Positions 1 to 40,159 of a stretch of DNA of 40,159 bases are shown here, piece after piece. The stretch is from a virus: the IMG/VR virus record IMGVR_UViG_3300035698_007623, positions 1 to 40,159 of that record; one strand, given 5' to 3'. Below the pieces are notes generated by a model that was not told the DNA's origin, did not search any database, and was given only the letters and a program-made list of their open reading frames with translations. Within the stretch, counting starts at the first letter, position 1; every line of letters begins with the position of its first letter. Both the position numbers and the translations under genes were made by a program.

Positions 1-1199
1 GAACGTACAAAATATGCGCTAACTGCGATAAGACGCTTAAAGAGTACCGCAACTATCTTTGGGACTCTAAAGCTTCAAAGAGAGGTGAAGACAAGCCCCT
101 GAAGCAATGGGACCACTGTTTTGTTGCTGGAACTTTGATTTCTCATTATTTTGGAAAAAGGCAAATAGAACGAATTGCCCCTGGCGATAGAGTCCTGACA
201 AGATCGGGATACAAGGGCGTCATTGATGTATTTGAAAACGAAAGAGAATGTTCGGAATTTATATTATATAATAAGAAAATAACATGTACTCCTGATCATA
301 AGTTTTTTACAATAAATAGAGGATGGCAAGAAATACAACACTTGATACACTCAGATATTCTAATTACAGATTTAATGTGGTTACCATGGTCAAAGTTATC
401 GAATTTAAAGGAATCAAGTATAGATGCTATACAAAATCTAAAAACCTTAGTGACAGAAGATACTATAGAGCGCATAAATCAAACTGCCTTAGGGGATATG
501 GATATTTGCATAGAGACGTTTGGAAACACTATAATGGAGCCATTCCAGAAGGATACCATATTCATCACGTCGACAAAGATACCCTCAACAATAACATTAA
601 CAATCTCGAATGTATACCAGCTTTTGAACATCTATCCAAACATGCTACAGATATTTCAGAAGATCAAAAAGAAGCTAGACGAAAGCATTGTGAAAAAATC
701 CGACCACTTACAAAAGAATGGCACGGAAGCAAAGAGGGAAAGGAGTGGCATAGAGAGCACGCAAAAAAGACCATTTCAACAGGAGAATATAGGGAGTTCT
801 GGTGCGAGCAATGCGGAAATATGTCTATTACACGAAAGCGATCAAAAACAAGATTTTGTTGCAATAACTGTAAAAGCGCATGGAGAAGAGCTAATCACAT
901 TGATGACGAACAAAGAGAATGCGTTTTTTGTAAATCAAAGTTTTTTACAGATAAATATAAAAAAGCAAAATACTGTTCAAAGTCTTGTGCAAGAAAAGAC
1001 TATTGGCAGTCAAAAAGTCTATAATATCCATGTAGAAGACAACCATGAATATTTTGCAGAAAATTTCTTAGTTGCAAATTCGATGGACGCCCAGCGCTAC
1101 GCCCTATATACACATTTTTTTAATAAAAACTTAAGGCCTGAATTCACCGCAGAGGACGCCGATGAGATGGAACGGCTGTATAGCAAAAAATTCAATTGA
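1..1199 (+). CDS. terL: Terminase large subunit, 3' part with intein
   Basis: This is the C-terminal part of the packaging ATPase/nuclease whose 5' part lies at 39009-40159. The frame is continuous across the 127-bp terminal overlap; the codon register here starts at base 3. The precursor would be about 740 residues, or about 419 after removing the 321-residue intein, a normal size for PBSX-type (Terminase_3) large terminases. The exteins meet as ...KPLKQWDH / SMDAQRYALYT..., which restores the conserved D-H-x-M-D-A-x-R-Y motif carrying the last catalytic Asp of the RNase H-like nuclease. The protein cuts concatemeric DNA and drives it through the portal encoded just downstream. Reading stops at TGA 1197-1199. 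Identification from motifs is strong; splicing itself is inferred. Confidence 0.93.
   Translation, partial: TYKICANCDKTLKEYRNYLWDSKASKRGEDKPLKQWDHCFVAGTLISHYFGKRQIERIAPGDRVLTRSGYKGVIDVFENERECSEFILYNKKITCTPDHKFFTINRGWQEIQHLIHSDILITDLMWLPWSKLSNLKESSIDAIQNLKTLVTEDTIERINQTALGDMDICIETFGNTIMEPFQKDTIFITSTKIPSTITLTISNVYQLLNIYPNMLQIFQKIKKKLDESIVKKSDHLQKNGTEAKRERSGIESTQKRPFQQENIGSSGASNAEICLLHESDQKQDFVAITVKAHGEELITLMTNKENAFFVNQSFLQINIKKQNTVQSLVQEKTIGSQKVYNIHVEDNHEYFAENFLVANSMDAQRYALYTHFFNKNLRPEFTAEDADEMERLYSKKFN
117..1079 (+). other. Intein inserted at the terminase nuclease motif
   Basis: This is an in-frame protein-splicing element of 321 residues. Block A starts at Cys1 (CFVAGTLI) and is followed by GKRQIERIAPGDRVLT. 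Block B is TPDHKFFT with Thr58 and His61. Block F is VYNIHVEDNHEYF from residue 301. Block G ends FLVAN with terminal Asn321, and the first downstream extein residue is Ser. The usual penultimate His is Ala320, a variation seen in some inteins. The splicing parts (about residues 1-90 and 300-321) are separated by about 210 residues with no intein or endonuclease motif in this frame. That stretch is the out-of-frame shadow of the HNH gene at 386-1024. The site, between His and Ser of DH/SMDA, is a highly conserved active-site position, typical for inteins. Confidence 0.92.
386..1024 (+). CDS. HNH homing endonuclease nested out of frame in the intein
   Basis: This 212-residue protein is encoded in the frame offset from the intein/terminase frame. 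It opens with MVKVIEFKGIKYRCY, as free-standing phage HNH enzymes often do. The HNH core follows (YLHRDVWKHYNG, then HIHHVDKDTLNNNINNLE with the His-His and Asn residues). Two Cys4 zinc knuckles end it (CEQC...CCNNC and CVFC...CSKSC). Its TAA stop (1022-1024) uses the third base of intein Tyr302 and two bases of Asn303, so it ends exactly at conserved block F. I chose ATG 386 because it matches the family N terminus. ATG 323 (233 residues) has GAGG directly abutting it and is the alternative. No strong Shine-Dalgarno precedes 386, so how it is translated is unclear. It presumably drives homing of the intein gene. Confidence 0.85.
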   Translation: MVKVIEFKGIKYRCYTKSKNLSDRRYYRAHKSNCLRGYGYLHRDVWKHYNGAIPEGYHIHHVDKDTLNNNINNLECIPAFEHLSKHATDISEDQKEARRKHCEKIRPLTKEWHGSKEGKEWHREHAKKTISTGEYREFWCEQCGNMSITRKRSKTRFCCNNCKSAWRRANHIDDEQRECVFCKSKFFTDKYKKAKYCSKSCARKDYWQSKSL

Positions 1200-1273
1200 T
1201 TACAAATAAAATTTTAATTATAATAAAGAAAAGACGACGAAGGGAATCTCAGTAGGTAATTGCCTGCTTTGTA

Positions 1274-1315
1274 GGGAGCCAAGTAAACTAAAACTTTGCT
1301 AATGCTAGCGCTCCC
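1274..1315 (+). ncRNA. Candidate three-way-junction RNA between terL and portal
   Basis: The 184-bp gap after the terminase contains a compact self-complementary block. The outer stem is GGGAGC (1274-1279) with GCTCCC (1310-1315). Inside are hairpin AAGT/ACTT (1281-1284 with 1293-1296, 8-nt loop) and hairpin GCTA/TAGC (1298-1301 with 1306-1309, loop ATGC). The linkers are 1, 1 and 0 nt. A further 6-bp hairpin AGTAGG/CCTGCT lies just upstream (about 1251-1268). A T-rich run (CTTTTATTT) follows, so it could be a terminator, an RNA-processing site or a structured leader of the portal mRNA. The A-T inner stem is weak; no known RNA family was recognised. Confidence 0.4.
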
Positions 1316-1337
1316 GCTCCTTTTATTTAAAAGACTC

Positions 1338-1377
1338 AGAACCACCCTCGCAAGAGGTTGAGTCAACACACGTGAGG
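1338..1377 (+). promoter_or_regulatory. AGAACCAC...ACACGTGAGG leader of the portal gene
   Basis: AGAACCAC (1338-1345) is followed 30 nt from its start by ACACGTGAGG (1368-1377), which supplies the GAGG ribosome-binding site for ATG 1384. Between them CCTC-GCAA-GAGG can form a hairpin with a GNRA loop. The same pair or its first half recurs at 4101, 6418, 20894, 30569 and 36313. The function is unknown. Confidence 0.55.
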
Positions 1378-1383
1378 ACTTAA

Positions 1384-3489
1384 ATGGCACTAAACACAGA
1401 CAATGCTATTGTTCGTGAGTACGACGAATATTATAACGACGCATATTTAGCCTGGAACCCCTTTTACCCCTTAGCCGATAGAGATTTAAGGTATTATCTT
1501 GGCGACCAGTGGGACAACCAGGAGAAGGAAAAGCTATTTGAAGAGGGAAGAAACGCCTATTCATTTAACTTAATTCGCAAGAACATCAACCTTCTTACGG
1601 GCTACCAACGAAAACATAGACTTAGCTCTGTCGTTTCTCCAACCGAAAAATCCGATCAGAAGTCCGCCGACCAACTATCACAATTACTTCTTTATGCTCT
1701 TAATTATGGCGAGGGATATAAGTTTATCTCGGAAGGCTTCGGGGGCGCATTAAAGACTGGTTTTAATCTACTAAACATTTGGATGGATTATAGAGATGAT
1801 CCTATAAATGGAGACATAAAATTTGGTAGGGAGCCATATAACGGCTTTATCGCCGATCCTTATTTCACACAGCTAGACTTTTCAGACTGCTCGTACGTTA
1901 TCAAACGAAAATATCTTTCCCCAGAACAGGGAGCTTCATTATTACCTGGCCAAGAGAAGGATGTCTACACACTAGCAAAACAAGGACAGTCAAGAGACGA
2001 TAAGTTTACCTGGCTCCCGTACCAAACCCAACCAAATGGCCAAGATTTTCTGGCATACAATGAGTTTTACAAGCAAGGCTGGGAAGATGTCGATGTAATA
2101 GTTGACGATGAGACAGGCGAATTTACCGAGTGGGAGGGCGATAAGGACGGCCTTAACTTCTTTTTAAAGCAATACCCGCAACTAACCGTGGTAAAGCGCC
2201 CTAAAAAGTACATTGACTGCCACATTATTGTAAACGACCAGCTAATGAGAACTGAGCGTAACCAATATGGCCTAAACGAGTACCCTTTTGTGCCAATGGT
2301 ATCAATATTCGAGCCAGAATCAGAGCATTGGGGCTTAAAAATGCAGTCTTTAGTTAGATGCCAAATTGATCCACAGCGTGAAACAAACCGTAGACGCTCT
2401 CAAATGATAGATATCCTAGATTCTAGCATAAATGCGGGCTGGATGGCTAAAAAGTCGGCGGTTGTCAACCCAAGATCACTCTTTCAGACCTCACAAGGAA
2501 AAGTTATATGGAAGGAAGACGACGCACAGCCAGGCGATATCGAGCGAATACAGGCATCACAGATACCACAAGGTATGTTCGAGCTACAAAAACAGTTTGA
2601 CCAAGACATAATGAACATTGCAGGCATTAACGATGCCGCTTTTGGTATGACAGAGAATGCCCAAGAGTCGGGAATTATGATGATGCTTAGACAAGGAGCT
2701 TCAATTGTCAACCTACAGGATTTATTTGATAACCTTCGCTATGCACAGAAGTTAATCTCCAAAAAAGCTCTAAAACTAATACAGACATGGAAACCAGAGA
2801 AAGTAGAGCGAATAATAAACGAGAAGCCATCGGGTCAGTTCTATAACCAAGACTTCATCAAGTACGATATAAGCGTACAAGAGGGTGTTCTAACCGACGA
2901 TCAACGTCAAGTCTACTTTAGACAGCTAGTTGACCTCTATCAGCTAACAGGAGCCAACCAAGGAAGTCCAATAACGCCGAAAATGCTACTAGAAGCGGCA
3001 CCATTACAAGGCAAGTCCGAATACAGCGAACAGATAGAGAAAATAGAACAACAACAAGCACAGCAACAGCAGAAACAACAGCAAATCCAACAACAGATAT
3101 TAAACTCAGAGCTTGAGTTAAACAAATCTAACTCCATCAAAAACATCGCTAGCGCTAAAGAGGACTTCACGAGGGGCATAGCAAATATGGGTCTTCATGA
3201 GGAGAGAAACTCAGAGGCTGTACAAAATAGAGCGCAAGCATCACTAGACAGAGCAAGAACAATGAAAGAGCTAGAGTCCATGGATGACGATAGACTAATG
3301 AAGTACATGCAGATTGCACAAATGATGGACGCAATGAACAAAGTTAAGGAAGAGGAGAACAAGGCCGAGGATATAGCGGTCACCGCCTCATCAGAGCGGA
3401 TGAATTCGGCTTTTCCTCAACAGCAACAAACTACAATGGGGCAAGCAGCATCCCCGAGTGGAATTCAAGAACAACCTTCGGAGGTTTAG
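1384..3489 (+). CDS. Portal protein, P22-type
   Basis: At 701 residues this matches the large P22-type portals that form the dodecameric ring at one capsid vertex and dock terminase during packaging. Supporting text includes an N-terminal YYLGDQWD.../NLIRKNINLLTGYQRKHR segment and a central DPQRETNRRRSQMIDIL. The IAGINDAAFGMTENAQESGIMMMLRQG block is also typical of the family. Residues from about 560 are Gln-rich (EQQQAQQQQKQQQ) and then helical, like the C-terminal barrel and core-lining segment of P22-like portals. The gene directly follows terL and precedes scaffold and capsid genes, the standard head-module order. ATG 1384 has GAGG six bases upstream. Confidence 0.93.
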   Translation: MALNTDNAIVREYDEYYNDAYLAWNPFYPLADRDLRYYLGDQWDNQEKEKLFEEGRNAYSFNLIRKNINLLTGYQRKHRLSSVVSPTEKSDQKSADQLSQLLLYALNYGEGYKFISEGFGGALKTGFNLLNIWMDYRDDPINGDIKFGREPYNGFIADPYFTQLDFSDCSYVIKRKYLSPEQGASLLPGQEKDVYTLAKQGQSRDDKFTWLPYQTQPNGQDFLAYNEFYKQGWEDVDVIVDDETGEFTEWEGDKDGLNFFLKQYPQLTVVKRPKKYIDCHIIVNDQLMRTERNQYGLNEYPFVPMVSIFEPESEHWGLKMQSLVRCQIDPQRETNRRRSQMIDILDSSINAGWMAKKSAVVNPRSLFQTSQGKVIWKEDDAQPGDIERIQASQIPQGMFELQKQFDQDIMNIAGINDAAFGMTENAQESGIMMMLRQGASIVNLQDLFDNLRYAQKLISKKALKLIQTWKPEKVERIINEKPSGQFYNQDFIKYDISVQEGVLTDDQRQVYFRQLVDLYQLTGANQGSPITPKMLLEAAPLQGKSEYSEQIEKIEQQQAQQQQKQQQIQQQILNSELELNKSNSIKNIASAKEDFTRGIANMGLHEERNSEAVQNRAQASLDRARTMKELESMDDDRLMKYMQIAQMMDAMNKVKEEENKAEDIAVTASSERMNSAFPQQQQTTMGQAASPSGIQEQPSEV

Positions 3490-3690
3490 ATGAAATATAC
3501 AGACAAAATGCAAAAAAGCATGTCTGCCAAGCCTAATTACGGAAGTGGTTTTAACCTTAAGGACAATACGCAAGCAAGTTCTGTTAAGGGAATTAAAACT
3601 AATTCTGAAAAGTATGACATGGGCAGATGCAAAAAGTATAGTAACGGTTCTAAGGGATATCCATCCCAAGCGTTACCAAATAGTATTTAA
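3490..3690 (+). CDS. Small basic protein of the head module
   Basis: This 66-residue, Lys- and Ser-rich polypeptide (MKYTDKMQKSMSAKPNYG...) starts immediately after the portal stop, with GGAGG in the portal's last codons as its ribosome-binding site, so it is translationally coupled. There is no recognised domain or membrane segment. Its position between portal and scaffold suggests a minor head or assembly protein, but this is inference from context only. Confidence 0.75.
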   Translation: MKYTDKMQKSMSAKPNYGSGFNLKDNTQASSVKGIKTNSEKYDMGRCKKYSNGSKGYPSQALPNSI

Positions 3691-3700
3691 GGAGTAATTT

Positions 3701-4072
3701 ATGGTTCAAGAGACTGGGGAGACCCGAGATGCAATCATTGAAGACGACAACAAAGAAATACAAGCTATCGTGGCTGCTAATAGGGACAAAATGGATCCTT
3801 ATTGGATTGTAGTATTTGCTAAACCGTCCAAGACTGCTGTAGATGGTTATCCCACCTTGATAAAGCATATTAAAGCGTACACAACCAAACCGCCTCCTCA
3901 AGTGGGGATGATAGTAGGTGAAGTTGATAACCACTTAGGAGAAATCCAGTGGGACGTCAACATGCCTCAAAGGCCGTTTGACTTTGATGCGCTGCAATTA
4001 GTAGGAGCAAAGCCCTGCGATGAGGTAATCGTAGAAACTACCTCTATTCCAGGAGCATATATAACAAAATAG
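3701..4072 (+). CDS. Hypothetical head-module protein
   Basis: This 123-residue acidic, probably soluble protein is preceded by AAGGAG eight bases upstream. The sequence has a helical charged start (ETRDAIIEDDNKEIQAIVAA), then a beta-rich part (PYWIVVFAKPSKT..., GMIVGEVDNHLGEIQWDVNM). I recognise no family. It sits between portal and scaffold in an unbroken cotranscribed block, so a structural or assembly role is likely but unproven. Confidence 0.75.
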   Translation: MVQETGETRDAIIEDDNKEIQAIVAANRDKMDPYWIVVFAKPSKTAVDGYPTLIKHIKAYTTKPPPQVGMIVGEVDNHLGEIQWDVNMPQRPFDFDALQLVGAKPCDEVIVETTSIPGAYITK

Positions 4073-4100
4073 TGCCGCCGACATTAGCCATAAAAACCTG

Positions 4101-4108
4101 AGAACCAC
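4101..4108 (+). promoter_or_regulatory. AGAACCAC leader motif before scaffold gene
   Basis: This copy lies in the 74-bp gap between 4072 and the scaffold start, 46 nt ahead of ATG 4147. That is exactly the same distance as the copy before the portal gene. The ACACGTGAGG half is absent; an AAAAAGGAG ribosome-binding site follows instead. Confidence 0.45.
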
Positions 4109-4146
4109 CAGGGGCTAGAACGGGCGATCAAAAAGGAGCTATACGT

Positions 4147-4824
4147 ATGAACGAAGACCCTAACGTTTCGGGCGAACAAAACTTGGAAGCCGCCGTTCCA
4201 CCACCAATTGAAACTAATCAAGCTCAAACAGAGCAAGCAGAGGGAGGAGCTGGTCAAGAAGATCAGAATGTACCTTTATCTGCGCTGCAATCTGAAAGAG
4301 CGAAAAGACAATCGATGGAAGATGAACTGCGAATGATAAAGGACCATTTGGCTCTTTCTCAGGTGAAACAATCGCAAGCACCCCCAAAGAAAGATGATTT
4401 TGATGGGCTGGATGATGGAGATGTCATGACGGTAGGAGAATTTAAAAAACTCTCTTCGGGAATGGCTAACAAATTCCAGATGACGATTGAAGAACTTAAG
4501 ATGGCGCAAAAGAATCCAGACTATCAACAAGTCATCACAAAATATTTACCCGATGTATTGAAAAAAAACCCAGGTCTGCAAAACACACTGCAAAAAACCC
4601 AGGATTATGAGCTTGCCTATTATTTGGCTAAAAACTCCGAGACATATCGGAGCGAGAACAAGAGAACAAAGAAGTCCGCTGATGCACAACGCATAGTTGA
4701 TAACTCGCAAAAGGCGGGTACGTTATCGAGCATGGGCTCTACTTCTCCTATTTCTCAAGCCAAGCGATATAAAGACATGTCCGACAGTGATTTTATGCAG
4801 GAAGTTAGGCAGAACCTTGGATAA
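4147..4824 (+). CDS. Scaffolding protein
   Basis: This 225-residue, strongly acidic N-terminal and mostly helical, Gln/Lys/Asp-rich protein sits directly before the major capsid gene, the usual place of the scaffold. The N terminus is disordered-looking (NEDPNVSGEQNLEAAVPPP). A coiled-coil-like stretch follows (SALQSERAKRQSMEDELRMIKDHLALSQ), then a DDFDGLDDGDVMTVGEFKKL acidic segment and a basic C-terminal tail of the kind that binds coat. Scaffold proteins diverge quickly, so the call rests on composition, size and position. AAGGAG lies nine bases before the ATG. Confidence 0.82.
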   Translation: MNEDPNVSGEQNLEAAVPPPIETNQAQTEQAEGGAGQEDQNVPLSALQSERAKRQSMEDELRMIKDHLALSQVKQSQAPPKKDDFDGLDDGDVMTVGEFKKLSSGMANKFQMTIEELKMAQKNPDYQQVITKYLPDVLKKNPGLQNTLQKTQDYELAYYLAKNSETYRSENKRTKKSADAQRIVDNSQKAGTLSSMGSTSPISQAKRYKDMSDSDFMQEVRQNLG

Positions 4825-4845
4825 ACGTAACTTAGGAGTTTTCAT

Positions 4846-5787
4846 ATGACTATGACAACAACAGCAGTGTTACCTCCAGCAGTTCGAGAATATTACGACA
4901 GGCTTTTATTGATGACAGCGTATCCAACGCTTATTCATGCAAAATTTGCTCAACGTCGTATTCTTCCCGAAAAAAATGGAGATACCATTGTATTTAGAAG
5001 GTATTCAAAACTTTCGACAGTGCCTATTCCTTTAGTGGATGGCCGTACTCCTCCAGGAGCACCGCTTTCAGCTACTGATATTAAGGCCCGTGTATCGTTT
5101 TACGGAAATTTCGTGACGGTAACAAACCAAGTGCAGCTCACGGTAGAAGATCGTGTCCTAAACGAATCTGCAAGGCTATTATCACAAAATTTAGCCCAAA
5201 CGATGGACGAAGTAGTGAGAGATGTGCTAGCAAGCACAACATCCGTACTACAATGTAGCAACGGAATTAACGGTGGAACGCCAACAGAATTAACTAAGGC
5301 TGATATTGATTCAGCAGTTAAAACTCTGCTTGGTAATGATGCTGAAATGATCAGTGAAGTAGTAACAGGCACTAATGCGTATGCGACAGCACCTGTAAGA
5401 CCAGCTTTCTGGGGATTTATGCATACTAATTTGTTAGATGACCTAGAAGCAGTGGCTTCATTCATTAACTCAAGTAACTACGCTTCACAGCAAACGGTGC
5501 TTGATGCGGAATGGGGAAGTACCGGAAATGTAAGATGGCTTTATACGAGCATTGGAAGCGTTTCTGCTGCTGCAACACCCGTATACAACAACATAATTGT
5601 TGGAAAAGAAGCTTATGCGGTAGTACATCTAAAATCAGAAACTGGAGACTTCTATGTAGAACCTCTTGGCTCTGGTGGAAGTGCAGATCCTCTTCATCAA
5701 AGAGGCTCAGTGGGCTGGCAGCACCCATTTGTATCTAGAATTTTGAACGATGCATTTATGCTTAATTTAATGTCAACACACAGCTAA
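4846..5787 (+). CDS. Major capsid protein, N4-gp56 family
   Basis: This 313-residue protein resembles the N4-gp56 family of HK97-fold coat proteins. Typical features are the N-terminal AVREYYDRLLLMTAYPTLIHAKFAQRRILPEKNG..., the FRRYSKL segment, and SFYGNFVTVTNQVQLTVEDRVLNES. GFMHTNLLDDL and the C-terminal hydrophobic WQHPFVSRILNDAFMLNL are also typical. It would build the icosahedral shell around the portal with the scaffold encoded upstream. An AGGAG motif precedes ATG 4846, and the scaffold stop is only 21 bases away. Family assignment is from remembered motifs. Confidence 0.92.
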   Translation: MTMTTTAVLPPAVREYYDRLLLMTAYPTLIHAKFAQRRILPEKNGDTIVFRRYSKLSTVPIPLVDGRTPPGAPLSATDIKARVSFYGNFVTVTNQVQLTVEDRVLNESARLLSQNLAQTMDEVVRDVLASTTSVLQCSNGINGGTPTELTKADIDSAVKTLLGNDAEMISEVVTGTNAYATAPVRPAFWGFMHTNLLDDLEAVASFINSSNYASQQTVLDAEWGSTGNVRWLYTSIGSVSAAATPVYNNIIVGKEAYAVVHLKSETGDFYVEPLGSGGSADPLHQRGSVGWQHPFVSRILNDAFMLNLMSTHS

Positions 5788-5797
5788 GGAGGAAAAT

Positions 5798-6400
5798 ATG
5801 TCACAGATGAGAGTATTCGGATGGACTAATCCTGCAACAGCTGTTGTTAGGAACCAATCTATCGGATTTACAGCAAGTCAAATTACTGTAACAAACATAA
5901 CCGATGGAGCTCAGTATTACTGGGATTCATCAATGGCGGACGGATATTACGTAACAGTAAGCTCAGGAGCCGTAACCACATCTAATGGTTTTACACCGTT
6001 AGCACAATCAACAGCAGTTGGCGCTACTATTAGTGGCTTCACAAATGCCAACCCAGGGGTAATCACTGTCAATGACACTGCTACTTTTGGTTTTGCTGCT
6101 GGAGACACAATAAAAGTATCAGAAGTAGCTGATGATCTAACAGGAACACTAAGTTTAAACAACAACTTTACAGTGGCTTCTGTTACAGCAACAACTATCA
6201 CTCTTGTAGAAAATACAACTGTAACTGCATATAGCGTGTGGGTATCAGGTGGTAAGGCTGTAAGAGTATCAGATACTAGCGGTATAGCGATACCGATAGA
6301 GAACTTAGCGATCGGTGGAATTACTTTAGGAACAGGCGTTGTTGGAACAGACGATGATGTTATGACTATGGTTGTCCATGGCGAGAACGTAGTAGTGTAG
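5798..6400 (+). CDS. Virion protein with FCCH-like beta module
   Basis: This 200-residue, Thr/Val/Ala/Gly-rich, beta-dominated protein is encoded ten bases after the capsid gene with a strong AAGGAGG site. Residues about 80-145 (ISGFTNANPGVITVNDTATFGFAAGDTIKVSEV...FTVASVTATTITL) match a repeat common in phage structural proteins and often annotated as an E1 FCCH-like domain. Two related copies occur in the protein at 8852-11029. Location after the coat gene suggests a head decoration or capsid-stabilising protein. Confidence 0.8.
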   Translation: MSQMRVFGWTNPATAVVRNQSIGFTASQITVTNITDGAQYYWDSSMADGYYVTVSSGAVTTSNGFTPLAQSTAVGATISGFTNANPGVITVNDTATFGFAAGDTIKVSEVADDLTGTLSLNNNFTVASVTATTITLVENTTVTAYSVWVSGGKAVRVSDTSGIAIPIENLAIGGITLGTGVVGTDDDVMTMVVHGENVVV

Positions 6401-6417
6401 TTTAAAAGCTACAGATA

Positions 6418-6470
6418 AGAACCACAAAGGGTTGGAGGCTTAGTTCCTCCTCCCTTTTATTAACGTGAGG
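6418..6470 (+). promoter_or_regulatory. AGAACCAC...AACGTGAGG leader
   Basis: AGAACCAC occupies 6418-6425 and AACGTGAGG 6462-6470, the latter serving as ribosome-binding site for ATG 6476. Spacing is 14-17 bases longer than in the other paired copies because a terminator-like hairpin (6434-6455) lies between the two halves. Confidence 0.5.
6434..6457 (+). terminator. Probable intrinsic terminator after the coat gene cluster
   Basis: GGAGG (6434-6438) and CCTCC (6446-6450) form a stem with a 7-nt loop, followed by TCCCTTTTATT. It could attenuate transcription after the highly expressed capsid genes. The stem is short, so partial termination or an RBS-masking hairpin is possible. Confidence 0.5.
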
Positions 6471-6475
6471 TAGAT

Positions 6476-6835
6476 ATGAGTCAAGACAAACAGCAAACAG
6501 CAAAGGTAGACGACCTTCAAAAGTTGCCGATCATAGGAAAGCAACCAGCGAGTGAAAAGGAAGAAAAATTCCTTCGAGAAGTCTGCGAGTTTGAGTTTAT
6601 GAACATGGAAGAGCCTGGACTTTCACAAAGGTTTCCGTATGGAAATGCCAAGAAAAACCACAATTTTACGCTATTTCATGGGGGAAAATACAAGCTCCCG
6701 AGGTTTATAGCACAGTGGGTAGAGTCAAGAACCACTCCACTATGGGACTGGCGTCCTAACGGTGAAGGTGGAATGACTAAAAAACTAATAGGTCAAAACC
6801 CTAGATTTCAAATGAGACAGGTATTCGGAGGATAA
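6476..6835 (+). CDS. Hypothetical virion-module protein
   Basis: This 119-residue protein has a charged N terminus and a conserved-looking core (EEPGLSQRFPYGNAKKNHNFTLFHGGKYKLPRFIAQWVESRTTPLWDW). I recognise the pattern as one seen near capsid genes in N4-gp56-type phages but know of no function. ATG follows GTGAGG, and the stop is one base from the next start, so it is coupled to the connector gene. A head-tail joining role is only inference. Confidence 0.8.
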   Translation: MSQDKQQTAKVDDLQKLPIIGKQPASEKEEKFLREVCEFEFMNMEEPGLSQRFPYGNAKKNHNFTLFHGGKYKLPRFIAQWVESRTTPLWDWRPNGEGGMTKKLIGQNPRFQMRQVFGG

Positions 6836-6836
6836 A

Positions 6837-7730
6837 ATGGCTACGTGGACCAAAGCAGATATAATTGAAAAAATTAGACAGGTTACAGGCAGATTTAGTG
6901 AAGATGATATGTCTAATGCTGAAATCAGTGATAGATTAAACAAATATTATCAATTGCGCTTCCCTGCTGAAGTTAAGCTTGAACAAAAGCATACGTATTA
7001 TGAGTTTCAAACAAGCGAAAATCAGGCTACATATGATGCGCCAGACGCTACATATACTAACTTTGAGCCTCCAGCTACTGTAAACAACCTATCAATGCTA
7101 TGGTACCAGGATTCGGCTAAATTTGAGAACGAGAACCCTCTCCAATATAATTTTACAAAACCATGGACGGGTGATGGGATCACGCTTACTTTTACGACAA
7201 CAGCGCAAAGCTTTCCTTTATACCCGTCTACTTTAACAATTACTGACAATACAGAGACATTTGAGGACACAAACGCTACCTATACCACAGCAGACATAGT
7301 AATAACGGGATCGGCTGGCGGATCGGCTACTATCAATTATAGCACTGGGGCGGTTTCTGTAACTTTTGCTGTTGCTCCAACAAATGGACAGTTAATTTAT
7401 CTAAATTATGTCCAATTTAAGGCAGGCAGACCAGAGGCAATACTTTATTTTAACAACCAATTCCAACTATTTCCTGTGCCTGACCAACTATATATTATTA
7501 GAATGAGGTCATACCAGATAGTAGTAGCTCTTACAAATGCTTCAGATAGGCCAGAATTGGACGAATGGGGCCCTTGTTTAGCATACGGCACATGTCTAGG
7601 CATCTTTGCAGATTACGGCGAGAATGACGCCTATTCAGAGACTACATCATTGCATAAAGAGCAAATTTCTATTGTGCTAACAAGGACTGAACAAGATTTA
7701 TTAAATACAAGGGCAATGCCCAACTTTTAA
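6837..7730 (+). CDS. Putative head-tail connector protein
   Basis: This 297-residue protein opens with a helical segment (TKADIIEKIRQVTGRFSEDDMSNAEISDRLNKYYQLRFPAEV) resembling the start of head-completion or adaptor proteins that sit under the portal in podoviruses. A beta-rich middle follows (TWTG-like GDGITLTFTTTAQSFPLYPSTLTITD), then a helical C terminus (LAYGTCLGIFADYGENDAYSE...). It lies between capsid and nozzle genes. GGAGG precedes the ATG. Assignment is by position and fold impression, not by a decisive motif. Confidence 0.72.
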   Translation: MATWTKADIIEKIRQVTGRFSEDDMSNAEISDRLNKYYQLRFPAEVKLEQKHTYYEFQTSENQATYDAPDATYTNFEPPATVNNLSMLWYQDSAKFENENPLQYNFTKPWTGDGITLTFTTTAQSFPLYPSTLTITDNTETFEDTNATYTTADIVITGSAGGSATINYSTGAVSVTFAVAPTNGQLIYLNYVQFKAGRPEAILYFNNQFQLFPVPDQLYIIRMRSYQIVVALTNASDRPELDEWGPCLAYGTCLGIFADYGENDAYSETTSLHKEQISIVLTRTEQDLLNTRAMPNF

Positions 7731-7740
7731 GGAGTAGAAA

Positions 7741-7758
7741 ATGGCTTACGATGTATAA
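7741..7758 (+). pseudogene. Orphaned start of the fibre-like gene (MAYDV-stop)
   Basis: A perfect ribosome-binding site (AAGGAG, 7730-7735) and ATG begin a five-codon frame that stops at TAA 7756-7758. The five residues MAYDV resemble the MSWDK that starts the intact gene at 8308. The simplest reading is that the HNH gene inserted a few codons into that gene, leaving this stub and supplying a new start downstream. Confidence 0.45.
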
Positions 7759-7784
7759 TACCAACAAGTACTAACGAGGTTTTT

Positions 7785-8327
7785 ATGCATTATGAAAAAA
7801 TAATTAAGTGTAAATGTTGTTCTAAAGATTTTTTAAGAACAAATATTGGGATAAAATATTGCTCTGATGAATGTAAAATATTAGACAATATAAAGAAAAA
7901 TAAAAATGGATGTTGGGAATGGCAGCGATTTACAAATTTTGGATATGGTGTAGCGTATGTAAGAGGAAAAACCACACCTGCTCACAGAGCTTCTTACATG
8001 TTATTCAAAGGAGAGATCCCAAAAGGTAAAGTAGTATGCCATAAATGTGATAATAGAAAATGTGTAAATCCAGCTCATTTATTTGTCGGAAGTCAAAAAG
8101 ATAATATTAGGGATATGGATGAAAAAGGAAGACGAGCAGATATTAAGGGAGAAAAACATCCTTTAAGAAAATTAACGGAGTATGATGTGAAAATTATAAA
8201 AAGATTATTAAAAGAAGGTGTTCGAAATATAAAAATTGCAAAAGTTTTTGATGTTGATCAATCAACAATTTCAGACATTAAAAGAGAGAGAAGATGGAGG
8301 CATATAAATGAGCTGGGACAAAAGTAA
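7785..8327 (+). CDS. Free-standing HNH homing endonuclease
   Basis: This 180-residue protein has three parts. First is an N-terminal Cys4 zinc finger (CKCC...CSDEC, residues about 9-30). Second is an HNH_3-type core (GCWEWQRFTNFGYG, AHRASYMLFKGEIP, VCHKCDNRKCVNPAHLFVGSQKDN). Third is a C-terminal DNA-binding helix-turn-helix (LTEYDVKIIKRLLKEGVRNIKIAKVFDVDQSTISDIKRE). Such genes invade phage genomes by cutting a recipient near the insertion site. It lies between connector and fibre-like genes, is noticeably more A/T-rich than both, and its 3' end overlaps the next gene by 20 bases. GAGG seven bases before ATG 7785 supports the start. It is not related in sequence to the HNH nested in the intein. 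Confidence 0.9.
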   Translation: MHYEKIIKCKCCSKDFLRTNIGIKYCSDECKILDNIKKNKNGCWEWQRFTNFGYGVAYVRGKTTPAHRASYMLFKGEIPKGKVVCHKCDNRKCVNPAHLFVGSQKDNIRDMDEKGRRADIKGEKHPLRKLTEYDVKIIKRLLKEGVRNIKIAKVFDVDQSTISDIKRERRWRHINELGQK

Positions 8328-8847
8328 ACCCACTAATTCTGAGAAAATAAGAGAATTGGGCGAGGTAATAAGACCAAATTGGGATGCCATTGAATCGGCT
8401 GACACTACATTTAAGCCCCTTGGTTTAAATTTTGACAAAAATGCAATAGATAGACCGTCAATAACTGATGCTGTCGTAGTATATAACAAAAATAATGAGT
8501 TATTTGCAAGGGTTTCATCAGGAACCATTACACAATTAACAGGAAACGGCGCTATTAGAGCATGGGCAACTTTTAACGGGGGAAGTGGAGCTGTAGCAGA
8601 TAGTTTTAATGTTACTTCAGTTACTCGAAATTCTACTGGAAATTACACTGTTTTAATGCCAAATGCAATGGCTAGTGCTAATTATGCCGTAATATCGGCT
8701 GGAAGTATGAACTCTGCTTTTACTGTAGGCGGGATTATTGGATATAAAGTAACAAACACAACTACCTTTAATATTTATGTAAGATCATTAACCGCTGCAA
8801 GTGGGGCTGACCTAAATCCAGTTTCTTTCATTGTAGTAGGAGACTAA
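8308..8847 (+). CDS. Tail-fibre-like structural protein
   Basis: This 179-residue protein has a short helical start (SEKIRELGEVIRPNWDAIES) and a beta-rich C-terminal half (IRAWATFNGGSGAVADSFNVTSVTRNSTGNYTVLMPNAMASANYAVI). That pattern is common at the tips of phage fibres and in tail-associated adhesins. Its start overlaps the HNH gene, whose insertion probably replaced the original first codons (see 7741-7758). GGAGG at 8296-8300 serves as the ribosome-binding site within the HNH coding region, so expression now depends on sequence inside the endonuclease gene. Confidence 0.78.
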   Translation: MSWDKSKPTNSEKIRELGEVIRPNWDAIESADTTFKPLGLNFDKNAIDRPSITDAVVVYNKNNELFARVSSGTITQLTGNGAIRAWATFNGGSGAVADSFNVTSVTRNSTGNYTVLMPNAMASANYAVISAGSMNSAFTVGGIIGYKVTNTTTFNIYVRSLTAASGADLNPVSFIVVGD

Positions 8848-8851
8848 CGAA

Positions 8852-11029
8852 ATGGCAGATCCAATGTTAATTACACCCTTTAAAACGGGCCTAGATACTG
8901 ACATGGAGCCATGGATAGCTCCTCCAGATTCTTTTAGCACTCTAGAGAATGTCCATATTAAACATGGTTATCTGCAAAAACGAGAGGGCTATTCAAAGTT
9001 TGCCGATTTAATACCAATGGCAGCGGGTATTGCGATAACAGATATAACACAAGCAAATCCTGGCGTTGTAACTACAGCAGCCCTTGGTTATTCTACAGGA
9101 GATAGGGTCTTTATAACTTCAGTTGGCGGCATGACTGAAATTAATAATAAAATATTTACAGTAACAGTTGTATCGCCAACTACTTTTTCAATCGGAATAG
9201 ATACTAGCGGGCTGACGGCTTACACAATAGGTGGAACATCAGCGCTAGCGGACACGACTACAGACCGAGTAATGGGAATAAAATGGTACATTGATGGAGT
9301 TGGATCAAAAGTAACTTTAGCATTCAATGCAAGAAAAGCATATAGATATAATACTGCCGCTGCTCCAGCAGTGTTTGTTCAGCTTGATGTACCACCCGCA
9401 GCTGATATCTTTAGCTCTGGAGAGAACGACTTTATTTGGGCAGCTAATTGGCAATCGGAAGGGAATGACAATAGACTTTATTTCACTAATGGATTGGCAG
9501 GAACTCCAATAGGAGCAGCTGCTGTAGACGGAATCAGATATTTTGATGATGCCACTCCCGCCGTAACGCATGCATTTAATCCTGTATTAAGCCCAGCAGC
9601 TCCAGCAGTAGTACAAAGGATATTAGACGGTGGCAAACTAATCTTCTCATTAGGTCAAAGATTAGTAGTCCTCTTCACCTATGAATATAATGCTGGAACA
9701 GTTGCAACCTCTACATACCCTCAGCGAGCAAGATGGTGCTCTAAACAGAACCCAGGCAATTGGAACGATGTAACAGCAGGTGGGGGCGGATACACAGACG
9801 CAGCAACGGGTGACCATATCGTTTCGGCTCGAGCTGTTCAAAACCAAATAATAGTATTCTTTACTAACTCTGTGTGGTCACTAGTAGCAACGTCTGATCC
9901 CAACCGAGCATTTAAATGGCAGAAAATCAATAATTTCAGAGCATGTGAAGGAAAGATGGCGACAGTTGGGTATGACAGATACGCTACTGCATTAGGCGTA
10001 AGAGGCATAACAGCAACAGACGGAGTAGAGACAAGAAGAATAGACGATCGGATCAGTGATTTCACGATGAACATAATAAATCCAAAGCAGTTCCCAAAGG
10101 TCTTTTGTGAGAGAAGCTATAACGAAAAAAGATGGTGGACGCTATTTAATAAAAAAAAGACCTCGGGGGATGAGAACGAATCTGCTCTGGTCTATGATGA
10201 TGACTCGGGGGCTTATTCAACTTATTCGATTGACATGAACTGTTTAGGATATGGAAATTTATCAGAAGATTTTGGGCTAGATGACTTTACAATAGCAAAT
10301 AATTTAAAGGAGAAGTTAGATGAATTCAGCGACGAGACCCTTCTTTCGTACTTTTTCTTAGATAAACAAGAGGTGTTCTTAGGCGGAGACGTCTATGGTT
10401 CTATATATCAATTGGAGCGTGGTGCTGACGATGACGGAGCCTCTATTAGTTCTACCTTTCTAACTGCTGCATGGAATCCGTACAAAGAGCAAAACAGGGA
10501 AGCTAGATTCCTATATATAGACATATATTTAGATACGGACGTTCTTACAAAGGGAACTGTATCCTTTTATAAAGATACAGAAGCTTCTCCATATAAAACA
10601 CAAGACATGGATTTCCTCCCTAATCTTAAGTTTATCACAGGCATTGATTCTGCTACTCAAACGAACCCTGTAAGCGTAGGAGCCCCAGATCATGGGCTGA
10701 CTACTGGCGATGAAGTATACATCTATGGAGTAGAGGGAATGGAGAATATAAATAGTGGTGAAGCAGCTGGCACTTATACAGTAACTGTAGTCGACCCTGA
10801 CGCCATTACATTGGACGGTATAGATGGAACGGCCTTTAGTGCCTTTACTGCTGGCGGAGGTCTTTATAAAAAGCTATTTTACAAGACCAAGACGTGGAAG
10901 CGCTTCTTCTCAGGGGCAATAGGCTTCCAACACAGAATTAGATTCACATCTAGTGGCGCCAGAGCTCCATTTAGAATACATGGATTTAATCCCTCCTTCA
11001 AACCTATCGGCAAGCGAGAGGCTAACTAA
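8852..11029 (+). CDS. Tail nozzle / hub protein
   Basis: This 725-residue protein resembles the beta-propeller nozzle or hub proteins of short-tailed phages (the T7 gp12 and P22 gp10 class). It opens LITPFKTGLDTDMEPWIAPPDSFSTLENVHIKHGYLQKREGY, then has repeated propeller-like strands (GKLIFSLGQRLVVLF, RWCSKQNPGNWNDV, NQIIVFFTNSVWSL, GVRGITATDGVETRRIDDRI). Two FCCH-like insertions are visible, near residues 55-125 (ITQANPGVVTTAALGYSTGDRV) and 600-670 (TNPVSVGAPDHGLTTGDEVYIYGVEG). The stop overlaps the next ATG in TAATG. Confidence 0.82.
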   Translation: MADPMLITPFKTGLDTDMEPWIAPPDSFSTLENVHIKHGYLQKREGYSKFADLIPMAAGIAITDITQANPGVVTTAALGYSTGDRVFITSVGGMTEINNKIFTVTVVSPTTFSIGIDTSGLTAYTIGGTSALADTTTDRVMGIKWYIDGVGSKVTLAFNARKAYRYNTAAAPAVFVQLDVPPAADIFSSGENDFIWAANWQSEGNDNRLYFTNGLAGTPIGAAAVDGIRYFDDATPAVTHAFNPVLSPAAPAVVQRILDGGKLIFSLGQRLVVLFTYEYNAGTVATSTYPQRARWCSKQNPGNWNDVTAGGGGYTDAATGDHIVSARAVQNQIIVFFTNSVWSLVATSDPNRAFKWQKINNFRACEGKMATVGYDRYATALGVRGITATDGVETRRIDDRISDFTMNIINPKQFPKVFCERSYNEKRWWTLFNKKKTSGDENESALVYDDDSGAYSTYSIDMNCLGYGNLSEDFGLDDFTIANNLKEKLDEFSDETLLSYFFLDKQEVFLGGDVYGSIYQLERGADDDGASISSTFLTAAWNPYKEQNREARFLYIDIYLDTDVLTKGTVSFYKDTEASPYKTQDMDFLPNLKFITGIDSATQTNPVSVGAPDHGLTTGDEVYIYGVEGMENINSGEAAGTYTVTVVDPDAITLDGIDGTAFSAFTAGGGLYKKLFYKTKTWKRFFSGAIGFQHRIRFTSSGARAPFRIHGFNPSFKPIGKREAN

Positions 11030-11571
11030 TGACCTTACCAACGACAATCATCCTTCCGTTGAGAGCCGATCAGGGTAGCAGTGAAGATATGGATAGATAT
11101 CTAACAGATCTAGTCTTCGAGCTGCAATCTATGTATGAGAACATGACTGACAATATCAATGGGTTCATACGCAACAATGCAGATGTAGATCAATCACAGT
11201 GGTTGCCTACGTTGAACGGAACTGTAGCTGGCACCTTTGTCTATACGCAGCAAGTCGGCTGGTCAATTAGACAAGGCATATACACAGATGTATTTGCCGA
11301 TATTATATGGACTGCCACGACGGCTGCTGGCAACTTGTACCTCGAACTGCCATATATAGTAACGCTGTCCGATGGCATGCCTTTTGTTGGAACTGTGCAA
11401 TCTTCGAATGTTGTCTATTTAGGCAATTACTTAGTAATAAACGCAATACCTAATACATACAGAGGAGAAATATATAGCGTAACACCAGCGGGAGCTACAG
11501 CTAATGTAGCAGTCCAAGCAACTGGAAGGCTAATAATTCACTGTCGTTATATAGGTATTGCCGACGAATAG
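11029..11571 (+). CDS. Tail-associated structural protein
   Basis: This 180-residue protein overlaps the nozzle gene by one base. A short helical N terminus (SSEDMDRYLTDLVFELQSMYENMTDNINGFIRNN) resembles the particle-binding region of fibres. The remainder is a beta-sandwich-like domain (GTVAGTFVYTQQVGWSIRQGIYTDVFADIIWTATTAAGNLYLELPYI) reminiscent of fibre-tip or receptor-binding modules. It may be a short fibre or fibre adaptor. No specific family is recognised with confidence. Confidence 0.75.
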   Translation: MTLPTTIILPLRADQGSSEDMDRYLTDLVFELQSMYENMTDNINGFIRNNADVDQSQWLPTLNGTVAGTFVYTQQVGWSIRQGIYTDVFADIIWTATTAAGNLYLELPYIVTLSDGMPFVGTVQSSNVVYLGNYLVINAIPNTYRGEIYSVTPAGATANVAVQATGRLIIHCRYIGIADE

Positions 11572-11579
11572 GAAAAAAC

Positions 11580-12110
11580 ATGAAAAAAATAGAAGAACTC
11601 AGATGGGTAAGAATATTTACCATTGAGCATTTACCGAATTATTTGGTCGAACAGGTTAGGCATAGAACCTATTCTGTTGAGGAATTTTACAAATATCAGC
11701 AGTTAAATTTGCTTATGCAAGCAGAGGGGGGAGTGGCTTTAAATCCTTTTAACCATATTTACATATTAGCAGATAAAGAGAATCTAGTAAAAGGGTTTGT
11801 GTGGCTAACTATTGATCCTCTATCAAAGGATATTTTTATACAAACATACTCTGTTGATAAAGAATATTGGGGACGAGGGCAAGCAGTTAAAAAATTAGTA
11901 GATCATGTAAAGGAAATCAGAAGTAAAGCTAAACTTAATAAGATTTTTTGGGCTACGCCATATCCTAAACATAGTATGAGATACGGTTTTTCTCAATCTA
12001 AGCAGGTATTGATGGAGTATGATCCTAAGGAAGAAAAGGTTTCTGAATTAAAAAAAGAATTACCAGTAGAAGAAGTTAAAAAAGAAGAAAAGATAGCAAT
12101 CGCTATCTAA
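11580..12110 (+). CDS. GNAT-family acetyltransferase-like protein
   Basis: This 176-residue protein has a GNAT-like core. A strand LVKGFVWLTIDPLSKDIFIQTYSVD (residues about 69-93) is followed by the acetyl-CoA loop YWGRGQAVKKLVDHV (96-110). The canonical first Arg/Gln of that loop is not clear. A Lys/Glu-rich C-terminal tail (about 148-176) looks disordered. Similar genes occur among tail and internal-protein genes of short-tailed phages, where the substrate is unknown. GGAAAAAAC before ATG is a weak ribosome-binding site. Confidence 0.8.
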   Translation: MKKIEELRWVRIFTIEHLPNYLVEQVRHRTYSVEEFYKYQQLNLLMQAEGGVALNPFNHIYILADKENLVKGFVWLTIDPLSKDIFIQTYSVDKEYWGRGQAVKKLVDHVKEIRSKAKLNKIFWATPYPKHSMRYGFSQSKQVLMEYDPKEEKVSELKKELPVEEVKKEEKIAIAI

Positions 12111-12121
12111 AGGAGATTAAA

Positions 12122-12640
12122 ATGGGTCAAACAATGTTAGGTGGCGTTAGCAACGAGGGTAACGTCGATCTTTTGACTGACGAACAGAACAAATATTTAA
12201 GTGGCGCAATGGGTGGCCTCGGTCAAATGACCCAACAACAAGATCCACAGCAATTCCAAGATATGTTTCAAAAGTCTTTTGTAGATCCCGCACAAAAAAC
12301 GCTGCAACAACAGATTATACCAGGAATAAAAGAACAATTTATGGGGATGGATGAGATGGGATCATCTGCGATGAATCAAGCATTATCACAGAGTGCTACA
12401 GATTTAAGCGGTATGTTGGGAAGCCAAATGATGAATCAGTATAACCTTGGACAAAATAGACAGATGCAAGGACAAGGGCTTATGGGACAGTTAGCAGGAC
12501 AAAAAACATTCTCACCAATGATACATGAGCAGCAAGGGATTTTAGGCGATATTATTAAAATGATTGGTAGCCTTGGCTCTGCTGGAATAGGAGCTAAATG
12601 GGGTGGCCCCGGAATAGGAACCAAATTGGGAGGTGTATAA
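12122..12640 (+). CDS. Internal virion / ejection protein (small)
   Basis: This 172-residue, Met/Gln/Gly-rich protein has a helical middle (QQQDPQQFQDMFQKSFVDPAQKTLQQQIIPGIKEQF) and a glycine-rich hydrophobic C terminus (GSLGSAGIGAKWGGPGIGTKLGG). Composition and position, ahead of two large proteins at the end of the structural block, resemble P22-like ejection proteins that leave the capsid with the DNA. AAGGAG lies seven bases before the ATG. No sequence family is claimed. Confidence 0.72.
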   Translation: MGQTMLGGVSNEGNVDLLTDEQNKYLSGAMGGLGQMTQQQDPQQFQDMFQKSFVDPAQKTLQQQIIPGIKEQFMGMDEMGSSAMNQALSQSATDLSGMLGSQMMNQYNLGQNRQMQGQGLMGQLAGQKTFSPMIHEQQGILGDIIKMIGSLGSAGIGAKWGGPGIGTKLGGV

Positions 12641-12641
12641 G

Positions 12642-13781
12642 ATGGTAACAAAATTAACATATGGTTCAGGACTAGGAGAGGGATTAAGCAGTTTTGGGTC
12701 TTCTATAGCAGGAGCCTTAAAAGAACGAGCTAAAAACCAAAGAATACAAGAGATTATGAAGCCTTATCAACCAACTGTAGGAGAGGGAGAGCCTCCTAAT
12801 GAGGCAGCAACGGACGAGGCCCAGCCAGACACAATGTTGGGAGGAGTTCTTGGAGGAGTCCAAAAAGAAGTTACATCCGTAGAGGACCAGCTGTTTAATC
12901 AAAAAAATGAAGAAATACAGCATAAAAAAAGACAAGCCGCCGCTTTGCAAGCTGAAGGATATATGCCGCAAGCACAAATGATGATGCAAGAAGCTCACCA
13001 ACAAGAAACCTTTTTACAACAAGAGCGTTTACAGGAGAAGAATTTAAATCAAAAAGTTCAACTGCAAAAAGACAACCATGCCTTTAAGCAAAATGAACCA
13101 TACTTTGAAGATATGGAGAAAAAACGCACTGCATTAGAAAATAAAGAGTTAGCTATTAGGCAAATACAAAATGCCTTGTCAAAAGGCAATACAAACACAG
13201 TGAGAAACTTTTTAGCTGCTAGAATGCCAACTGAACAACAGGCAGCTTTTATTAGATCAGATAATGCTCAAGAATTACAAGATGCTATTAAGACATTTTT
13301 CTTAGAAGATTTGAAAGAGCTTCCAAAGGGTGGAAGATTAAATGTGGTATTAGAACAAAATATATTAGGAGCTTTACAATCACCTGGTAAATCAATGGCT
13401 AATAACCAAAAGGGGACTGAATATCAAATTTATAAAAATGATGTAGGTAAAAGGGAGTTGGAAGTATATGACAACTTGTACGATCAATATCTCAAAGCTG
13501 GAAGAGAACCACCTGCAAATCTGAAGAGACAAGTGGACAGAATTATCCAACCGTATGTATCAGGAAGAAAAAAAGAATTAGCGCAAACAATTTATGATAT
13601 AGATCATGGTAAATTAAAATCACCTCAAATGTTAAACATGCCACTTGCTAAAGCAGAAATTAAAGATACTCCTCCAAAACCTGGGTTTACATGGATTATG
13701 TCCCCCAAGGGACAGCCAGTTCAAGCCCCAAATAACGAATTAGATCAATGGTTAAATTCTGGGGGCAAGATAATAAAATGA
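12642..13781 (+). CDS. Internal virion / ejection protein (middle)
   Basis: This 379-residue protein begins at ATG 12642, chosen because GGGAGG lies nine bases upstream; the GTG at 12633 would precede the good site. It is largely helical and Gln/Glu/Lys-rich, with a long coiled-coil-like part (KKRQAAALQAEGYMPQAQ..., residues about 90-175) and a glycine-rich start (YGSGLGEGLSSFGSSIAGAL). The pattern fits DNA-ejection proteins. It overlaps the next gene by four bases (ATGA). Confidence 0.72.
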   Translation: MVTKLTYGSGLGEGLSSFGSSIAGALKERAKNQRIQEIMKPYQPTVGEGEPPNEAATDEAQPDTMLGGVLGGVQKEVTSVEDQLFNQKNEEIQHKKRQAAALQAEGYMPQAQMMMQEAHQQETFLQQERLQEKNLNQKVQLQKDNHAFKQNEPYFEDMEKKRTALENKELAIRQIQNALSKGNTNTVRNFLAARMPTEQQAAFIRSDNAQELQDAIKTFFLEDLKELPKGGRLNVVLEQNILGALQSPGKSMANNQKGTEYQIYKNDVGKRELEVYDNLYDQYLKAGREPPANLKRQVDRIIQPYVSGRKKELAQTIYDIDHGKLKSPQMLNMPLAKAEIKDTPPKPGFTWIMSPKGQPVQAPNNELDQWLNSGGKIIK

Positions 13782-16270
13782 GTACACAACTAGATTGGGA
13801 TTCTTTGGAAGGGCTAAATCCGAGTGGCCAAGCTGCGCCGCCGCAACAGCAAACAGCATCTAAACAAACACAGCAGCTAGACTGGGACTCTTTAGATAGT
13901 TTACCTAATTATGAAACTCGGGAGACTCAACAGCAAGAAGGTTTTCTTAAATCTACATCTAGAAATTTAATGCAACCAGTATTAGGTGCATTAGAGGTTA
14001 CAACGCCTGGCTTAATAACAGGAGGATGGCAACTATTAGGAAGTGGGGAAGCGTTAGCTGAGATGCAAGATTGGGAGTATGGAAATAAAGAAGCGGAACT
14101 AAGAAAGAGATTCCCTTCAGCACCTTGGACAGATAAGCCTGTTTTTAATAAAGAAAAATATATGGAAGCATTACAAGCTGCAAGTAGTACTATTCCAACA
14201 GTTGATAATATAGCTTCCTTTTTAGAAAAGAATACTGGTTTGCCATTAGAAGCGAGAACAAAGTGGAACAAACGATTAAGATTAGCTGGAAGTGCTGGAA
14301 AAATTAGACCTGGAGGAGTAGCTAAAAAGGCGACTGCTGGAGTTATCGCACCACTTGCTTCAGAAGGTTTACAAGCAATGGGTGTTCCAGAGGCAATAGC
14401 TAATCCAGTTTCATTAGGCATATCTACAGGAGTGCCGCTTCCAAAGGCTACTAAAGTAACAAAACCCTCAGGAATGCCAACTAGATGGTATGAAAGTTTA
14501 AAAAAAGACACCAAATTATCTCCTGAACAATATGGGAATGTTAAGGGAGCTGTTGAGAGTGATGTTAAAAAACTTACTACTGATCTAATTAAAAAAGAAA
14601 GTGAAACAGCAAGAATGTTAGCTGAAGATCCTTCATTCCCATCTAAGATTAATGATACATTCAAAGACGTTGAAAGAATATCTAAAAATATAACAGATAC
14701 AGTTCCAATGCAAGAAATTAAAACGAATTATATTAAGAAAGCAAATGAGAGGTTAAGAAACACTAAAGGTTTATCTAAGAATGAGTTTGAACAAGCATAT
14801 GTAAAAGAAGTAGGAGAAATAGCTAAGACCATGCCTAGTAAAGGCGAAGCTTCAATGGCTAAGTCAGTAGAACAATATCGTAAGAATAATGAAAGTTTTG
14901 GAGAGCTATATGAGCCTGGAAAGTCAGGAGCTAAAAACAGAGCTAAAAGAGAAGCATTATTAGACTATAATAGGACTATAGGAGATACATTTGAAACACA
15001 TCACCCCGATTCTGAATTTAATAAGTTATTCAAATATTCAAATAAAAAATATAGCGAATTAATGGATTTAGAGAATATTGATGGTTTCATGGGTAAAGTA
15101 TTTGGAGATAAGATTAATTATAAAGAGGCTAATAAGTTTTTTAAAGACAAGAGAACACAGAGATCATTTAAAAATATCCTTGGTAAAGAGGGCTACAAGG
15201 ATATGGAAGCTATAATGAAAGACTTCCTCCCTACTGAGAAGGCAATGTCTTTACTTAAAAAAGGTGAAGCCCTAGGCCTTATTGATATAATGAAGCTAGG
15301 TGGTAAATGGGTAATCAGTCCTTTGTGGAGCAAAGCATCAGCATTAAATAAAGGTGTAAAGATACTTAGAAATAAAATGCTAGCAACGCCTAAATTCAGA
15401 GTAAAATGGGAAAGCGTATTAAAAGATTTTAAAAAAGGAAACCTGAAAGAAGCTCAAGCTGGATTTAAAGAATTAGATGCTATAGAGAAGCAAACGTATG
15501 ATAAAGTGAAAGCTGTTTATCAGAAAATAGATAATACTAATCCTTCAATAGAAAATTCAAAGATTTTAGATCAGATACTAGAAATAAATCCTGAGTTTAT
15601 AAAAAGAAAAGGTTTAAAAAATGAACCTATGCGTCATTTAAGAAAGTCTGATGTATTTGGTACTAAAAAAACAGGATTTGATAGAGTAAGTTTAAGAGAA
15701 TGGGAAAAGTATTTAGATAAAGATAAATATTTTAGATATTATGGGGCTCATGAGCTCGGAGAAACACATTTAGGAAAAGTTGGTGATTTAATAAAAGATC
15801 CACGATTAAGAAAAGAATTAAAGGAAGTATTAGATGTGCCTGTTTATGTAAACCCAAAATTGCCTAGAGTGAGTTTTGGAAAAAACAATGCATTTCATAC
15901 TACTGATGGAAAGCTAATTCCTGAATTGTCTAAAATTGAAATTAGAAATGACTTATCCCCAGAGCAATTTCGCACAACGTTAGCTCATGAAGGATTACAT
16001 GGATTGCAAAACAAAAGAATAAATAAGAAAACAGGAAAGACAAGGACTTTTGAAAGATACGAAAAGGGATTAAAGGAGGCAAAAGCTTTAACAGCAGCCG
16101 AAAAAGCAGACCCAGAGTTTATGCATAAATTTTATTTAAAAAAATTAAATGAAGTCCAGGCTCGTAAATTTGATAGATGGGTGAGCAGAGATGTCAATAA
16201 ATATAGATCAACACTTGAAAAGACAAAGGTAGTAAAGCAATTACTAGAAGTACAAAAAAAGACTAAATAG
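13778..16270 (+). CDS. Large internal virion protein with HExxH metallopeptidase-like end
   Basis: This 830-residue protein is read from ATG 13778, which overlaps the previous stop as ATGA; an in-frame ATG at 13748 is a less likely start. Two LDWDSL motifs lie near residues 5-10 and 38-43. A hydrophobic, glycine-rich zone follows (about 60-240), then helical charged repeats. The C terminus contains TLAHEGLHGLQ, an HExxH zinc-ligand motif (His737, Glu738, His741), with Glu792 in NEVQAR as a possible third ligand. Such domains occur in large polyvalent ejected proteins. It may enter the host with the DNA and act as a protease, but the catalytic claim rests on the motif alone. Being last in the structural block fits an ejection protein. 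Confidence 0.75.
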   Translation: MSTQLDWDSLEGLNPSGQAAPPQQQTASKQTQQLDWDSLDSLPNYETRETQQQEGFLKSTSRNLMQPVLGALEVTTPGLITGGWQLLGSGEALAEMQDWEYGNKEAELRKRFPSAPWTDKPVFNKEKYMEALQAASSTIPTVDNIASFLEKNTGLPLEARTKWNKRLRLAGSAGKIRPGGVAKKATAGVIAPLASEGLQAMGVPEAIANPVSLGISTGVPLPKATKVTKPSGMPTRWYESLKKDTKLSPEQYGNVKGAVESDVKKLTTDLIKKESETARMLAEDPSFPSKINDTFKDVERISKNITDTVPMQEIKTNYIKKANERLRNTKGLSKNEFEQAYVKEVGEIAKTMPSKGEASMAKSVEQYRKNNESFGELYEPGKSGAKNRAKREALLDYNRTIGDTFETHHPDSEFNKLFKYSNKKYSELMDLENIDGFMGKVFGDKINYKEANKFFKDKRTQRSFKNILGKEGYKDMEAIMKDFLPTEKAMSLLKKGEALGLIDIMKLGGKWVISPLWSKASALNKGVKILRNKMLATPKFRVKWESVLKDFKKGNLKEAQAGFKELDAIEKQTYDKVKAVYQKIDNTNPSIENSKILDQILEINPEFIKRKGLKNEPMRHLRKSDVFGTKKTGFDRVSLREWEKYLDKDKYFRYYGAHELGETHLGKVGDLIKDPRLRKELKEVLDVPVYVNPKLPRVSFGKNNAFHTTDGKLIPELSKIEIRNDLSPEQFRTTLAHEGLHGLQNKRINKKTGKTRTFERYEKGLKEAKALTAAEKADPEFMHKFYLKKLNEVQARKFDRWVSRDVNKYRSTLEKTKVVKQLLEVQKKTK

Positions 16271-16402
16271 TTAATCATAGTTGATTATTTCTAAAGTTCC
16301 ATCTTCATGTTCAATTGTTCTCTGATATGGAAGACAAGGGGGTACAAATGTGTCTTCTTCAATATCTTTTAATATTTTATTTTCTTTATCATCAGTCTGC
16401 AT
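16271..16402 (-). CDS. Small acidic protein (43 aa)
   Basis: This 43-residue frame (MQTDDKENKILKDIEEDTF...) lies between the converging structural and accessory operons and continues the minus-strand gene chain. It overlaps the 24-residue gene upstream by 11 bases. The peptide is acidic with a VPPCLPYQ turn in the middle; no family is recognised. The ribosome-binding site is modest (GTGAG). It is supported mainly by filling the gap in a tightly packed operon. Confidence 0.45.
   Translation of the reverse strand: MQTDDKENKILKDIEEDTFVPPCLPYQRTIEHEDGTLEIINYD
16272..16287. terminator. Inverted repeat between convergent operons
   Basis: TAATCA (16272-16277), loop TAGT, and TGATTA (16282-16287) form a perfect 6-bp stem directly after the stop of the large ejection gene, followed by TTTCT on the plus strand. 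It lies where transcription from both sides converges. The AT-rich stem is weak, so this is a candidate only. Confidence 0.35.
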
Positions 16403-16466
16403 GCCACTCACATATCTCCCATATAATTATAAATAATAGTTTAAATGGTAAAAGTATAATTCCCAT
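16392..16466 (-). CDS. Tiny hydrophobic protein (24 aa)
   Basis: Just after the stop of the HTH/alpha-CTD gene, a strong GGAGGAGTGAG site precedes an ATG that opens a 24-codon frame. It reads MGIILLPFKLLFIIIWEICE and then WHAD. Almost the whole peptide is one membrane-spanning stretch. It overlaps the start of the 43-residue gene. A single-pass mini-membrane protein of unknown role is the only supportable description. Confidence 0.45.
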   Translation of the reverse strand: MGIILLPFKLLFIIIWEICEWHAD

Positions 16467-16467
16467 C

Positions 16468-16908
16468 TCACTCCTCCTTCAGCATATAGCCTAGACTTAC
16501 TAGTTTTTCTTCTATTTCTTCTATAGACTTTTTGCCTAAGTTTCTTGTTCTCATTAGTTTATTTTTTGTAAGTTTTGATAATTCCACTACTGTTTTAATA
16601 CCTACGTTGTGTAAAGCGTTGTATGTTCTAGTGGTAAATTCTAAATGTGCAAGAGACACCTCATTCAGTTTATTTACATAAGTTAAAATTTCTTTATCTA
16701 CTTTGACTATCTTACTATTATTTTCTGAGTGAGATTCCATCCACTCATCAAACAAATCTTCTCTTATGTAAACTCTCCTACCAATTTTTCTAATACTGGT
16801 AGCAAGGCCATTTTTCTTTCTATTAGTGACGAGTGCTCGCATTTGCCCCATACTAAAAGGATATTTATCGTCATTAACGATGTCTTTGATACATACATAT
16901 TTTTTCAC
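16468..16908 (-). CDS. HTH (excisionase-like) fused to RNA polymerase alpha C-terminal domain
   Basis: This 146-residue protein has two halves. Residues about 5-58 (IKDIVNDDKYPFSMGQMRALVTNRKKNGLATSIRKIGRRVYIREDLFDEWME) look like an AlpA/excisionase-type winged HTH. Residues about 84-143 match the RNA polymerase alpha-subunit C-terminal domain. The bacterial DNA-contact residues are preserved in pattern: Arg94 and Asn97 in the TTRTYNAL helix start, and Gly125-Lys126-Lys127-Ser128 in NLGKKSIEEI. Alpha-CTD normally binds UP elements and activators; fused to a site-specific HTH it could recruit or redirect host polymerase, or act as a directionality factor for the integrase three genes upstream. 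Its start overlaps the previous stop by one base. Confidence 0.85.
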   Translation of the reverse strand: MKKYVCIKDIVNDDKYPFSMGQMRALVTNRKKNGLATSIRKIGRRVYIREDLFDEWMESHSENNSKIVKVDKEILTYVNKLNEVSLAHLEFTTRTYNALHNVGIKTVVELSKLTKNKLMRTRNLGKKSIEEIEEKLVSLGYMLKEE

Positions 16909-17165
16909 TATATCGTCTCCTTCTCTTTCCGTTTTTCATTTGCTTCTTCCATGAAACATTTAGTAGCTTCTTTTCTTATTAGTTTTTTCATTATGCGCTT
17001 GTTTTGAAAAAGCCCACACAAGTCACCCAATAAGAAGCCACTGGTAGTACAAACCACACAATACATAATTGTGCTCACTGGTTGCTCATACCAAATAAAA
17101 GAAATCACACCATTAGCAAACAAACAAATACACAATATCAGTAATGTGATATAGTCTTTTTTCAT
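16908..17165 (-). CDS. Small two-pass membrane protein
   Basis: This 85-residue protein has two hydrophobic segments, TLLILCICLFANGVISFIWY (about 7-26) and TIMYCVVCTTSGFLLGDLCG (about 32-51). A highly charged C-terminal tail follows (NKRIMKKLIRKEATK...NEKRKEKETI). The basic tail predicts a cytoplasmic C terminus. It overlaps both neighbours by 1-4 bases, so it is cotranslated. There is no family assignment; a superinfection-exclusion or holin-like role is possible but not shown. Confidence 0.72.
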   Translation of the reverse strand: MKKDYITLLILCICLFANGVISFIWYEQPVSTIMYCVVCTTSGFLLGDLCGLFQNKRIMKKLIRKEATKCFMEEANEKRKEKETI

Positions 17166-17701
17166 ATTTTAAACCTATTTTTTATTACAGTCATCTTTAG
17201 CCAAGTATCATTTGATAAATTACTGGCCAATTTGCAAGCGTCTAAATGACCTTCAATGGCTTGTTCTTCAGTTGAATATCTTTCCATATAGTCAGTTAGC
17301 TCATCTTCCTTGTCATCATTATCATTAAATATCATTGTTTCAAAAATAAGAATAACATGTCCCTCCTCCTCAGTTGAAAAAGACCAGTTGTGGTCCGATC
17401 CTAACCAAACTGTAGACACTTTATATTCACCAAACCTATGGGCATCCACTATTTTATATTCATAGTCTTCAAAATAACACGACCATTCCCATAGACTAAT
17501 CGGTTTGCCTTGTCTATCATAATATGAATGTAAAGCGGGCAATCCAAATTTAGTCCCTCCTGCCCAGCTAGGGGAAAACTCATCCATTGCCTTTTTAGAT
17601 TTTTGTAAAAACTCTAATTCCTTCTTCTGTTTTTCTGAGAGCGTCTCATACGACATTGATTCTAGCTCTACTAATAACTTAGATTTATTATGTGATTTCA
17701 T
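17162..17701 (-). CDS. Conserved phage hypothetical protein (YDRQGKPI / WLGSDHNW type)
   Basis: This 179-residue protein has a helical charged N terminus (about 1-40). The core motifs HSYYDRQGKPISLWEWSCYFEDYEYKIV, KVSTVWLGSDHNW and LIFETMIF are followed by a YSTEEQAIEGH segment. I recognise this motif order from many unrelated phage genomes, where it is of unknown function. The Asp/His/Trp-rich motifs suggest an active site or metal site, but I cannot name a reaction. It overlaps the genes on both sides by four bases. Confidence 0.82.
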   Translation of the reverse strand: MKSHNKSKLLVELESMSYETLSEKQKKELEFLQKSKKAMDEFSPSWAGGTKFGLPALHSYYDRQGKPISLWEWSCYFEDYEYKIVDAHRFGEYKVSTVWLGSDHNWSFSTEEEGHVILIFETMIFNDNDDKEDELTDYMERYSTEEQAIEGHLDACKLASNLSNDTWLKMTVIKNRFKI

Positions 17702-17919
17702 TTTTTCCGCCTTTTATTCGAGTCTCTAAATATTTCTAAACAATGCCGTTTTAATGTATCAAACAAGCTTATGATTTGTTCTTCATTTTCCAACGTCAAA
17801 GCACTCATTGTTACTATATATGTAGATAAACCACACATTATATAATGTGAAGAATGGGTTTTTGATTGTTCATCTACAAAAGCGGCAATCGCATTTTTAA
17901 TCCCATCATGTTTATTCAT
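17698..17919 (-). CDS. Hypothetical small protein
   Basis: This 73-residue protein (MNKHDGIKNAIAAFVDEQSK..., ending SNKRRKK) is predicted to be mostly helical and basic at the C terminus. It starts inside the last codons of the recombinase gene (ATGA-type overlap). No domain is recognised. Its placement between the recombinase and accessory genes makes a lysogeny-related role possible but unsupported. Confidence 0.65.
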   Translation of the reverse strand: MNKHDGIKNAIAAFVDEQSKTHSSHYIMCGLSTYIVTMSALTLENEEQIISLFDTLKRHCLEIFRDSNKRRKK

Positions 17920-18902
17920 ATTAACACCAACTTTTTTGTATAATTATCTTCAGCACTACTTTTATCGTAGGCATAAATCATTTTAGATGACCTATGTCCA
18001 GTTACTTTCATTATTTCTGAATCAGGCACACCCTGTGTTTTAGCAAGAGTCACCCACGTTGCCCTTAAAACGTGTGGTGTTACTTTCTTAATCCCAGCAG
18101 CCGTAGAAGCCTTAAAAAATGAAAAATTAAGACGAGACCTGTGTAATTTCTGGCCTTGATTAGAAATAAATACAAGCGCATCTTCATTCCGCCGATCCTT
18201 GGTTAAGTGTAGATAGTCTTTTAACACGCTTAGAAAGGGCATAGGGAAGCTTATATACATCCAACGTAGAGTGCCACGTGCCTTGCTCTGAACGAAGCGT
18301 ATGATGCCTTTATCGAAGTCTATGCAATCTTCTGTCACTTTCAAAACTTCCGATATTCTTTTAGCCCCTTGAAGCATGCATTTAGCAATTAGTGAGTCTC
18401 TTAAATTTATCTTCTCTAAGCTAGCAATAAATTTGTGCCATTCGTATAAAGTTAAGGCCTCAGTAGCACACTTGTCCCTAATCTGAAAAAAGGTTTTATT
18501 AGACGCTAGGTTAGATGGAGTCGCTCTTCTAAACCATCCATAGGAAATCCTGCTTAGATAAGAGGTTAGGCTTATATAACAAGAGGCTCTGCATTGTCTC
18601 GTTCCTTCGCCCCATTCTTTAACTTTTTTGATATTATCTATATTTATTTCGTGAGGTATTTCATTAAACGCTTCAACCGTTGAATCTGGCACAAATCCCC
18701 TGACCATCAAATCCATAATATTATATGAGTAATTCCTCTGCGTTTCACCATGTAAATTGCTGAGCCACTCTCTTATAGCTGTTCTAAGGGGCGAATTAGC
18801 TAAATCCGATATAAAGGTTGCCCTAGACTGTTTTAGGTCTTGTATGGCAGCAAAGAGATCTAACTGGTGGGGTTCGGTCTCATTCTTTATTAATACGCTC
18901 AT
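17916..18902 (-). CDS. Tyrosine recombinase (integrase), chlamydial-plasmid pGP7/8-like
   Basis: This 328-residue site-specific recombinase has a core-binding domain at about 30-145 and a catalytic domain at about 150-325. The catalytic set is complete: Arg182 (GAKRISEVL), Lys207 (SKARGT), His277 and Arg280 (PHVLRATW), His303 (TGHRSS) and Tyr312 (AYDKSS). Stretches such as EGTRQCRASCYISLT, MLQGAKRISEVL, TPHVLRATWVT and IMKVTGHRSSKMIYAYDKSS resemble, from memory, the pGP7-D/pGP8-D integrases of the chlamydial plasmid more than lambda-type integrases. It would integrate the phage or resolve multimers. AAGGA precedes ATG 18902, directly after the upstream stop. No attachment site was identified. 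Confidence 0.93.
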   Translation of the reverse strand: MSVLIKNETEPHQLDLFAAIQDLKQSRATFISDLANSPLRTAIREWLSNLHGETQRNYSYNIMDLMVRGFVPDSTVEAFNEIPHEINIDNIKKVKEWGEGTRQCRASCYISLTSYLSRISYGWFRRATPSNLASNKTFFQIRDKCATEALTLYEWHKFIASLEKINLRDSLIAKCMLQGAKRISEVLKVTEDCIDFDKGIIRFVQSKARGTLRWMYISFPMPFLSVLKDYLHLTKDRRNEDALVFISNQGQKLHRSRLNFSFFKASTAAGIKKVTPHVLRATWVTLAKTQGVPDSEIMKVTGHRSSKMIYAYDKSSAEDNYTKKLVLI

Positions 18903-19193
18903 CTATTCCTTCTCTGAAGAGGGTGGGGTTCGGTCGATTCCATTCGATTGATCCATAAACTTAGTCAATGTTGCGAAAAAGAACTCATTTAGCCATTCAT
19001 TAAATTCTTTTCCTTTTGGAATAGATTTGTACATTTTTAAATTGATCCATATGTTTTTAGCTACCATCAAGAATAACCAATTGAAATCCTTTTCCGACAA
19101 AGTTAAATCAGGGAAGTTCTTGGCGTCCTCTAAAAACTTTTTAAAGTCATAGTAAACTTTGCCATTGTAAAAACCCTTTATCTTATCCTTCAC
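18903..19193 (-). CDS. Hypothetical protein, GTG start
   Basis: This 96-residue protein has aromatic and charged helices (FYNGKVYYDFKKFLEDAKNF, FNWLFLMVAKNIWINLKMY, FNEWLNEFFFATLTKFM). It starts with GTG overlapping the previous stop (TTGTGA). The start is preceded by GGAGGACAG, one of three near-identical junction cassettes in this operon. No family is recognised. It ends immediately before the recombinase start. Confidence 0.7.
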   Translation of the reverse strand: MKDKIKGFYNGKVYYDFKKFLEDAKNFPDLTLSEKDFNWLFLMVAKNIWINLKMYKSIPKGKEFNEWLNEFFFATLTKFMDQSNGIDRTPPSSEKE

Positions 19194-19675
19194 AAACTGT
19201 CCTCCATCAACATAGATTTTCTTTTTAAAAAAGAAGCTTGTTCATCAAATATATCTGCATTAGTTGGAACAATTTCTTTTAGTTTATTTATAACATTAAA
19301 AGAAGATGGATCTATTTTTCCACTTTCGTATTCTTTAATTAAAACTTTAGCTTCTCTTGTAAATAGAATTTTTAACTCTTCAGCACAAGTTTCTACATCT
19401 ATATATTTTGAATAACTCTTATCAATGTCTCCATTAGCGCGTTTTTTAAGCAAGAGAAACACCTTTAGCGCATTTTCAAAAATATCAATCATACATGAAC
19501 CAATTGAAACTTTAACAAATAGTTGTAATAAATCTAATCGTATATAAGCTCCATTTTTTTCTTTGCTTTTCGTTGAACATAATTTTATTATTTCTTCAAA
19601 TATAAAGTTTAAAGGTTCTGTCATAGTTTTATCTAATTTATCCATCTTTATAATTAATTCTTCTGCATAATTCAT
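19190..19675 (-). CDS. Hypothetical helical protein
   Basis: This 161-residue, strongly helical protein starts MNYAEELIIKMDKLDKTMTE. I chose ATG 19675 because it overlaps the upstream stop as ATGA and has GGAGGACAG six bases before it; an upstream frame adds seven residues that merely read through that site. It ends with ...LMEDSL, the peptide encoded by the next junction cassette. No domain is recognised. Confidence 0.72.
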   Translation of the reverse strand: MNYAEELIIKMDKLDKTMTEPLNFIFEEIIKLCSTKSKEKNGAYIRLDLLQLFVKVSIGSCMIDIFENALKVFLLLKKRANGDIDKSYSKYIDVETCAEELKILFTREAKVLIKEYESGKIDPSSFNVINKLKEIVPTNADIFDEQASFLKRKSMLMEDSL

Positions 19676-19992
19676 AAACTGTCCTCCATAGCACACATGG
19701 TTTTATTTATTGCTTCTTTCATTTCTTTACGCATTTCAATATATTTCTTTACGTCTTCACATAGCTCAAAATCGCCCTTAAATAAAACTATACATGTTCC
19801 AGTGACAATTTTTTCTCCAGTTAACGGATAATCAATATTCATTCTATCATATGCAGTCATAGCCGTTTCCATTAGCACCAGATGATCTGGTTGATCGTTG
19901 GGTTCTAGCCATATGCCGCAATCACATTTACCATCATTTATCTTGCTTTTGCATTTATCACATATCCCATCATTACGACTTGTCCATTTCAT
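19672..19992 (-). CDS. Small zinc-ribbon protein
   Basis: This 106-residue protein starts MKWTSRNDGICDKCKSKIND. A CxxC...CDC arrangement near residues 11-25 (CDKC, CDCG) suggests a zinc ribbon. The remainder is helical, ending TMCAMEDSL, whose codons double as the ribosome-binding site of the following gene. The start at 19992 follows GGAGGACAG and a short 12-codon frame (MNKTMCAMEDSL) that is a copy of this protein's own C-terminal codons. Its function is unknown. Confidence 0.7.
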   Translation of the reverse strand: MKWTSRNDGICDKCKSKINDGKCDCGIWLEPNDQPDHLVLMETAMTAYDRMNIDYPLTGEKIVTGTCIVLFKGDFELCEDVKKYIEMRKEMKEAINKTMCAMEDSL

Positions 19993-20023
19993 AAACTGTC
20001 CTCCATAGCACACATGGTTTTAT

Positions 20024-20293
20024 TCATAAGTTTTCATTCTTACAATCCATCTCTTTCAAAAGGACTGCAACCCTTTCTTCTAAAAGTGGATGAAGTACTA
20101 TTGGTGTTTTATCTATAATCCTGTTTATTTTTTCCAAAAGATATTCTTTATGTATGACCTCTCCTTCATGGTGCAGAACTAAACAAAACAACTTTATCAG
20201 TTCCTCATCAACAGATTTAAACATAGAACTCCATCCTTGGGGAAATCTAATTTCAGAGTTAGCTTCATCAATAGTACCAAGGAGATCCTCCAT
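20024..20293 (-). CDS. Hypothetical small helical protein
   Basis: This 89-residue frame begins MEDLLGTIDEANSEIRF. An internal ATG at 20224 (MFKSVDEELIKL) has the better site, AAGGATGGAG, four bases before it and would give 66 residues. The sequence is helical with a VLHHEGEVIHKEYLLEKINRIID stretch. No family is recognised. It belongs to the same minus-strand operon as the recombinase. Confidence 0.6.
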   Translation of the reverse strand: MEDLLGTIDEANSEIRFPQGWSSMFKSVDEELIKLFCLVLHHEGEVIHKEYLLEKINRIIDKTPIVLHPLLEERVAVLLKEMDCKNENL

Positions 20294-20324
20294 TGCTTCA
20301 TTTTTTTTGAGTTTTGTCTGTCAT

Positions 20325-20573
20325 CTATGCCTCTGCTTTTTTTTCTTTTTCTTCTTTTTCTCTTTTTAAGTTTTTCAGCATACCAGCTATAGACTGCAAG
20401 CATCCATGGTTAGTCATTCCCCATTCTAAATCTTCATTAAATTCATATTTAGCAACTTTAGCTAGACCAAGGGGTTTAAATATTATATCTAGGCATTCTT
20501 CTATCATCTCGACTAATTCCTCTTCTTTTTCAAGGCTCTCCGTTAATAATCGTTTTAAATCTCTACTTGTCAT
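20325..20573 (-). CDS. Hypothetical acidic-helical protein
   Basis: This 82-residue protein is read from ATG 20573 (MTSRDLKRLLTESLEKEEEL), chosen over the longer frame because AAGGAG lies eight bases upstream. The middle has IFKPLGLAKVAKYEFNEDLEWGM, and the C terminus is Lys/Glu-repetitive (KNLKREKEEKEKKAEA), probably a charged coiled coil. It is the second gene of the operon after the ribbon-helix-helix gene. Function is unknown. Confidence 0.65.
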   Translation of the reverse strand: MTSRDLKRLLTESLEKEEELVEMIEECLDIIFKPLGLAKVAKYEFNEDLEWGMTNHGCLQSIAGMLKNLKREKEEKEKKAEA

Positions 20574-20632
20574 GTTAATTCTCCTTTTATATTCAATAAC
20601 GTGCAATTGTAGTTAAATTTTAAAGCTGTTTC

Positions 20633-20809
20633 TTACTCGCCTTTTTCATCGTAAATCTTGTTAAAATCTATAATTTGTGGTTTAGAAAGAAGAGCTGAAA
20701 TAGCCAGCCCAACTAAATAATTTATTGATCTTTCTTTCTTAGCTGCAAGGATTTTTAGTTCCTTGTGAATGTTAGGATGTAACCTAATCTTTAATTCTTT
20801 TTTAATCAT
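20633..20809 (-). CDS. Ribbon-helix-helix DNA-binding protein
   Basis: This roughly 58-residue protein starts MIKKELKIRLHPNIHKELKI. The pattern of a basic beta strand (KKELKIRL) and two helices (NIHKELKILAAKKER, SINYLVGLAISALL) is that of Arc/MetJ-type repressors, which bind operators as dimers of dimers. It is the first gene of the minus-strand operon and faces the fibre gene across a shared promoter region, so autoregulation is likely. The start is uncertain: ATG 20824 or GTG 20842 would add 5 or 11 residues, and none has a strong ribosome-binding site. Confidence 0.8.
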   Translation of the reverse strand: MIKKELKIRLHPNIHKELKILAAKKERSINYLVGLAISALLSKPQIIDFNKIYDEKGE

Positions 20810-20851
20810 GGGTACATTTTCCCACATTCGTGCATTTAACACAATAGTTAA

Positions 20852-20881
20852 TTGAAAAAAATCATTAAAATACTTATTATA
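20852..20881. promoter_or_regulatory. Overlapping divergent promoters
   Basis: On the plus strand TTGAAA (20852-20857), a 17-base spacer and TATTAT (20875-20880) form a good sigma70-like promoter for the fibre gene at 20936. On the minus strand TATAAT (20876-20881) overlaps that -10 box and could serve the accessory operon, although its -35 is poor. Shared boxes imply mutual exclusion, possibly controlled by the ribbon-helix-helix protein. Confidence 0.6.
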
Positions 20882-20893
20882 CAGTAAAAGCCC

Positions 20894-20930
20894 AGAACCA
20901 CATATCTAAGGGCATTTCTAACACGTGAGG
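20894..20930 (+). promoter_or_regulatory. AGAACCAC...ACACGTGAGG leader of first fibre gene
   Basis: AGAACCAC (20894-20901) begins about seven bases after the predicted start site of the 20852-20880 promoter, placing the motif in the 5' leader RNA. ACACGTGAGG (20921-20930) follows with 27-base spacing and provides the ribosome-binding site of ATG 20936. Confidence 0.55.
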
Positions 20931-20935
20931 AACAT

Positions 20936-23545
20936 ATGACTAAAAAAATTTATAAAGCCTATTGTTCGGAATTACCTTTTATTGCAGTTCCGCCAATAGC
21001 ACAAGAATATCCAAGAGCTCCTTTGGCTTCTGATAGGAACTTTTCTATTGGATTTCCATGGGTATACAAACCGACAGCAGATACATCAAGTATGTATAAT
21101 TTTGGTGGGCTTGATTCTAGCGGCGACGCTATCTGGATGATTGCAACTCCTGGAGCATCCGATGTAGACCAAATGACAGGTGATGGCGGAGGAGCAATAT
21201 CTCCTACGGCGGGCGTAATGATACTGGCGGGTGGAACTAACATTACAACAGCAGGAACAGCAGGGCCAGGAACGATTACATTTAACATGGATGCAGCAAT
21301 AGTTTTAGCTACTTCAGTAACAGCACCATTCTATACAGCAGCAGCAGCAGATGCAGTCTTAGTGGCTGGCGGCGCTAACGATGTTGTGGTACGACTAGGT
21401 GACAATGCTGGTGCAACATTTTTCAGAGTTCAAGATAGCGATTCAGCAGATGTATATACTATAGATTCAGATGGAGCTCATACAGCTTTTGCAGGATTAA
21501 CAGTAACAGGTGCATTCACACAAACGGCAGGTATTGTAAATATCGGTGCTGACGCAGCGGCAAATGCAGTTAATATAGCCACTGGAGCAGCAGCCAAAGT
21601 TGCAATAATCGGCTCAGTAAATGGAGCCTCTTCTTTAGGACTATTGGCTGGAACAGGAAATTTCACACTAGAAGGCAACGCAGCAACTACATATGCAATT
21701 TCAAATACTGGTGTAAACACAGGACAAGTTGACATAGCTGGCGGAACTGGAGCACGTACGATCAATATCGGTGGTGGTGGAACTGGGGCCAAGACAATTG
21801 GAATCGGTGCAGCAGCCTCAGCAGATTTAATTACGATCGGAACAAATGATGGTGCCAGTGCGTTAACATTGGTTTGCGGAACTGGAAACTTTAGTTTAGA
21901 TGGTGCCGCAGGTTCTGTTTATGCAGTTGGAGCAACAACAACAACAGGAACAATTACTATTGGAGGTGCTTCTCAAACAGGTATAATCACACTAGGTGAT
22001 TCCGATGGAATTAACATTGTTCAAATTGGTTCTGGAGAAGGAGCTACTACAGTTAATATAGCTGGTGGAGCAACAGCAGCAAAAGCTGTGAATATAGGTA
22101 CAGGAGCGGTAGCGAACGTGATATCGGTCGGTAGTGCATCAGCAGGTGCAATTACAGTTGATACAGCAGCAGGTTTCTCTATAGATGGAGTAACAGCTTC
22201 TAACATTACCGTAACAGGTGCTGGAGTTGATCTATCACTGCAAGGTGTTGGCGGAGCAGTAAATATAACATCTACTCAAACAGAGAATGATGCGATCTAC
22301 ATCGAAGCCTCAGCGGCAAATGGTGGAGTTCAGATAAATGCTGGTACTGGTGGTATCAGAATGGGTGACGAAGCGGATTGTACTGGAATTACTATTGGTA
22401 ACGCAGCCCCTGGAGCAACTCGTACAATCACTATGGGTGGCGGAACAGTTATAGTAGCTGCCGTAACAGATACAATTTCTATTGCAGGTGGTGGAGCTAC
22501 TACAAATGCTAACAGTATTAAAACGCTTAATTTAAATACTGGTGGTGTAGCTGTAGGAGAAGTATTAACACATATTGGAACAGGAGCAGTAACTTCTGGT
22601 ACTCATACTGTTAATATTCAAACTGGGAATGTAACAGCAGGAACAGTTGCTCTTAATATAGCAACAGGAACTGGAACTCAGGCCTTAAACATAGGTACTG
22701 GAGCTGGCCCTAAAACAGTAACTCTAGGTTCTACTAATACAACTTCTGCAACAGTAATCCAGGCAGGAACAGCAGGACTAACTATTACTGGAACAGTTCA
22801 GGATGTGACTGCTAATTTCGCAAGAATAACTGGCGAAAATATAACGTTCAGACAATCACCTTTGACTATAGGTGCATTAGATACAGGAGCTGCTGCAACA
22901 GGCGCTACTGGCGACATTAACCTATTGTCGTTCAATGGTGGCATCATCATGGAACAGTTCATATTAGGTGCAGGTCAAACAATCATAAAACCTGTGATGA
23001 CAGCTACTGGATTGTTAATTTCTGGTGATGAAGTTACAACAGAAGGATTTGAATACAACTGGGGAGCAGCTAGAGCAAACTCAATGCATAGCTTCACAAT
23101 TGGAACCTCAGCAGCCTTCTACCTAGAATGGAGCTTCAGAGCAGACGATATATCTGGTCTTGAGCCTTGTTATTGTGGATTCAGAAGAACACAAGCTAAC
23201 CAAGCAGCAGGTGCAATTTTAACATATACTGACTTTGTTGGATATGGACCGAATGATGGCATAGCTCCTGGGGATGCGGCAATTGAGACGCAATTAAATA
23301 CAGGTGGAGCAATCCAAACAGATACTAATGATGCTTGGGCAGATGCAGCAACGCATACACTTAGAATCAATGTAAGCGCAGCAGGTGTTGTAACGTTCCT
23401 ATTTGATGGTGGAGCGCCAACAGTAACACAAGCATATACATTTGATAATGGCGATGTTGTTCATCCTTATTTCAGGCATGAATTCAACGCTGCATTACCA
23501 GATGCAATTGAATGGATTTCCATGGAATGTGGTTTTCAAGCTTAG
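20936..23545 (+). CDS. Long repetitive tail fibre / adhesin
   Basis: This 869-residue protein has a unique N-terminal region (about 1-100, with IAQEYPRAPLASDRNFSIGFPWVY) that may bind the tail. About 550 residues of short Ala/Gly/Thr/Ile/Val repeats follow, with units like VNIGTGAAAKVAIIGSVNG and ITIGGASQTGIITLGDSDG, indicating a beta-helical or beta-prism trimeric shaft. The C-terminal domain (about 640-869; FEYNWGAARANSMHSFTIGTSAAFYLEWSF..., CYCGFRRTQ) is non-repetitive and lectin-like, a candidate receptor-binding head. It stands away from the other virion genes behind its own promoter, and a strong terminator follows, suggesting separate control or recent acquisition. Confidence 0.82.
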   Translation: MTKKIYKAYCSELPFIAVPPIAQEYPRAPLASDRNFSIGFPWVYKPTADTSSMYNFGGLDSSGDAIWMIATPGASDVDQMTGDGGGAISPTAGVMILAGGTNITTAGTAGPGTITFNMDAAIVLATSVTAPFYTAAAADAVLVAGGANDVVVRLGDNAGATFFRVQDSDSADVYTIDSDGAHTAFAGLTVTGAFTQTAGIVNIGADAAANAVNIATGAAAKVAIIGSVNGASSLGLLAGTGNFTLEGNAATTYAISNTGVNTGQVDIAGGTGARTINIGGGGTGAKTIGIGAAASADLITIGTNDGASALTLVCGTGNFSLDGAAGSVYAVGATTTTGTITIGGASQTGIITLGDSDGINIVQIGSGEGATTVNIAGGATAAKAVNIGTGAVANVISVGSASAGAITVDTAAGFSIDGVTASNITVTGAGVDLSLQGVGGAVNITSTQTENDAIYIEASAANGGVQINAGTGGIRMGDEADCTGITIGNAAPGATRTITMGGGTVIVAAVTDTISIAGGGATTNANSIKTLNLNTGGVAVGEVLTHIGTGAVTSGTHTVNIQTGNVTAGTVALNIATGTGTQALNIGTGAGPKTVTLGSTNTTSATVIQAGTAGLTITGTVQDVTANFARITGENITFRQSPLTIGALDTGAAATGATGDINLLSFNGGIIMEQFILGAGQTIIKPVMTATGLLISGDEVTTEGFEYNWGAARANSMHSFTIGTSAAFYLEWSFRADDISGLEPCYCGFRRTQANQAAGAILTYTDFVGYGPNDGIAPGDAAIETQLNTGGAIQTDTNDAWADAATHTLRINVSAAGVVTFLFDGGAPTVTQAYTFDNGDVVHPYFRHEFNAALPDAIEWISMECGFQA

Positions 23546-23559
23546 TTGATATAAACATT

Positions 23560-23592
23560 AAGGGGTGAGCCAATTTTTGGCAACCCCTTTTT
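23560..23592 (+). terminator. Strong intrinsic terminator after first fibre gene
   Basis: AAGGGGT (23560-23566) pairs with ACCCCTT (23583-23589), and an inner stem GCCAA/TTGGC (23569-23573 with 23577-23581) closes a TTT loop. TTT then follows. It lies 14 bases after the fibre stop. Confidence 0.8.
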
Positions 23593-23609
23593 AAAAAAGG
23601 AAGACAAAC

Positions 23610-23936
23610 ATGACACTAATAACAGAGTTCGACGAAAAAGAATTTAATGCCTCTGCTCTTACTGGAGCATACCAAGCCTTTGACTCTATAGTTCCATATC
23701 CATGTTATGAAGCGATTATATGTAATGAGTCAGATGTACCAGTGTATATATCCACTAATGGCACAGACGATATGATCAGAGTAGGTGCTGGAATGATAGT
23801 GCCAATAAGTGGTCTTTCTAGACATACTACAATACCTGATGGCGAGTATTTATTTGCCGCAGGAACTCAATTATATATTCAATATAAAAGCGCAGGCACT
23901 GGATTTATAATAGCTAACTTATTAATGACGAGGTAA
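23610..23936 (+). CDS. Small fibre-associated beta protein
   Basis: This 108-residue, beta-rich protein (FNASALTGAYQAFDSIVPYPCYEAIICNESDVPVYISTNGTDD...) has a fold impression like small phage capsid-bound or fibre-associated proteins. AAGGAAG precedes the ATG. It lies between two giant fibre genes and ends two bases before the next gene. No named family is recognised; an accessory fibre or chaperone-like role is inferred from context. Confidence 0.72.
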   Translation: MTLITEFDEKEFNASALTGAYQAFDSIVPYPCYEAIICNESDVPVYISTNGTDDMIRVGAGMIVPISGLSRHTTIPDGEYLFAAGTQLYIQYKSAGTGFIIANLLMTR

Positions 23937-23938
23937 AG

Positions 23939-24232
23939 ATGTCCAGCGGAATAAACAGGCCATTTAAATATGGCGCAAACGATAGACGAGAATTTATCGT
24001 TCAAAACTCAGAAGTAGAATATCGAGCAGTTAACGATGCCAACGGAAATCCGACTCATCTTGCAAGAGCCAAACTTGGTGTTGCTAATGGAGATGAAAAA
24101 TGGCAGATCAGAAAAATAACATATGATGCAAATCAGGGCATAACATTAGTTGAATGGCCACAAAGTGGTGGAATTCCTTCAGCAGATTTTATCTTCTCCT
24201 GGACTGATTATTTAACATATGTTTTTTCATAG
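23939..24232 (+). CDS. Small fibre-associated protein
   Basis: This 97-residue protein (MSSGINRPFKYGANDRREFIVQNSEVEYRAVNDANGNPTHLARAKLG begins its first half, followed by KWQIRKITYDANQGITLVEWP) is predicted to be a compact beta domain. GACGAGG lies before the ATG. A similar layout of small proteins between fibres is common; the function is unknown. Confidence 0.72.
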   Translation: MSSGINRPFKYGANDRREFIVQNSEVEYRAVNDANGNPTHLARAKLGVANGDEKWQIRKITYDANQGITLVEWPQSGGIPSADFIFSWTDYLTYVFS

Positions 24233-24280
24233 AGTTGATAATCCCAAACACGATATATTTCTCCAAAAAAGGAGATCTAT

Positions 24281-24325
24281 ATGGAAAAAGAATTATATGT
24301 TTATGAAGAAAGACTAAACCCTTAA
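24281..24325 (+). CDS. Possible 14-residue leader peptide
   Basis: AAAAAAGGAG stands at a good distance before an ATG that encodes MEKELYVYEERLNP and a stop. The stop is followed at once by AAGGAG and the start of the 1050-residue fibre. Its only obvious role would be translational coupling into the fibre gene. Whether it is translated is uncertain. Confidence 0.3.
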   Translation: MEKELYVYEERLNP

Positions 24326-24335
24326 GGAGATATCA

Positions 24336-27300
24336 ATGGCATACCGTTACAATGCAATCACTGGTGAGCTAGATTTTGTAGATACCACTACTGCTACAAC
24401 TGGAGTCACACAAATAGACGCTGATGCTGGTTCAGCATTGCCAGTTGCTGGAATTATAAACTTAAATGGTACAGCAGCACAAGGTATATCGTCAAGTGGA
24501 GCTGGTAATACTGTTACTTTAACTATAGCAGATGCCACAGAAACACAGAAAGGCGTATCTGAATTAGCAACAGATTTAGAATCTATCGCAGGAACAGATA
24601 CTAGTAGACCTATTGTTCCGTCATCCTTAACAGCTAAACTTGGTGTTCAAACAGCAAATTCTATACCATACGGGCTTGGAACAACAGCGGCACTTGGGTG
24701 GTCAACAGCTTTAACTAATGGTCAGATTATAATAGGAGCTACTGGGGCAATACCTACACCAGGAAGTTTATTAAGTGCTGGTGGAACGGTAATAATTACT
24801 TCTGGAGCTAATTCAATTAATTTAGAAGCAGGGGGAGCAGTACCAACAGCATTTGTAACTGACGCAGGAACTGCAACGCCAAATTTAAATATTCTTAATG
24901 TATTAGGTGGCAACAATATAAGCACAGTTGGTGCAGCAAATAATCTAACCGTTAATCTAACAGGTGGAGCGGCGGGCGAATTATTGATTGGAACTGGGGC
25001 AAATCCGACATTCGGCAGTACTGCTTACGGAGACTTCGGTTTTTCCAATCTAACAGCAGGAACTCCAAGGCTGTTTACTGTAAACAACACAGACGTAAAC
25101 GCCGCTTCATCAGCAAATATTATGGTATCAGTACCGCCGTTGGGAGCTGATGGATATTTTAGTTGGGAAATTCAGGGCACTAGATTTTATGCAATGGGAC
25201 CTGATAATTCCGTAGCTACCGATCCATTAAAAATTACAAACTCATCAGACCCAAGCAGCGGAACAGCATTACTTACATTGAAAACTGGTGGAGACATTAC
25301 CTTTAATGAAGCATATGAATTTCCAGTAGCCGACGGAACCGCTAATTATGTCTTTGCTACAGATGGGGCAGGAAACGTTGATTGGGGTAGTGTAGCAGAC
25401 CTAGATGTTGATAGAGATAATATATATTATGTTGGTAAACATGGTGCTGACGCTAATTCTGGGAAGACACCAAGTCTAGCTAAACTCACAATTCAAGCCG
25501 CGGTTACGATAGCGGTAGCAGGAGACTCAATCGTAGTTTATCCTGGAACATATACAGAAACGATTACTCATGTAGCTAACAACGTAACTGTGTTAGCAGA
25601 AGGCAAACCTAGCAATTGTATAATAACTCAAGCTGATGCAAATGTAATTGATTTTAATACTAGACAAGGGATTCTTTATAAGAATTTTGGGATCAATTGC
25701 ACAGCAGCAACTACAGCCATAAATATAATCGAAGGAACTACAGGCACATGTGTAATTAGAGATTGTCAAACTAGTATGATATCAGCAGCAGCTATTGTTG
25801 CAGTAGTACAACCAGCAATCGGAGAAATTAGTGGAGCTGGACATCTTTCAGTAAGATTTGGAATACACACATATGCACATACAGGTGCTTGTGGGGGGAC
25901 GGCAAATAAAGCAGCTTTTAGAGTTGGAACTGGGGGCAGTATTCATCTTGATTATATTCATGAGATAAATATTACTAATAGCGGAACTGCATTAGTTACA
26001 GCTACAGGTATAGATACAAATACAACTGGTGTTTTTGAGATCCATGATTGCCATATTGAAGTAATAGACCCAGACGCAGTAATCGTTGCAGGACTTGTTT
26101 CTATTGGTGGAACAGGAATAACCAACGAATTTTTTAGAAATGAGGTCCATGTAACAGCAACAAATAATGCTGGATTCGGGTTTTGGTCTGCTGATACAGC
26201 CTCAGTATCACGCTTTTTCTATAACCACATTCATGTAGTAGATACAGCAGGAACTAGTAATTCCTTCTTAGTTGGTAGTACAGCAACAGTAGTCTCAGAG
26301 TTTGATGATATTGTTGCAGCAGATGGCATTAGCTTAACAGCAGGCGGAACATTTACTTGTACATCTTCAGAAGCAGATGGCGGCCTAACTTGCAGAGGCA
26401 GAGAAGCTGGGGGAACAGTTCAGGCTGCTATTATGAATATGGACAACACAAACGTTGCCTCACATGCAGTTCTCGATTTAGTCACAGGCGGAGCGAGTGG
26501 AGGCGACCCTTATGTTCATTTGAACACTGGGGTAACGGAATTTTCGTTCGGGATAGACAATACTTCAACTACTGATATATTAAAAATTACAGACGGAGCA
26601 AGCCCGAGTGCTGGCACTGAATATTGGAAGCTTTCCACAACGGGCGTTACTGCAATTAATGAACTTGTGCAAATAGTATCTCAAACTTTTGATAGTGCGG
26701 GGACAACATTCAGTGAAGTTAAAAATCAAAATGTTGCAGCAGGCTCACATGCATGTTTTGTTACAACAACCGAAACTGGCGGTGGAGATGGTTTTATAAA
26801 CTTTGGTGTCATTGATACTGGAGTGAATAAACCGCATCAATATGCCTTTGGAATAGACAATTCAGACTCGGATAGTTTAAAGATTTCTCATACGGCAGGC
26901 GGAGCGACTAGTAGTTTAAGCTCCCCATCTGACGGAACAATACTTTTAAAAATAACAACGGCTGGAGATTCGACGTTTGTTGGTGATATACTTCCTAGTG
27001 GCGATAGAGCTAAAGACCTTGGTTCTACTACAAATGCCTTTGATAATCTTTACATTGATGGAATTAGTTTCGACGATGGAACAAATACTTTAGATGATTA
27101 CGCTCATGGAACATGGACTCCTCAAATCCAGGGATCAACAGGTGGAACGCCAACATACGGGACACAATCAGGGTATTATTGGAAGATTGGAGACATGGTT
27201 ACACTGCAATATGTTGTGTCAATAACAAATAAAGGAACATTAAGTGGTGTAGCTAGGATTGGAAACTTTCCGGTTGCTGCGAATGCGTCTAATGCTGGGG

Positions 27301-27488
27301 GTGGTTGTTTTGTTTATGGGATTAACACAACATATTCTGGGGGAGGAACAGTTCTAAAGATACAGGCAACAGCGTCACAAACATACGGTAGTATGCAAGC
27401 TACAACTGGAGGAGCATTTGCAAATCAAGCTGTAACGGACTTAACGAATACATCTTCATTAAGTGGAGTATTAACATATAGGGCATAA
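24336..27488 (+). CDS. Giant tail fibre/spike with pectate-lyase-like beta-helix
   Basis: This 1050-residue protein has several zones. Residues about 1-360 are Ala/Gly/Thr-rich strands like those of other long fibres. From about 365 (DVDRDNIYYVGKHGADANSGKTPSLAKLTIQAAVTIAVAGDSIVVYPGTYTETI) it shows the entrance of a right-handed parallel beta-helix of the pectate-lyase class, which continues to about 680 and may bind or cleave surface glycans. The C terminus carries an SGDRAKDLGSTTNAFDNLYIDG trimerisation-like motif. A beta domain ends it (GTWTPQIQGSTGGTPTYGTQSGYYWKIGDMVTLQYVV) of a type common at fibre tips. No catalytic residues can be assigned. Confidence 0.85.
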   Translation: MAYRYNAITGELDFVDTTTATTGVTQIDADAGSALPVAGIINLNGTAAQGISSSGAGNTVTLTIADATETQKGVSELATDLESIAGTDTSRPIVPSSLTAKLGVQTANSIPYGLGTTAALGWSTALTNGQIIIGATGAIPTPGSLLSAGGTVIITSGANSINLEAGGAVPTAFVTDAGTATPNLNILNVLGGNNISTVGAANNLTVNLTGGAAGELLIGTGANPTFGSTAYGDFGFSNLTAGTPRLFTVNNTDVNAASSANIMVSVPPLGADGYFSWEIQGTRFYAMGPDNSVATDPLKITNSSDPSSGTALLTLKTGGDITFNEAYEFPVADGTANYVFATDGAGNVDWGSVADLDVDRDNIYYVGKHGADANSGKTPSLAKLTIQAAVTIAVAGDSIVVYPGTYTETITHVANNVTVLAEGKPSNCIITQADANVIDFNTRQGILYKNFGINCTAATTAINIIEGTTGTCVIRDCQTSMISAAAIVAVVQPAIGEISGAGHLSVRFGIHTYAHTGACGGTANKAAFRVGTGGSIHLDYIHEINITNSGTALVTATGIDTNTTGVFEIHDCHIEVIDPDAVIVAGLVSIGGTGITNEFFRNEVHVTATNNAGFGFWSADTASVSRFFYNHIHVVDTAGTSNSFLVGSTATVVSEFDDIVAADGISLTAGGTFTCTSSEADGGLTCRGREAGGTVQAAIMNMDNTNVASHAVLDLVTGGASGGDPYVHLNTGVTEFSFGIDNTSTTDILKITDGASPSAGTEYWKLSTTGVTAINELVQIVSQTFDSAGTTFSEVKNQNVAAGSHACFVTTTETGGGDGFINFGVIDTGVNKPHQYAFGIDNSDSDSLKISHTAGGATSSLSSPSDGTILLKITTAGDSTFVGDILPSGDRAKDLGSTTNAFDNLYIDGISFDDGTNTLDDYAHGTWTPQIQGSTGGTPTYGTQSGYYWKIGDMVTLQYVVSITNKGTLSGVARIGNFPVAANASNAGGGCFVYGINTTYSGGGTVLKIQATASQTYGSMQATTGGAFANQAVTDLTNTSSLSGVLTYRA

Positions 27489-27490
27489 AT

Positions 27491-27553
27491 ATGGTATGCG
27501 ATGAATCAGGATACAAAAATAGAAACCAAGCAGAAGCAGAGGCAATTATATGA
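27491..27553 (+). CDS. Possible 20-residue peptide
   Basis: An ATG two bases after the fibre stop opens MVCDESGYKNRNQAEAEAII and ends in TGA overlapping the next ATG. There is no clear ribosome-binding site, so it could act through reinitiation. The peptide is short and without features. Confidence 0.3.
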   Translation: MVCDESGYKNRNQAEAEAII

Positions 27554-27669
27554 AAAAAGAATTAAAAGAAATAGTGAGTGCAATTCCAGTAAAAGCAAGA
27601 TACGTCTTATTCTTGTGTTTTGGATTTATTGTAGGTAGAATAATGCATCTTGCAAAAGATCTGTTTTAA
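27550..27669 (+). CDS. Small single-pass membrane protein (39 aa)
   Basis: The frame MKKELKEIVSAIPVKARYVL continues FLCFGFIVGRIMHLAKDLF. A basic N terminus is followed by one hydrophobic segment (about 18-30) and an amphipathic end. It is the last plus-strand gene before a converging operon, a place where phages often keep lysis genes. A pinholin-like role is conceivable, but nothing in the sequence proves it. Confidence 0.5.
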   Translation: MKKELKEIVSAIPVKARYVLFLCFGFIVGRIMHLAKDLF

Positions 27670-27685
27670 GCTATTCAAGAAATTA

Positions 27686-27701
27686 GCGCCATTGCTGGCG
27701 C
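27686..27701. terminator. Hairpin between convergent operons
   Basis: GCGCC (27686-27690), loop ATTGCT, and GGCGC (27697-27701) form a GC-rich stem in an otherwise AT-rich gap. The fibre operon ends 17 bases to its left and the exonuclease gene ends 16 bases to its right, so it probably terminates both. No long T run follows. Confidence 0.55.
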
Positions 27702-27716
27702 CTTATTGAATTACTG

Positions 27717-28619
27717 TTATTGGCGTCTTAGAGTCCATCTAGTTGTTGGTTTTTTTCTAAAATCGCGCAGATCCACATTTAAAAGCTCTGGAATCGAATT
27801 ATAGTCTACTAGACCAAGGGAGGTACTGCGGACATAACGAAACTCCCCACAACATGAGCTTCTATTGCCTGACAGCGATTTAAGCAATTCCGACAGCTCA
27901 GCTTCTTCCTTACCTAAATTTTTCTTCTGTTGCTTGATATCATACAAGCGCAGTGCCTTTTCATGCCAATCTTTTCCTTGTTCTAGAAAATCATTTTCAG
28001 TTAATGGCGGTTCTTTGAGAGCTTCAACATAATCCCAAAATTCGCTAGTCTTGCCCTCTAACATTTTAATATATTCGTCGTCTCTCTCTACTTTTACTAT
28101 GATCCCCTCTCCTTTATGAAAAGAAAAGTAGTCAACATATGGCAGCTCTGTTACCATCGCTTGCATTTGTACTTGTGGATAATACTTAGCGGGAACCTTA
28201 CCTTCTTTGGCCAAAATATGATCTTCAAGTTTACAATTTTTTATCTCTACTGCGTGACTTTCTGTGATATTTAGCCCATCCAAGGAAACCATTAAGTAGG
28301 GATATTTTTTATTCTTAACACATACTGGCTCAAATAGATCGCCAACCATTTCTTGGTATGCTTGTCTAGCTGGTTCTTCCATTGCCTTGCCGTATCTAGT
28401 AGCAGCGTTGTCACAATCTATTTTGTCAATTCCTAGCTTCTCTTTCCATAGTAGGTTCGGTGTTTTAATTCTTCCGTCTGTAGTCTTCCACTTGGAGTCT
28501 CCAGTCAGTATACTAGCATCACTAGCACCAATATGTTCTTTTCTAAACGCCAACCATTCAGCGTCATTATCAAAGTAATACTTCTCAATATTAGGGTTTA
28601 TGCCTTTTACCATTTTCAT
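27717..28619 (-). CDS. YqaJ-type recombination exonuclease
   Basis: This 300-residue protein has the lambda-exonuclease/YqaJ fold signatures. These are IGASDASILTG (30-40), GKAMEEPARQAY (77-88), the catalytic triad region with Asp114 (VSLDGL) and Glu125-x-Lys127 (VEIKN), and YYPQVQMQAM (146-155). It would resect double-strand ends 5' to 3' and pass single strands to the RecT protein encoded immediately upstream. Start ATG overlaps the RecT stop (TAATG) and GAGGAGG stands eight bases upstream, so the pair is translationally coupled, as in lambda Red and RecET. Confidence 0.93.
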   Translation of the reverse strand: MKMVKGINPNIEKYYFDNDAEWLAFRKEHIGASDASILTGDSKWKTTDGRIKTPNLLWKEKLGIDKIDCDNAATRYGKAMEEPARQAYQEMVGDLFEPVCVKNKKYPYLMVSLDGLNITESHAVEIKNCKLEDHILAKEGKVPAKYYPQVQMQAMVTELPYVDYFSFHKGEGIIVKVERDDEYIKMLEGKTSEFWDYVEALKEPPLTENDFLEQGKDWHEKALRLYDIKQQKKNLGKEEAELSELLKSLSGNRSSCCGEFRYVRSTSLGLVDYNSIPELLNVDLRDFRKKPTTRWTLRRQ

Positions 28620-29380
28620 TATATTGCCTCCTCAACCATTTCTTTAGCTTTTTTCAAAATTTTGTTATACATTGTATGGGGAATATCAGGTATGTTCTTA
28701 ATATCCTTTCTTCCTAAAAACTCCATTATTGTTTGTTTGTATTCAGGGACCATATCAAGTGCAGCCTCAAGCTCGTCTACTTGATCTTTTGTTAGTGTCG
28801 CCTCAATTGCAGGTTGAATATCGGATTCCTCTTCTTTATAGGAGGTTTCCTCAGTGATGTTTTGGGCTAAGCTTATCTCGCCCTCTACATAGCAATTACC
28901 GATCACGTCTGGAAATAGTCTCCTTGCTAATCTAGATAATGCCCTTGCATATAACATATCCTGTGGGTAGGTGTTCCACGCCCCCTTAATTATGCCCGCC
29001 TTTTGGGCCTCTTCTATTGAAAATGAAGCCGTCATTTTATCGTTTGTGTCAGCTCTTTTGCCATGTATAACGCATACTTGGCCATCCATTTGAGAGGTTG
29101 TAAAACTATGACCTCTAGAGCGGATTAAAGCCCCCATCATCCTAGCTGCCATCTCGACCTTGCCGTTAACACAATACAAGCCGCCTTGTAATGCTTGAAG
29201 TGGGTTTAATCCCAGTGACTTCGCTGTTTGTATTATAGCAAAAATTCCCTCTGGCCTTAATTTTGCATAAAAAGGTGTCTTCATCAGCAAAGAACACATC
29301 GCTTGTGTGTCTTTTAATTCGGTTAAATAGTTTTCTTGTTTAACTATAACCTCTTTTTTATTCTCATTTATTATTTTCAT
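28619..29380 (-). CDS. recT: RecT single-strand annealing protein
   Basis: This 253-residue protein contains the RecT core. Key stretches are AKLRPEGIFAIIQTAKSLGLNPLQAL (about 40-65), GLYCVNGKVEMAARMMGALIRSRGH (about 67-91), and the conserved WNTYPQDMLYARALSRLARRLFPDVIGNCYVEGE (about 136-170). A variable acidic C terminus follows. It binds and anneals single-stranded DNA with the exonuclease next door for recombination-dependent replication. AAAGGAG precedes ATG 29380. Confidence 0.93.
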   Translation of the reverse strand: MKIINENKKEVIVKQENYLTELKDTQAMCSLLMKTPFYAKLRPEGIFAIIQTAKSLGLNPLQALQGGLYCVNGKVEMAARMMGALIRSRGHSFTTSQMDGQVCVIHGKRADTNDKMTASFSIEEAQKAGIIKGAWNTYPQDMLYARALSRLARRLFPDVIGNCYVEGEISLAQNITEETSYKEEESDIQPAIEATLTKDQVDELEAALDMVPEYKQTIMEFLGRKDIKNIPDIPHTMYNKILKKAKEMVEEAI

Positions 29381-29392
29381 CTTTTTTCTCCT

Positions 29393-29569
29393 TTATTGGT
29401 TTATTTCTAATATTGAATATATTTCTGAATCTGAAGGAGCATAATTTCTCATAATCTTTCCATCCATATATTCAATCGTTGTTTTTTCATCTGCATCTTC
29501 TCTATTATCTGCGACCACTTCATTTATAAAAAATTCTGTGATTCCAAATTTTACTTCATATTTATTCAT
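29393..29569 (-). CDS. Hypothetical small protein, MMMN junction
   Basis: This 58-residue protein is read from the third of three consecutive ATGs, which places AGGAG six bases upstream (the first ATG abuts AGGAG). The sequence NKYEVKFGITEFFINEVVADNREDADEKTT suggests a small alpha/beta domain. Its start lies inside the DDDE codons that end the upstream gene. No family is recognised. It precedes recT in the operon. Confidence 0.65.
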   Translation of the reverse strand: MNKYEVKFGITEFFINEVVADNREDADEKTTIEYMDGKIMRNYAPSDSEIYSILEINQ

Positions 29570-29789
29570 CATCATCTCCTTTTTCTATTAAAAATTCTTT
29601 TATGTTTACGTTATATGCGTTTAAAAGATTTTGTAAGAATTTAATGCAAACCATCTTTTCCAAATATGACTCGCGTACGTTTTCAAAATATTCCTTAAAG
29701 CTGTACTCCGCATATTGACCAGAAGTAAACTTAAATTGGTCCTCTAAGTATTTCTCAGCGGTAGCAAGTATTTTATTTTTATTCATCAT
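29562..29789 (-). CDS. Hypothetical small helical protein, MMMN junction
   Basis: This roughly 75-residue protein (NKNKILATAEKYLEDQFKFTSGQYAEYSFKEYFENV...) ends GDDDE. It again begins with three tandem ATGs after AAGGAGA, so the exact start among 29792, 29789 and 29786 cannot be fixed. I took the second for spacing. It is helical with no known domain. The last eight bases overlap the next gene. Confidence 0.65.
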   Translation of the reverse strand: MMNKNKILATAEKYLEDQFKFTSGQYAEYSFKEYFENVRESYLEKMVCIKFLQNLLNAYNVNIKEFLIEKGDDDE

Positions 29790-29800
29790 CATCTTCTCCT

Positions 29801-30154
29801 TTAAAATAGTATTTCTTGGTTGGTTAGCTTTTTATATAATTCTTTAACATCAATAGGCTTGAAAACCAACTCTCTTTCTACGGGCAACATCTTTACTCTT
29901 AATTCAATAAGCTCTGGTAAATATATGTCGCCATATTCCAATTCAAATCCTTTTGTTAATGAAAAGACATAATCTTTATCTCCTTTCAGTGAGTACCCGA
30001 TTAAATACCAGTCAATATTTGAAAACGGATGGAATAGGTGACACACAACATTTAATTGTGAACTTGTATTACCAGTTTTTATATCATGCTGTACTTTCTT
30101 ACCTTCCGCCTCCAGTAGCCTGTCTATTTCTTTTGTTATTATTTTCATCATCAT
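29801..30154 (-). CDS. Hypothetical protein, first gene of the recombination operon
   Basis: This roughly 117-residue protein begins at one of four tandem ATGs (30157-30148) after AAGGG. The longer frame from 30217 would start before the predicted transcription start and is unlikely. The sequence is KIITKEIDRLLEAEGKKVQHDI, then NVVCHLFHPFSNIDWYLIGYSLKGDKDYVFSLTKGF and VFKPIDVKELYKKL. The middle resembles small DUF2958-like phage proteins (WYLxGYS, D.E.GY.SL), though I hold this loosely. It is transcribed with recT. Confidence 0.7.
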   Translation of the reverse strand: MMMKIITKEIDRLLEAEGKKVQHDIKTGNTSSQLNVVCHLFHPFSNIDWYLIGYSLKGDKDYVFSLTKGFELEYGDIYLPELIELRVKMLPVERELVFKPIDVKELYKKLTNQEILF

Positions 30155-30218
30155 CATCACCCTTGGCCTTCCAGCCTTTAGTTTTGTGTAACTTGTCTTG
30201 TTTTTAATTTCTATCACA

Positions 30219-30247
30219 AATATACTAAATTACATATTAAAAGGCAA
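30219..30247 (-). promoter_or_regulatory. Leftward promoter of the recT operon
   Basis: Read on the minus strand, TTGCCT (30242-30247), 17 bases and TATATT (30219-30224) form a sigma70-like promoter with a start near 30212. It lies between the divergent recT operon and the HTH gene at 30270, the usual place for operators of the HTH protein. Confidence 0.55.
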
Positions 30248-30269
30248 CTAAAAAGTAACCAAAGGTTTT

Positions 30270-30467
30270 ATGAACTTACGTAAATATTTAAGATTAAGAG
30301 GAATAAAGCTATATTTCTTCGCTCGGCAGCTAGGAATTACAAGAAATTCTTTGTATAGATATATGAAAGGAGTGCGGAAAGTACCCAAAAATATTACTCT
30401 GGCAGTTAGACAACTAACGGACAACAAAGCGACCAGAGTTCCAGATGAAATAAAAAAAAACAAATGA
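30270..30467 (+). CDS. Cro/CI-like helix-turn-helix regulator
   Basis: This 65-residue protein has an XRE-type HTH: LRKYLRLRGIKLYFFARQLGITRNSLYRYMKGVRKVPKNITLAVRQLT. The recognition helix is near residues 25-36 (ITRNSLYRYMKG). The length fits a Cro-type single-domain repressor. It is divergent from the recT operon and heads the rightward early region, as in lambdoid control regions. No classical GGAGG lies before the ATG, only AAAGG, so it may be weakly translated or leaderless-like. Operators were not identified with confidence. Confidence 0.82.
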   Translation: MNLRKYLRLRGIKLYFFARQLGITRNSLYRYMKGVRKVPKNITLAVRQLTDNKATRVPDEIKKNK

Positions 30468-30788
30468 CTAATAAATAAAAATATTTTAAAAGAATAGTGT
30501 GGTTAATTCCCAACGAGCATGAAGATGATTAACGAAAACAGAGAAACAGAAAAAAAAATGAGGGAATCAGAACCACCTTCTTCCCCCAACGAGCTACACG
30601 TGAGTGTAGATACTGGCCCCTTGCGAGACCAAGTAATTTGTGCATGTGGACTCAATATGCTACTAAAGAATTCCAACAAAAATAACACCACAACAAGGAG
30701 ATCAATCCATGTCATACGATAATAACACAACAATGAGGCGTCACTATGTCAAGCAATAATAATGATAACACAACAATGAGGTGTCACT
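30468..30788 (+). other. Leader region between HTH regulator and replication gene
   Basis: These 321 bases hold no convincing gene. They contain an AGAACCAC...ACACGTGAG pair (30569 and 30596). They also contain a perfect 6-bp hairpin with a GNRA loop (CTACAC-GTGA-GTGTAG, 30594-30609), AAGGAG at 30694-30700 followed by a 16-codon frame (30709-30759), and a second 18-codon frame (30746-30802). Both short frames stop close to the initiator start at 30789. A 67-codon frame from 30519 covers the motif but has no ribosome-binding site and a low-complexity product. Confidence 0.5.
30569..30609 (+). promoter_or_regulatory. AGAACCAC...ACACGTGAG leader with hairpin
   Basis: AGAACCAC (30569-30576) and ACACGTGAG (30596-30604) are spaced 27 bases apart, as in the copy at 20894. 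Here the second half forms the loop side of the hairpin CTACAC-GTGA-GTGTAG. No annotated gene starts directly after it. Confidence 0.5.
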
Positions 30789-30809
30789 ATGTCAAGCAAT
30801 AATAATGAT
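30724..30809 (+). repeat. 43-bp tandem duplication over the replication gene start
   Basis: Two adjacent 43-base copies (30724-30766 and 30767-30809) differ at a single C/T. Each carries an ATGAGG ribosome-binding site and an ATGTCAAGCAATAATAATGA start. Only the second start (30789) leads into the long frame; the first yields an 18-codon peptide that ends inside the second copy. A partial third copy begins at 30709. Confidence 0.85.
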
Positions 30810-31778
30810 CAGCAAGTATTAAATCAAGAGAAAGCTGAAGAAACTTTCAAAAAAGAGGACGCTACACATAACGCATTCCTCATAATTCCAGCGCACGTCG
30901 CTGACAATAAAAATCTTGACGACGCCACAATTCTTTTGTTCGGCAGGTTAAATGCACTATCAAATAGACAGGGGTTTTGTTTCGCTTCCGACAGGTATTT
31001 AGCAGAAATGTGTAACTGCAAGGAAAGGTCAATAAGAAATAGAATTAAAGCTTTAGAGAACAATGAACTAATACAAAGGTTTACAACTAAAGTTGGAATG
31101 AAATGGAGCAGAAAAATATACACCTATAATAACTATTCTCAAATAATTTCTACGAACGGCACAGGGATGCCGCTTCGAACGGCAAGCTCATGCCGCATCG
31201 AAAGGCACCAGGATGCCGAATATTATAATAAGAATATTAATAGTATAAGTAATAAAGAAGAGGTCGCATCTGACGATGCTCGTTTCCTTGCTGTTTTTTT
31301 ATATGATGATTTAAAGAAAAAGAACCCGAACCAAAAGAGACCTGATATTGAAAAGTGGGCTAAAGAAATAGACCTAATGATTAGAAGAGACGAAAGAACT
31401 CCAGAGCAGATTAAACAGGTAGTACAATGGTCTTCTCAAGAAGGAGGAAGGTATTGGCCAGTAGCCATACAGAGTCCAAAGACATTAAGAAAAGTATTTG
31501 ATAGAGCTTGGATAGAAATGAATCATAAGTCTAAGGAAGACATAAAACAAGACGCTGTAAAAGCTAAAGAAGAAAGAATAAAAACCAACAGGATATGGTT
31601 AAAAGCATTATTAAGAGGGATTTCATTTAATGATACATCAAGAGAAATAAAAGAAAGCGACTACTGCGCTCAAGTAAAGATAAACTCAGCTGTAGAACCT
31701 ATCTCTTATAATGAATTCAACTTTAAAACTATAATAACAAACAAATTAAACTCATGGGGAGTTTATAAAAGAAATTAA
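30789..31778 (+). CDS. Replication initiator / replisome organiser (HTH_36-type)
   Basis: This 329-residue protein has an N-terminal winged helix, residues about 30-115 (FLIIPAHVADNKNLDDATILLFGRLNALSNRQGFCFASDRYLAEMCNCKERSIRNRIKALENNELIQRF), typical of phage O-type initiators. A linker with Asn-rich stretches follows. The C-terminal region contains IKQVVQWSSQEGGRYWPVAIQSPKTLRKVFDRAW, the motif that ends many lambda-O-like and DnaD-like organisers. It would bind the phage origin and load host helicase. No helicase or polymerase is encoded, so replication relies on the host. Iterons within the gene were not seen. Confidence 0.88.
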   Translation: MSSNNNDQQVLNQEKAEETFKKEDATHNAFLIIPAHVADNKNLDDATILLFGRLNALSNRQGFCFASDRYLAEMCNCKERSIRNRIKALENNELIQRFTTKVGMKWSRKIYTYNNYSQIISTNGTGMPLRTASSCRIERHQDAEYYNKNINSISNKEEVASDDARFLAVFLYDDLKKKNPNQKRPDIEKWAKEIDLMIRRDERTPEQIKQVVQWSSQEGGRYWPVAIQSPKTLRKVFDRAWIEMNHKSKEDIKQDAVKAKEERIKTNRIWLKALLRGISFNDTSREIKESDYCAQVKINSAVEPISYNEFNFKTIITNKLNSWGVYKRN

Positions 31779-31790
31779 TAGGAGAAATTA

Positions 31791-32054
31791 ATGTTTTTAA
31801 AAGTAACAGATAATAAAGCAAACGGACTTACTTATATGGTAAAGTATGACGAAATAAGATTAATAGAAATGGGAGATTTTTACAAAAGCGGTAGTGGAGA
31901 AGAAGGGGTTCTTTTTATGGTACACATATATTTAAGAAGAGCCAAGGACAGCAGTTATAAAGAAAGCAAGGTGTTAAAACTCCTAGTAGACAGCAAAGAA
32001 TATGGAGAAGTTTGGGATCAATTAAATGATTTCATTAATAACAATAAGAAATAG
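31791..32054 (+). CDS. Hypothetical small protein
   Basis: This 87-residue protein has a beta-rich start (MFLKVTDNKANGLTYMVKYDEIRLIEMGDFY) and a helical end (YGEVWDQLNDFINNNKK). Overall it looks like a small PH-like or barrel domain with one terminal helix, a shape common in phage and bacterial small proteins, but I cannot name the family. AGGAG precedes the ATG, 12 bases after the initiator gene. Confidence 0.7.
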   Translation: MFLKVTDNKANGLTYMVKYDEIRLIEMGDFYKSGSGEEGVLFMVHIYLRRAKDSSYKESKVLKLLVDSKEYGEVWDQLNDFINNNKK

Positions 32055-32122
32055 TTAAAAAGGGTTGAAGTAATTATTAGCATGAAGTATTACTTAAATC
32101 AGCTACTAAAGGAAGACGTTAG

Positions 32123-32725
32123 ATGAATTTTTGTCACTCAGGGAAGCCAATTGCTAAACAGCGCCACAGAATGGCCAACGGAATAGCATATGATCCTCAA
32201 TCTAAGCAGAAAAGAGGAATGAAGTTTGAGTTCGCTAAGCAATTTAGTCAACAAGGCCATTTAAACGCCCTACAAGGCGCTATCGCAGCTCAGGTAGATA
32301 TATCTTGCCCTATACCTAAATCATGGTCTCAGAAGCGCCGTAAAAGAAGTATTGGGAAATTCGTTACAGCAAGGACTGGGGATATTGATAATATCTGTAA
32401 ATTCTATTTCGATGTATTAAATAAAATAGCTTACGATGATGACGCACAAGTAGCCTCTTTAACTTCACAAAAGATCTACTCTGATAAACCAGGGGTGGAG
32501 ATAACTCTAGTTCAAATGGAGGACCACGTGATTAACGAACATGCTATAACATACAAAGAAAAGTTATCGTTAGAAGACTTAAATTATATAATTAAAAAAG
32601 CCAACAGATTAGGGCTAGTTAATAGAGAGTTGGTAAGAGTATACCAAGAGGAAGATCAGGACGGAACGCACGTTTACTTTTCAGTAGACGGAATGAAGGA
32701 GAAAGGGAATGAGCAAACTTTTTAA
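32123..32725 (+). CDS. rusA: RusA-type Holliday junction resolvase
   Basis: This 200-residue protein's first 130 residues carry the RusA signature. They contain GKPIAKQRHRM (7-17), a basic stretch SQKRRKR (69-75), then GDIDNICKFYFDVLNKIAYDDDAQV (86-110). The acidic metal-binding residues are Asp87, Asp89 and Asp105-107. It cuts recombination junctions before packaging, complementing RecT and the exonuclease. The roughly 70-residue C-terminal extension (EHAITYKEKLSLEDLNYIIKKANRLGL...) is extra compared with 120-residue RusA. AAGGA lies nine bases before ATG; a 14-codon frame at 32082-32126 overlaps the start as ATGA. Confidence 0.93.
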   Translation: MNFCHSGKPIAKQRHRMANGIAYDPQSKQKRGMKFEFAKQFSQQGHLNALQGAIAAQVDISCPIPKSWSQKRRKRSIGKFVTARTGDIDNICKFYFDVLNKIAYDDDAQVASLTSQKIYSDKPGVEITLVQMEDHVINEHAITYKEKLSLEDLNYIIKKANRLGLVNRELVRVYQEEDQDGTHVYFSVDGMKEKGNEQTF

Positions 32726-32930
32726 TAGAGAGACTGAAATAATATGTGATAAGTGCGATTATGTGATGGTGCGGTGTAGTGGAAACGCTCGAATGACCTT
32801 AACACCCCCTACAGAAATTATGTGTGTAAAGTGTGGAAAGGTACATTCTTTTAAACCACCGAAGGAGAAAGACAATGGAAGAAAAGAATTTAGATTCAAA
32901 AATATCAATACAAGGAAGACGCCACAATAG
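32709..32930 (+). CDS. Small zinc-ribbon protein
   Basis: This 73-residue protein has two CxxC knuckles (CDKC at about 13-16 and CVKC at about 39-42) framing a short beta domain, followed by a basic tail (KEKDNGRKEFRFKNINTRK). It overlaps the rusA 3' end by 17 bases with AAGGAGAAAGGG upstream. Zinc ribbons of this kind bind nucleic acid or proteins; the specific role is unknown. Confidence 0.72.
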   Translation: MSKLFNRETEIICDKCDYVMVRCSGNARMTLTPPTEIMCVKCGKVHSFKPPKEKDNGRKEFRFKNINTRKTPQ

Positions 32931-33000
32931 CAGAGATTAACCTAGCGGAAAGAATTGGAGAGATAATATCAGAATCAGGAGTATTTGATGTCGAGTGAGA
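32875..33000 (+). pseudogene. Possible frameshifted small gene
   Basis: AAGGAG precedes ATG 32875, which opens MEEKNLDSKISIQGRRHNSRD and a stop at 32940. In the frame one base onward the DNA encodes a plausible helical end (EDATIAEINLAERIGEIISE then SGVFDVE) that stops at 33000, overlapping the next start. No start codon exists in that second frame. A +1 shift near 32905-32918 would join the two into a protein of about 41 residues; this could be a decayed gene, a sequencing error or programmed frameshifting. Confidence 0.35.
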
Positions 33001-33422
33001 TTTGGGTAAGGGTTGGAGAACATGGAACGGCAGACCCTTTTATTTGCGGAGGCAATTTTTTAATTGAAAAGGACGATCCAGTAATACGTAGATGCCTCTA
33101 CTGTTATATAGAAAAGCTAATGGAGGACGGTATTATACTAAAAGATCCTATTAGCGTAAGCGTAAGAAGGGGCGAAGACGTTGTTAAACTGGAGTATAGC
33201 TTGAAGGAGATACTAGAAGAACACGAAGAAGACGAAGACGACCACTCTATTAGATTTCTACAAGAAGAAAGCGAGGTTATGACGATATACCCTGTAAAGG
33301 GAGGAGCTAAAGTTAAATTTAATACGGAAGAGTTTCCCGACATGGCCGCCGATGACTTCGCTAAGAGTGTAATTAGTATTTTAGAAAAATCGTTTATTAA
33401 AGGAGATCTTATAAGTGAGTAA
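32988..33422 (+). CDS. Hypothetical acidic protein
   Basis: This 144-residue protein is read from ATG 32988 (an in-frame TTG precedes it) with AGGAG eight bases upstream. It is highly acidic in the middle (EEHEEDEDDHSIRF), with an N-terminal part containing CGGNFLIEKDDPVIRRCLYCYIEKLM. The C-terminal half is alpha/beta (VMTIYPVKGGAKVKFNTEEFPDMAADDFAKSVISILEKSF). No domain is recognised. Eight bases overlap the DUF551 gene. Confidence 0.7.
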   Translation: MSSEIWVRVGEHGTADPFICGGNFLIEKDDPVIRRCLYCYIEKLMEDGIILKDPISVSVRRGEDVVKLEYSLKEILEEHEEDEDDHSIRFLQEESEVMTIYPVKGGAKVKFNTEEFPDMAADDFAKSVISILEKSFIKGDLISE

Positions 33423-33627
33423 ATGGATTAGCGTAAACGACAAACTTCCCGATAGCGACATCGTGTGTTACGTCATAAACTCAAGGTGGGGAGGAGAGCT
33501 TATAGCGCTTTATAATAAAAACCATAACGTCTTTAGATTATATAACCCACAAATCTACGAAACTATTTGTATAGACGTAACGCATTGGGTTGAATTGCCT
33601 GCGTTTTATAAAGAGGAAGCACAATGA
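33415..33627 (+). CDS. DUF551 protein (single domain)
   Basis: This 70-residue protein starts at GTG 33415 with AAAGGAG upstream. It opens with WISVNDKLPDSDIVCYVI and ends with VTHWVELPAF, the hallmarks of DUF551, a small domain frequent in phage and prophage early regions. Its function is unknown. Three more copies are fused in the gene at 34659. It overlaps the next gene by four bases. Confidence 0.82.
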   Translation: MSKWISVNDKLPDSDIVCYVINSRWGGELIALYNKNHNVFRLYNPQIYETICIDVTHWVELPAFYKEEAQ

Positions 33628-33959
33628 GTGCGTCGGAAGAATGCGTATACTCAAACGCCCTGAACAATGCATTAAAAGAACTAGACGGGCGAAGAAACGA
33701 CCACATAACGTTGTTAGAATTAAAGATAAAAAACTTGAATCAAGACGTTTTAGATCTAAAATCGAAAATCACCAACACCAACACCGCCATCAAATCAATG
33801 AAAGCCAGACTTACAAATGAAACCTCTTTTATGCACCAAACGCTAGCTGAATCAAGAAAAAGCAGAACAGAACTAGAAGAGTTCTTTGAAGGCATAGATA
33901 TAGAGGCCCTCTCTAAAATCAAACAAATTTCAGAAATTATAAACGACGGAAGGTTTTAA
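33624..33959 (+). CDS. Coiled-coil protein
   Basis: This 111-residue, almost wholly helical protein has a long heptad-like region (residues about 28-85; LLELKIKNLNQDVLDLKSKITNTNTAIKSMKARL) and an acidic C-terminal part. AGAGGAAG precedes the ATG, which overlaps the DUF551 stop. It probably forms a dimeric coiled coil; the role is unknown. Confidence 0.7.
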   Translation: MSASEECVYSNALNNALKELDGRRNDHITLLELKIKNLNQDVLDLKSKITNTNTAIKSMKARLTNETSFMHQTLAESRKSRTELEEFFEGIDIEALSKIKQISEIINDGRF

Positions 33960-33994
33960 AGTGATTGAATGTACAGAATACAGGTAAATGAATA

Positions 33995-34399
33995 ATGAAT
34001 AGCTGGATGACATGCACGACGTGTAAAGCAATAGTGCAACTAAATGCAACGGGTATCTGTTTGGGCTGTCAAGGTGGCTTTAATCCTCTTAACGATGAAG
34101 ATAAGTATGTAATGAGTGATCAAATGGACACCATGACTATTTCAAGTGTCAGCACCGAGAGCCACAAGGACGATTTAGAGGCTAAGTTAGAAAGACACGC
34201 CGCAAGAATGCGCCAAGATTCAGTTGACGCAAAGACGAGTCAACTTCAACAACGAGAGAAGGAGTTAGAAGATGCCCTTAAAGAAAGGAAAAAGCCAGAA
34301 GGTAGCAAAGTCAAACATAAAAAAACTAATGGAAGAAGGAAGGCCTCAAAAGCAGGCAGTGGCAATAAGCCTATCAAAGTCCGTAAAGAAAAAGGCTAA
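33995..34399 (+). CDS. Zinc-ribbon plus coiled-coil protein
   Basis: This 134-residue protein has an N-terminal zinc ribbon (CTTC and CLGC, residues about 7-25) followed by GGFNPLNDEDKYVM. A helical Arg/Glu-rich segment (KDDLEAKLERHAARMRQDSVDAKTSQLQQREKELEDALKERKK) and a very basic low-complexity tail end it. The tail (after about residue 92) is the out-of-frame shadow of a separate recognisable gene at 34272-34412, so its composition is probably a by-product of overprinting. Confidence 0.68.
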   Translation: MNSWMTCTTCKAIVQLNATGICLGCQGGFNPLNDEDKYVMSDQMDTMTISSVSTESHKDDLEAKLERHAARMRQDSVDAKTSQLQQREKELEDALKERKKPEGSKVKHKKTNGRRKASKAGSGNKPIKVRKEKG

Positions 34400-34412
34400 G
34401 AATACAAAATAA
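34272..34412 (+). CDS. Small MPLKKG-type conserved phage protein, embedded out of frame
   Basis: AAGGAG lies seven bases before ATG 34272. The 46-residue product starts MPLKKGKSQKVAKSNIKKLM and continues EEGRPQKQAVAISLSKS. This closely resembles a small protein found in very many phages (pattern MPLKKG.S...I..NI..L...G.PQKQAVAIALS). Its function is not known. It lies almost entirely inside the 3' end of the zinc-ribbon gene in another frame (128 of 141 bases shared). The family match makes this the better-supported frame here. Confidence 0.82.
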   Translation: MPLKKGKSQKVAKSNIKKLMEEGRPQKQAVAISLSKSVKKKAKNTK

Positions 34413-34444
34413 CAAAGATAGAGAAGTAATAGGGAGATAGATTT

Positions 34445-34531
34445 ATGTTTACTAGATTTTGGCAATGGTATCATGCCTTATTGATACTCGGAGCATTAGT
34501 GGGGGTAATATGGTTCTATTTAACACGATAA
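34445..34531 (+). CDS. Tiny membrane protein (28 aa)
   Basis: ATAGGGAGATAG precedes an ATG encoding MFTRFWQWYHALLILGALVG then VIWFYLTR. One membrane-spanning segment covers about residues 10-25, with an aromatic N terminus and a C-terminal Arg. It overlaps the next gene by 22 bases. A membrane mini-protein is clear in composition; the role is unknown. Confidence 0.55.
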   Translation: MFTRFWQWYHALLILGALVGVIWFYLTR

Positions 34532-34662
34532 TACTAGCGTTTGGATGGGGAATAAGTTTAAGTCCCCCAATAGACATACACATTCCACCAACAGAGGAAA
34601 TAGCAATTGAGATACAAGAGCAAAGAAAAGCAAAAGAGGGTGAATTTGAGGTGAAAGAATGA
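34510..34662 (+). CDS. Small signal-anchored protein (50 aa)
   Basis: I take ATG 34510 as the start because GTGGGGGTAAT supplies a ribosome-binding site; a longer frame from 34459 lacks one. The product MVLFNTIILAFGWGISLSPP is a hydrophobic leader, followed by a charged soluble tail (IPPTEEIAIEIQEQRKAKEGEFEVKE). This layout resembles a small secreted or inner-membrane-anchored protein. A spanin-like role was considered but there is no lipobox. It overlaps the following gene by four bases. Confidence 0.5.
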   Translation: MVLFNTIILAFGWGISLSPPIDIHIPPTEEIAIEIQEQRKAKEGEFEVKE

Positions 34663-35444
34663 AAAGAATTAGCGTAGAAGATGAATTACCTGAATACGGA
34701 AGGTTAGTTAAAATATATGCTAAAAAGCAGATCATTAAGCCAGATTGTATTTTTGAGATTCCTGTTGTTTTCAGAGCTGAATATCGTGACGACGAAAGGT
34801 GGTATTTAAAAGACTCAGAAGGAGAGATATTAGAGGTTACACATTGGGAACATTTGGATGAAATAATTTCACCAACAAAAAATATAGACGGGGCTTGTAG
34901 CGAATGTAAAAGTACAATGTGTACTGAATGTGGTTATTGTGATTGCGTAAAAAGAGAATGGCTTAAAGAAAACCAATGGATTAGCGTTAAAGACGTCTTA
35001 CCACCTACAGTTGGTGTTTTTTTTGCCTGTGATAGCCAAGGAATGTTTTTTTTAGCTTATGGGTGTCCTGAAACGTTCGATCGTGTATGGGCGGTAGAAA
35101 GGCCGATGCGGAAAGGCGAGATCACTTATTTTAGTGAGGAAGAACTAAAAAGAACTGCTATATTATGGATGCCAATACCAGACATGCCCCCAGAGCCGCC
35201 GCAGGAGATAGAAGAAATGAAATGGATACCAGTAGACAAAGAACTACCGCAGATAAGCGTTACAACGTCCGACTACGTGTTAATAAATGAGGCCACTTTA
35301 GGGATAATGGTAGCTTACCTTACCAACGTAGCTGGGGACACGCACTGGACGTTAAAAGAATATAGAAGCGTTCATGGCCATGATGTTTTAGCCGTAACCC
35401 ATTGGATGCCTCTCCCTGAAGAACCTAAGATCAAAAAAGGGTAA
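34659..35444 (+). CDS. Triple DUF551 protein with a cysteine cluster
   Basis: This 261-residue protein contains three DUF551 units in tandem. They are RISVEDELPEYGR...VTHWEHL (about 3-69), WISVKDVLPP...ILWMPIP (about 107-174) and WIPVDKELPQ...VTHWMPLP (about 187-255). Between the first and second lies a cysteine cluster (CSECKSTMCTECGYCDC, about 81-97) that probably binds zinc. DUF551 usually occurs once per protein. The copies are diverged, so the fusion is not recent. ATG overlaps the upstream stop; function is unknown. Confidence 0.82.
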   Translation: MKRISVEDELPEYGRLVKIYAKKQIIKPDCIFEIPVVFRAEYRDDERWYLKDSEGEILEVTHWEHLDEIISPTKNIDGACSECKSTMCTECGYCDCVKREWLKENQWISVKDVLPPTVGVFFACDSQGMFFLAYGCPETFDRVWAVERPMRKGEITYFSEEELKRTAILWMPIPDMPPEPPQEIEEMKWIPVDKELPQISVTTSDYVLINEATLGIMVAYLTNVAGDTHWTLKEYRSVHGHDVLAVTHWMPLPEEPKIKKG

Positions 35445-35454
35445 TAAGATAGAT

Positions 35455-35688
35455 ATGGAAAACGAAAACAAACAATGTGCGTGTTGTCAAAAGAGCTACG
35501 CAACTACAGAGTATTTTTTTACTAACGGCTCTTCGGATTGGTCAAGGTTTTGGTGCAAGAAATGCCTTAAAGCTTGGCAAAAGAAATGTAAGGGACTACA
35601 TGACGCTCTACACTCCGAGCTTGTGGCCAAAGAGAAGAAGCCATGGCTGGATAGGGTTCTTGACCTCTTAATAGGAAGAAAGAAATGA
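35455..35688 (+). CDS. Small zinc-ribbon protein
   Basis: This 77-residue protein has CACC (about 8-11) and CKKC (about 34-37) knuckles in the pattern CxxCxxSYATTEYFF...WCKKCLKAWQKK, typical of small phage and bacterial zinc-ribbon proteins that bind nucleic acids. The end is helical and basic. It overlaps the next gene by four bases. Confidence 0.75.
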   Translation: MENENKQCACCQKSYATTEYFFTNGSSDWSRFWCKKCLKAWQKKCKGLHDALHSELVAKEKKPWLDRVLDLLIGRKK

Positions 35689-35990
35689 TAGAATGTGTTA
35701 GATATACAGCAATTAATAAAAGTACGTGTTTAGGTCTTGCAACGATATTTGTTCCTAAGTGGGGAGTGGAGATTAGCGGCCTTTCATTGCACCAAAAGGA
35801 CGGTAAGAGGTGGATTAACTTCCCCTCTAGAGTCGTGGAAGAGGGTGGCGAGAAGAAATACTATCCGCACCTTAGATTCCCGCTCAAGGCGCATAAGGAC
35901 AAGTTTTGCGAAATGGTCAAAGATGCGATAGACAAGCATTCAGCAGCCGAGGACGCAATAGAAGAATCAACAGAAGAAATACCATTTTAA
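35685..35990 (+). CDS. Conserved phage protein, possibly SpoVG-like
   Basis: This 101-residue protein runs NKSTCLGLATIFVPKWGVEISGLSLHQKDGKRWINFPSR, then YYPHLRFPLKAHKDKFCEMVKDAID. I recognise this as a small protein recurrent beside phage replication and recombination genes. The strand order and the GLSLHQKDGKRWINFPSR motif recall SpoVG-like nucleic-acid-binding proteins, but I hold that loosely. The acidic C-terminal tail (EDAIEESTEEIPF) resembles those of phage single-strand DNA-binding proteins. Confidence 0.75.
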   Translation: MIECVRYTAINKSTCLGLATIFVPKWGVEISGLSLHQKDGKRWINFPSRVVEEGGEKKYYPHLRFPLKAHKDKFCEMVKDAIDKHSAAEDAIEESTEEIPF

Positions 35991-36007
35991 ACTAAAGGAG
36001 AAAAAAG

Positions 36008-36280
36008 ATGGATTACCTATTAAAAATTTACTACATAGACAATAAGAACCTAGACTTACTGCTAAACCAAACAGAGCTGGACAAGTTTTTGGTGGCTATG
36101 TCTGAAAGCAAACCTTACATAGATGAGCCAAGAAATTCTGGTATAGGCGTGCCTCTCTATAACGTTAAGTATTACAATTTCTTTGAATATACAGCCGAAA
36201 TGAGAAAAGCAGCCGAAGAAAAGCTAAAAGAACAAGAAGCAGCGAAGGAAATTAAAACAGAGGAAGAGCAGAGCAAGTAA
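36008..36280 (+). CDS. Hypothetical protein
   Basis: This 90-residue protein has a YLLKIYYIDNKNLDLLLNQTELDKFLVAM alpha/beta start and a charged helical end (EMRKAAEEKLKEQEAAKEIKTEEEQSK). AAAGGAGAAAAAAG lies before the ATG. No family is recognised. It is the last gene of its cluster before an AGAACCAC leader. Confidence 0.7.
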   Translation: MDYLLKIYYIDNKNLDLLLNQTELDKFLVAMSESKPYIDEPRNSGIGVPLYNVKYYNFFEYTAEMRKAAEEKLKEQEAAKEIKTEEEQSK

Positions 36281-36312
36281 ATAATTTTATTTGACCTAGG
36301 GACAACCCTCTC

Positions 36313-36320
36313 AGAACCAC
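36313..36320 (+). promoter_or_regulatory. AGAACCAC leader motif before ParB-like gene
   Basis: The motif stands 17 bases before ATG 36330, closer than elsewhere, directly after a small hairpin (GGG-ACAA-CCC at 36299-36308). AGGA follows as a weak ribosome-binding site. Confidence 0.45.
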
Positions 36321-36329
36321 AGGAAAAAT

Positions 36330-36854
36330 ATGAGCGAAATAAATTGGACATTTGAAAAGAGGAGTACGGATGCACTCATCGAAAATGGAGACAACCCACG
36401 AAGACTCTCCAAAAAGAGGGCAGAAGAACTTAAGAGATCACTTGGTAAGTTCGGTCTATGCCAGCCCATCGTCATGCAACCCGATGGAACTATCATCGGA
36501 GGCCACCAACGAGTCAAAATGCTTAGATCACTCGGCATTGATGAAGTTGCTGTTGCTCTACCTTCCCGATTACTTTCAGAAAGAGAAGCCAAAGAGCTAA
36601 CTATTGGCCTTAATAAGATCAGCGGGGATTTCGACCTTGATATGCTCGCTAATCGATGGGAACCTGATATCTTAATAGATGCAGGCTTCACCGAAGAAGA
36701 GCTTCACACAGATATAATACCACAAGAAAAGCCTAAGAAGTTCTCTATCAACATAAAGTTTGATAATGAAGACGATCTACGGCAAGTAGAAAGGGAACTC
36801 CAACCCGTTATTGATTTGTTCCCTGCTGCTTCAATGAAAGTGAGGGCTAAATGA
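36330..36854 (+). CDS. ParB/sulfiredoxin-domain protein
   Basis: This 174-residue protein has a ParB N-terminal-type domain at about residues 10-90. Its motifs are LIENGDNPRRLSKKRAEELKRSLGKFGLCQPIVMQPDGTIIGGHQRVKMLRSLG, including the GGHQR nucleotide-binding box. In phages this domain commonly precedes or accompanies a DNA methylase or acts near packaging genes. Here it stands alone and is followed by the small-terminase-like gene, which it overlaps. The C-terminal part (KKFSINIKFDNEDDLRQVERELQPVIDLF) is of a kind also seen after such domains. Its role is unresolved. Confidence 0.85.
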   Translation: MSEINWTFEKRSTDALIENGDNPRRLSKKRAEELKRSLGKFGLCQPIVMQPDGTIIGGHQRVKMLRSLGIDEVAVALPSRLLSEREAKELTIGLNKISGDFDLDMLANRWEPDILIDAGFTEEELHTDIIPQEKPKKFSINIKFDNEDDLRQVERELQPVIDLFPAASMKVRAK

Positions 36855-37318
36855 TGGCTAGAAAGAGAACAAAACCCCCAGAGCCAACAGGAAGACCTAA
36901 GTTTGAGATAAAGTGGGAAGAAGTAGATTTCTTTTTAGAAGCGGGTTGCACAGGTACTAAAATTGCGAATGCTATTGGCATGGTGGCAGACACTTTATAC
37001 AAGCGTTGCGAGAAAGAGAAGGGTATGACTTTTTCAGCTTATATGCAACAAAAGAGAAACAAAGGTAAGTGTAAGCTTTTAGGAAAGCAATACGCCAAGG
37101 CTATGCAGGGTGATAATACGATGCTTATTTGGGTAGGTAAACAACAACACGGCCAGTCAGACCAACCGAGGAGCAAAGAAGAGTTCAACGGATCGCTAGC
37201 AAGCTTACTGAGCGTAATGCACCACGTCAAGAGTGCCGAAGACTTTGCGGCTATTGTTGACCTAGCTAAAAAGAACGCACCTAAGAAGCCCAAAATTGAA
37301 GAGGGAATCAAATGCTAA
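36851..37318 (+). CDS. Small terminase-like HTH protein
   Basis: This 155-residue protein has an N-terminal HTH (GRPKFEIKWEEVDFFLEAGCTGTKIANAIGMVADTLYKRCEKEKGMTFSAYMQQKR, about 14-70). It is followed by GKQYAKAMQGDNTMLIWVGKQQHGQSD, a motif set common in phage proteins annotated as terminase small subunits. It would recognise the packaging site and bring in the large terminase encoded 1.7 kb downstream. Two adjacent ATGs (36851, 36854) are possible starts. The tandem repeats at 38038-38265, between small and large terminase genes, are candidate targets. Confidence 0.78.
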   Translation: MMARKRTKPPEPTGRPKFEIKWEEVDFFLEAGCTGTKIANAIGMVADTLYKRCEKEKGMTFSAYMQQKRNKGKCKLLGKQYAKAMQGDNTMLIWVGKQQHGQSDQPRSKEEFNGSLASLLSVMHHVKSAEDFAAIVDLAKKNAPKKPKIEEGIKC

Positions 37319-37401
37319 TAGCAGTTTTAATTTTAACGATTTTTAACACAGCCGCTCTATTTGGAATAGCTGGTGAATTTAACCGTTCAAGGAGGAGTTA
37401 A
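37312..37401 (+). CDS. Tiny membrane protein (29 aa)
   Basis: GAGGG precedes an ATG, overlapping the previous stop, that encodes MLIAVLILTIFNTAALFGIA then GEFNRSRRS. One hydrophobic segment (1-20) is followed by a basic tail. The final codons (AGG AGG AGT) double as the ribosome-binding site of the next gene. Confidence 0.5.
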   Translation: MLIAVLILTIFNTAALFGIAGEFNRSRRS

Positions 37402-37404
37402 AGA

Positions 37405-37803
37405 ATGTCTGGAGAGTGCGATAGATGCGGAGAGCATACATTAGAGTGTATTTGTGCCGAGATGGATAAAAGGTTTCCAAAGCTAACGATTAGGGAAATA
37501 TGCACATCGGAAGAGATACAATCTAAATTAGCCCCTATTATCACACAGTACTTAGATAATAAGCGACCGTTAATTGACGCACTGGATTGGATATTGATGG
37601 TCCTTCTTAACGATGAAAAGTACAACCTAGAGTGTTACCGCAATGCTCGAGAGATTAAAGCAGAACCGATCGTAGAGGGCGACGCCCCAGAATCAGGCAG
37701 GAAGCCAGAGCTGACTTACCTACAGATGACTAAAGCCGAGTACGACGCTGCTTTTGAGGGGTGTGGGTGGAAAGAGGGGGGTAGTCTTGATGTGTCAGAT
37801 TAA
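37405..37803 (+). CDS. Hypothetical protein with N-terminal Cys cluster
   Basis: This 132-residue protein begins MSGECDRCGEHTLECICAEM, where four cysteines could bind zinc. The rest is helical (LAPIITQYLDNKRPLIDALDWILMVLLNDEKY), ending with TYLQMTKAEYDAAFEGCGWKEGG. The N-terminal C-x2-C...C-x-C pattern and the acidic Asp-rich end show no match I can name. GGAGGAG lies four bases before ATG. Confidence 0.7.
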   Translation: MSGECDRCGEHTLECICAEMDKRFPKLTIREICTSEEIQSKLAPIITQYLDNKRPLIDALDWILMVLLNDEKYNLECYRNAREIKAEPIVEGDAPESGRKPELTYLQMTKAEYDAAFEGCGWKEGGSLDVSD

Positions 37804-38041
37804 AATAATACCAGACGACCCAGAAGACAAAGAAGTGGCTAAGCAACTTGAGGATTTAATTAACTCAGAATTTAACTTAGAATTAATAAAAAGGGAAGTC
37901 GAAGACGCTTTTTTGGTTAATTTTGTTGGAGACTATGTGCCTGTTAATAATGGTTTTCATAACGCATTTAGAGTAATGGCAAAAGAGCTTCAACGCTCCC
38001 AACGCCTATATAATAAAAGAGCCAAGAGGAAAAGTACTTAG
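37790..38041 (+). CDS. Hypothetical small protein
   Basis: This 83-residue protein is read from ATG 37790 (MCQIKIIPDDPEDKEVAKQL), chosen because GAGGGGGG stands eight bases upstream. It has an acidic start, a helical middle (EDLINSEFNLELIKREVEDAFLVNFVG) and a basic end (LQRSQRLYNKRAKRKST). It overlaps the previous gene by 14 bases. Its stop codon TAG lies within the first unit of the tandem repeat array. Confidence 0.65.
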   Translation: MCQIKIIPDDPEDKEVAKQLEDLINSEFNLELIKREVEDAFLVNFVGDYVPVNNGFHNAFRVMAKELQRSQRLYNKRAKRKST

Positions 38042-38124
38042 GGCAAACGTTTAGGGTTATTAGGGCAAACGTTTAGGGTTATTAGGGCAAACGTTTAGGG
38101 TTATTAGGGCAAACGTTTAGGGTT
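38038..38124 (+). repeat. Four-copy tandem repeat, 22-bp period
   Basis: Four identical 21-base units starting TTAGGGCAAACGTTTAGGG begin at 38038, 38060, 38082 and 38104, each separated by one A. Each unit has two TTAGGG hexamers around the palindrome AAACGTTT. Exact identity suggests recent expansion or selection. Candidates are replication iterons, a terminase recognition site or partition sites. Confidence 0.95.
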
Positions 38125-38126
38125 CG

Positions 38127-38283
38127 CTCTATGAAAAAACACTTAAACGGACAAAAAAAACTAGCTTCTTGTACATGATTTTTACGTAGTCGTTGACGCA
38201 ATGTACATGATTTTTACGTAGTCGTTGACGCAATGTACATGATTTTTACGTAGTCGTTGACGCAAAGCTCTCTATGAAAAAAC
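38127..38283 (+). repeat. 14-bp direct repeats flanking the second array
   Basis: CTCTATGAAAAAAC occurs at 38127-38140 and again at 38270-38283, bracketing the 32-bp array and a short AT-rich spacer. It is a third repeat class in this 250-base non-coding block. Confidence 0.8.
38170..38265 (+). repeat. Three-copy tandem repeat, 32-bp period
   Basis: Three identical 32-base units starting TGTACATGATTTTTACGTAG begin at 38170, 38202 and 38234. Each contains the palindromes TGTACA and TACGTA. The array is unrelated in sequence to the 22-bp one 45 bases upstream. No gene overlaps it. Confidence 0.95.
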
Positions 38284-38312
38284 GCTGGTAATGGCAGAAA
38301 AAACAGAAGAAA

Positions 38313-38383
38313 GCCCGCTTAGTATAGTGGTATTACAGTAGATTTGTAACCTTCATACGGGAGTTCGATTCTCTCAGTGGGCA
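38313..38383 (+). tRNA. tRNA-Thr (TGT anticodon)
   Basis: The acceptor stem GCCCGCT (38313-38319) pairs with AGTGGGC (38376-38382), then discriminator A. The D arm is GTA-loop-TAC. The anticodon loop is TTTGTAA with TGT at 38345-38347, which reads ACA. The T arm is GGGAG-TTCGATT-CTCTC, and the variable loop has four to five bases. The anticodon stem is imperfect: GTAGA against CCTTC leaves a T-T and an A-C mismatch. CCA is not encoded. Threonine ACA codons are abundant in the Thr-rich fibre genes, a plausible benefit. Confidence 0.78.
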
Positions 38384-38406
38384 AATTAATTTAATTAAAG
38401 GAAATT

Positions 38407-38796
38407 ATGGAAAACGAAGAAAAGAAACCAAACGTGAAGCGAGCGAGACTAAAGAGATCGGAAGCGGTGACTAAAGGCAACCTAAATGACTGTGTTAAAA
38501 ATATCTTTATGACAGCTATTAGAAGGCTGAATGCTAGCGAAAAGAGACTAAGCAAAGCTATTAAAACATTAAACAGTAGGTCGTTGGAGTTCGGAAAGAT
38601 TAAGAGGATGACAGACAAAAGACTTAAAGAATATTCCGACAAAATGGACAGCATGGAAGATACCTTCTTTACCCTGTATCACAATATTAAGACGAACCAA
38701 TTCTTATATGCTAGCGACGAGGACGGCTGGTGGGATGACTACCTAGACCTAAAGCGCCACTATATTATCGAGGAATTCAAGAAAGAGAACGGTTAA
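38407..38796 (+). CDS. Hypothetical basic helical protein
   Basis: This 129-residue protein has a very basic N terminus (KKPNVKRARLKRSEAVTKG) and a long helical part (RRLNASEKRLSKAIKTLNSRSLEFGKIKRMTDKRLKEYSDKMDSM). It ends with an acidic, Trp-rich stretch (YASDEDGWWDDYLDLKRHY). AAAGGAAATT precedes the ATG. DNA binding is plausible from charge. No family is recognised. It follows the repeat arrays and tRNA and precedes terL. Confidence 0.68.
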   Translation: MENEEKKPNVKRARLKRSEAVTKGNLNDCVKNIFMTAIRRLNASEKRLSKAIKTLNSRSLEFGKIKRMTDKRLKEYSDKMDSMEDTFFTLYHNIKTNQFLYASDEDGWWDDYLDLKRHYIIEEFKKENG

Positions 38797-38803
38797 TATT
38801 CCC

Positions 38804-38826
38804 CTTAAAGAGCTATATTCTTTAAG
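38804..38826 (+). terminator. 8-bp inverted repeat before terL operon
   Basis: CTTAAAGA (38804-38811) and TCTTTAAG (38819-38826) form a perfect AT-rich stem with a 7-base loop in the 46-base gap after 38796. There is no T run, so it could equally be an operator or an RNA-stabilising hairpin. Confidence 0.4.
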
Positions 38827-38842
38827 AAAAGAAGGTGATGAT

Positions 38843-38992
38843 ATGGGTTTAATACGTGTGGTGTGGAATATAGTCTTACTTATGACGGTAATTGAAGTGT
38901 TTAAGGATAATTATATGGCTAAAAACATGATGTTATCTGTGCTGTATGAGCTAAAGTATTTTATTATGACGATGTTACAATATATAAGGTAG
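38843..38992 (+). CDS. Small hydrophobic protein (49 aa)
   Basis: AAGGTGATGAT precedes ATG 38843. The product MGLIRVVWNIVLLMTVIEVF continues KDNYMAKNMMLSVLYELKYF and ends LQYIR. It has one or two weakly hydrophobic helices and many Met residues. It lies 16 bases before terL. Possible membrane protein; function unknown. Confidence 0.55.
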   Translation: MGLIRVVWNIVLLMTVIEVFKDNYMAKNMMLSVLYELKYFIMTMLQYIR

Positions 38993-39008
38993 AAACAAGT
39001 GAGTACAG

Positions 39009-40159
39009 ATGGAATTAACAAGCCTAAGCAATAAGCAAATTGAATCTTATAGAGAGTCTACGGCACGTATCAACATTTTTGAAGGCCCCGTTAGAGCTGG
39101 CAAGTCTTTTATAGGGCTGCTTAAGTGGCTAGACTTTTGCAGAAGCGGCCCAAAAGGGCCACTAATTATATGTGGAAGAACAGATAAGACAATAAAAAGA
39201 AACATTATATCACCGCTACAAGACTTAGTGGGAAATGCAGTGCAATATTCAATAGGAAAGGGTGAGGTAACGCTTTACAATAGGACAATGTATGTGGTGG
39301 GGGCCAACGATGATAGGGCTGAGGCTAAAATTCGTGGATCTGAGTTTGCGGGGGCTTTACTTGATGAAGTTACACTGCTTCCAGAAAATTTCTTTAAAAT
39401 GCTGCTATCTAGGCTTTCAATACCAGGTTCTCAGCTCTTTTGTTCTACTAACCCAGACTCTCCATATCACTGGCTTAAGACTGATTTTATGGATAGACGG
39501 GATGAGCTAGATTTGAAGGTTTTTTCTTATAGTATACACGACAACCCCACGCTATCTAAGAAGTATATCGCCGACTTATCGGCAGAGTACCAGGGACTTT
39601 GGTACAAAAGATATATTATGGGAGAGTGGGTACAAGCTGATGGAGCTGTTTATGACTTCTTTGAAGACGAAGTTCACGTTATCCAAATGCCCGTTTCCCA
39701 GGCTGATTATTATATTGTGGGCATTGACTATGGCACTACCAATCCTTGTGTATTCACTCTTATAGGCTATAACTCGGGCAGTTACCCTAACATGTGGTTA
39801 GAAAAGGAATATTACTTTGATTCTAAGAAAGAGCTAAGGCAGAAGTCAGACTATGACTACTCACTGGACTTGGTGGAGTTTATAAGGGGATATAACGTGA
39901 AGAAAATCTATATTGACCCTTCTGCCGCTTCATTTAAACAAGAGCTGCGCCGCAATGGCCTACACAACGTGATAGACGCTGTAAACGATGTAGTACCTGG
40001 TATACGGTTTCAATCACAGCTTTTAACCAATGGAACGTACAAAATATGCGCTAACTGCGATAAGACGCTTAAAGAGTACCGCAACTATCTTTGGGACTCT
40101 AAAGCTTCAAAGAGAGGTGAAGACAAGCCCCTGAAGCAATGGGACCACTGTTTTGTTGC
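39009..40159 (+). CDS. terL: Terminase large subunit, 5' part
   Basis: This is the N-terminal ATPase and most of the nuclease domain, continuing in frame at base 3 of the window. The Walker A box is FEGPVRAGKS (about residues 23-32). The Walker B box is ALLDEVTLL with the catalytic Glu, followed by the coupling motif FCSTNPDSP. The nuclease begins VGIDYGTTNPCVFTLIGY (first catalytic Asp), with a second Asp in KIYIDPSAASFKQEL. The window end cuts the gene eleven bases into the intein. ATG 39009 has only a weak ribosome-binding site (AAGTGAG), fitting coupling to upstream translation. Confidence 0.93.
   Translation, partial: MELTSLSNKQIESYRESTARINIFEGPVRAGKSFIGLLKWLDFCRSGPKGPLIICGRTDKTIKRNIISPLQDLVGNAVQYSIGKGEVTLYNRTMYVVGANDDRAEAKIRGSEFAGALLDEVTLLPENFFKMLLSRLSIPGSQLFCSTNPDSPYHWLKTDFMDRRDELDLKVFSYSIHDNPTLSKKYIADLSAEYQGLWYKRYIMGEWVQADGAVYDFFEDEVHVIQMPVSQADYYIVGIDYGTTNPCVFTLIGYNSGSYPNMWLEKEYYFDSKKELRQKSDYDYSLDLVEFIRGYNVKKIYIDPSAASFKQELRRNGLHNVIDAVNDVVPGIRFQSQLLTNGTYKICANCDKTLKEYRNYLWDSKASKRGEDKPLKQWDHCFV
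40033..40159 (+). repeat. 127-bp terminal overlap with bases 1-127
   Basis: The last 127 bases are identical to the first 127. The length equals a common maximal assembly k-mer, so this most likely marks a circular assembly of a circular or terminally redundant genome rather than a true genomic repeat. It lies inside terL, and the joined frame is intact, giving a unique length of 40,032 bases. Confidence 0.95.

Follow-up and report, generated by a model that had tools for sequence, protein, structure and literature searches.

The terminase large subunit gene (terL) of a viral contig is likely to harbour a mobile intein whose homing endonuclease is a separate protein, overprinted in another reading frame of the intein; splicing, translation of the HNH gene and cleavage are inferred. 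The contig is the IMG/VR record IMGVR_UViG_3300035698_007623, the whole 40,159 nucleotides of which are referred to here as the window. In the mechanism proposed, translation of terL would yield a precursor from which two Hint segments (residues about 1-88 and 290-321) would excise the intein and restore the nuclease motif, and ribosomes initiating within the gene (at ATG 386 here) would produce a free HNH protein of ~25 kDa with two zinc knuckles. This protein would cleave the conserved nuclease motif of terL alleles that lack the intein, and repair of the break would copy the whole element together with its flanks; the signature of such copying was seen directly in one phage pair. A bolder reading, towards which the evidence leans without settling it, is that of an undescribed and widespread intein class, present in phages and prophages of bacteria and archaea, kept through deep divergence and homing recently, whose splicing domain and homing endonuclease are two proteins overprinted on the same DNA.

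The terL locus of the window

By ORF reading, the frame 3..1199 is stop-free and passes from the TerL extein through the intein and a Ser to the TerL tail (Table 1). The ends of the window share an exact terminal repeat of 127 bp (1-127 = 40033-40159). The window is a circularised contig whose ends cut terL right at the intein start, and the start of TerL is therefore found near 39009, at the opposite contig end. There the N-extein frame is open from 39003, with its first ATG at 39009, and has a PHROG match to the terminase large subunit; with the ends joined, TerL and intein form a frame of 743 codons. The insertion point (^) lies inside the TerL motif DH^S-MDAQRY. Elsewhere in the window, a 245-aa antisense ORF without a Pfam match (13927-14664, minus strand) lies beneath an 840-aa gene (13748-16270).

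Table 1. Features of the terL locus in the window (positions in nucleotides of the window)
Feature	Position	Strand	Basis or remark
TerL N-terminal part (N-extein)	39009..40159	+	Runs over circular junction into 1-116
End of TerL N-extein	1..116	+	Ends at QWDH immediately 5' of the insertion; continuous frame
TerL intein, 321 codons, Cys1 to Asn321	117..1079	+	Pfam Intein_splicing; no in-frame stop
N-terminal splicing (Hint) segment, intein residues 1-88, blocks A and B	117..380	+	AlphaFold, Foldseek
C-terminal splicing segment, intein residues 290-321, blocks F and G	984..1079	+	AlphaFold, profile match to solved inteins
Overprinted HNH endonuclease gene, 212 aa + stop	386..1024	+	Relative frame +2 to TerL
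HNH core, residues about 40-86 (H42, H60, H61, N69, N73, H82, H86)	503..643	+	
First zinc knuckle, C140-x2-C143 ... C158-x3-C162	803..871	+	
Second zinc knuckle, C179-x2-C182 ... C197-x3-C201	920..988	+	
Block F Tyr-Asn codons TAT AAT	1020..1025	+	Bases 1022-1024 = HNH stop TAA
TerL C-extein, Ser+1 then MDAQRYALYTH...	1080..1199	+	Continuous frame; stop 1197-1199

The initial annotation, made from sequence alone, had described an intein frame open from Cys1 to Asn321 (117-1079), a complete HNH protein with core and two zinc knuckles at 386-1024 in another frame, an HNH stop built from the block F Tyr-Asn codons, and a third frame that is quickly stopped. All four claims held: the first by frame reading and Pfam, and the third by direct reading, as the final T of Tyr TAT (1020-1022) joins with the two As that begin Asn AAT (1023-1025) to give the TAA. 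Across the HNH gene the third frame is interrupted by 25 stops, TAA 406 and TAG 421 among them.

The intein gave a Pfam Intein_splicing match of 5.7e-10 and has the splicing motifs Cys1, block B TxxH (Thr58, His61), C-terminal Asn321 and Ser+1. Cys1, Thr58, His61 and the terminal Asn are kept in each of the 63 non-redundant relatives described below, where the +1 residue is Cys (56/63) or Ser (7/63); the penultimate residue in the window is Ala and not His, as it also is in two of the 63. A Hint fold is predicted, the AlphaFold pLDDT being mostly >90 at residues 1-88, about 87-96 at residues 290-321 and mostly <60 between these segments. Foldseek searches with the predicted intein returned inteins, and gp41-1 was the nearest solved structure in both profile and fold searches.

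The HNH protein matched Pfam HNH_3 (2.9e-14) and PHROG 15471 (5.8e-37), and its predicted structure has a mean pLDDT of 93.7. Its ORF occupies 323-1024, so that a 5' extension to ATG 323 is possible; the start at ATG 386, giving 212 aa, is backed by the alignment of homologues. Residues H42, H60, H61, N73 and H82 are kept in 63/63 relatives, and N69 and H86 in 62/63; the cysteines of the first zinc knuckle are likewise universal among them, and the second knuckle is kept in 56-57 and missing in six. A PDB sequence search with the HNH protein found no relative, and a fold search gave no significant match, the top weak match being I-HmuI.

An alternative view is that the insertion is an RNA intron carrying an HNH gene, with the open TerL frame and the likeness to Hint domains being incidental. 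Phage group I introns often carry HNH genes (a point also made in PMC11855218). Against this view stand the intein residues conserved throughout the 63 relatives, the invariable Cys or Ser at +1 and the confident prediction of a Hint fold, and the intron reading is thus very unlikely. Searches of Rfam gave no match up to E=1 in window positions 1-1400 and no intron at the gathering score in nine relatives, and a group I intron identity was rejected on these grounds.

Recurrence of the overprinted frame

The overprinted layout recurs well beyond the window. A tblastn search of phage records revealed relatives in phages TJE1 (Tetrasphaera) and Highwayman (Acinetobacter), a Rhodobacteraceae phage and a gut phage contig, each with an intein-frame match over all 321 aa and an HNH match in another frame of terL. 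A further 146 loci, from profile scans of IMG/VR and of GTDB genomes, brought the total to 172; the profile was built from a closer subset of a 16-sequence HNH alignment, the full set being too divergent, and the sampling is skewed to relatives of the window HNH. The initial annotation had suggested a search for out-of-frame HNH genes in other TerL inteins, and 74 cases were found, on 73 of the 172 loci, in which N-intein, HNH gene and C-intein occur with the intein frame spanning the HNH gene. They come from phage, virus-contig, bacterial and archaeal sequences, and 63 are non-redundant at 80% HNH identity. The relative frame of HNH to intein is identical in 74/74, and is never that of the splicing domain.

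Most insertions coincide with the TerL nuclease motif D/N-H ^ C/S-x-D-A-x-R-Y or are only a few residues away from it, and the host TerLs span different Pfam terminase families. Named source genomes belong to Bacteroidota, Omnitrophota, Acidobacteriota, Patescibacteria, Bacillota, Pseudomonadota and two archaeal phyla; the loci in bacterial and archaeal genomes are likely to be prophages or co-binned phage contigs. No relative with an in-frame HNH was found at this TerL site among the loci examined, and the in-frame HNH inteins encountered sat in RtcB (L167, L169).

Several loci are unusual in their composition. In a Clostridium MAG (L131, CAMBEE010000024.1) one TerL frame contains two overprinted HNH inteins (1730-2743 and 3176-4129), at sites that differ from each other and neither of which is the usual DAxRY motif. 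A Nitrosotalea MAG (L136, JAHEYD010000005.1) has an ORF (2-3793) in which an in-frame LAGLIDADG domain and an overprinted HNH intein share one frame. Two further loci of the overprinted type (L110 and L113) have an intein frame that shifts inside the stretch, the HNH frame of L110 shifting as well; draft-assembly indels or genuine splitting are both possible causes.

The arrangement could be due to chance or artefact, either because the open intein frame is accidental or because paired assembly indels moved an in-frame endonuclease out of frame. The first possibility was assessed with a null in which the HNH protein is fixed and synonymous codons are redrawn from the gene's own usage. For the window alone, 3.0 intein-frame stops were expected and 2.85% of draws were stop-free; the single case is not decisive, because its P is about 0.03, and the earlier chance estimate of well under 1 in 10,000 failed. 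The significance is drawn instead from the 63 non-redundant relatives, in which no intein-frame stop was observed over the HNH genes, as compared to 183 expected. The null is calibrated, since 52 related HNH genes not classed as overprinted gave 368 stops against 367.6 expected; four of these controls were later found to be overprinted (two with frame shifts) and contribute no stops. In the third frame, 1397 stops were observed and 1426 expected. Although the relatives cannot be counted as independent draws, the HNH identity is <55% in most pairs, and in a tree of 114 HNH proteins the median end branch is 0.67 changes per column.

The overlapping-gene reading of the initial annotation thus held, as neither frame is broken in any of the 63 cases and their relative phase never varies. 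That annotation had also named what would overturn it, namely indels that compensate one another or relatives in which the intein frame is broken, and neither was borne out in the independent assemblies. With independent assemblies and isolate genomes sharing one relative frame, and with the intein residues retained in every case, chance and artefact are all but excluded. Outside intact inteins the intein-type frame has about 7 stops per HNH gene and the other frame about 21, and it is possible that this paucity of stops explains why the same frame is used every time.

Where information resides in the two frames is indicated by the distribution of substitutions. In pairwise comparisons of overprinted loci, substitutions by TerL-frame codon position were 0.36/0.32/0.64 in the extein and 0.37/0.29/0.60 in the N-intein, and by HNH-frame position 0.36/0.30/0.55 in the overlap, where HNH-frame third positions are intein-frame second positions. 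The codon periodicity thus changes over to the HNH frame within the overlap. The synonymous-site comparison proposed in the initial annotation showed fourfold sites to be only slightly more conserved in overprinted pairs than in other pairs of similar divergence (<55% identity). Intein and HNH distances correlate weakly at such divergence, too weakly to demonstrate joint inheritance, and this line of evidence was set aside. Read in the intein frame, the HNH region is likely to be a loosely constrained linker whose main need is to lack stop codons. As the intein frame is unbroken across the HNH gene in the window and in the 63 cases, host gene and intein are not split. PHROG 35162, a family without known function, is matched by the HNH region when read in the intein frame (window 531-1082), and may therefore, in part, be a by-product of the overprinted gene.

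Inferred expression and mobility of the HNH gene

Internal initiation of the HNH gene is inferred, with support from the enrichment of ribosome-binding sites across relatives. A start codon occurs at the expected position in 58 of the 63 genes (ATG in 54, GTG in 4), and a Shine-Dalgarno match of >=4 nt precedes 65.5% of these starts versus 18.2% of other ATGs in those regions (P=9e-15). The gene ends exactly 55 nt before the intein end in 31/63, its stop being formed in these by the T of a Tyr/Phe codon and the first two bases of the following codon (block F). Ribosomal frameshifting after the N-intein, which would yield a TerL-IntN-HNH fusion without an internal start, is a possible rival. 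It draws support from the HNH ORF, which is commonly open 5' of its ATG, and from the window start at ATG 386, which has only a weak ribosome-binding match. Nevertheless, the regular placement of the start codons, the strong Shine-Dalgarno enrichment and the in-frame stops that lie close upstream of the start in most cases render frameshifting unlikely.

Evidence for mobility of the element comes from pairs of filled and empty alleles. Highwayman has an empty-site partner in the near-identical Acinetobacter phage Acba_21, whose TerL of 433 aa lacks the 981-nt intein. Over 3,082 aligned flanking nucleotides all 14 differences, two of which are alignment gaps at the junction, fall within -162..+13 of the insertion, and the two phages show no difference at all from -1608 to -163 or from +14 to +1474. 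The +1 residue is Leu in the empty Acba_21 and Cys in the filled Highwayman. Such confinement of the differences to one tract is the signature of recent homing with co-conversion, seen in this one pair only. Bacteroides phage BS-TP2 is an empty partner of MT838676 (98.4% identity), with a change of Gly to Cys at +1. No empty-site partner of the window itself was found.

It may also be argued that the HNH protein is overprinted and made, yet serves DNA packaging together with TerL, as an HK97-type HNH, and not homing. A packaging role has been reported for the HNH adjoining the terminase of HK97 (cited in PMC10448857), and free relatives of the present HNH family adjoin terL or terS in PAE1, CL2, EauM-23, Shemara and BP10. 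However, the near-identical phages Acba_21 and BS-TP2 live without the element, the co-conversion tract marks homing, and a single motif is occupied across different TerL families. The packaging role is thus considered unlikely and homing remains the preferred reading.

Related arrangements and implications

Other arrangements occupy the same TerL motif. Microcystis phage Mic1 (L180, 1501-1914) has a mini-intein without endonuclease (DHL^CDALRY), and in about 20 TerL loci, such as that of Lactobacillus phage CL2, N-intein, HNH gene (of the same HNH family) and C-intein are separate ORFs. The split C-inteins end differently (VYNMEV..HNFAVNGG.IVHN) and are thus not merely overprinted inteins that have broken. 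The HNH tree groups by arrangement (19 changes versus 42.7 with shuffled labels) and yields no direction of change. The idea put forward in the initial annotation, that the overprinted locus is an intermediate between mini-inteins and endonuclease inteins, therefore held only in part: empty, mini-intein, overprinted and split states exist at the same motif, but the split signature differs and the tree is without direction.

Two loci in which TerL appears split may be described individually. In CL2 (L022, 1670-2771) the N-intein ends the annotated terL and is followed by the HNH gene and then by an unannotated C-intein ORF with a TerL DAxRY end. In Vibrio phage 1.238.A (L020) TerL is seemingly split, with the N-intein at the end of the annotated terL and the HNH gene next; a hint-domain protein follows, unconfirmed as the C-half.

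The initial annotation knew of no described example, a statement which held in part. In phage ShiLan (2025, PMC11855218) an out-of-frame HNH is found in a methylase insertion without a splicing element. The two systems share a zinc-finger HNH in another frame of an open host-gene insertion, the same relative frame (HNH = host +2, checked here) and a patchy, homing-like distribution. They differ in that the present element has a splicing domain and resides in TerL, whereas the ShiLan host is a methylase with neither intein nor intron. The ShiLan HNH is only remotely similar to that of the TerL inteins and has a different architecture, in the order zinc-HNH-zinc.

Two layouts are generally described for inteins: the endonuclease is either in frame with the splicing domain or encoded by a free gene that the two halves of a split intein flank. 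The TerL elements resemble classical inteins (of the PI-SceI type, or those of RtcB noted above) in their Hint domain, their insertion in a catalytic motif and their central homing endonuclease; in the classical type, however, the endonuclease is part of the spliced polypeptide, and here it is a separate protein in another frame. Dassa et al. (2009) reportedly described fractured genes, in which a free homing endonuclease gene lies between the halves of a split intein, and gp41-1 belongs to this kind of split intein. The free-standing endonuclease between splicing halves is a common feature, and the about 20 split TerL loci share that layout, but the overprinted intein is unsplit, its frame running through the endonuclease gene. 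Mycobacteriophage TerL inteins are splicing-competent, some with an active endonuclease (Kelley et al. 2016, PMC5050341), and lie in the ATPase domain, whereas the overprinted ones are mostly in the nuclease motif; the relevant passages of that paper contain no out-of-frame endonuclease. In the portal intein of mycobacteriophage ET08 no hidden HNH was recognised by eye, and its long alternative frames looked like GC-rich noise.

ShiLan was the only direct precedent in the literature searched, a coverage that did not include a preprint by Gosselin et al. (2025, 10.1101/2025.01.02.630785) on actinobacteriophage inteins with "non-canonical architecture". PMC11855218 cites this preprint for overlapping reading frames being frequent in actinobacteriophages, and it is possible that it describes out-of-frame endonucleases in inteins, overlapping the TerL family. 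Since the nearest precedents differ, ShiLan in lacking an intein and the mycobacteriophage TerL inteins in their ATPase-domain position, there is a good chance, if by no means a certainty, that the TerL family itself is undescribed.

The overprinted layout represents a third, recurrent intein arrangement that annotated terL genes conceal; in TJE1, for example, the HNH gene within terL is unannotated. What renders the insert harmless and what probably enables it to spread are encoded by one and the same stretch of DNA. As one frame specifies an endonuclease and the other has mainly to stay open, the family offers a clean natural system for studying the evolution of overlapping genes. Transitions between mini-intein, split and endonuclease-intein states become testable at a single TerL site, and homing assays could readily start from the near-identical phages with and without the element. 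Should the bolder reading prove true, overlapping coding would be a stable way of sheltering an endonuclease within protein splicing without fusing the two activities.

Follow-up and report, generated by a model that had tools for sequence, protein, structure and literature searches.

In Escherichia coli, residues of the C-terminal domain of the RNA polymerase alpha subunit (alpha-CTD) are assigned to a DNA-contact (265), a sigma-contact (261) and an activator-contact (287) determinant. A second point of reference comes from mobile elements. In Gram-negative phage-inducible islands the alpA gene sits downstream of the integrase, and AlpA is called a master regulator and a positive autoregulator (PMC11773190). 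XisF4 is described as an excisionase-type protein that also activates phage genes (PMC7379572).

The window analyzed here, a stretch of 40,159 nucleotides of viral DNA, encodes a protein in which an N-terminal helix-turn-helix (HTH) is fused to an alpha-CTD. Our tentative reading, to which we give a probability of roughly 0.45, is that a phage regulator which binds DNA through a winged helix of the AlpA/Xis/BldC class has acquired a bacterial alpha-CTD and controls a recombinase module.

Two intact domains joined by a linker

The fusion gene occupies positions 16468..16908 of the minus strand and encodes 146 amino acids from a GTG start. The plus-strand reading of the same positions is riddled with stops, which places the open reading frame on the minus strand, and the sequence upstream of the GTG, AAGGAGAC, resembles a ribosome-binding site. 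Residues 1-62 form a winged HTH (16723..16908, minus strand), residues 63-81 a linker (16666..16722, minus strand), and residues 82-146 the alpha-CTD (16471..16665, minus strand). An AlphaFold2 model of the full-length protein, built with five relatives, has two domains (mean pLDDT 78.5, pTM 0.42) separated by the low-confidence residues 63-81, where the pLDDT falls below 50. Most insertions and deletions in an alignment of the relatives also fall in the linker. It is clear that the protein consists of two intact domains joined by a flexible linker. An earlier sequence-only reading of this DNA had proposed an excisionase-like HTH fused to an alpha-CTD, and that architecture is upheld by the Pfam match to the alpha-CTD and by the predicted folds of both domains.

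The C-terminus is a true alpha-CTD. The Pfam RNA_pol_A_CTD family (PF03118) spans residues 80-136 with 65.4 bits (cut-off 23.8), and the closest PDB sequences to the fusion protein are Bacillus alpha-CTDs (E 5e-12). In VIA-align the C-domain of the model superimposes on chain 1z3e_B of Bacillus subtilis with a Z of 13.1 and an rmsd of 0.9 A over 67 residues, at 42% identity. The rows below it are also RNA polymerase alpha chains, plastid ones among them, in a listing where the omission of a family does not rule that family out. Could the C-terminus instead be a generic helix-hairpin-helix unrelated to alpha-CTDs, the outcome that the sequence-only reading itself had named as its undoing? HHH_5 (13.1 bits) and IMS_HHH_1 do match, both weakly and below threshold. 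However, this alternative is contradicted by the far higher alpha-CTD score and by the fold matches, and we have dropped it as next to impossible. The alpha N-terminal assembly domain of RpoA is not present in the protein, the HTH standing in its place, and the NCBIfam rpoA models give at most 63.6 bits, below their cut-offs of at least 227.8. The window alpha-CTD is 31-37% identical to those of nine Chlamydiota RpoA proteins and up to 47% identical to one from a gut record.

The affiliation of the N-terminal half is looser. Modeled alone, the N-terminal 64 residues fold as a winged HTH (pLDDT 89.4). The best VIA-align matches are BldC (Z 6.5), the GIsul2 excisionase (6.4), Tn916 Xis (6.2) and a putative Klebsiella excisionase (6.0), followed by a phage P2 DNA-binding protein (5.8), RdfS (5.4) and lambda Xis (4.8). 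Excisionases and BldC thus head the list, at Z values (4.8-6.5) below the tool's safe level. Foldseek gave no match at E 0.001 with this model, and several excisionases are among the nearest folds. The Pfam HTH_17 family scores 19.8-20.0 bits, short of its cut-off of 27. Because the Z values are modest, the Foldseek E values exceed 0.001 and HTH_17 stays below its cut-off, "excisionase-like" denotes a resemblance of fold, not membership of a family. The label AlpA/Xis-like, given to this HTH from the sequence, therefore stands for the predicted fold, which resembles excisionases and BldC, but not for the sequence family.

A fusion family tied to recombinase genes

When IMG/VR viral contigs were scanned, L090-L094 each proved to encode a full-length, two-domain relative, with overall identities of 46-60%. 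The integrase led to L209, which brings the family to seven. It is 55% identical, scores 26.3 bits with PF03118 and loses part of its alpha-CTD to the contig end. The search for the same architecture elsewhere, which the first reading had recommended, has therefore been rewarded in six further viral contigs, five of them with complete copies. A last HTH scan of viral contigs yielded 20 loci. Six are fusions already described and twelve carry a stand-alone HTH gene (63-95 aa); the other two are L235 and L236. In L235 the HTH starts just behind an integrase that is 74% like that of the window, and the stretch ends inside the HTH; the partial HTH of L236 is unmatched by the HTH profile. A search of the twelve stand-alone-HTH records for PF03118 found none. 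PF03118 is present in two of 42 capsid-relative contigs (the longer ones of 80 loci, many being fragments), both belonging to L090-L094.

Did the fusion arise once? In a tree of 38 HTH domains (59 columns, near-duplicate L229 excluded), the seven fused HTHs lie on one side of a branch of one change, with support values of 96/89 and 98% of 200 bootstraps; the tree as a whole is weak and L209 sits on a long branch. One fusion event therefore suffices, and the tree fits a single origin of the fusion shared by the window and the six viral contigs.

A fusion-alignment scan of genome contigs with two narrow patterns gave no match, and none of 50,697 phage records contains DNA nearly identical to 16400-20900. 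A protein search of the phage records matched 18, none covering 80% of the fusion protein. Unannotated matches labeled Listeria, Staphylococcus, Enterococcus, Salmonella or gut were taken as bacterial rpoA and set aside. In four gut records an alpha-CTD lies within a frame of 299-304 aa, and the domain of the Salmonella record is identical to that of E. coli at every position; the row from the Listeria record was left out of the alpha-CTD comparison. As a separate observation, phage records OR847224, MT839913, MT837710, OR851339 and others are unannotated and appear to contain bacterial rpoA. PHROGs has no family for an alpha-CTD phage protein, the best score being 15.6 bits with a PmgS-like family. 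In the open-access library searched we found no published description of an alpha-CTD joined to a Xis/AlpA-class winged HTH in a recombinase operon.

In the window the fusion gene closes a run of minus-strand genes, tightly spaced or overlapping, that extends from 20842 down to 16468. The run opens with a 69-aa ribbon-helix-helix protein (Arc/HicB-like; 20633..20842, minus strand), a candidate partner regulator. It includes a tyrosine integrase (17916..18902, minus strand; Pfam Phage_integrase, 77.5 bits) and an 85-aa open reading frame (16908..17165, minus strand) with a TAG stop codon that overlaps the GTG with which the fusion gene begins. Between the run and a tail-fibre-like gene lies a divergent control region (20843..20935, no strand assigned), a candidate target of the fusion protein. 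Two neighboring open reading frames of the window, 19190-19696 and 19672-20013, begin with the identical N-terminal peptide VCYGGQFM, which recurs at position 3004 of L091. Elsewhere, the left end of the window has an open reading frame with an Intein_splicing match (135-1199; Pfam, 40.1 bits) in a place where one would look for a packaging gene, and a phage-borne tRNA-Thr gene (anticodon tgt) lies at 38313-38383.

The link with recombinases extends across the family. In all six fusion members with enough flank, a gene for a site-specific recombinase precedes the fusion gene in the same orientation (L092 offers just 83 bases of upstream flank). The place in an integrase operon, noted earlier from the window alone, holds there, and these six members support a link to the recombinase module; the fusion protein may control lysogeny. 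The type of recombinase differs: the window and L209 have a tyrosine recombinase, whereas that of L090, L091, L093 and L094 is a small serine recombinase. The L093 enzyme matches a PHROG annotated as DNA invertase (200 bits), and those of L090, L091 and L094 are 65-71% identical. A short HNH-type open reading frame accompanies the serine recombinase in all four (tested for L093). Opposite this recombinase, L091 (4629-5003) and L093 (4629-4952) have similar small open reading frames with a conserved Cys-containing C-terminus, ASCVAGCMGMPIGPFRA. The fusion gene follows the integrase directly in L209, its start codon sharing an ATGA with the integrase stop codon, and comes three open reading frames later in the window. 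Downstream of it, all six members with flank reaching that far have a convergent open reading frame, which resembles the protein of window positions 13748-16270 in L090 (60%), L093 (27%) and L094 (68%). In a related contig from a Chlamydiota metagenome-assembled genome (MAG), G043:C1, the tail-fibre homologue adjoins an open reading frame at the virion-gene position. The run is not between these genes, and therefore it behaves as an accessory module.

What if the fusion protein is a recombination directionality factor? It would then bind att sites, or inversion sites, used by the recombinase encoded alongside it and bend the DNA so as to set the direction, with the alpha-CTD as an extra clamp. 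The excisionases among the nearest folds would suit this role, as would the recombinase gene that is always upstream and the overlapping start in L209. However, the fusion protein is kept while the class of recombinase changes, and near the serine recombinases inverted repeats are scattered, none convincing as an inversion site. We regard this explanation as unlikely. The presence upstream of recombinases from two unrelated classes speaks for regulation and not for a factor serving one recombinase, and it is as a regulator of the module that we prefer to see the protein. Nevertheless, an excisionase role and that of a sigma-contacting activator are not mutually exclusive, since dual proteins like XisF4 are on record.

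Conserved surfaces and proposed function

Which surfaces of the alpha-CTD has the family kept? The comparison took its numbering from E. coli RpoA (NC_000913) and covered the six complete members, L209 being excluded because the contig end cuts it. Window residues R94, N97, N123, G125, K127, S128 and E131 align with E. coli R265, N268, N294, G296, K298, S299 and E302. R94, N97 and the GKKS stretch (G125-K126-K127-S128, aligned to G296-S299) had been picked out beforehand as DNA-contact residues, correctly as it turns out. The sole difference of the window in the 265 determinant is an Ala at the C269 position. Across the six members the R265, G296, S299 and E302 positions never vary, the K298 position holds Lys or Arg throughout, N268 is kept in five and N294 in four. 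The eight columns of the DNA-contact set have a mean pairwise identity of 0.74, compared with 0.45 over 59 columns, and 82 of 20000 random column sets scored as high. The sigma-contact set gives 0.25, a value equaled or exceeded by 18131 of 20000 random sets, and the activator-contact set gives 0.46 (9465 of 20000). The DNA-contact positions are thus conserved beyond chance across the fusion family, whereas the sigma- and activator-contact positions are not.

The HTH half is far better conserved than the alpha-CTD half. Between the window and L090, dN is 0.085 for the HTH with dS saturated, whereas for the C-domain dN is 0.53 and dS 1.02. Given this difference in dN and the conserved DNA contacts, the alpha-CTD is the looser half with its DNA face held; its faster evolution counts against our reading. 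Helix-hairpin-helix residues of the GKKS type may be conserved for the fold alone. The conservation of the DNA contacts is therefore support rather than proof, and the overall pattern favors a role in DNA binding over one in polymerase contact.

This bears on two further explanations. In one, the protein would activate transcription directly: its HTH would settle on a promoter, and its alpha-CTD would bring in polymerase by contacting sigma region 4, much like the alpha-CTD of polymerase itself. An acidic residue is present at the D259 position in five of the six members and at the E261 position in four, and AlpA and XisF4 are both described as activators (PMC11773190; PMC7379572). However, the window has a His at 259, with the Glu kept at 261, and the 261 set as a whole is no better conserved than random columns, so that direct activation strikes us as doubtful. 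The suggestion from the sequence that the protein steers host polymerase likewise finds little encouragement in the six complete members, since the 261 and 287 sets are not conserved above chance and the DNA-contact set is. The other explanation is a decoy for host takeover, with the alpha-CTD occupying host UP elements or titrating activators that contact alpha, lowering host transcription. The intact DNA-contact face would allow it. The 287 set, no better conserved than random columns, does not fit, and neither do the much better conservation of the HTH half and the placement of the gene, which is in a recombinase module and not in any evident cluster for early takeover; we consider a decoy highly improbable.

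A regulator of the recombinase module could work as follows. The winged HTH would pick specific sites in the promoters of the module, and perhaps in other phage promoters. The tethered alpha-CTD would grip the adjacent AT-rich minor groove, as the alpha-CTD of RNA polymerase does at UP elements. This second, minor-groove grip might raise affinity, and the protein might rival or replace the alpha-CTD of polymerase at these sites. The likely output would be transcriptional control of the integration/recombination module, as either activation or repression.

Where might such sites lie? A sequence search for an operator at 20843-20935 or 30218-30269 found none, nor are there direct repeats of at least 8 bases in the tested control regions of the window, L209 and L094, and this speaks against our reading. 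The divergent control region contains, at 20910-20931, a leader, GGGCATTTCTAACACGTGAGGA, in front of the tail-fibre-like gene. It is identical to the letter in the window, L090 and L091 and absent (allowing up to 5 mismatches) from the other loci compared.

Chlamydial relatives and known systems

One clue to the host comes from the HTH alone. A profile of this domain built from three rows matches 54 of 232 genomes of Chlamydiota, the only phylum searched. The 20 best loci encode proteins of 66-87 aa, too short to include an alpha-CTD. PF03118 matches in the 232 genomes are mostly rpoA. A repeat search of 28 genomes placed the additional matches in reading frames of roughly 365-450 or 660-690 aa, and a frame as short as that of an HTH protein was not among them. 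A non-RpoA protein of about 400 aa, with an alpha-CTD-like domain in its middle, is encoded by some Chlamydiota genomes (L190 1041-2339; 33.9 bits, residues 146-202).

An integrase-like gene precedes the stand-alone HTH at eight of eight loci examined by eye (up to 11 kb), and a CHC2-type primase open reading frame follows it at five (also by eye). At L197, the one locus tested, Pfam confirmed Phage_integrase, a CHC2 zinc finger and DUF3987. ARAGORN places a tRNA directly upstream of the integrase at three loci (L197, L201 and L202). Upstream of the integrase-like gene, all eight island loci (L197-L204) contain a direct repeat, CGGTGCA, at 11-base spacing (0-2 mismatches). As an operator common to phages and islands this repeat was rejected: it is missing from six of seven fusion loci, and the remaining one, L092, has only a 12-bp-spaced copy within a virion open reading frame. 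A tblastn search with one stand-alone HTH against 72,556 plasmid and 50,697 phage records gave no match.

The capsid leads to the same phylum. A capsid-alignment scan (two short patterns) of one genome per species for 84,980 species found one relative, 81% identical, in a Chlamydiae MAG (contig of 36,464 bases), and a capsid profile matches eight of the 232 Chlamydiota genomes. In L078, a close relative, the capsid gene (5848-8480) is interrupted near codon 88-103 by an insert with a 253-aa open reading frame that looks like a homing endonuclease. Capsid matches are split in other relatives too, and an Rfam scan of the L078 interruption at gathering thresholds found no intron family. The host of the phage is probably a member of the Chlamydiota, since the HTH family occurs in 54 of the 232 genomes and follows an integrase-like gene at all eight loci.

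A bolder proposal is that Chlamydiota phages made an AlpA-type island regulator and the UP-element reader of polymerase into a one-protein promoter switch. The protein would recognize a composite of operator plus UP element and thereby decide whether polymerase can use its alpha-CTD at these targets. Because its HTH family is also that of the putative regulators of integrase-linked chlamydial islands, it might act on island promoters too, with crosstalk between phage and satellite. We consider this proposal unlikely. Should our reading be right, a phage would have turned the part of host RNA polymerase that reads DNA into a transcription switch, a natural counterpart of bacterial two-hybrid fusions and a new route by which phages might control UP-dependent promoters. 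It would also give a view into the regulation of Chlamydiota phages and islands, a group with little phage genetics. The fusion protein is small and can be tested in standard laboratory systems.

How does the fusion protein compare with known systems? Excisionases (lambda Xis, Tn916 Xis, RdfS and GIsul2 Xis) and BldC resemble its N-domain in predicted winged-HTH fold, at Z 4.8-6.5. However, they are 7-19% identical to it, and the fusion family adds an alpha-CTD and keeps company with more than one class of recombinase. AlpA regulators of phage-inducible islands are likewise small proteins of winged-HTH type encoded downstream of an integrase, a position that the stand-alone Chlamydiota proteins also hold. 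The fusion protein recalls AlpA in its predicted winged HTH and in its place behind an integrase gene in L209 and, less closely, in the window, whereas its HTH_17 score is below cut-off. AlpA is not known to carry an alpha-CTD, unlike the fusion protein. The HTH family of the fusion protein also includes stand-alone proteins from Chlamydiota islands and from other phages (e.g., L118-L137, L230). Among 12 aligned, identity to L118 is 44-68%, but at about 63-95 aa these proteins lack the alpha-CTD.

Alpha-CTDs in phage proteins look rare but recurrent. Others above the Pfam cut-off are Bacillus phage Goe8 c00050, Ruegeria phage V16 gp23 and proteins of viral contigs L002 and L240. The Goe8, V16 and L002 proteins have an alpha-CTD like the fusion protein but no second Pfam domain, whereas in L240 (1584-2450) the partner is DUF3310 rather than an HTH. 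RNA polymerase itself, represented by PF03118, B. subtilis 1z3e and E. coli RpoA, shares with the fusion protein the domain profile, the fold and the DNA-contact residues. In contrast to RpoA, the fusion protein has a winged HTH instead of the alpha N-terminal domain, and its family has not conserved the sigma- and activator-contact sets.

Follow-up and report, generated by a model that had tools for sequence, protein, structure and literature searches.

A tailed phage genome with links to Chlamydiota carries an integrase of the chlamydial plasmid Pgp7/8 family

We analysed a virus record of 40,159 nucleotides (the window, meaning the whole of this stretch) and found an integrase gene of the Pgp7/8 family on the genome of a tailed phage. 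Taken as a whole, we judge it likely that the window is a complete, podovirus-like tailed dsDNA phage of Chlamydiota, with a genuine Pgp7/8 recombinase that integrates at a tRNA gene. Pgp7/8 was described only on chlamydial plasmids and chromosomes, with one early gain from a phage inferred (Kostlbacher et al. 2021, PMC7846284), whereas here the gene lies outside this usual home, on a virus record that also encodes a portal, a capsid protein and a terminase.

The integrase and its cassette

The integrase region contains the following features:
18902 to 17916, minus strand: integrase gene, 328 aa with an ATG start, tyrosine recombinase of the Pgp7/8 family
16468 to 16908, minus strand: HTH/alpha-CTD protein, 146 aa, with HTH_17 (under the Pfam cut-off) and an RNA polymerase alpha C-terminal-like domain
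18903 to 20606, minus strand: small genes of unknown function upstream of the integrase and on its strand, an AT-rich cassette with inverted skew

The plus strand across 17916-18902 has no open frame. The minus-strand protein has a single Pfam domain, Phage_integrase (PF00589, E 1.3e-21), which holds the R-K-H-R-H-Y set of tyrosine recombinases. All the catalytic residues (R182, K207, H277, R280, H303, and Y312) are present in an intact active site and do not vary among the 18 aligned members of the family. The predicted structure (pLDDT 84, pTM 0.58) is similar to XerA, XerH, and the integron and lambda integrases. Judging from the secondary structure of the model, there would be no separate N-terminal domain of the lambda-Int type beyond the poorly predicted residues 1-11 and one long helix.

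The AT-rich minus-strand cassette is inserted between plus-strand structural genes. The HTH/alpha-CTD gene directly follows the integrase in the viral contigs L204 and L002, and it follows serine resolvase/HNH genes in G634, G635, and G636; the 146-aa protein is probably a regulator of the recombinase module. Besides, a repeat of about 40 nt (GTGTGCTATGGAGGACAGTTTATG, minus strand) stands at 19189-19228, 19671-19710, and 19988-20027, each time at a gene start and each time encoding the leader MCYGGQFM. Gene starts in L204 and G635 carry it too, and it is possibly a duplicated translation start or a reinitiation signal.

Membership of the Pgp7/8 family

The initial annotation had likened the integrase to the chlamydial plasmid proteins pGP7/pGP8, and homology searches and the tree confirmed this likeness. 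The three catalytic-region peptides on which it drew (EGTRQCRASCYISLT, MLQGAKRISEVL, and IMKVTGHRSSKMIYAYDKSS) are each found verbatim in the minus-strand protein. The matches to chlamydial plasmid integrases were full-length, with a similarity far above chance. Using tblastn against 72,556 plasmids, we retrieved the integrases of Simkania pSn (39.6% identity over 328 aa, E 2e-59), Waddlia pWc (42.8%, E 2e-62), Criblamydia plasmid 1 (42.9%, E 1e-61), and a Rhabdochlamydia plasmid (35%). Together, the chlamydial plasmid matches presented 35-43% identity with 88-100% of the protein aligned (E 1e-46 to 1e-62). The top non-chlamydial match in the same plasmid set scored 67 bits, and the top match among 50,697 phage records scored 57 bits and covered part of the protein. 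More than 60 places in 234 Chlamydiota genomes exceeded 100 bits; the best match in 348 genomes of another phylum, used as control, reached 45 bits, except for a misfiled chlamydial plasmid in G004 (described below). Outside Chlamydiota, identity was below 34% throughout.

The closest matches were three related phage contigs, at 51-74% identity, and two Chlamydiota chromosome contigs (L003 and L004), at 60%. The genome-contig matches were three: these two chromosome contigs and a 7.6-kb contig filed as Clostridia (44%). The latter, from a Clostridia MAG (L005, CALXAO010000198.1), carries ParA, UPF0137, DnaB, and both Pgp7- and Pgp8-like integrases, and is a chlamydial plasmid misbinned in a public genome; a wider host range on the basis of this match was rejected.

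With Pgp7 and Pgp8 of the Chlamydiaceae plasmids, pWc, pSn, and Criblamydia plasmid 1, the window's integrase shares full-length homology, the same catalytic residues, and the conserved C-terminal VTGHxSSKM(I/V)xAYDKS. Unlike these plasmid proteins, it lies on a tailed-phage genome and falls in a separate sub-clade with phages and two integrated chromosomal elements. We regard its membership of the Pgp7/8 family as virtually certain.

We built a maximum-likelihood tree of 66 rows with ten outside integrases as outgroup. The Pgp7/8 family, chlamydial and phage rows alike, split from the ten outside integrases with 100/97 support, and the window lay inside it. Its integrase paired with viral contig L204 (74% identity, support 100/100), within a 99/99 group whose other members are from the phage contigs L002 and L205 and, as chromosomal integrases, from L003 and L004. 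Phage rows were scattered across the family, and well-supported branches forced at least five label changes. A single clade of all phage rows was rejected (AU p 1e-54), and so was a grouping of the window's set with the integrases of other phages (AU p 1.8e-78); for the four nearest phage rows, a single origin was not rejected (p 0.29).

The outcome that the initial annotation had set against its own proposal, an integrase placed among phages of another phylum and merely distant to pGP7/8, does not agree with the position within Pgp7/8 or with the AU rejection, and an origin of the integrase in another phylum was rejected on both counts. Gene exchange between phage and plasmid lineage, offered there as an alternative to a new kind of chlamydial phage, is supported alongside it. 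Since the phage enzyme belongs to a chlamydial plasmid and chromosome family, phages and plasmids of Chlamydia-like bacteria share parts. Because the outgroup branches are very long, the tree does not tell which way the gene moved. The phage carriers and multiple exchanges modify the picture of a family confined to chlamydial plasmids and chromosomes after one early gain (PMC7846284).

The phage genome

The main phage features of the window are:
1 to 127, identical to 40033-40159: terminal direct repeat of 127 nt, circular assembly
1384 to 3489, plus strand: portal, P22-type (PF16510, E 5e-74), the main host-linking marker
4846 to 5787, plus strand: major capsid protein (PF25209; phrog_1357, E 2e-43)
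27717 to 28619, minus strand: YqaJ-type exonuclease
28619 to 29380, minus strand: RecT-type annealing protein
36851 to 37318, plus strand: probable small terminase (TerS), HTH
38038 to 38124: four identical 22-nt direct repeats, iteron-like, minus-strand unit CCCTAAACGTTTGCCCTAATAA
38170 to 38265: three identical 32-nt direct repeats, next to the 22-nt array and tRNA-Thr
38313 to 38383, plus strand: tRNA-Thr(TGT), present in several related phages
39003 to 40159, plus strand: large terminase (TerL), running through the terminal repeat into 1-116 (N-part), with its C-part at 1080-1199
About 117 to 1079: intein in the large terminase (Intein_splicing, 4e-10)

Given the terminal direct repeat, the window is probably a complete, circularly assembled genome. 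Portal, major capsid, and large terminase, the last identified by phrog_30251 and by homology in relatives, mark it as a tailed phage (Caudoviricetes, P22-like portal group). The P22-type portal is the feature from which a short-tailed podovirus morphology is read, and it supports the earlier description of the phage as podovirus-like. The P22/Bcep22-type podoviruses (BcepIL02, Itty13, and PEp14) have the same portal family, but their portals are 21-24% identical to that of the window, their hosts are Proteobacteria, and we found no Pgp7/8-type integrase in them. The window also encodes RusA, and a weak ParB_N match lies beside TerS.

Several other observations concern the phage genes. Within the terminase intein, a 233-aa HNH endonuclease ORF (323-1024, HNH_3 3e-14) lies in another frame with an overlap of about 700 nt, and the relatives L019, L030, L032, L087, and L092 have matches to both the intein and this ORF. 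The capsid gene is in pieces, with gaps of up to about 1.1 kb, in L012, L073, L101, G072:C368, G095:C388, and G634, suggesting introns or inteins in the capsid genes of these relatives. At 30682-30804, a 43-nt start region (ending ATGTCAAGCAATAATA) is repeated three times in tandem ahead of the HTH_36 gene at 30789. Finally, an 840-aa protein of the virion region (13748-16270), which has no Pfam match, carries a zinc-protease-like TLAHEGLHGLQ near its C terminus.

Other phages with Pgp7/8 integrases

An alignment-based scan of IMG/VR retrieved ten loci with this integrase type. In L204 and L002, the same integrase type stands beside the same phage genes as in the window, with which both contigs have tail genes in common. 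L205 and L206 carry portals 37-40% identical to the window's together with different terminases, and L209 has a portal of another family (PF06381). The DUF1064-methylase-TerS-TerL cassette of L209 is 84-87% identical to Criblamydia sequanensis plasmid 1, where a Pgp7/8 integrase lies a few genes from phage terminase genes; terminase and portal type of that plasmid cassette are unlike the window's. L210 combines a putative Rep with three 32-nt repeats, ParA, a Pgp7/8 integrase, TerS, and TerL, and by its gene content looks like a phage-plasmid. Thus, Pgp7/8 integrases occur in at least three packaging types.

A tyrosine integrase scored above the cut-off in just one of 26 large relatives, and it was of another type. 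In G635, an integrase-like ORF (L202, G635:C1:29004-29330; 28% identity to the window's integrase) adjoins a ParB-like gene and lacks the HxxR and tyrosine parts; it is a possible decayed second recombinase.

Iteron-like repeats

In a DNA search of Chlamydiota, G179 turned out to have arrays that match the 22-nt array of the window in both the 16-nt core (TAAACGTTTGCCCTAA) and the period of 22 nt. On both G179 array contigs, a DnaB-type helicase gene and a putative initiator gene stand next to each other in tandem, which is the Pgp1-Pgp2 arrangement; the initiator is assigned by position only, and neither protein is recognised by Pfam. Pgp2 is reported to be an iteron-binding initiator whose gene shares an operon with that of the helicase Pgp1 (PMC11895440). 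The Chlamydia plasmids compared also carry 22-nt repeats, about four of them, with a different sequence. The shared core, the exact period, and the place beside replication genes led us to reject a telomere-like chance match, and the core in common with G179 makes the repeats further evidence for a chlamydial host.

The only other IMG/VR contig with two 22-nt copies was phage L270; its terminase shares 66% identity with the one in the G162 chromosomal remnant described below. In the related phages examined, we did not find the 22-nt array upstream of tRNA-Thr. The three 32-nt repeats of L210, beside its putative replication gene, are unlike the window's 32-nt repeats in sequence. The window has tandem iteron-like repeats (4 x 22 nt), as expected of an iteron plasmid or phage-plasmid, and no recognisable Rep or ParA gene; the putative Rep proteins of G179 and L210 had no tblastn match in it. 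The repeats hint that the phage may use, or interfere with, plasmid replication.

Host

Portal relatives were present in 11 of the 234 Chlamydiota genomes, at up to 981 bits, and 398 genomes of the control phylum gave weak fragments of at most 30 bits. Counting these fragments as absent, the Fisher p was 1.5e-5, which is approximate since the genomes do not count as independent of one another. A 36-kb contig of a Chlamydiota MAG bin (G168 C1) is syntenic with most of the window: capsid, portal, and the gene at 3701-4072 are 81, 61, and 75% identical, respectively, and RecT, YqaJ, RusA, ParB-like, and TerS genes are also there. More distant relatives in Chlamydiota bins (G228 and G147) have terminal repeats and therefore look like complete phages.

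The strongest host link is the 125-kb contig C1 of G162, since the MAG bins of the other contigs may err. It runs from recA, glucokinase, and other bacterial genes through a phage remnant to a thrS-ParA-UPF0137 cluster. In the remnant, the N-terminus of a portal (63% identity to that of the window) is accompanied by part of a YqaJ gene, a terminase, and an IS transposase. UPF0137, the family that includes the CT583/plasmid-gp6 proteins, is encoded at a distance of about 10 kb from the portal fragment; it was absent from all 14 control genomes. The terminase of the remnant is of the type of phage contigs L205 and L270, not of the window's, so the remnant derives from a mosaic relative rather than from this phage itself. 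G160 contains another short remnant of a portal.

Relatives of the phage are thus integrated in, or assembled together with, Chlamydiota genomes. The earlier proposal of a tailed phage of Chlamydiota gains support from portal, capsid, and terminase relatives, including the chromosomal remnant, and on sequence evidence the host is very probably a member of this phylum. A phage of another bacterium could have acquired a chlamydial integrase, e.g. inside a shared amoeba, and MAG binning is fallible. However, it is not only the integrase but also the structural genes that track Chlamydiota, a portal fragment sits within a chlamydial chromosome contig, the control phylum gave nothing comparable, and the window has repeats in common with a Chlamydiota genome; this reading is strongly disfavoured and we consider it improbable. 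A chimeric assembly, joining a chlamydial plasmid gene to an unrelated phage, might be suspected in a single metagenome record, but it is refuted by the arrangement in L204 and L002, which come from two different samples, and we rejected it as having next to no probability.

Integration and its alternatives

The closest cellular relatives of the integrase are in two Chlamydiota MAGs (L003, JAUIEV010000001; L004, CAMGYI010000001), at 60% identity and in the same 99/99 sub-clade. The L003 integrase starts about 280 nt past a tRNA-Leu(TAA), and the last 25 nt of this tRNA recur (24/25) 12.6 and 14.7 kb beyond. The L004 integrase lies in a segment of 17.1 kb with a 31-nt direct repeat at its boundaries, and this repeat coincides with the 3' end of tRNA-Met(CAT). 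These elements of about 13-17 kb look plasmid-derived and have no other gene in common with the window in the stretches compared. Their tRNA boundaries suggest that members of the sub-clade use the 3' ends of tRNA genes as integration sites, and the phage enzyme would do likewise.

An attP was searched for in several ways. The window has no tRNA T-arm motif and no copy of the tRNA-Leu 3' end. DNA of 16265-17930 gave weak, scattered matches in the 234 Chlamydiota genomes, and tRNA 3' ends compared with the window gave chance matches of 9-17 nt among the matches listed.

We propose that the integrase recombines a phage site with the 3' end of a host tRNA gene. Following the standard tyrosine-recombinase mechanism, Y312 would cut the DNA with the assistance of R182, K207, H277, R280, and H303. 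With integration at a host tRNA gene, the phage would be temperate. The enzyme would have been drawn from a pool of mobile genes common to chlamydial plasmids, integrated elements, and phages. We infer an active enzyme, a tRNA gene as its target, and the formation of lysogens; as far as sequence comparison can tell, integration into a tRNA gene is the function we favour, with some reserve.

The main and serious rival is plasmid-style dimer resolution: the prophage would persist as a plasmid-like circle (a phage-plasmid) that does not integrate, the recombinase would resolve its multimers, and the 22-nt repeats would act as iterons in replication. Multimer resolution or DNA inversion is the usual role of small serine resolvases, and one occupies the same slot in the close relatives G634, G635, and G636, upstream of the same HTH/alpha-CTD gene, which is what makes this rival a serious one. 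In its favour are also the match in core and period to the repeats beside DnaB and putative Rep genes in Chlamydiota G179, the union of Pgp7/8 integrase, ParA, putative Rep with repeats, and terminase in L210, and the window's lack of a recognisable attP. Moreover, Pgp7/8 is mostly a plasmid protein (PMC7846284). On the other side, the closest chromosomal relatives of the integrase are in tRNA-bounded integrated elements, and no Rep homologue was found in the window, for which reason the plasmid-type initiator of the iterons would possibly come from a resident chlamydial plasmid. We give multimer resolution a minor share of the probability, as an explanation that is possible and less likely than integration. 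The recombinase could also invert or diversify the adjoining tail genes (20936-27488): the cassette adjoins two long repetitive tail-like genes, and the small serine recombinases of relatives are similar to resolvases and invertases. However, we found no pair of inverted repeats on either side of the tail genes, and the enzyme's closest relatives are, again, integrases of tRNA-bounded elements, which leaves tail-gene inversion very improbable.

Significance

To our knowledge, the characterised Chlamydia phages are small ssDNA microviruses. These chlamydiamicroviruses, which infect Chlamydia, belong to a different virus realm, and no genes in common with the window are expected. Our literature search found no paper on tailed phages of Chlamydiota; one candidate names Chlamydiota just in a list of phyla. 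New here are tailed phages with Pgp7/8 integrases, in at least three unrelated packaging types, whose structural genes, together with a chromosomal remnant, tie them to Chlamydiota.

Exchange between plasmids and phages now becomes directly testable. Tentatively, and as a speculation that we hold to be rather unlikely as a whole, tailed phages and phage-plasmids may form a standing pool from which chlamydial plasmids, those of the pathogens included, took Pgp7/8 more than once and to which they gave it back, and phage iterons without an initiator of their own may borrow from, or interfere with, the replication of the resident plasmid. Finally, dsDNA phages emerge as a candidate vehicle of gene transfer in a group of bacteria in which genetic manipulation is difficult.
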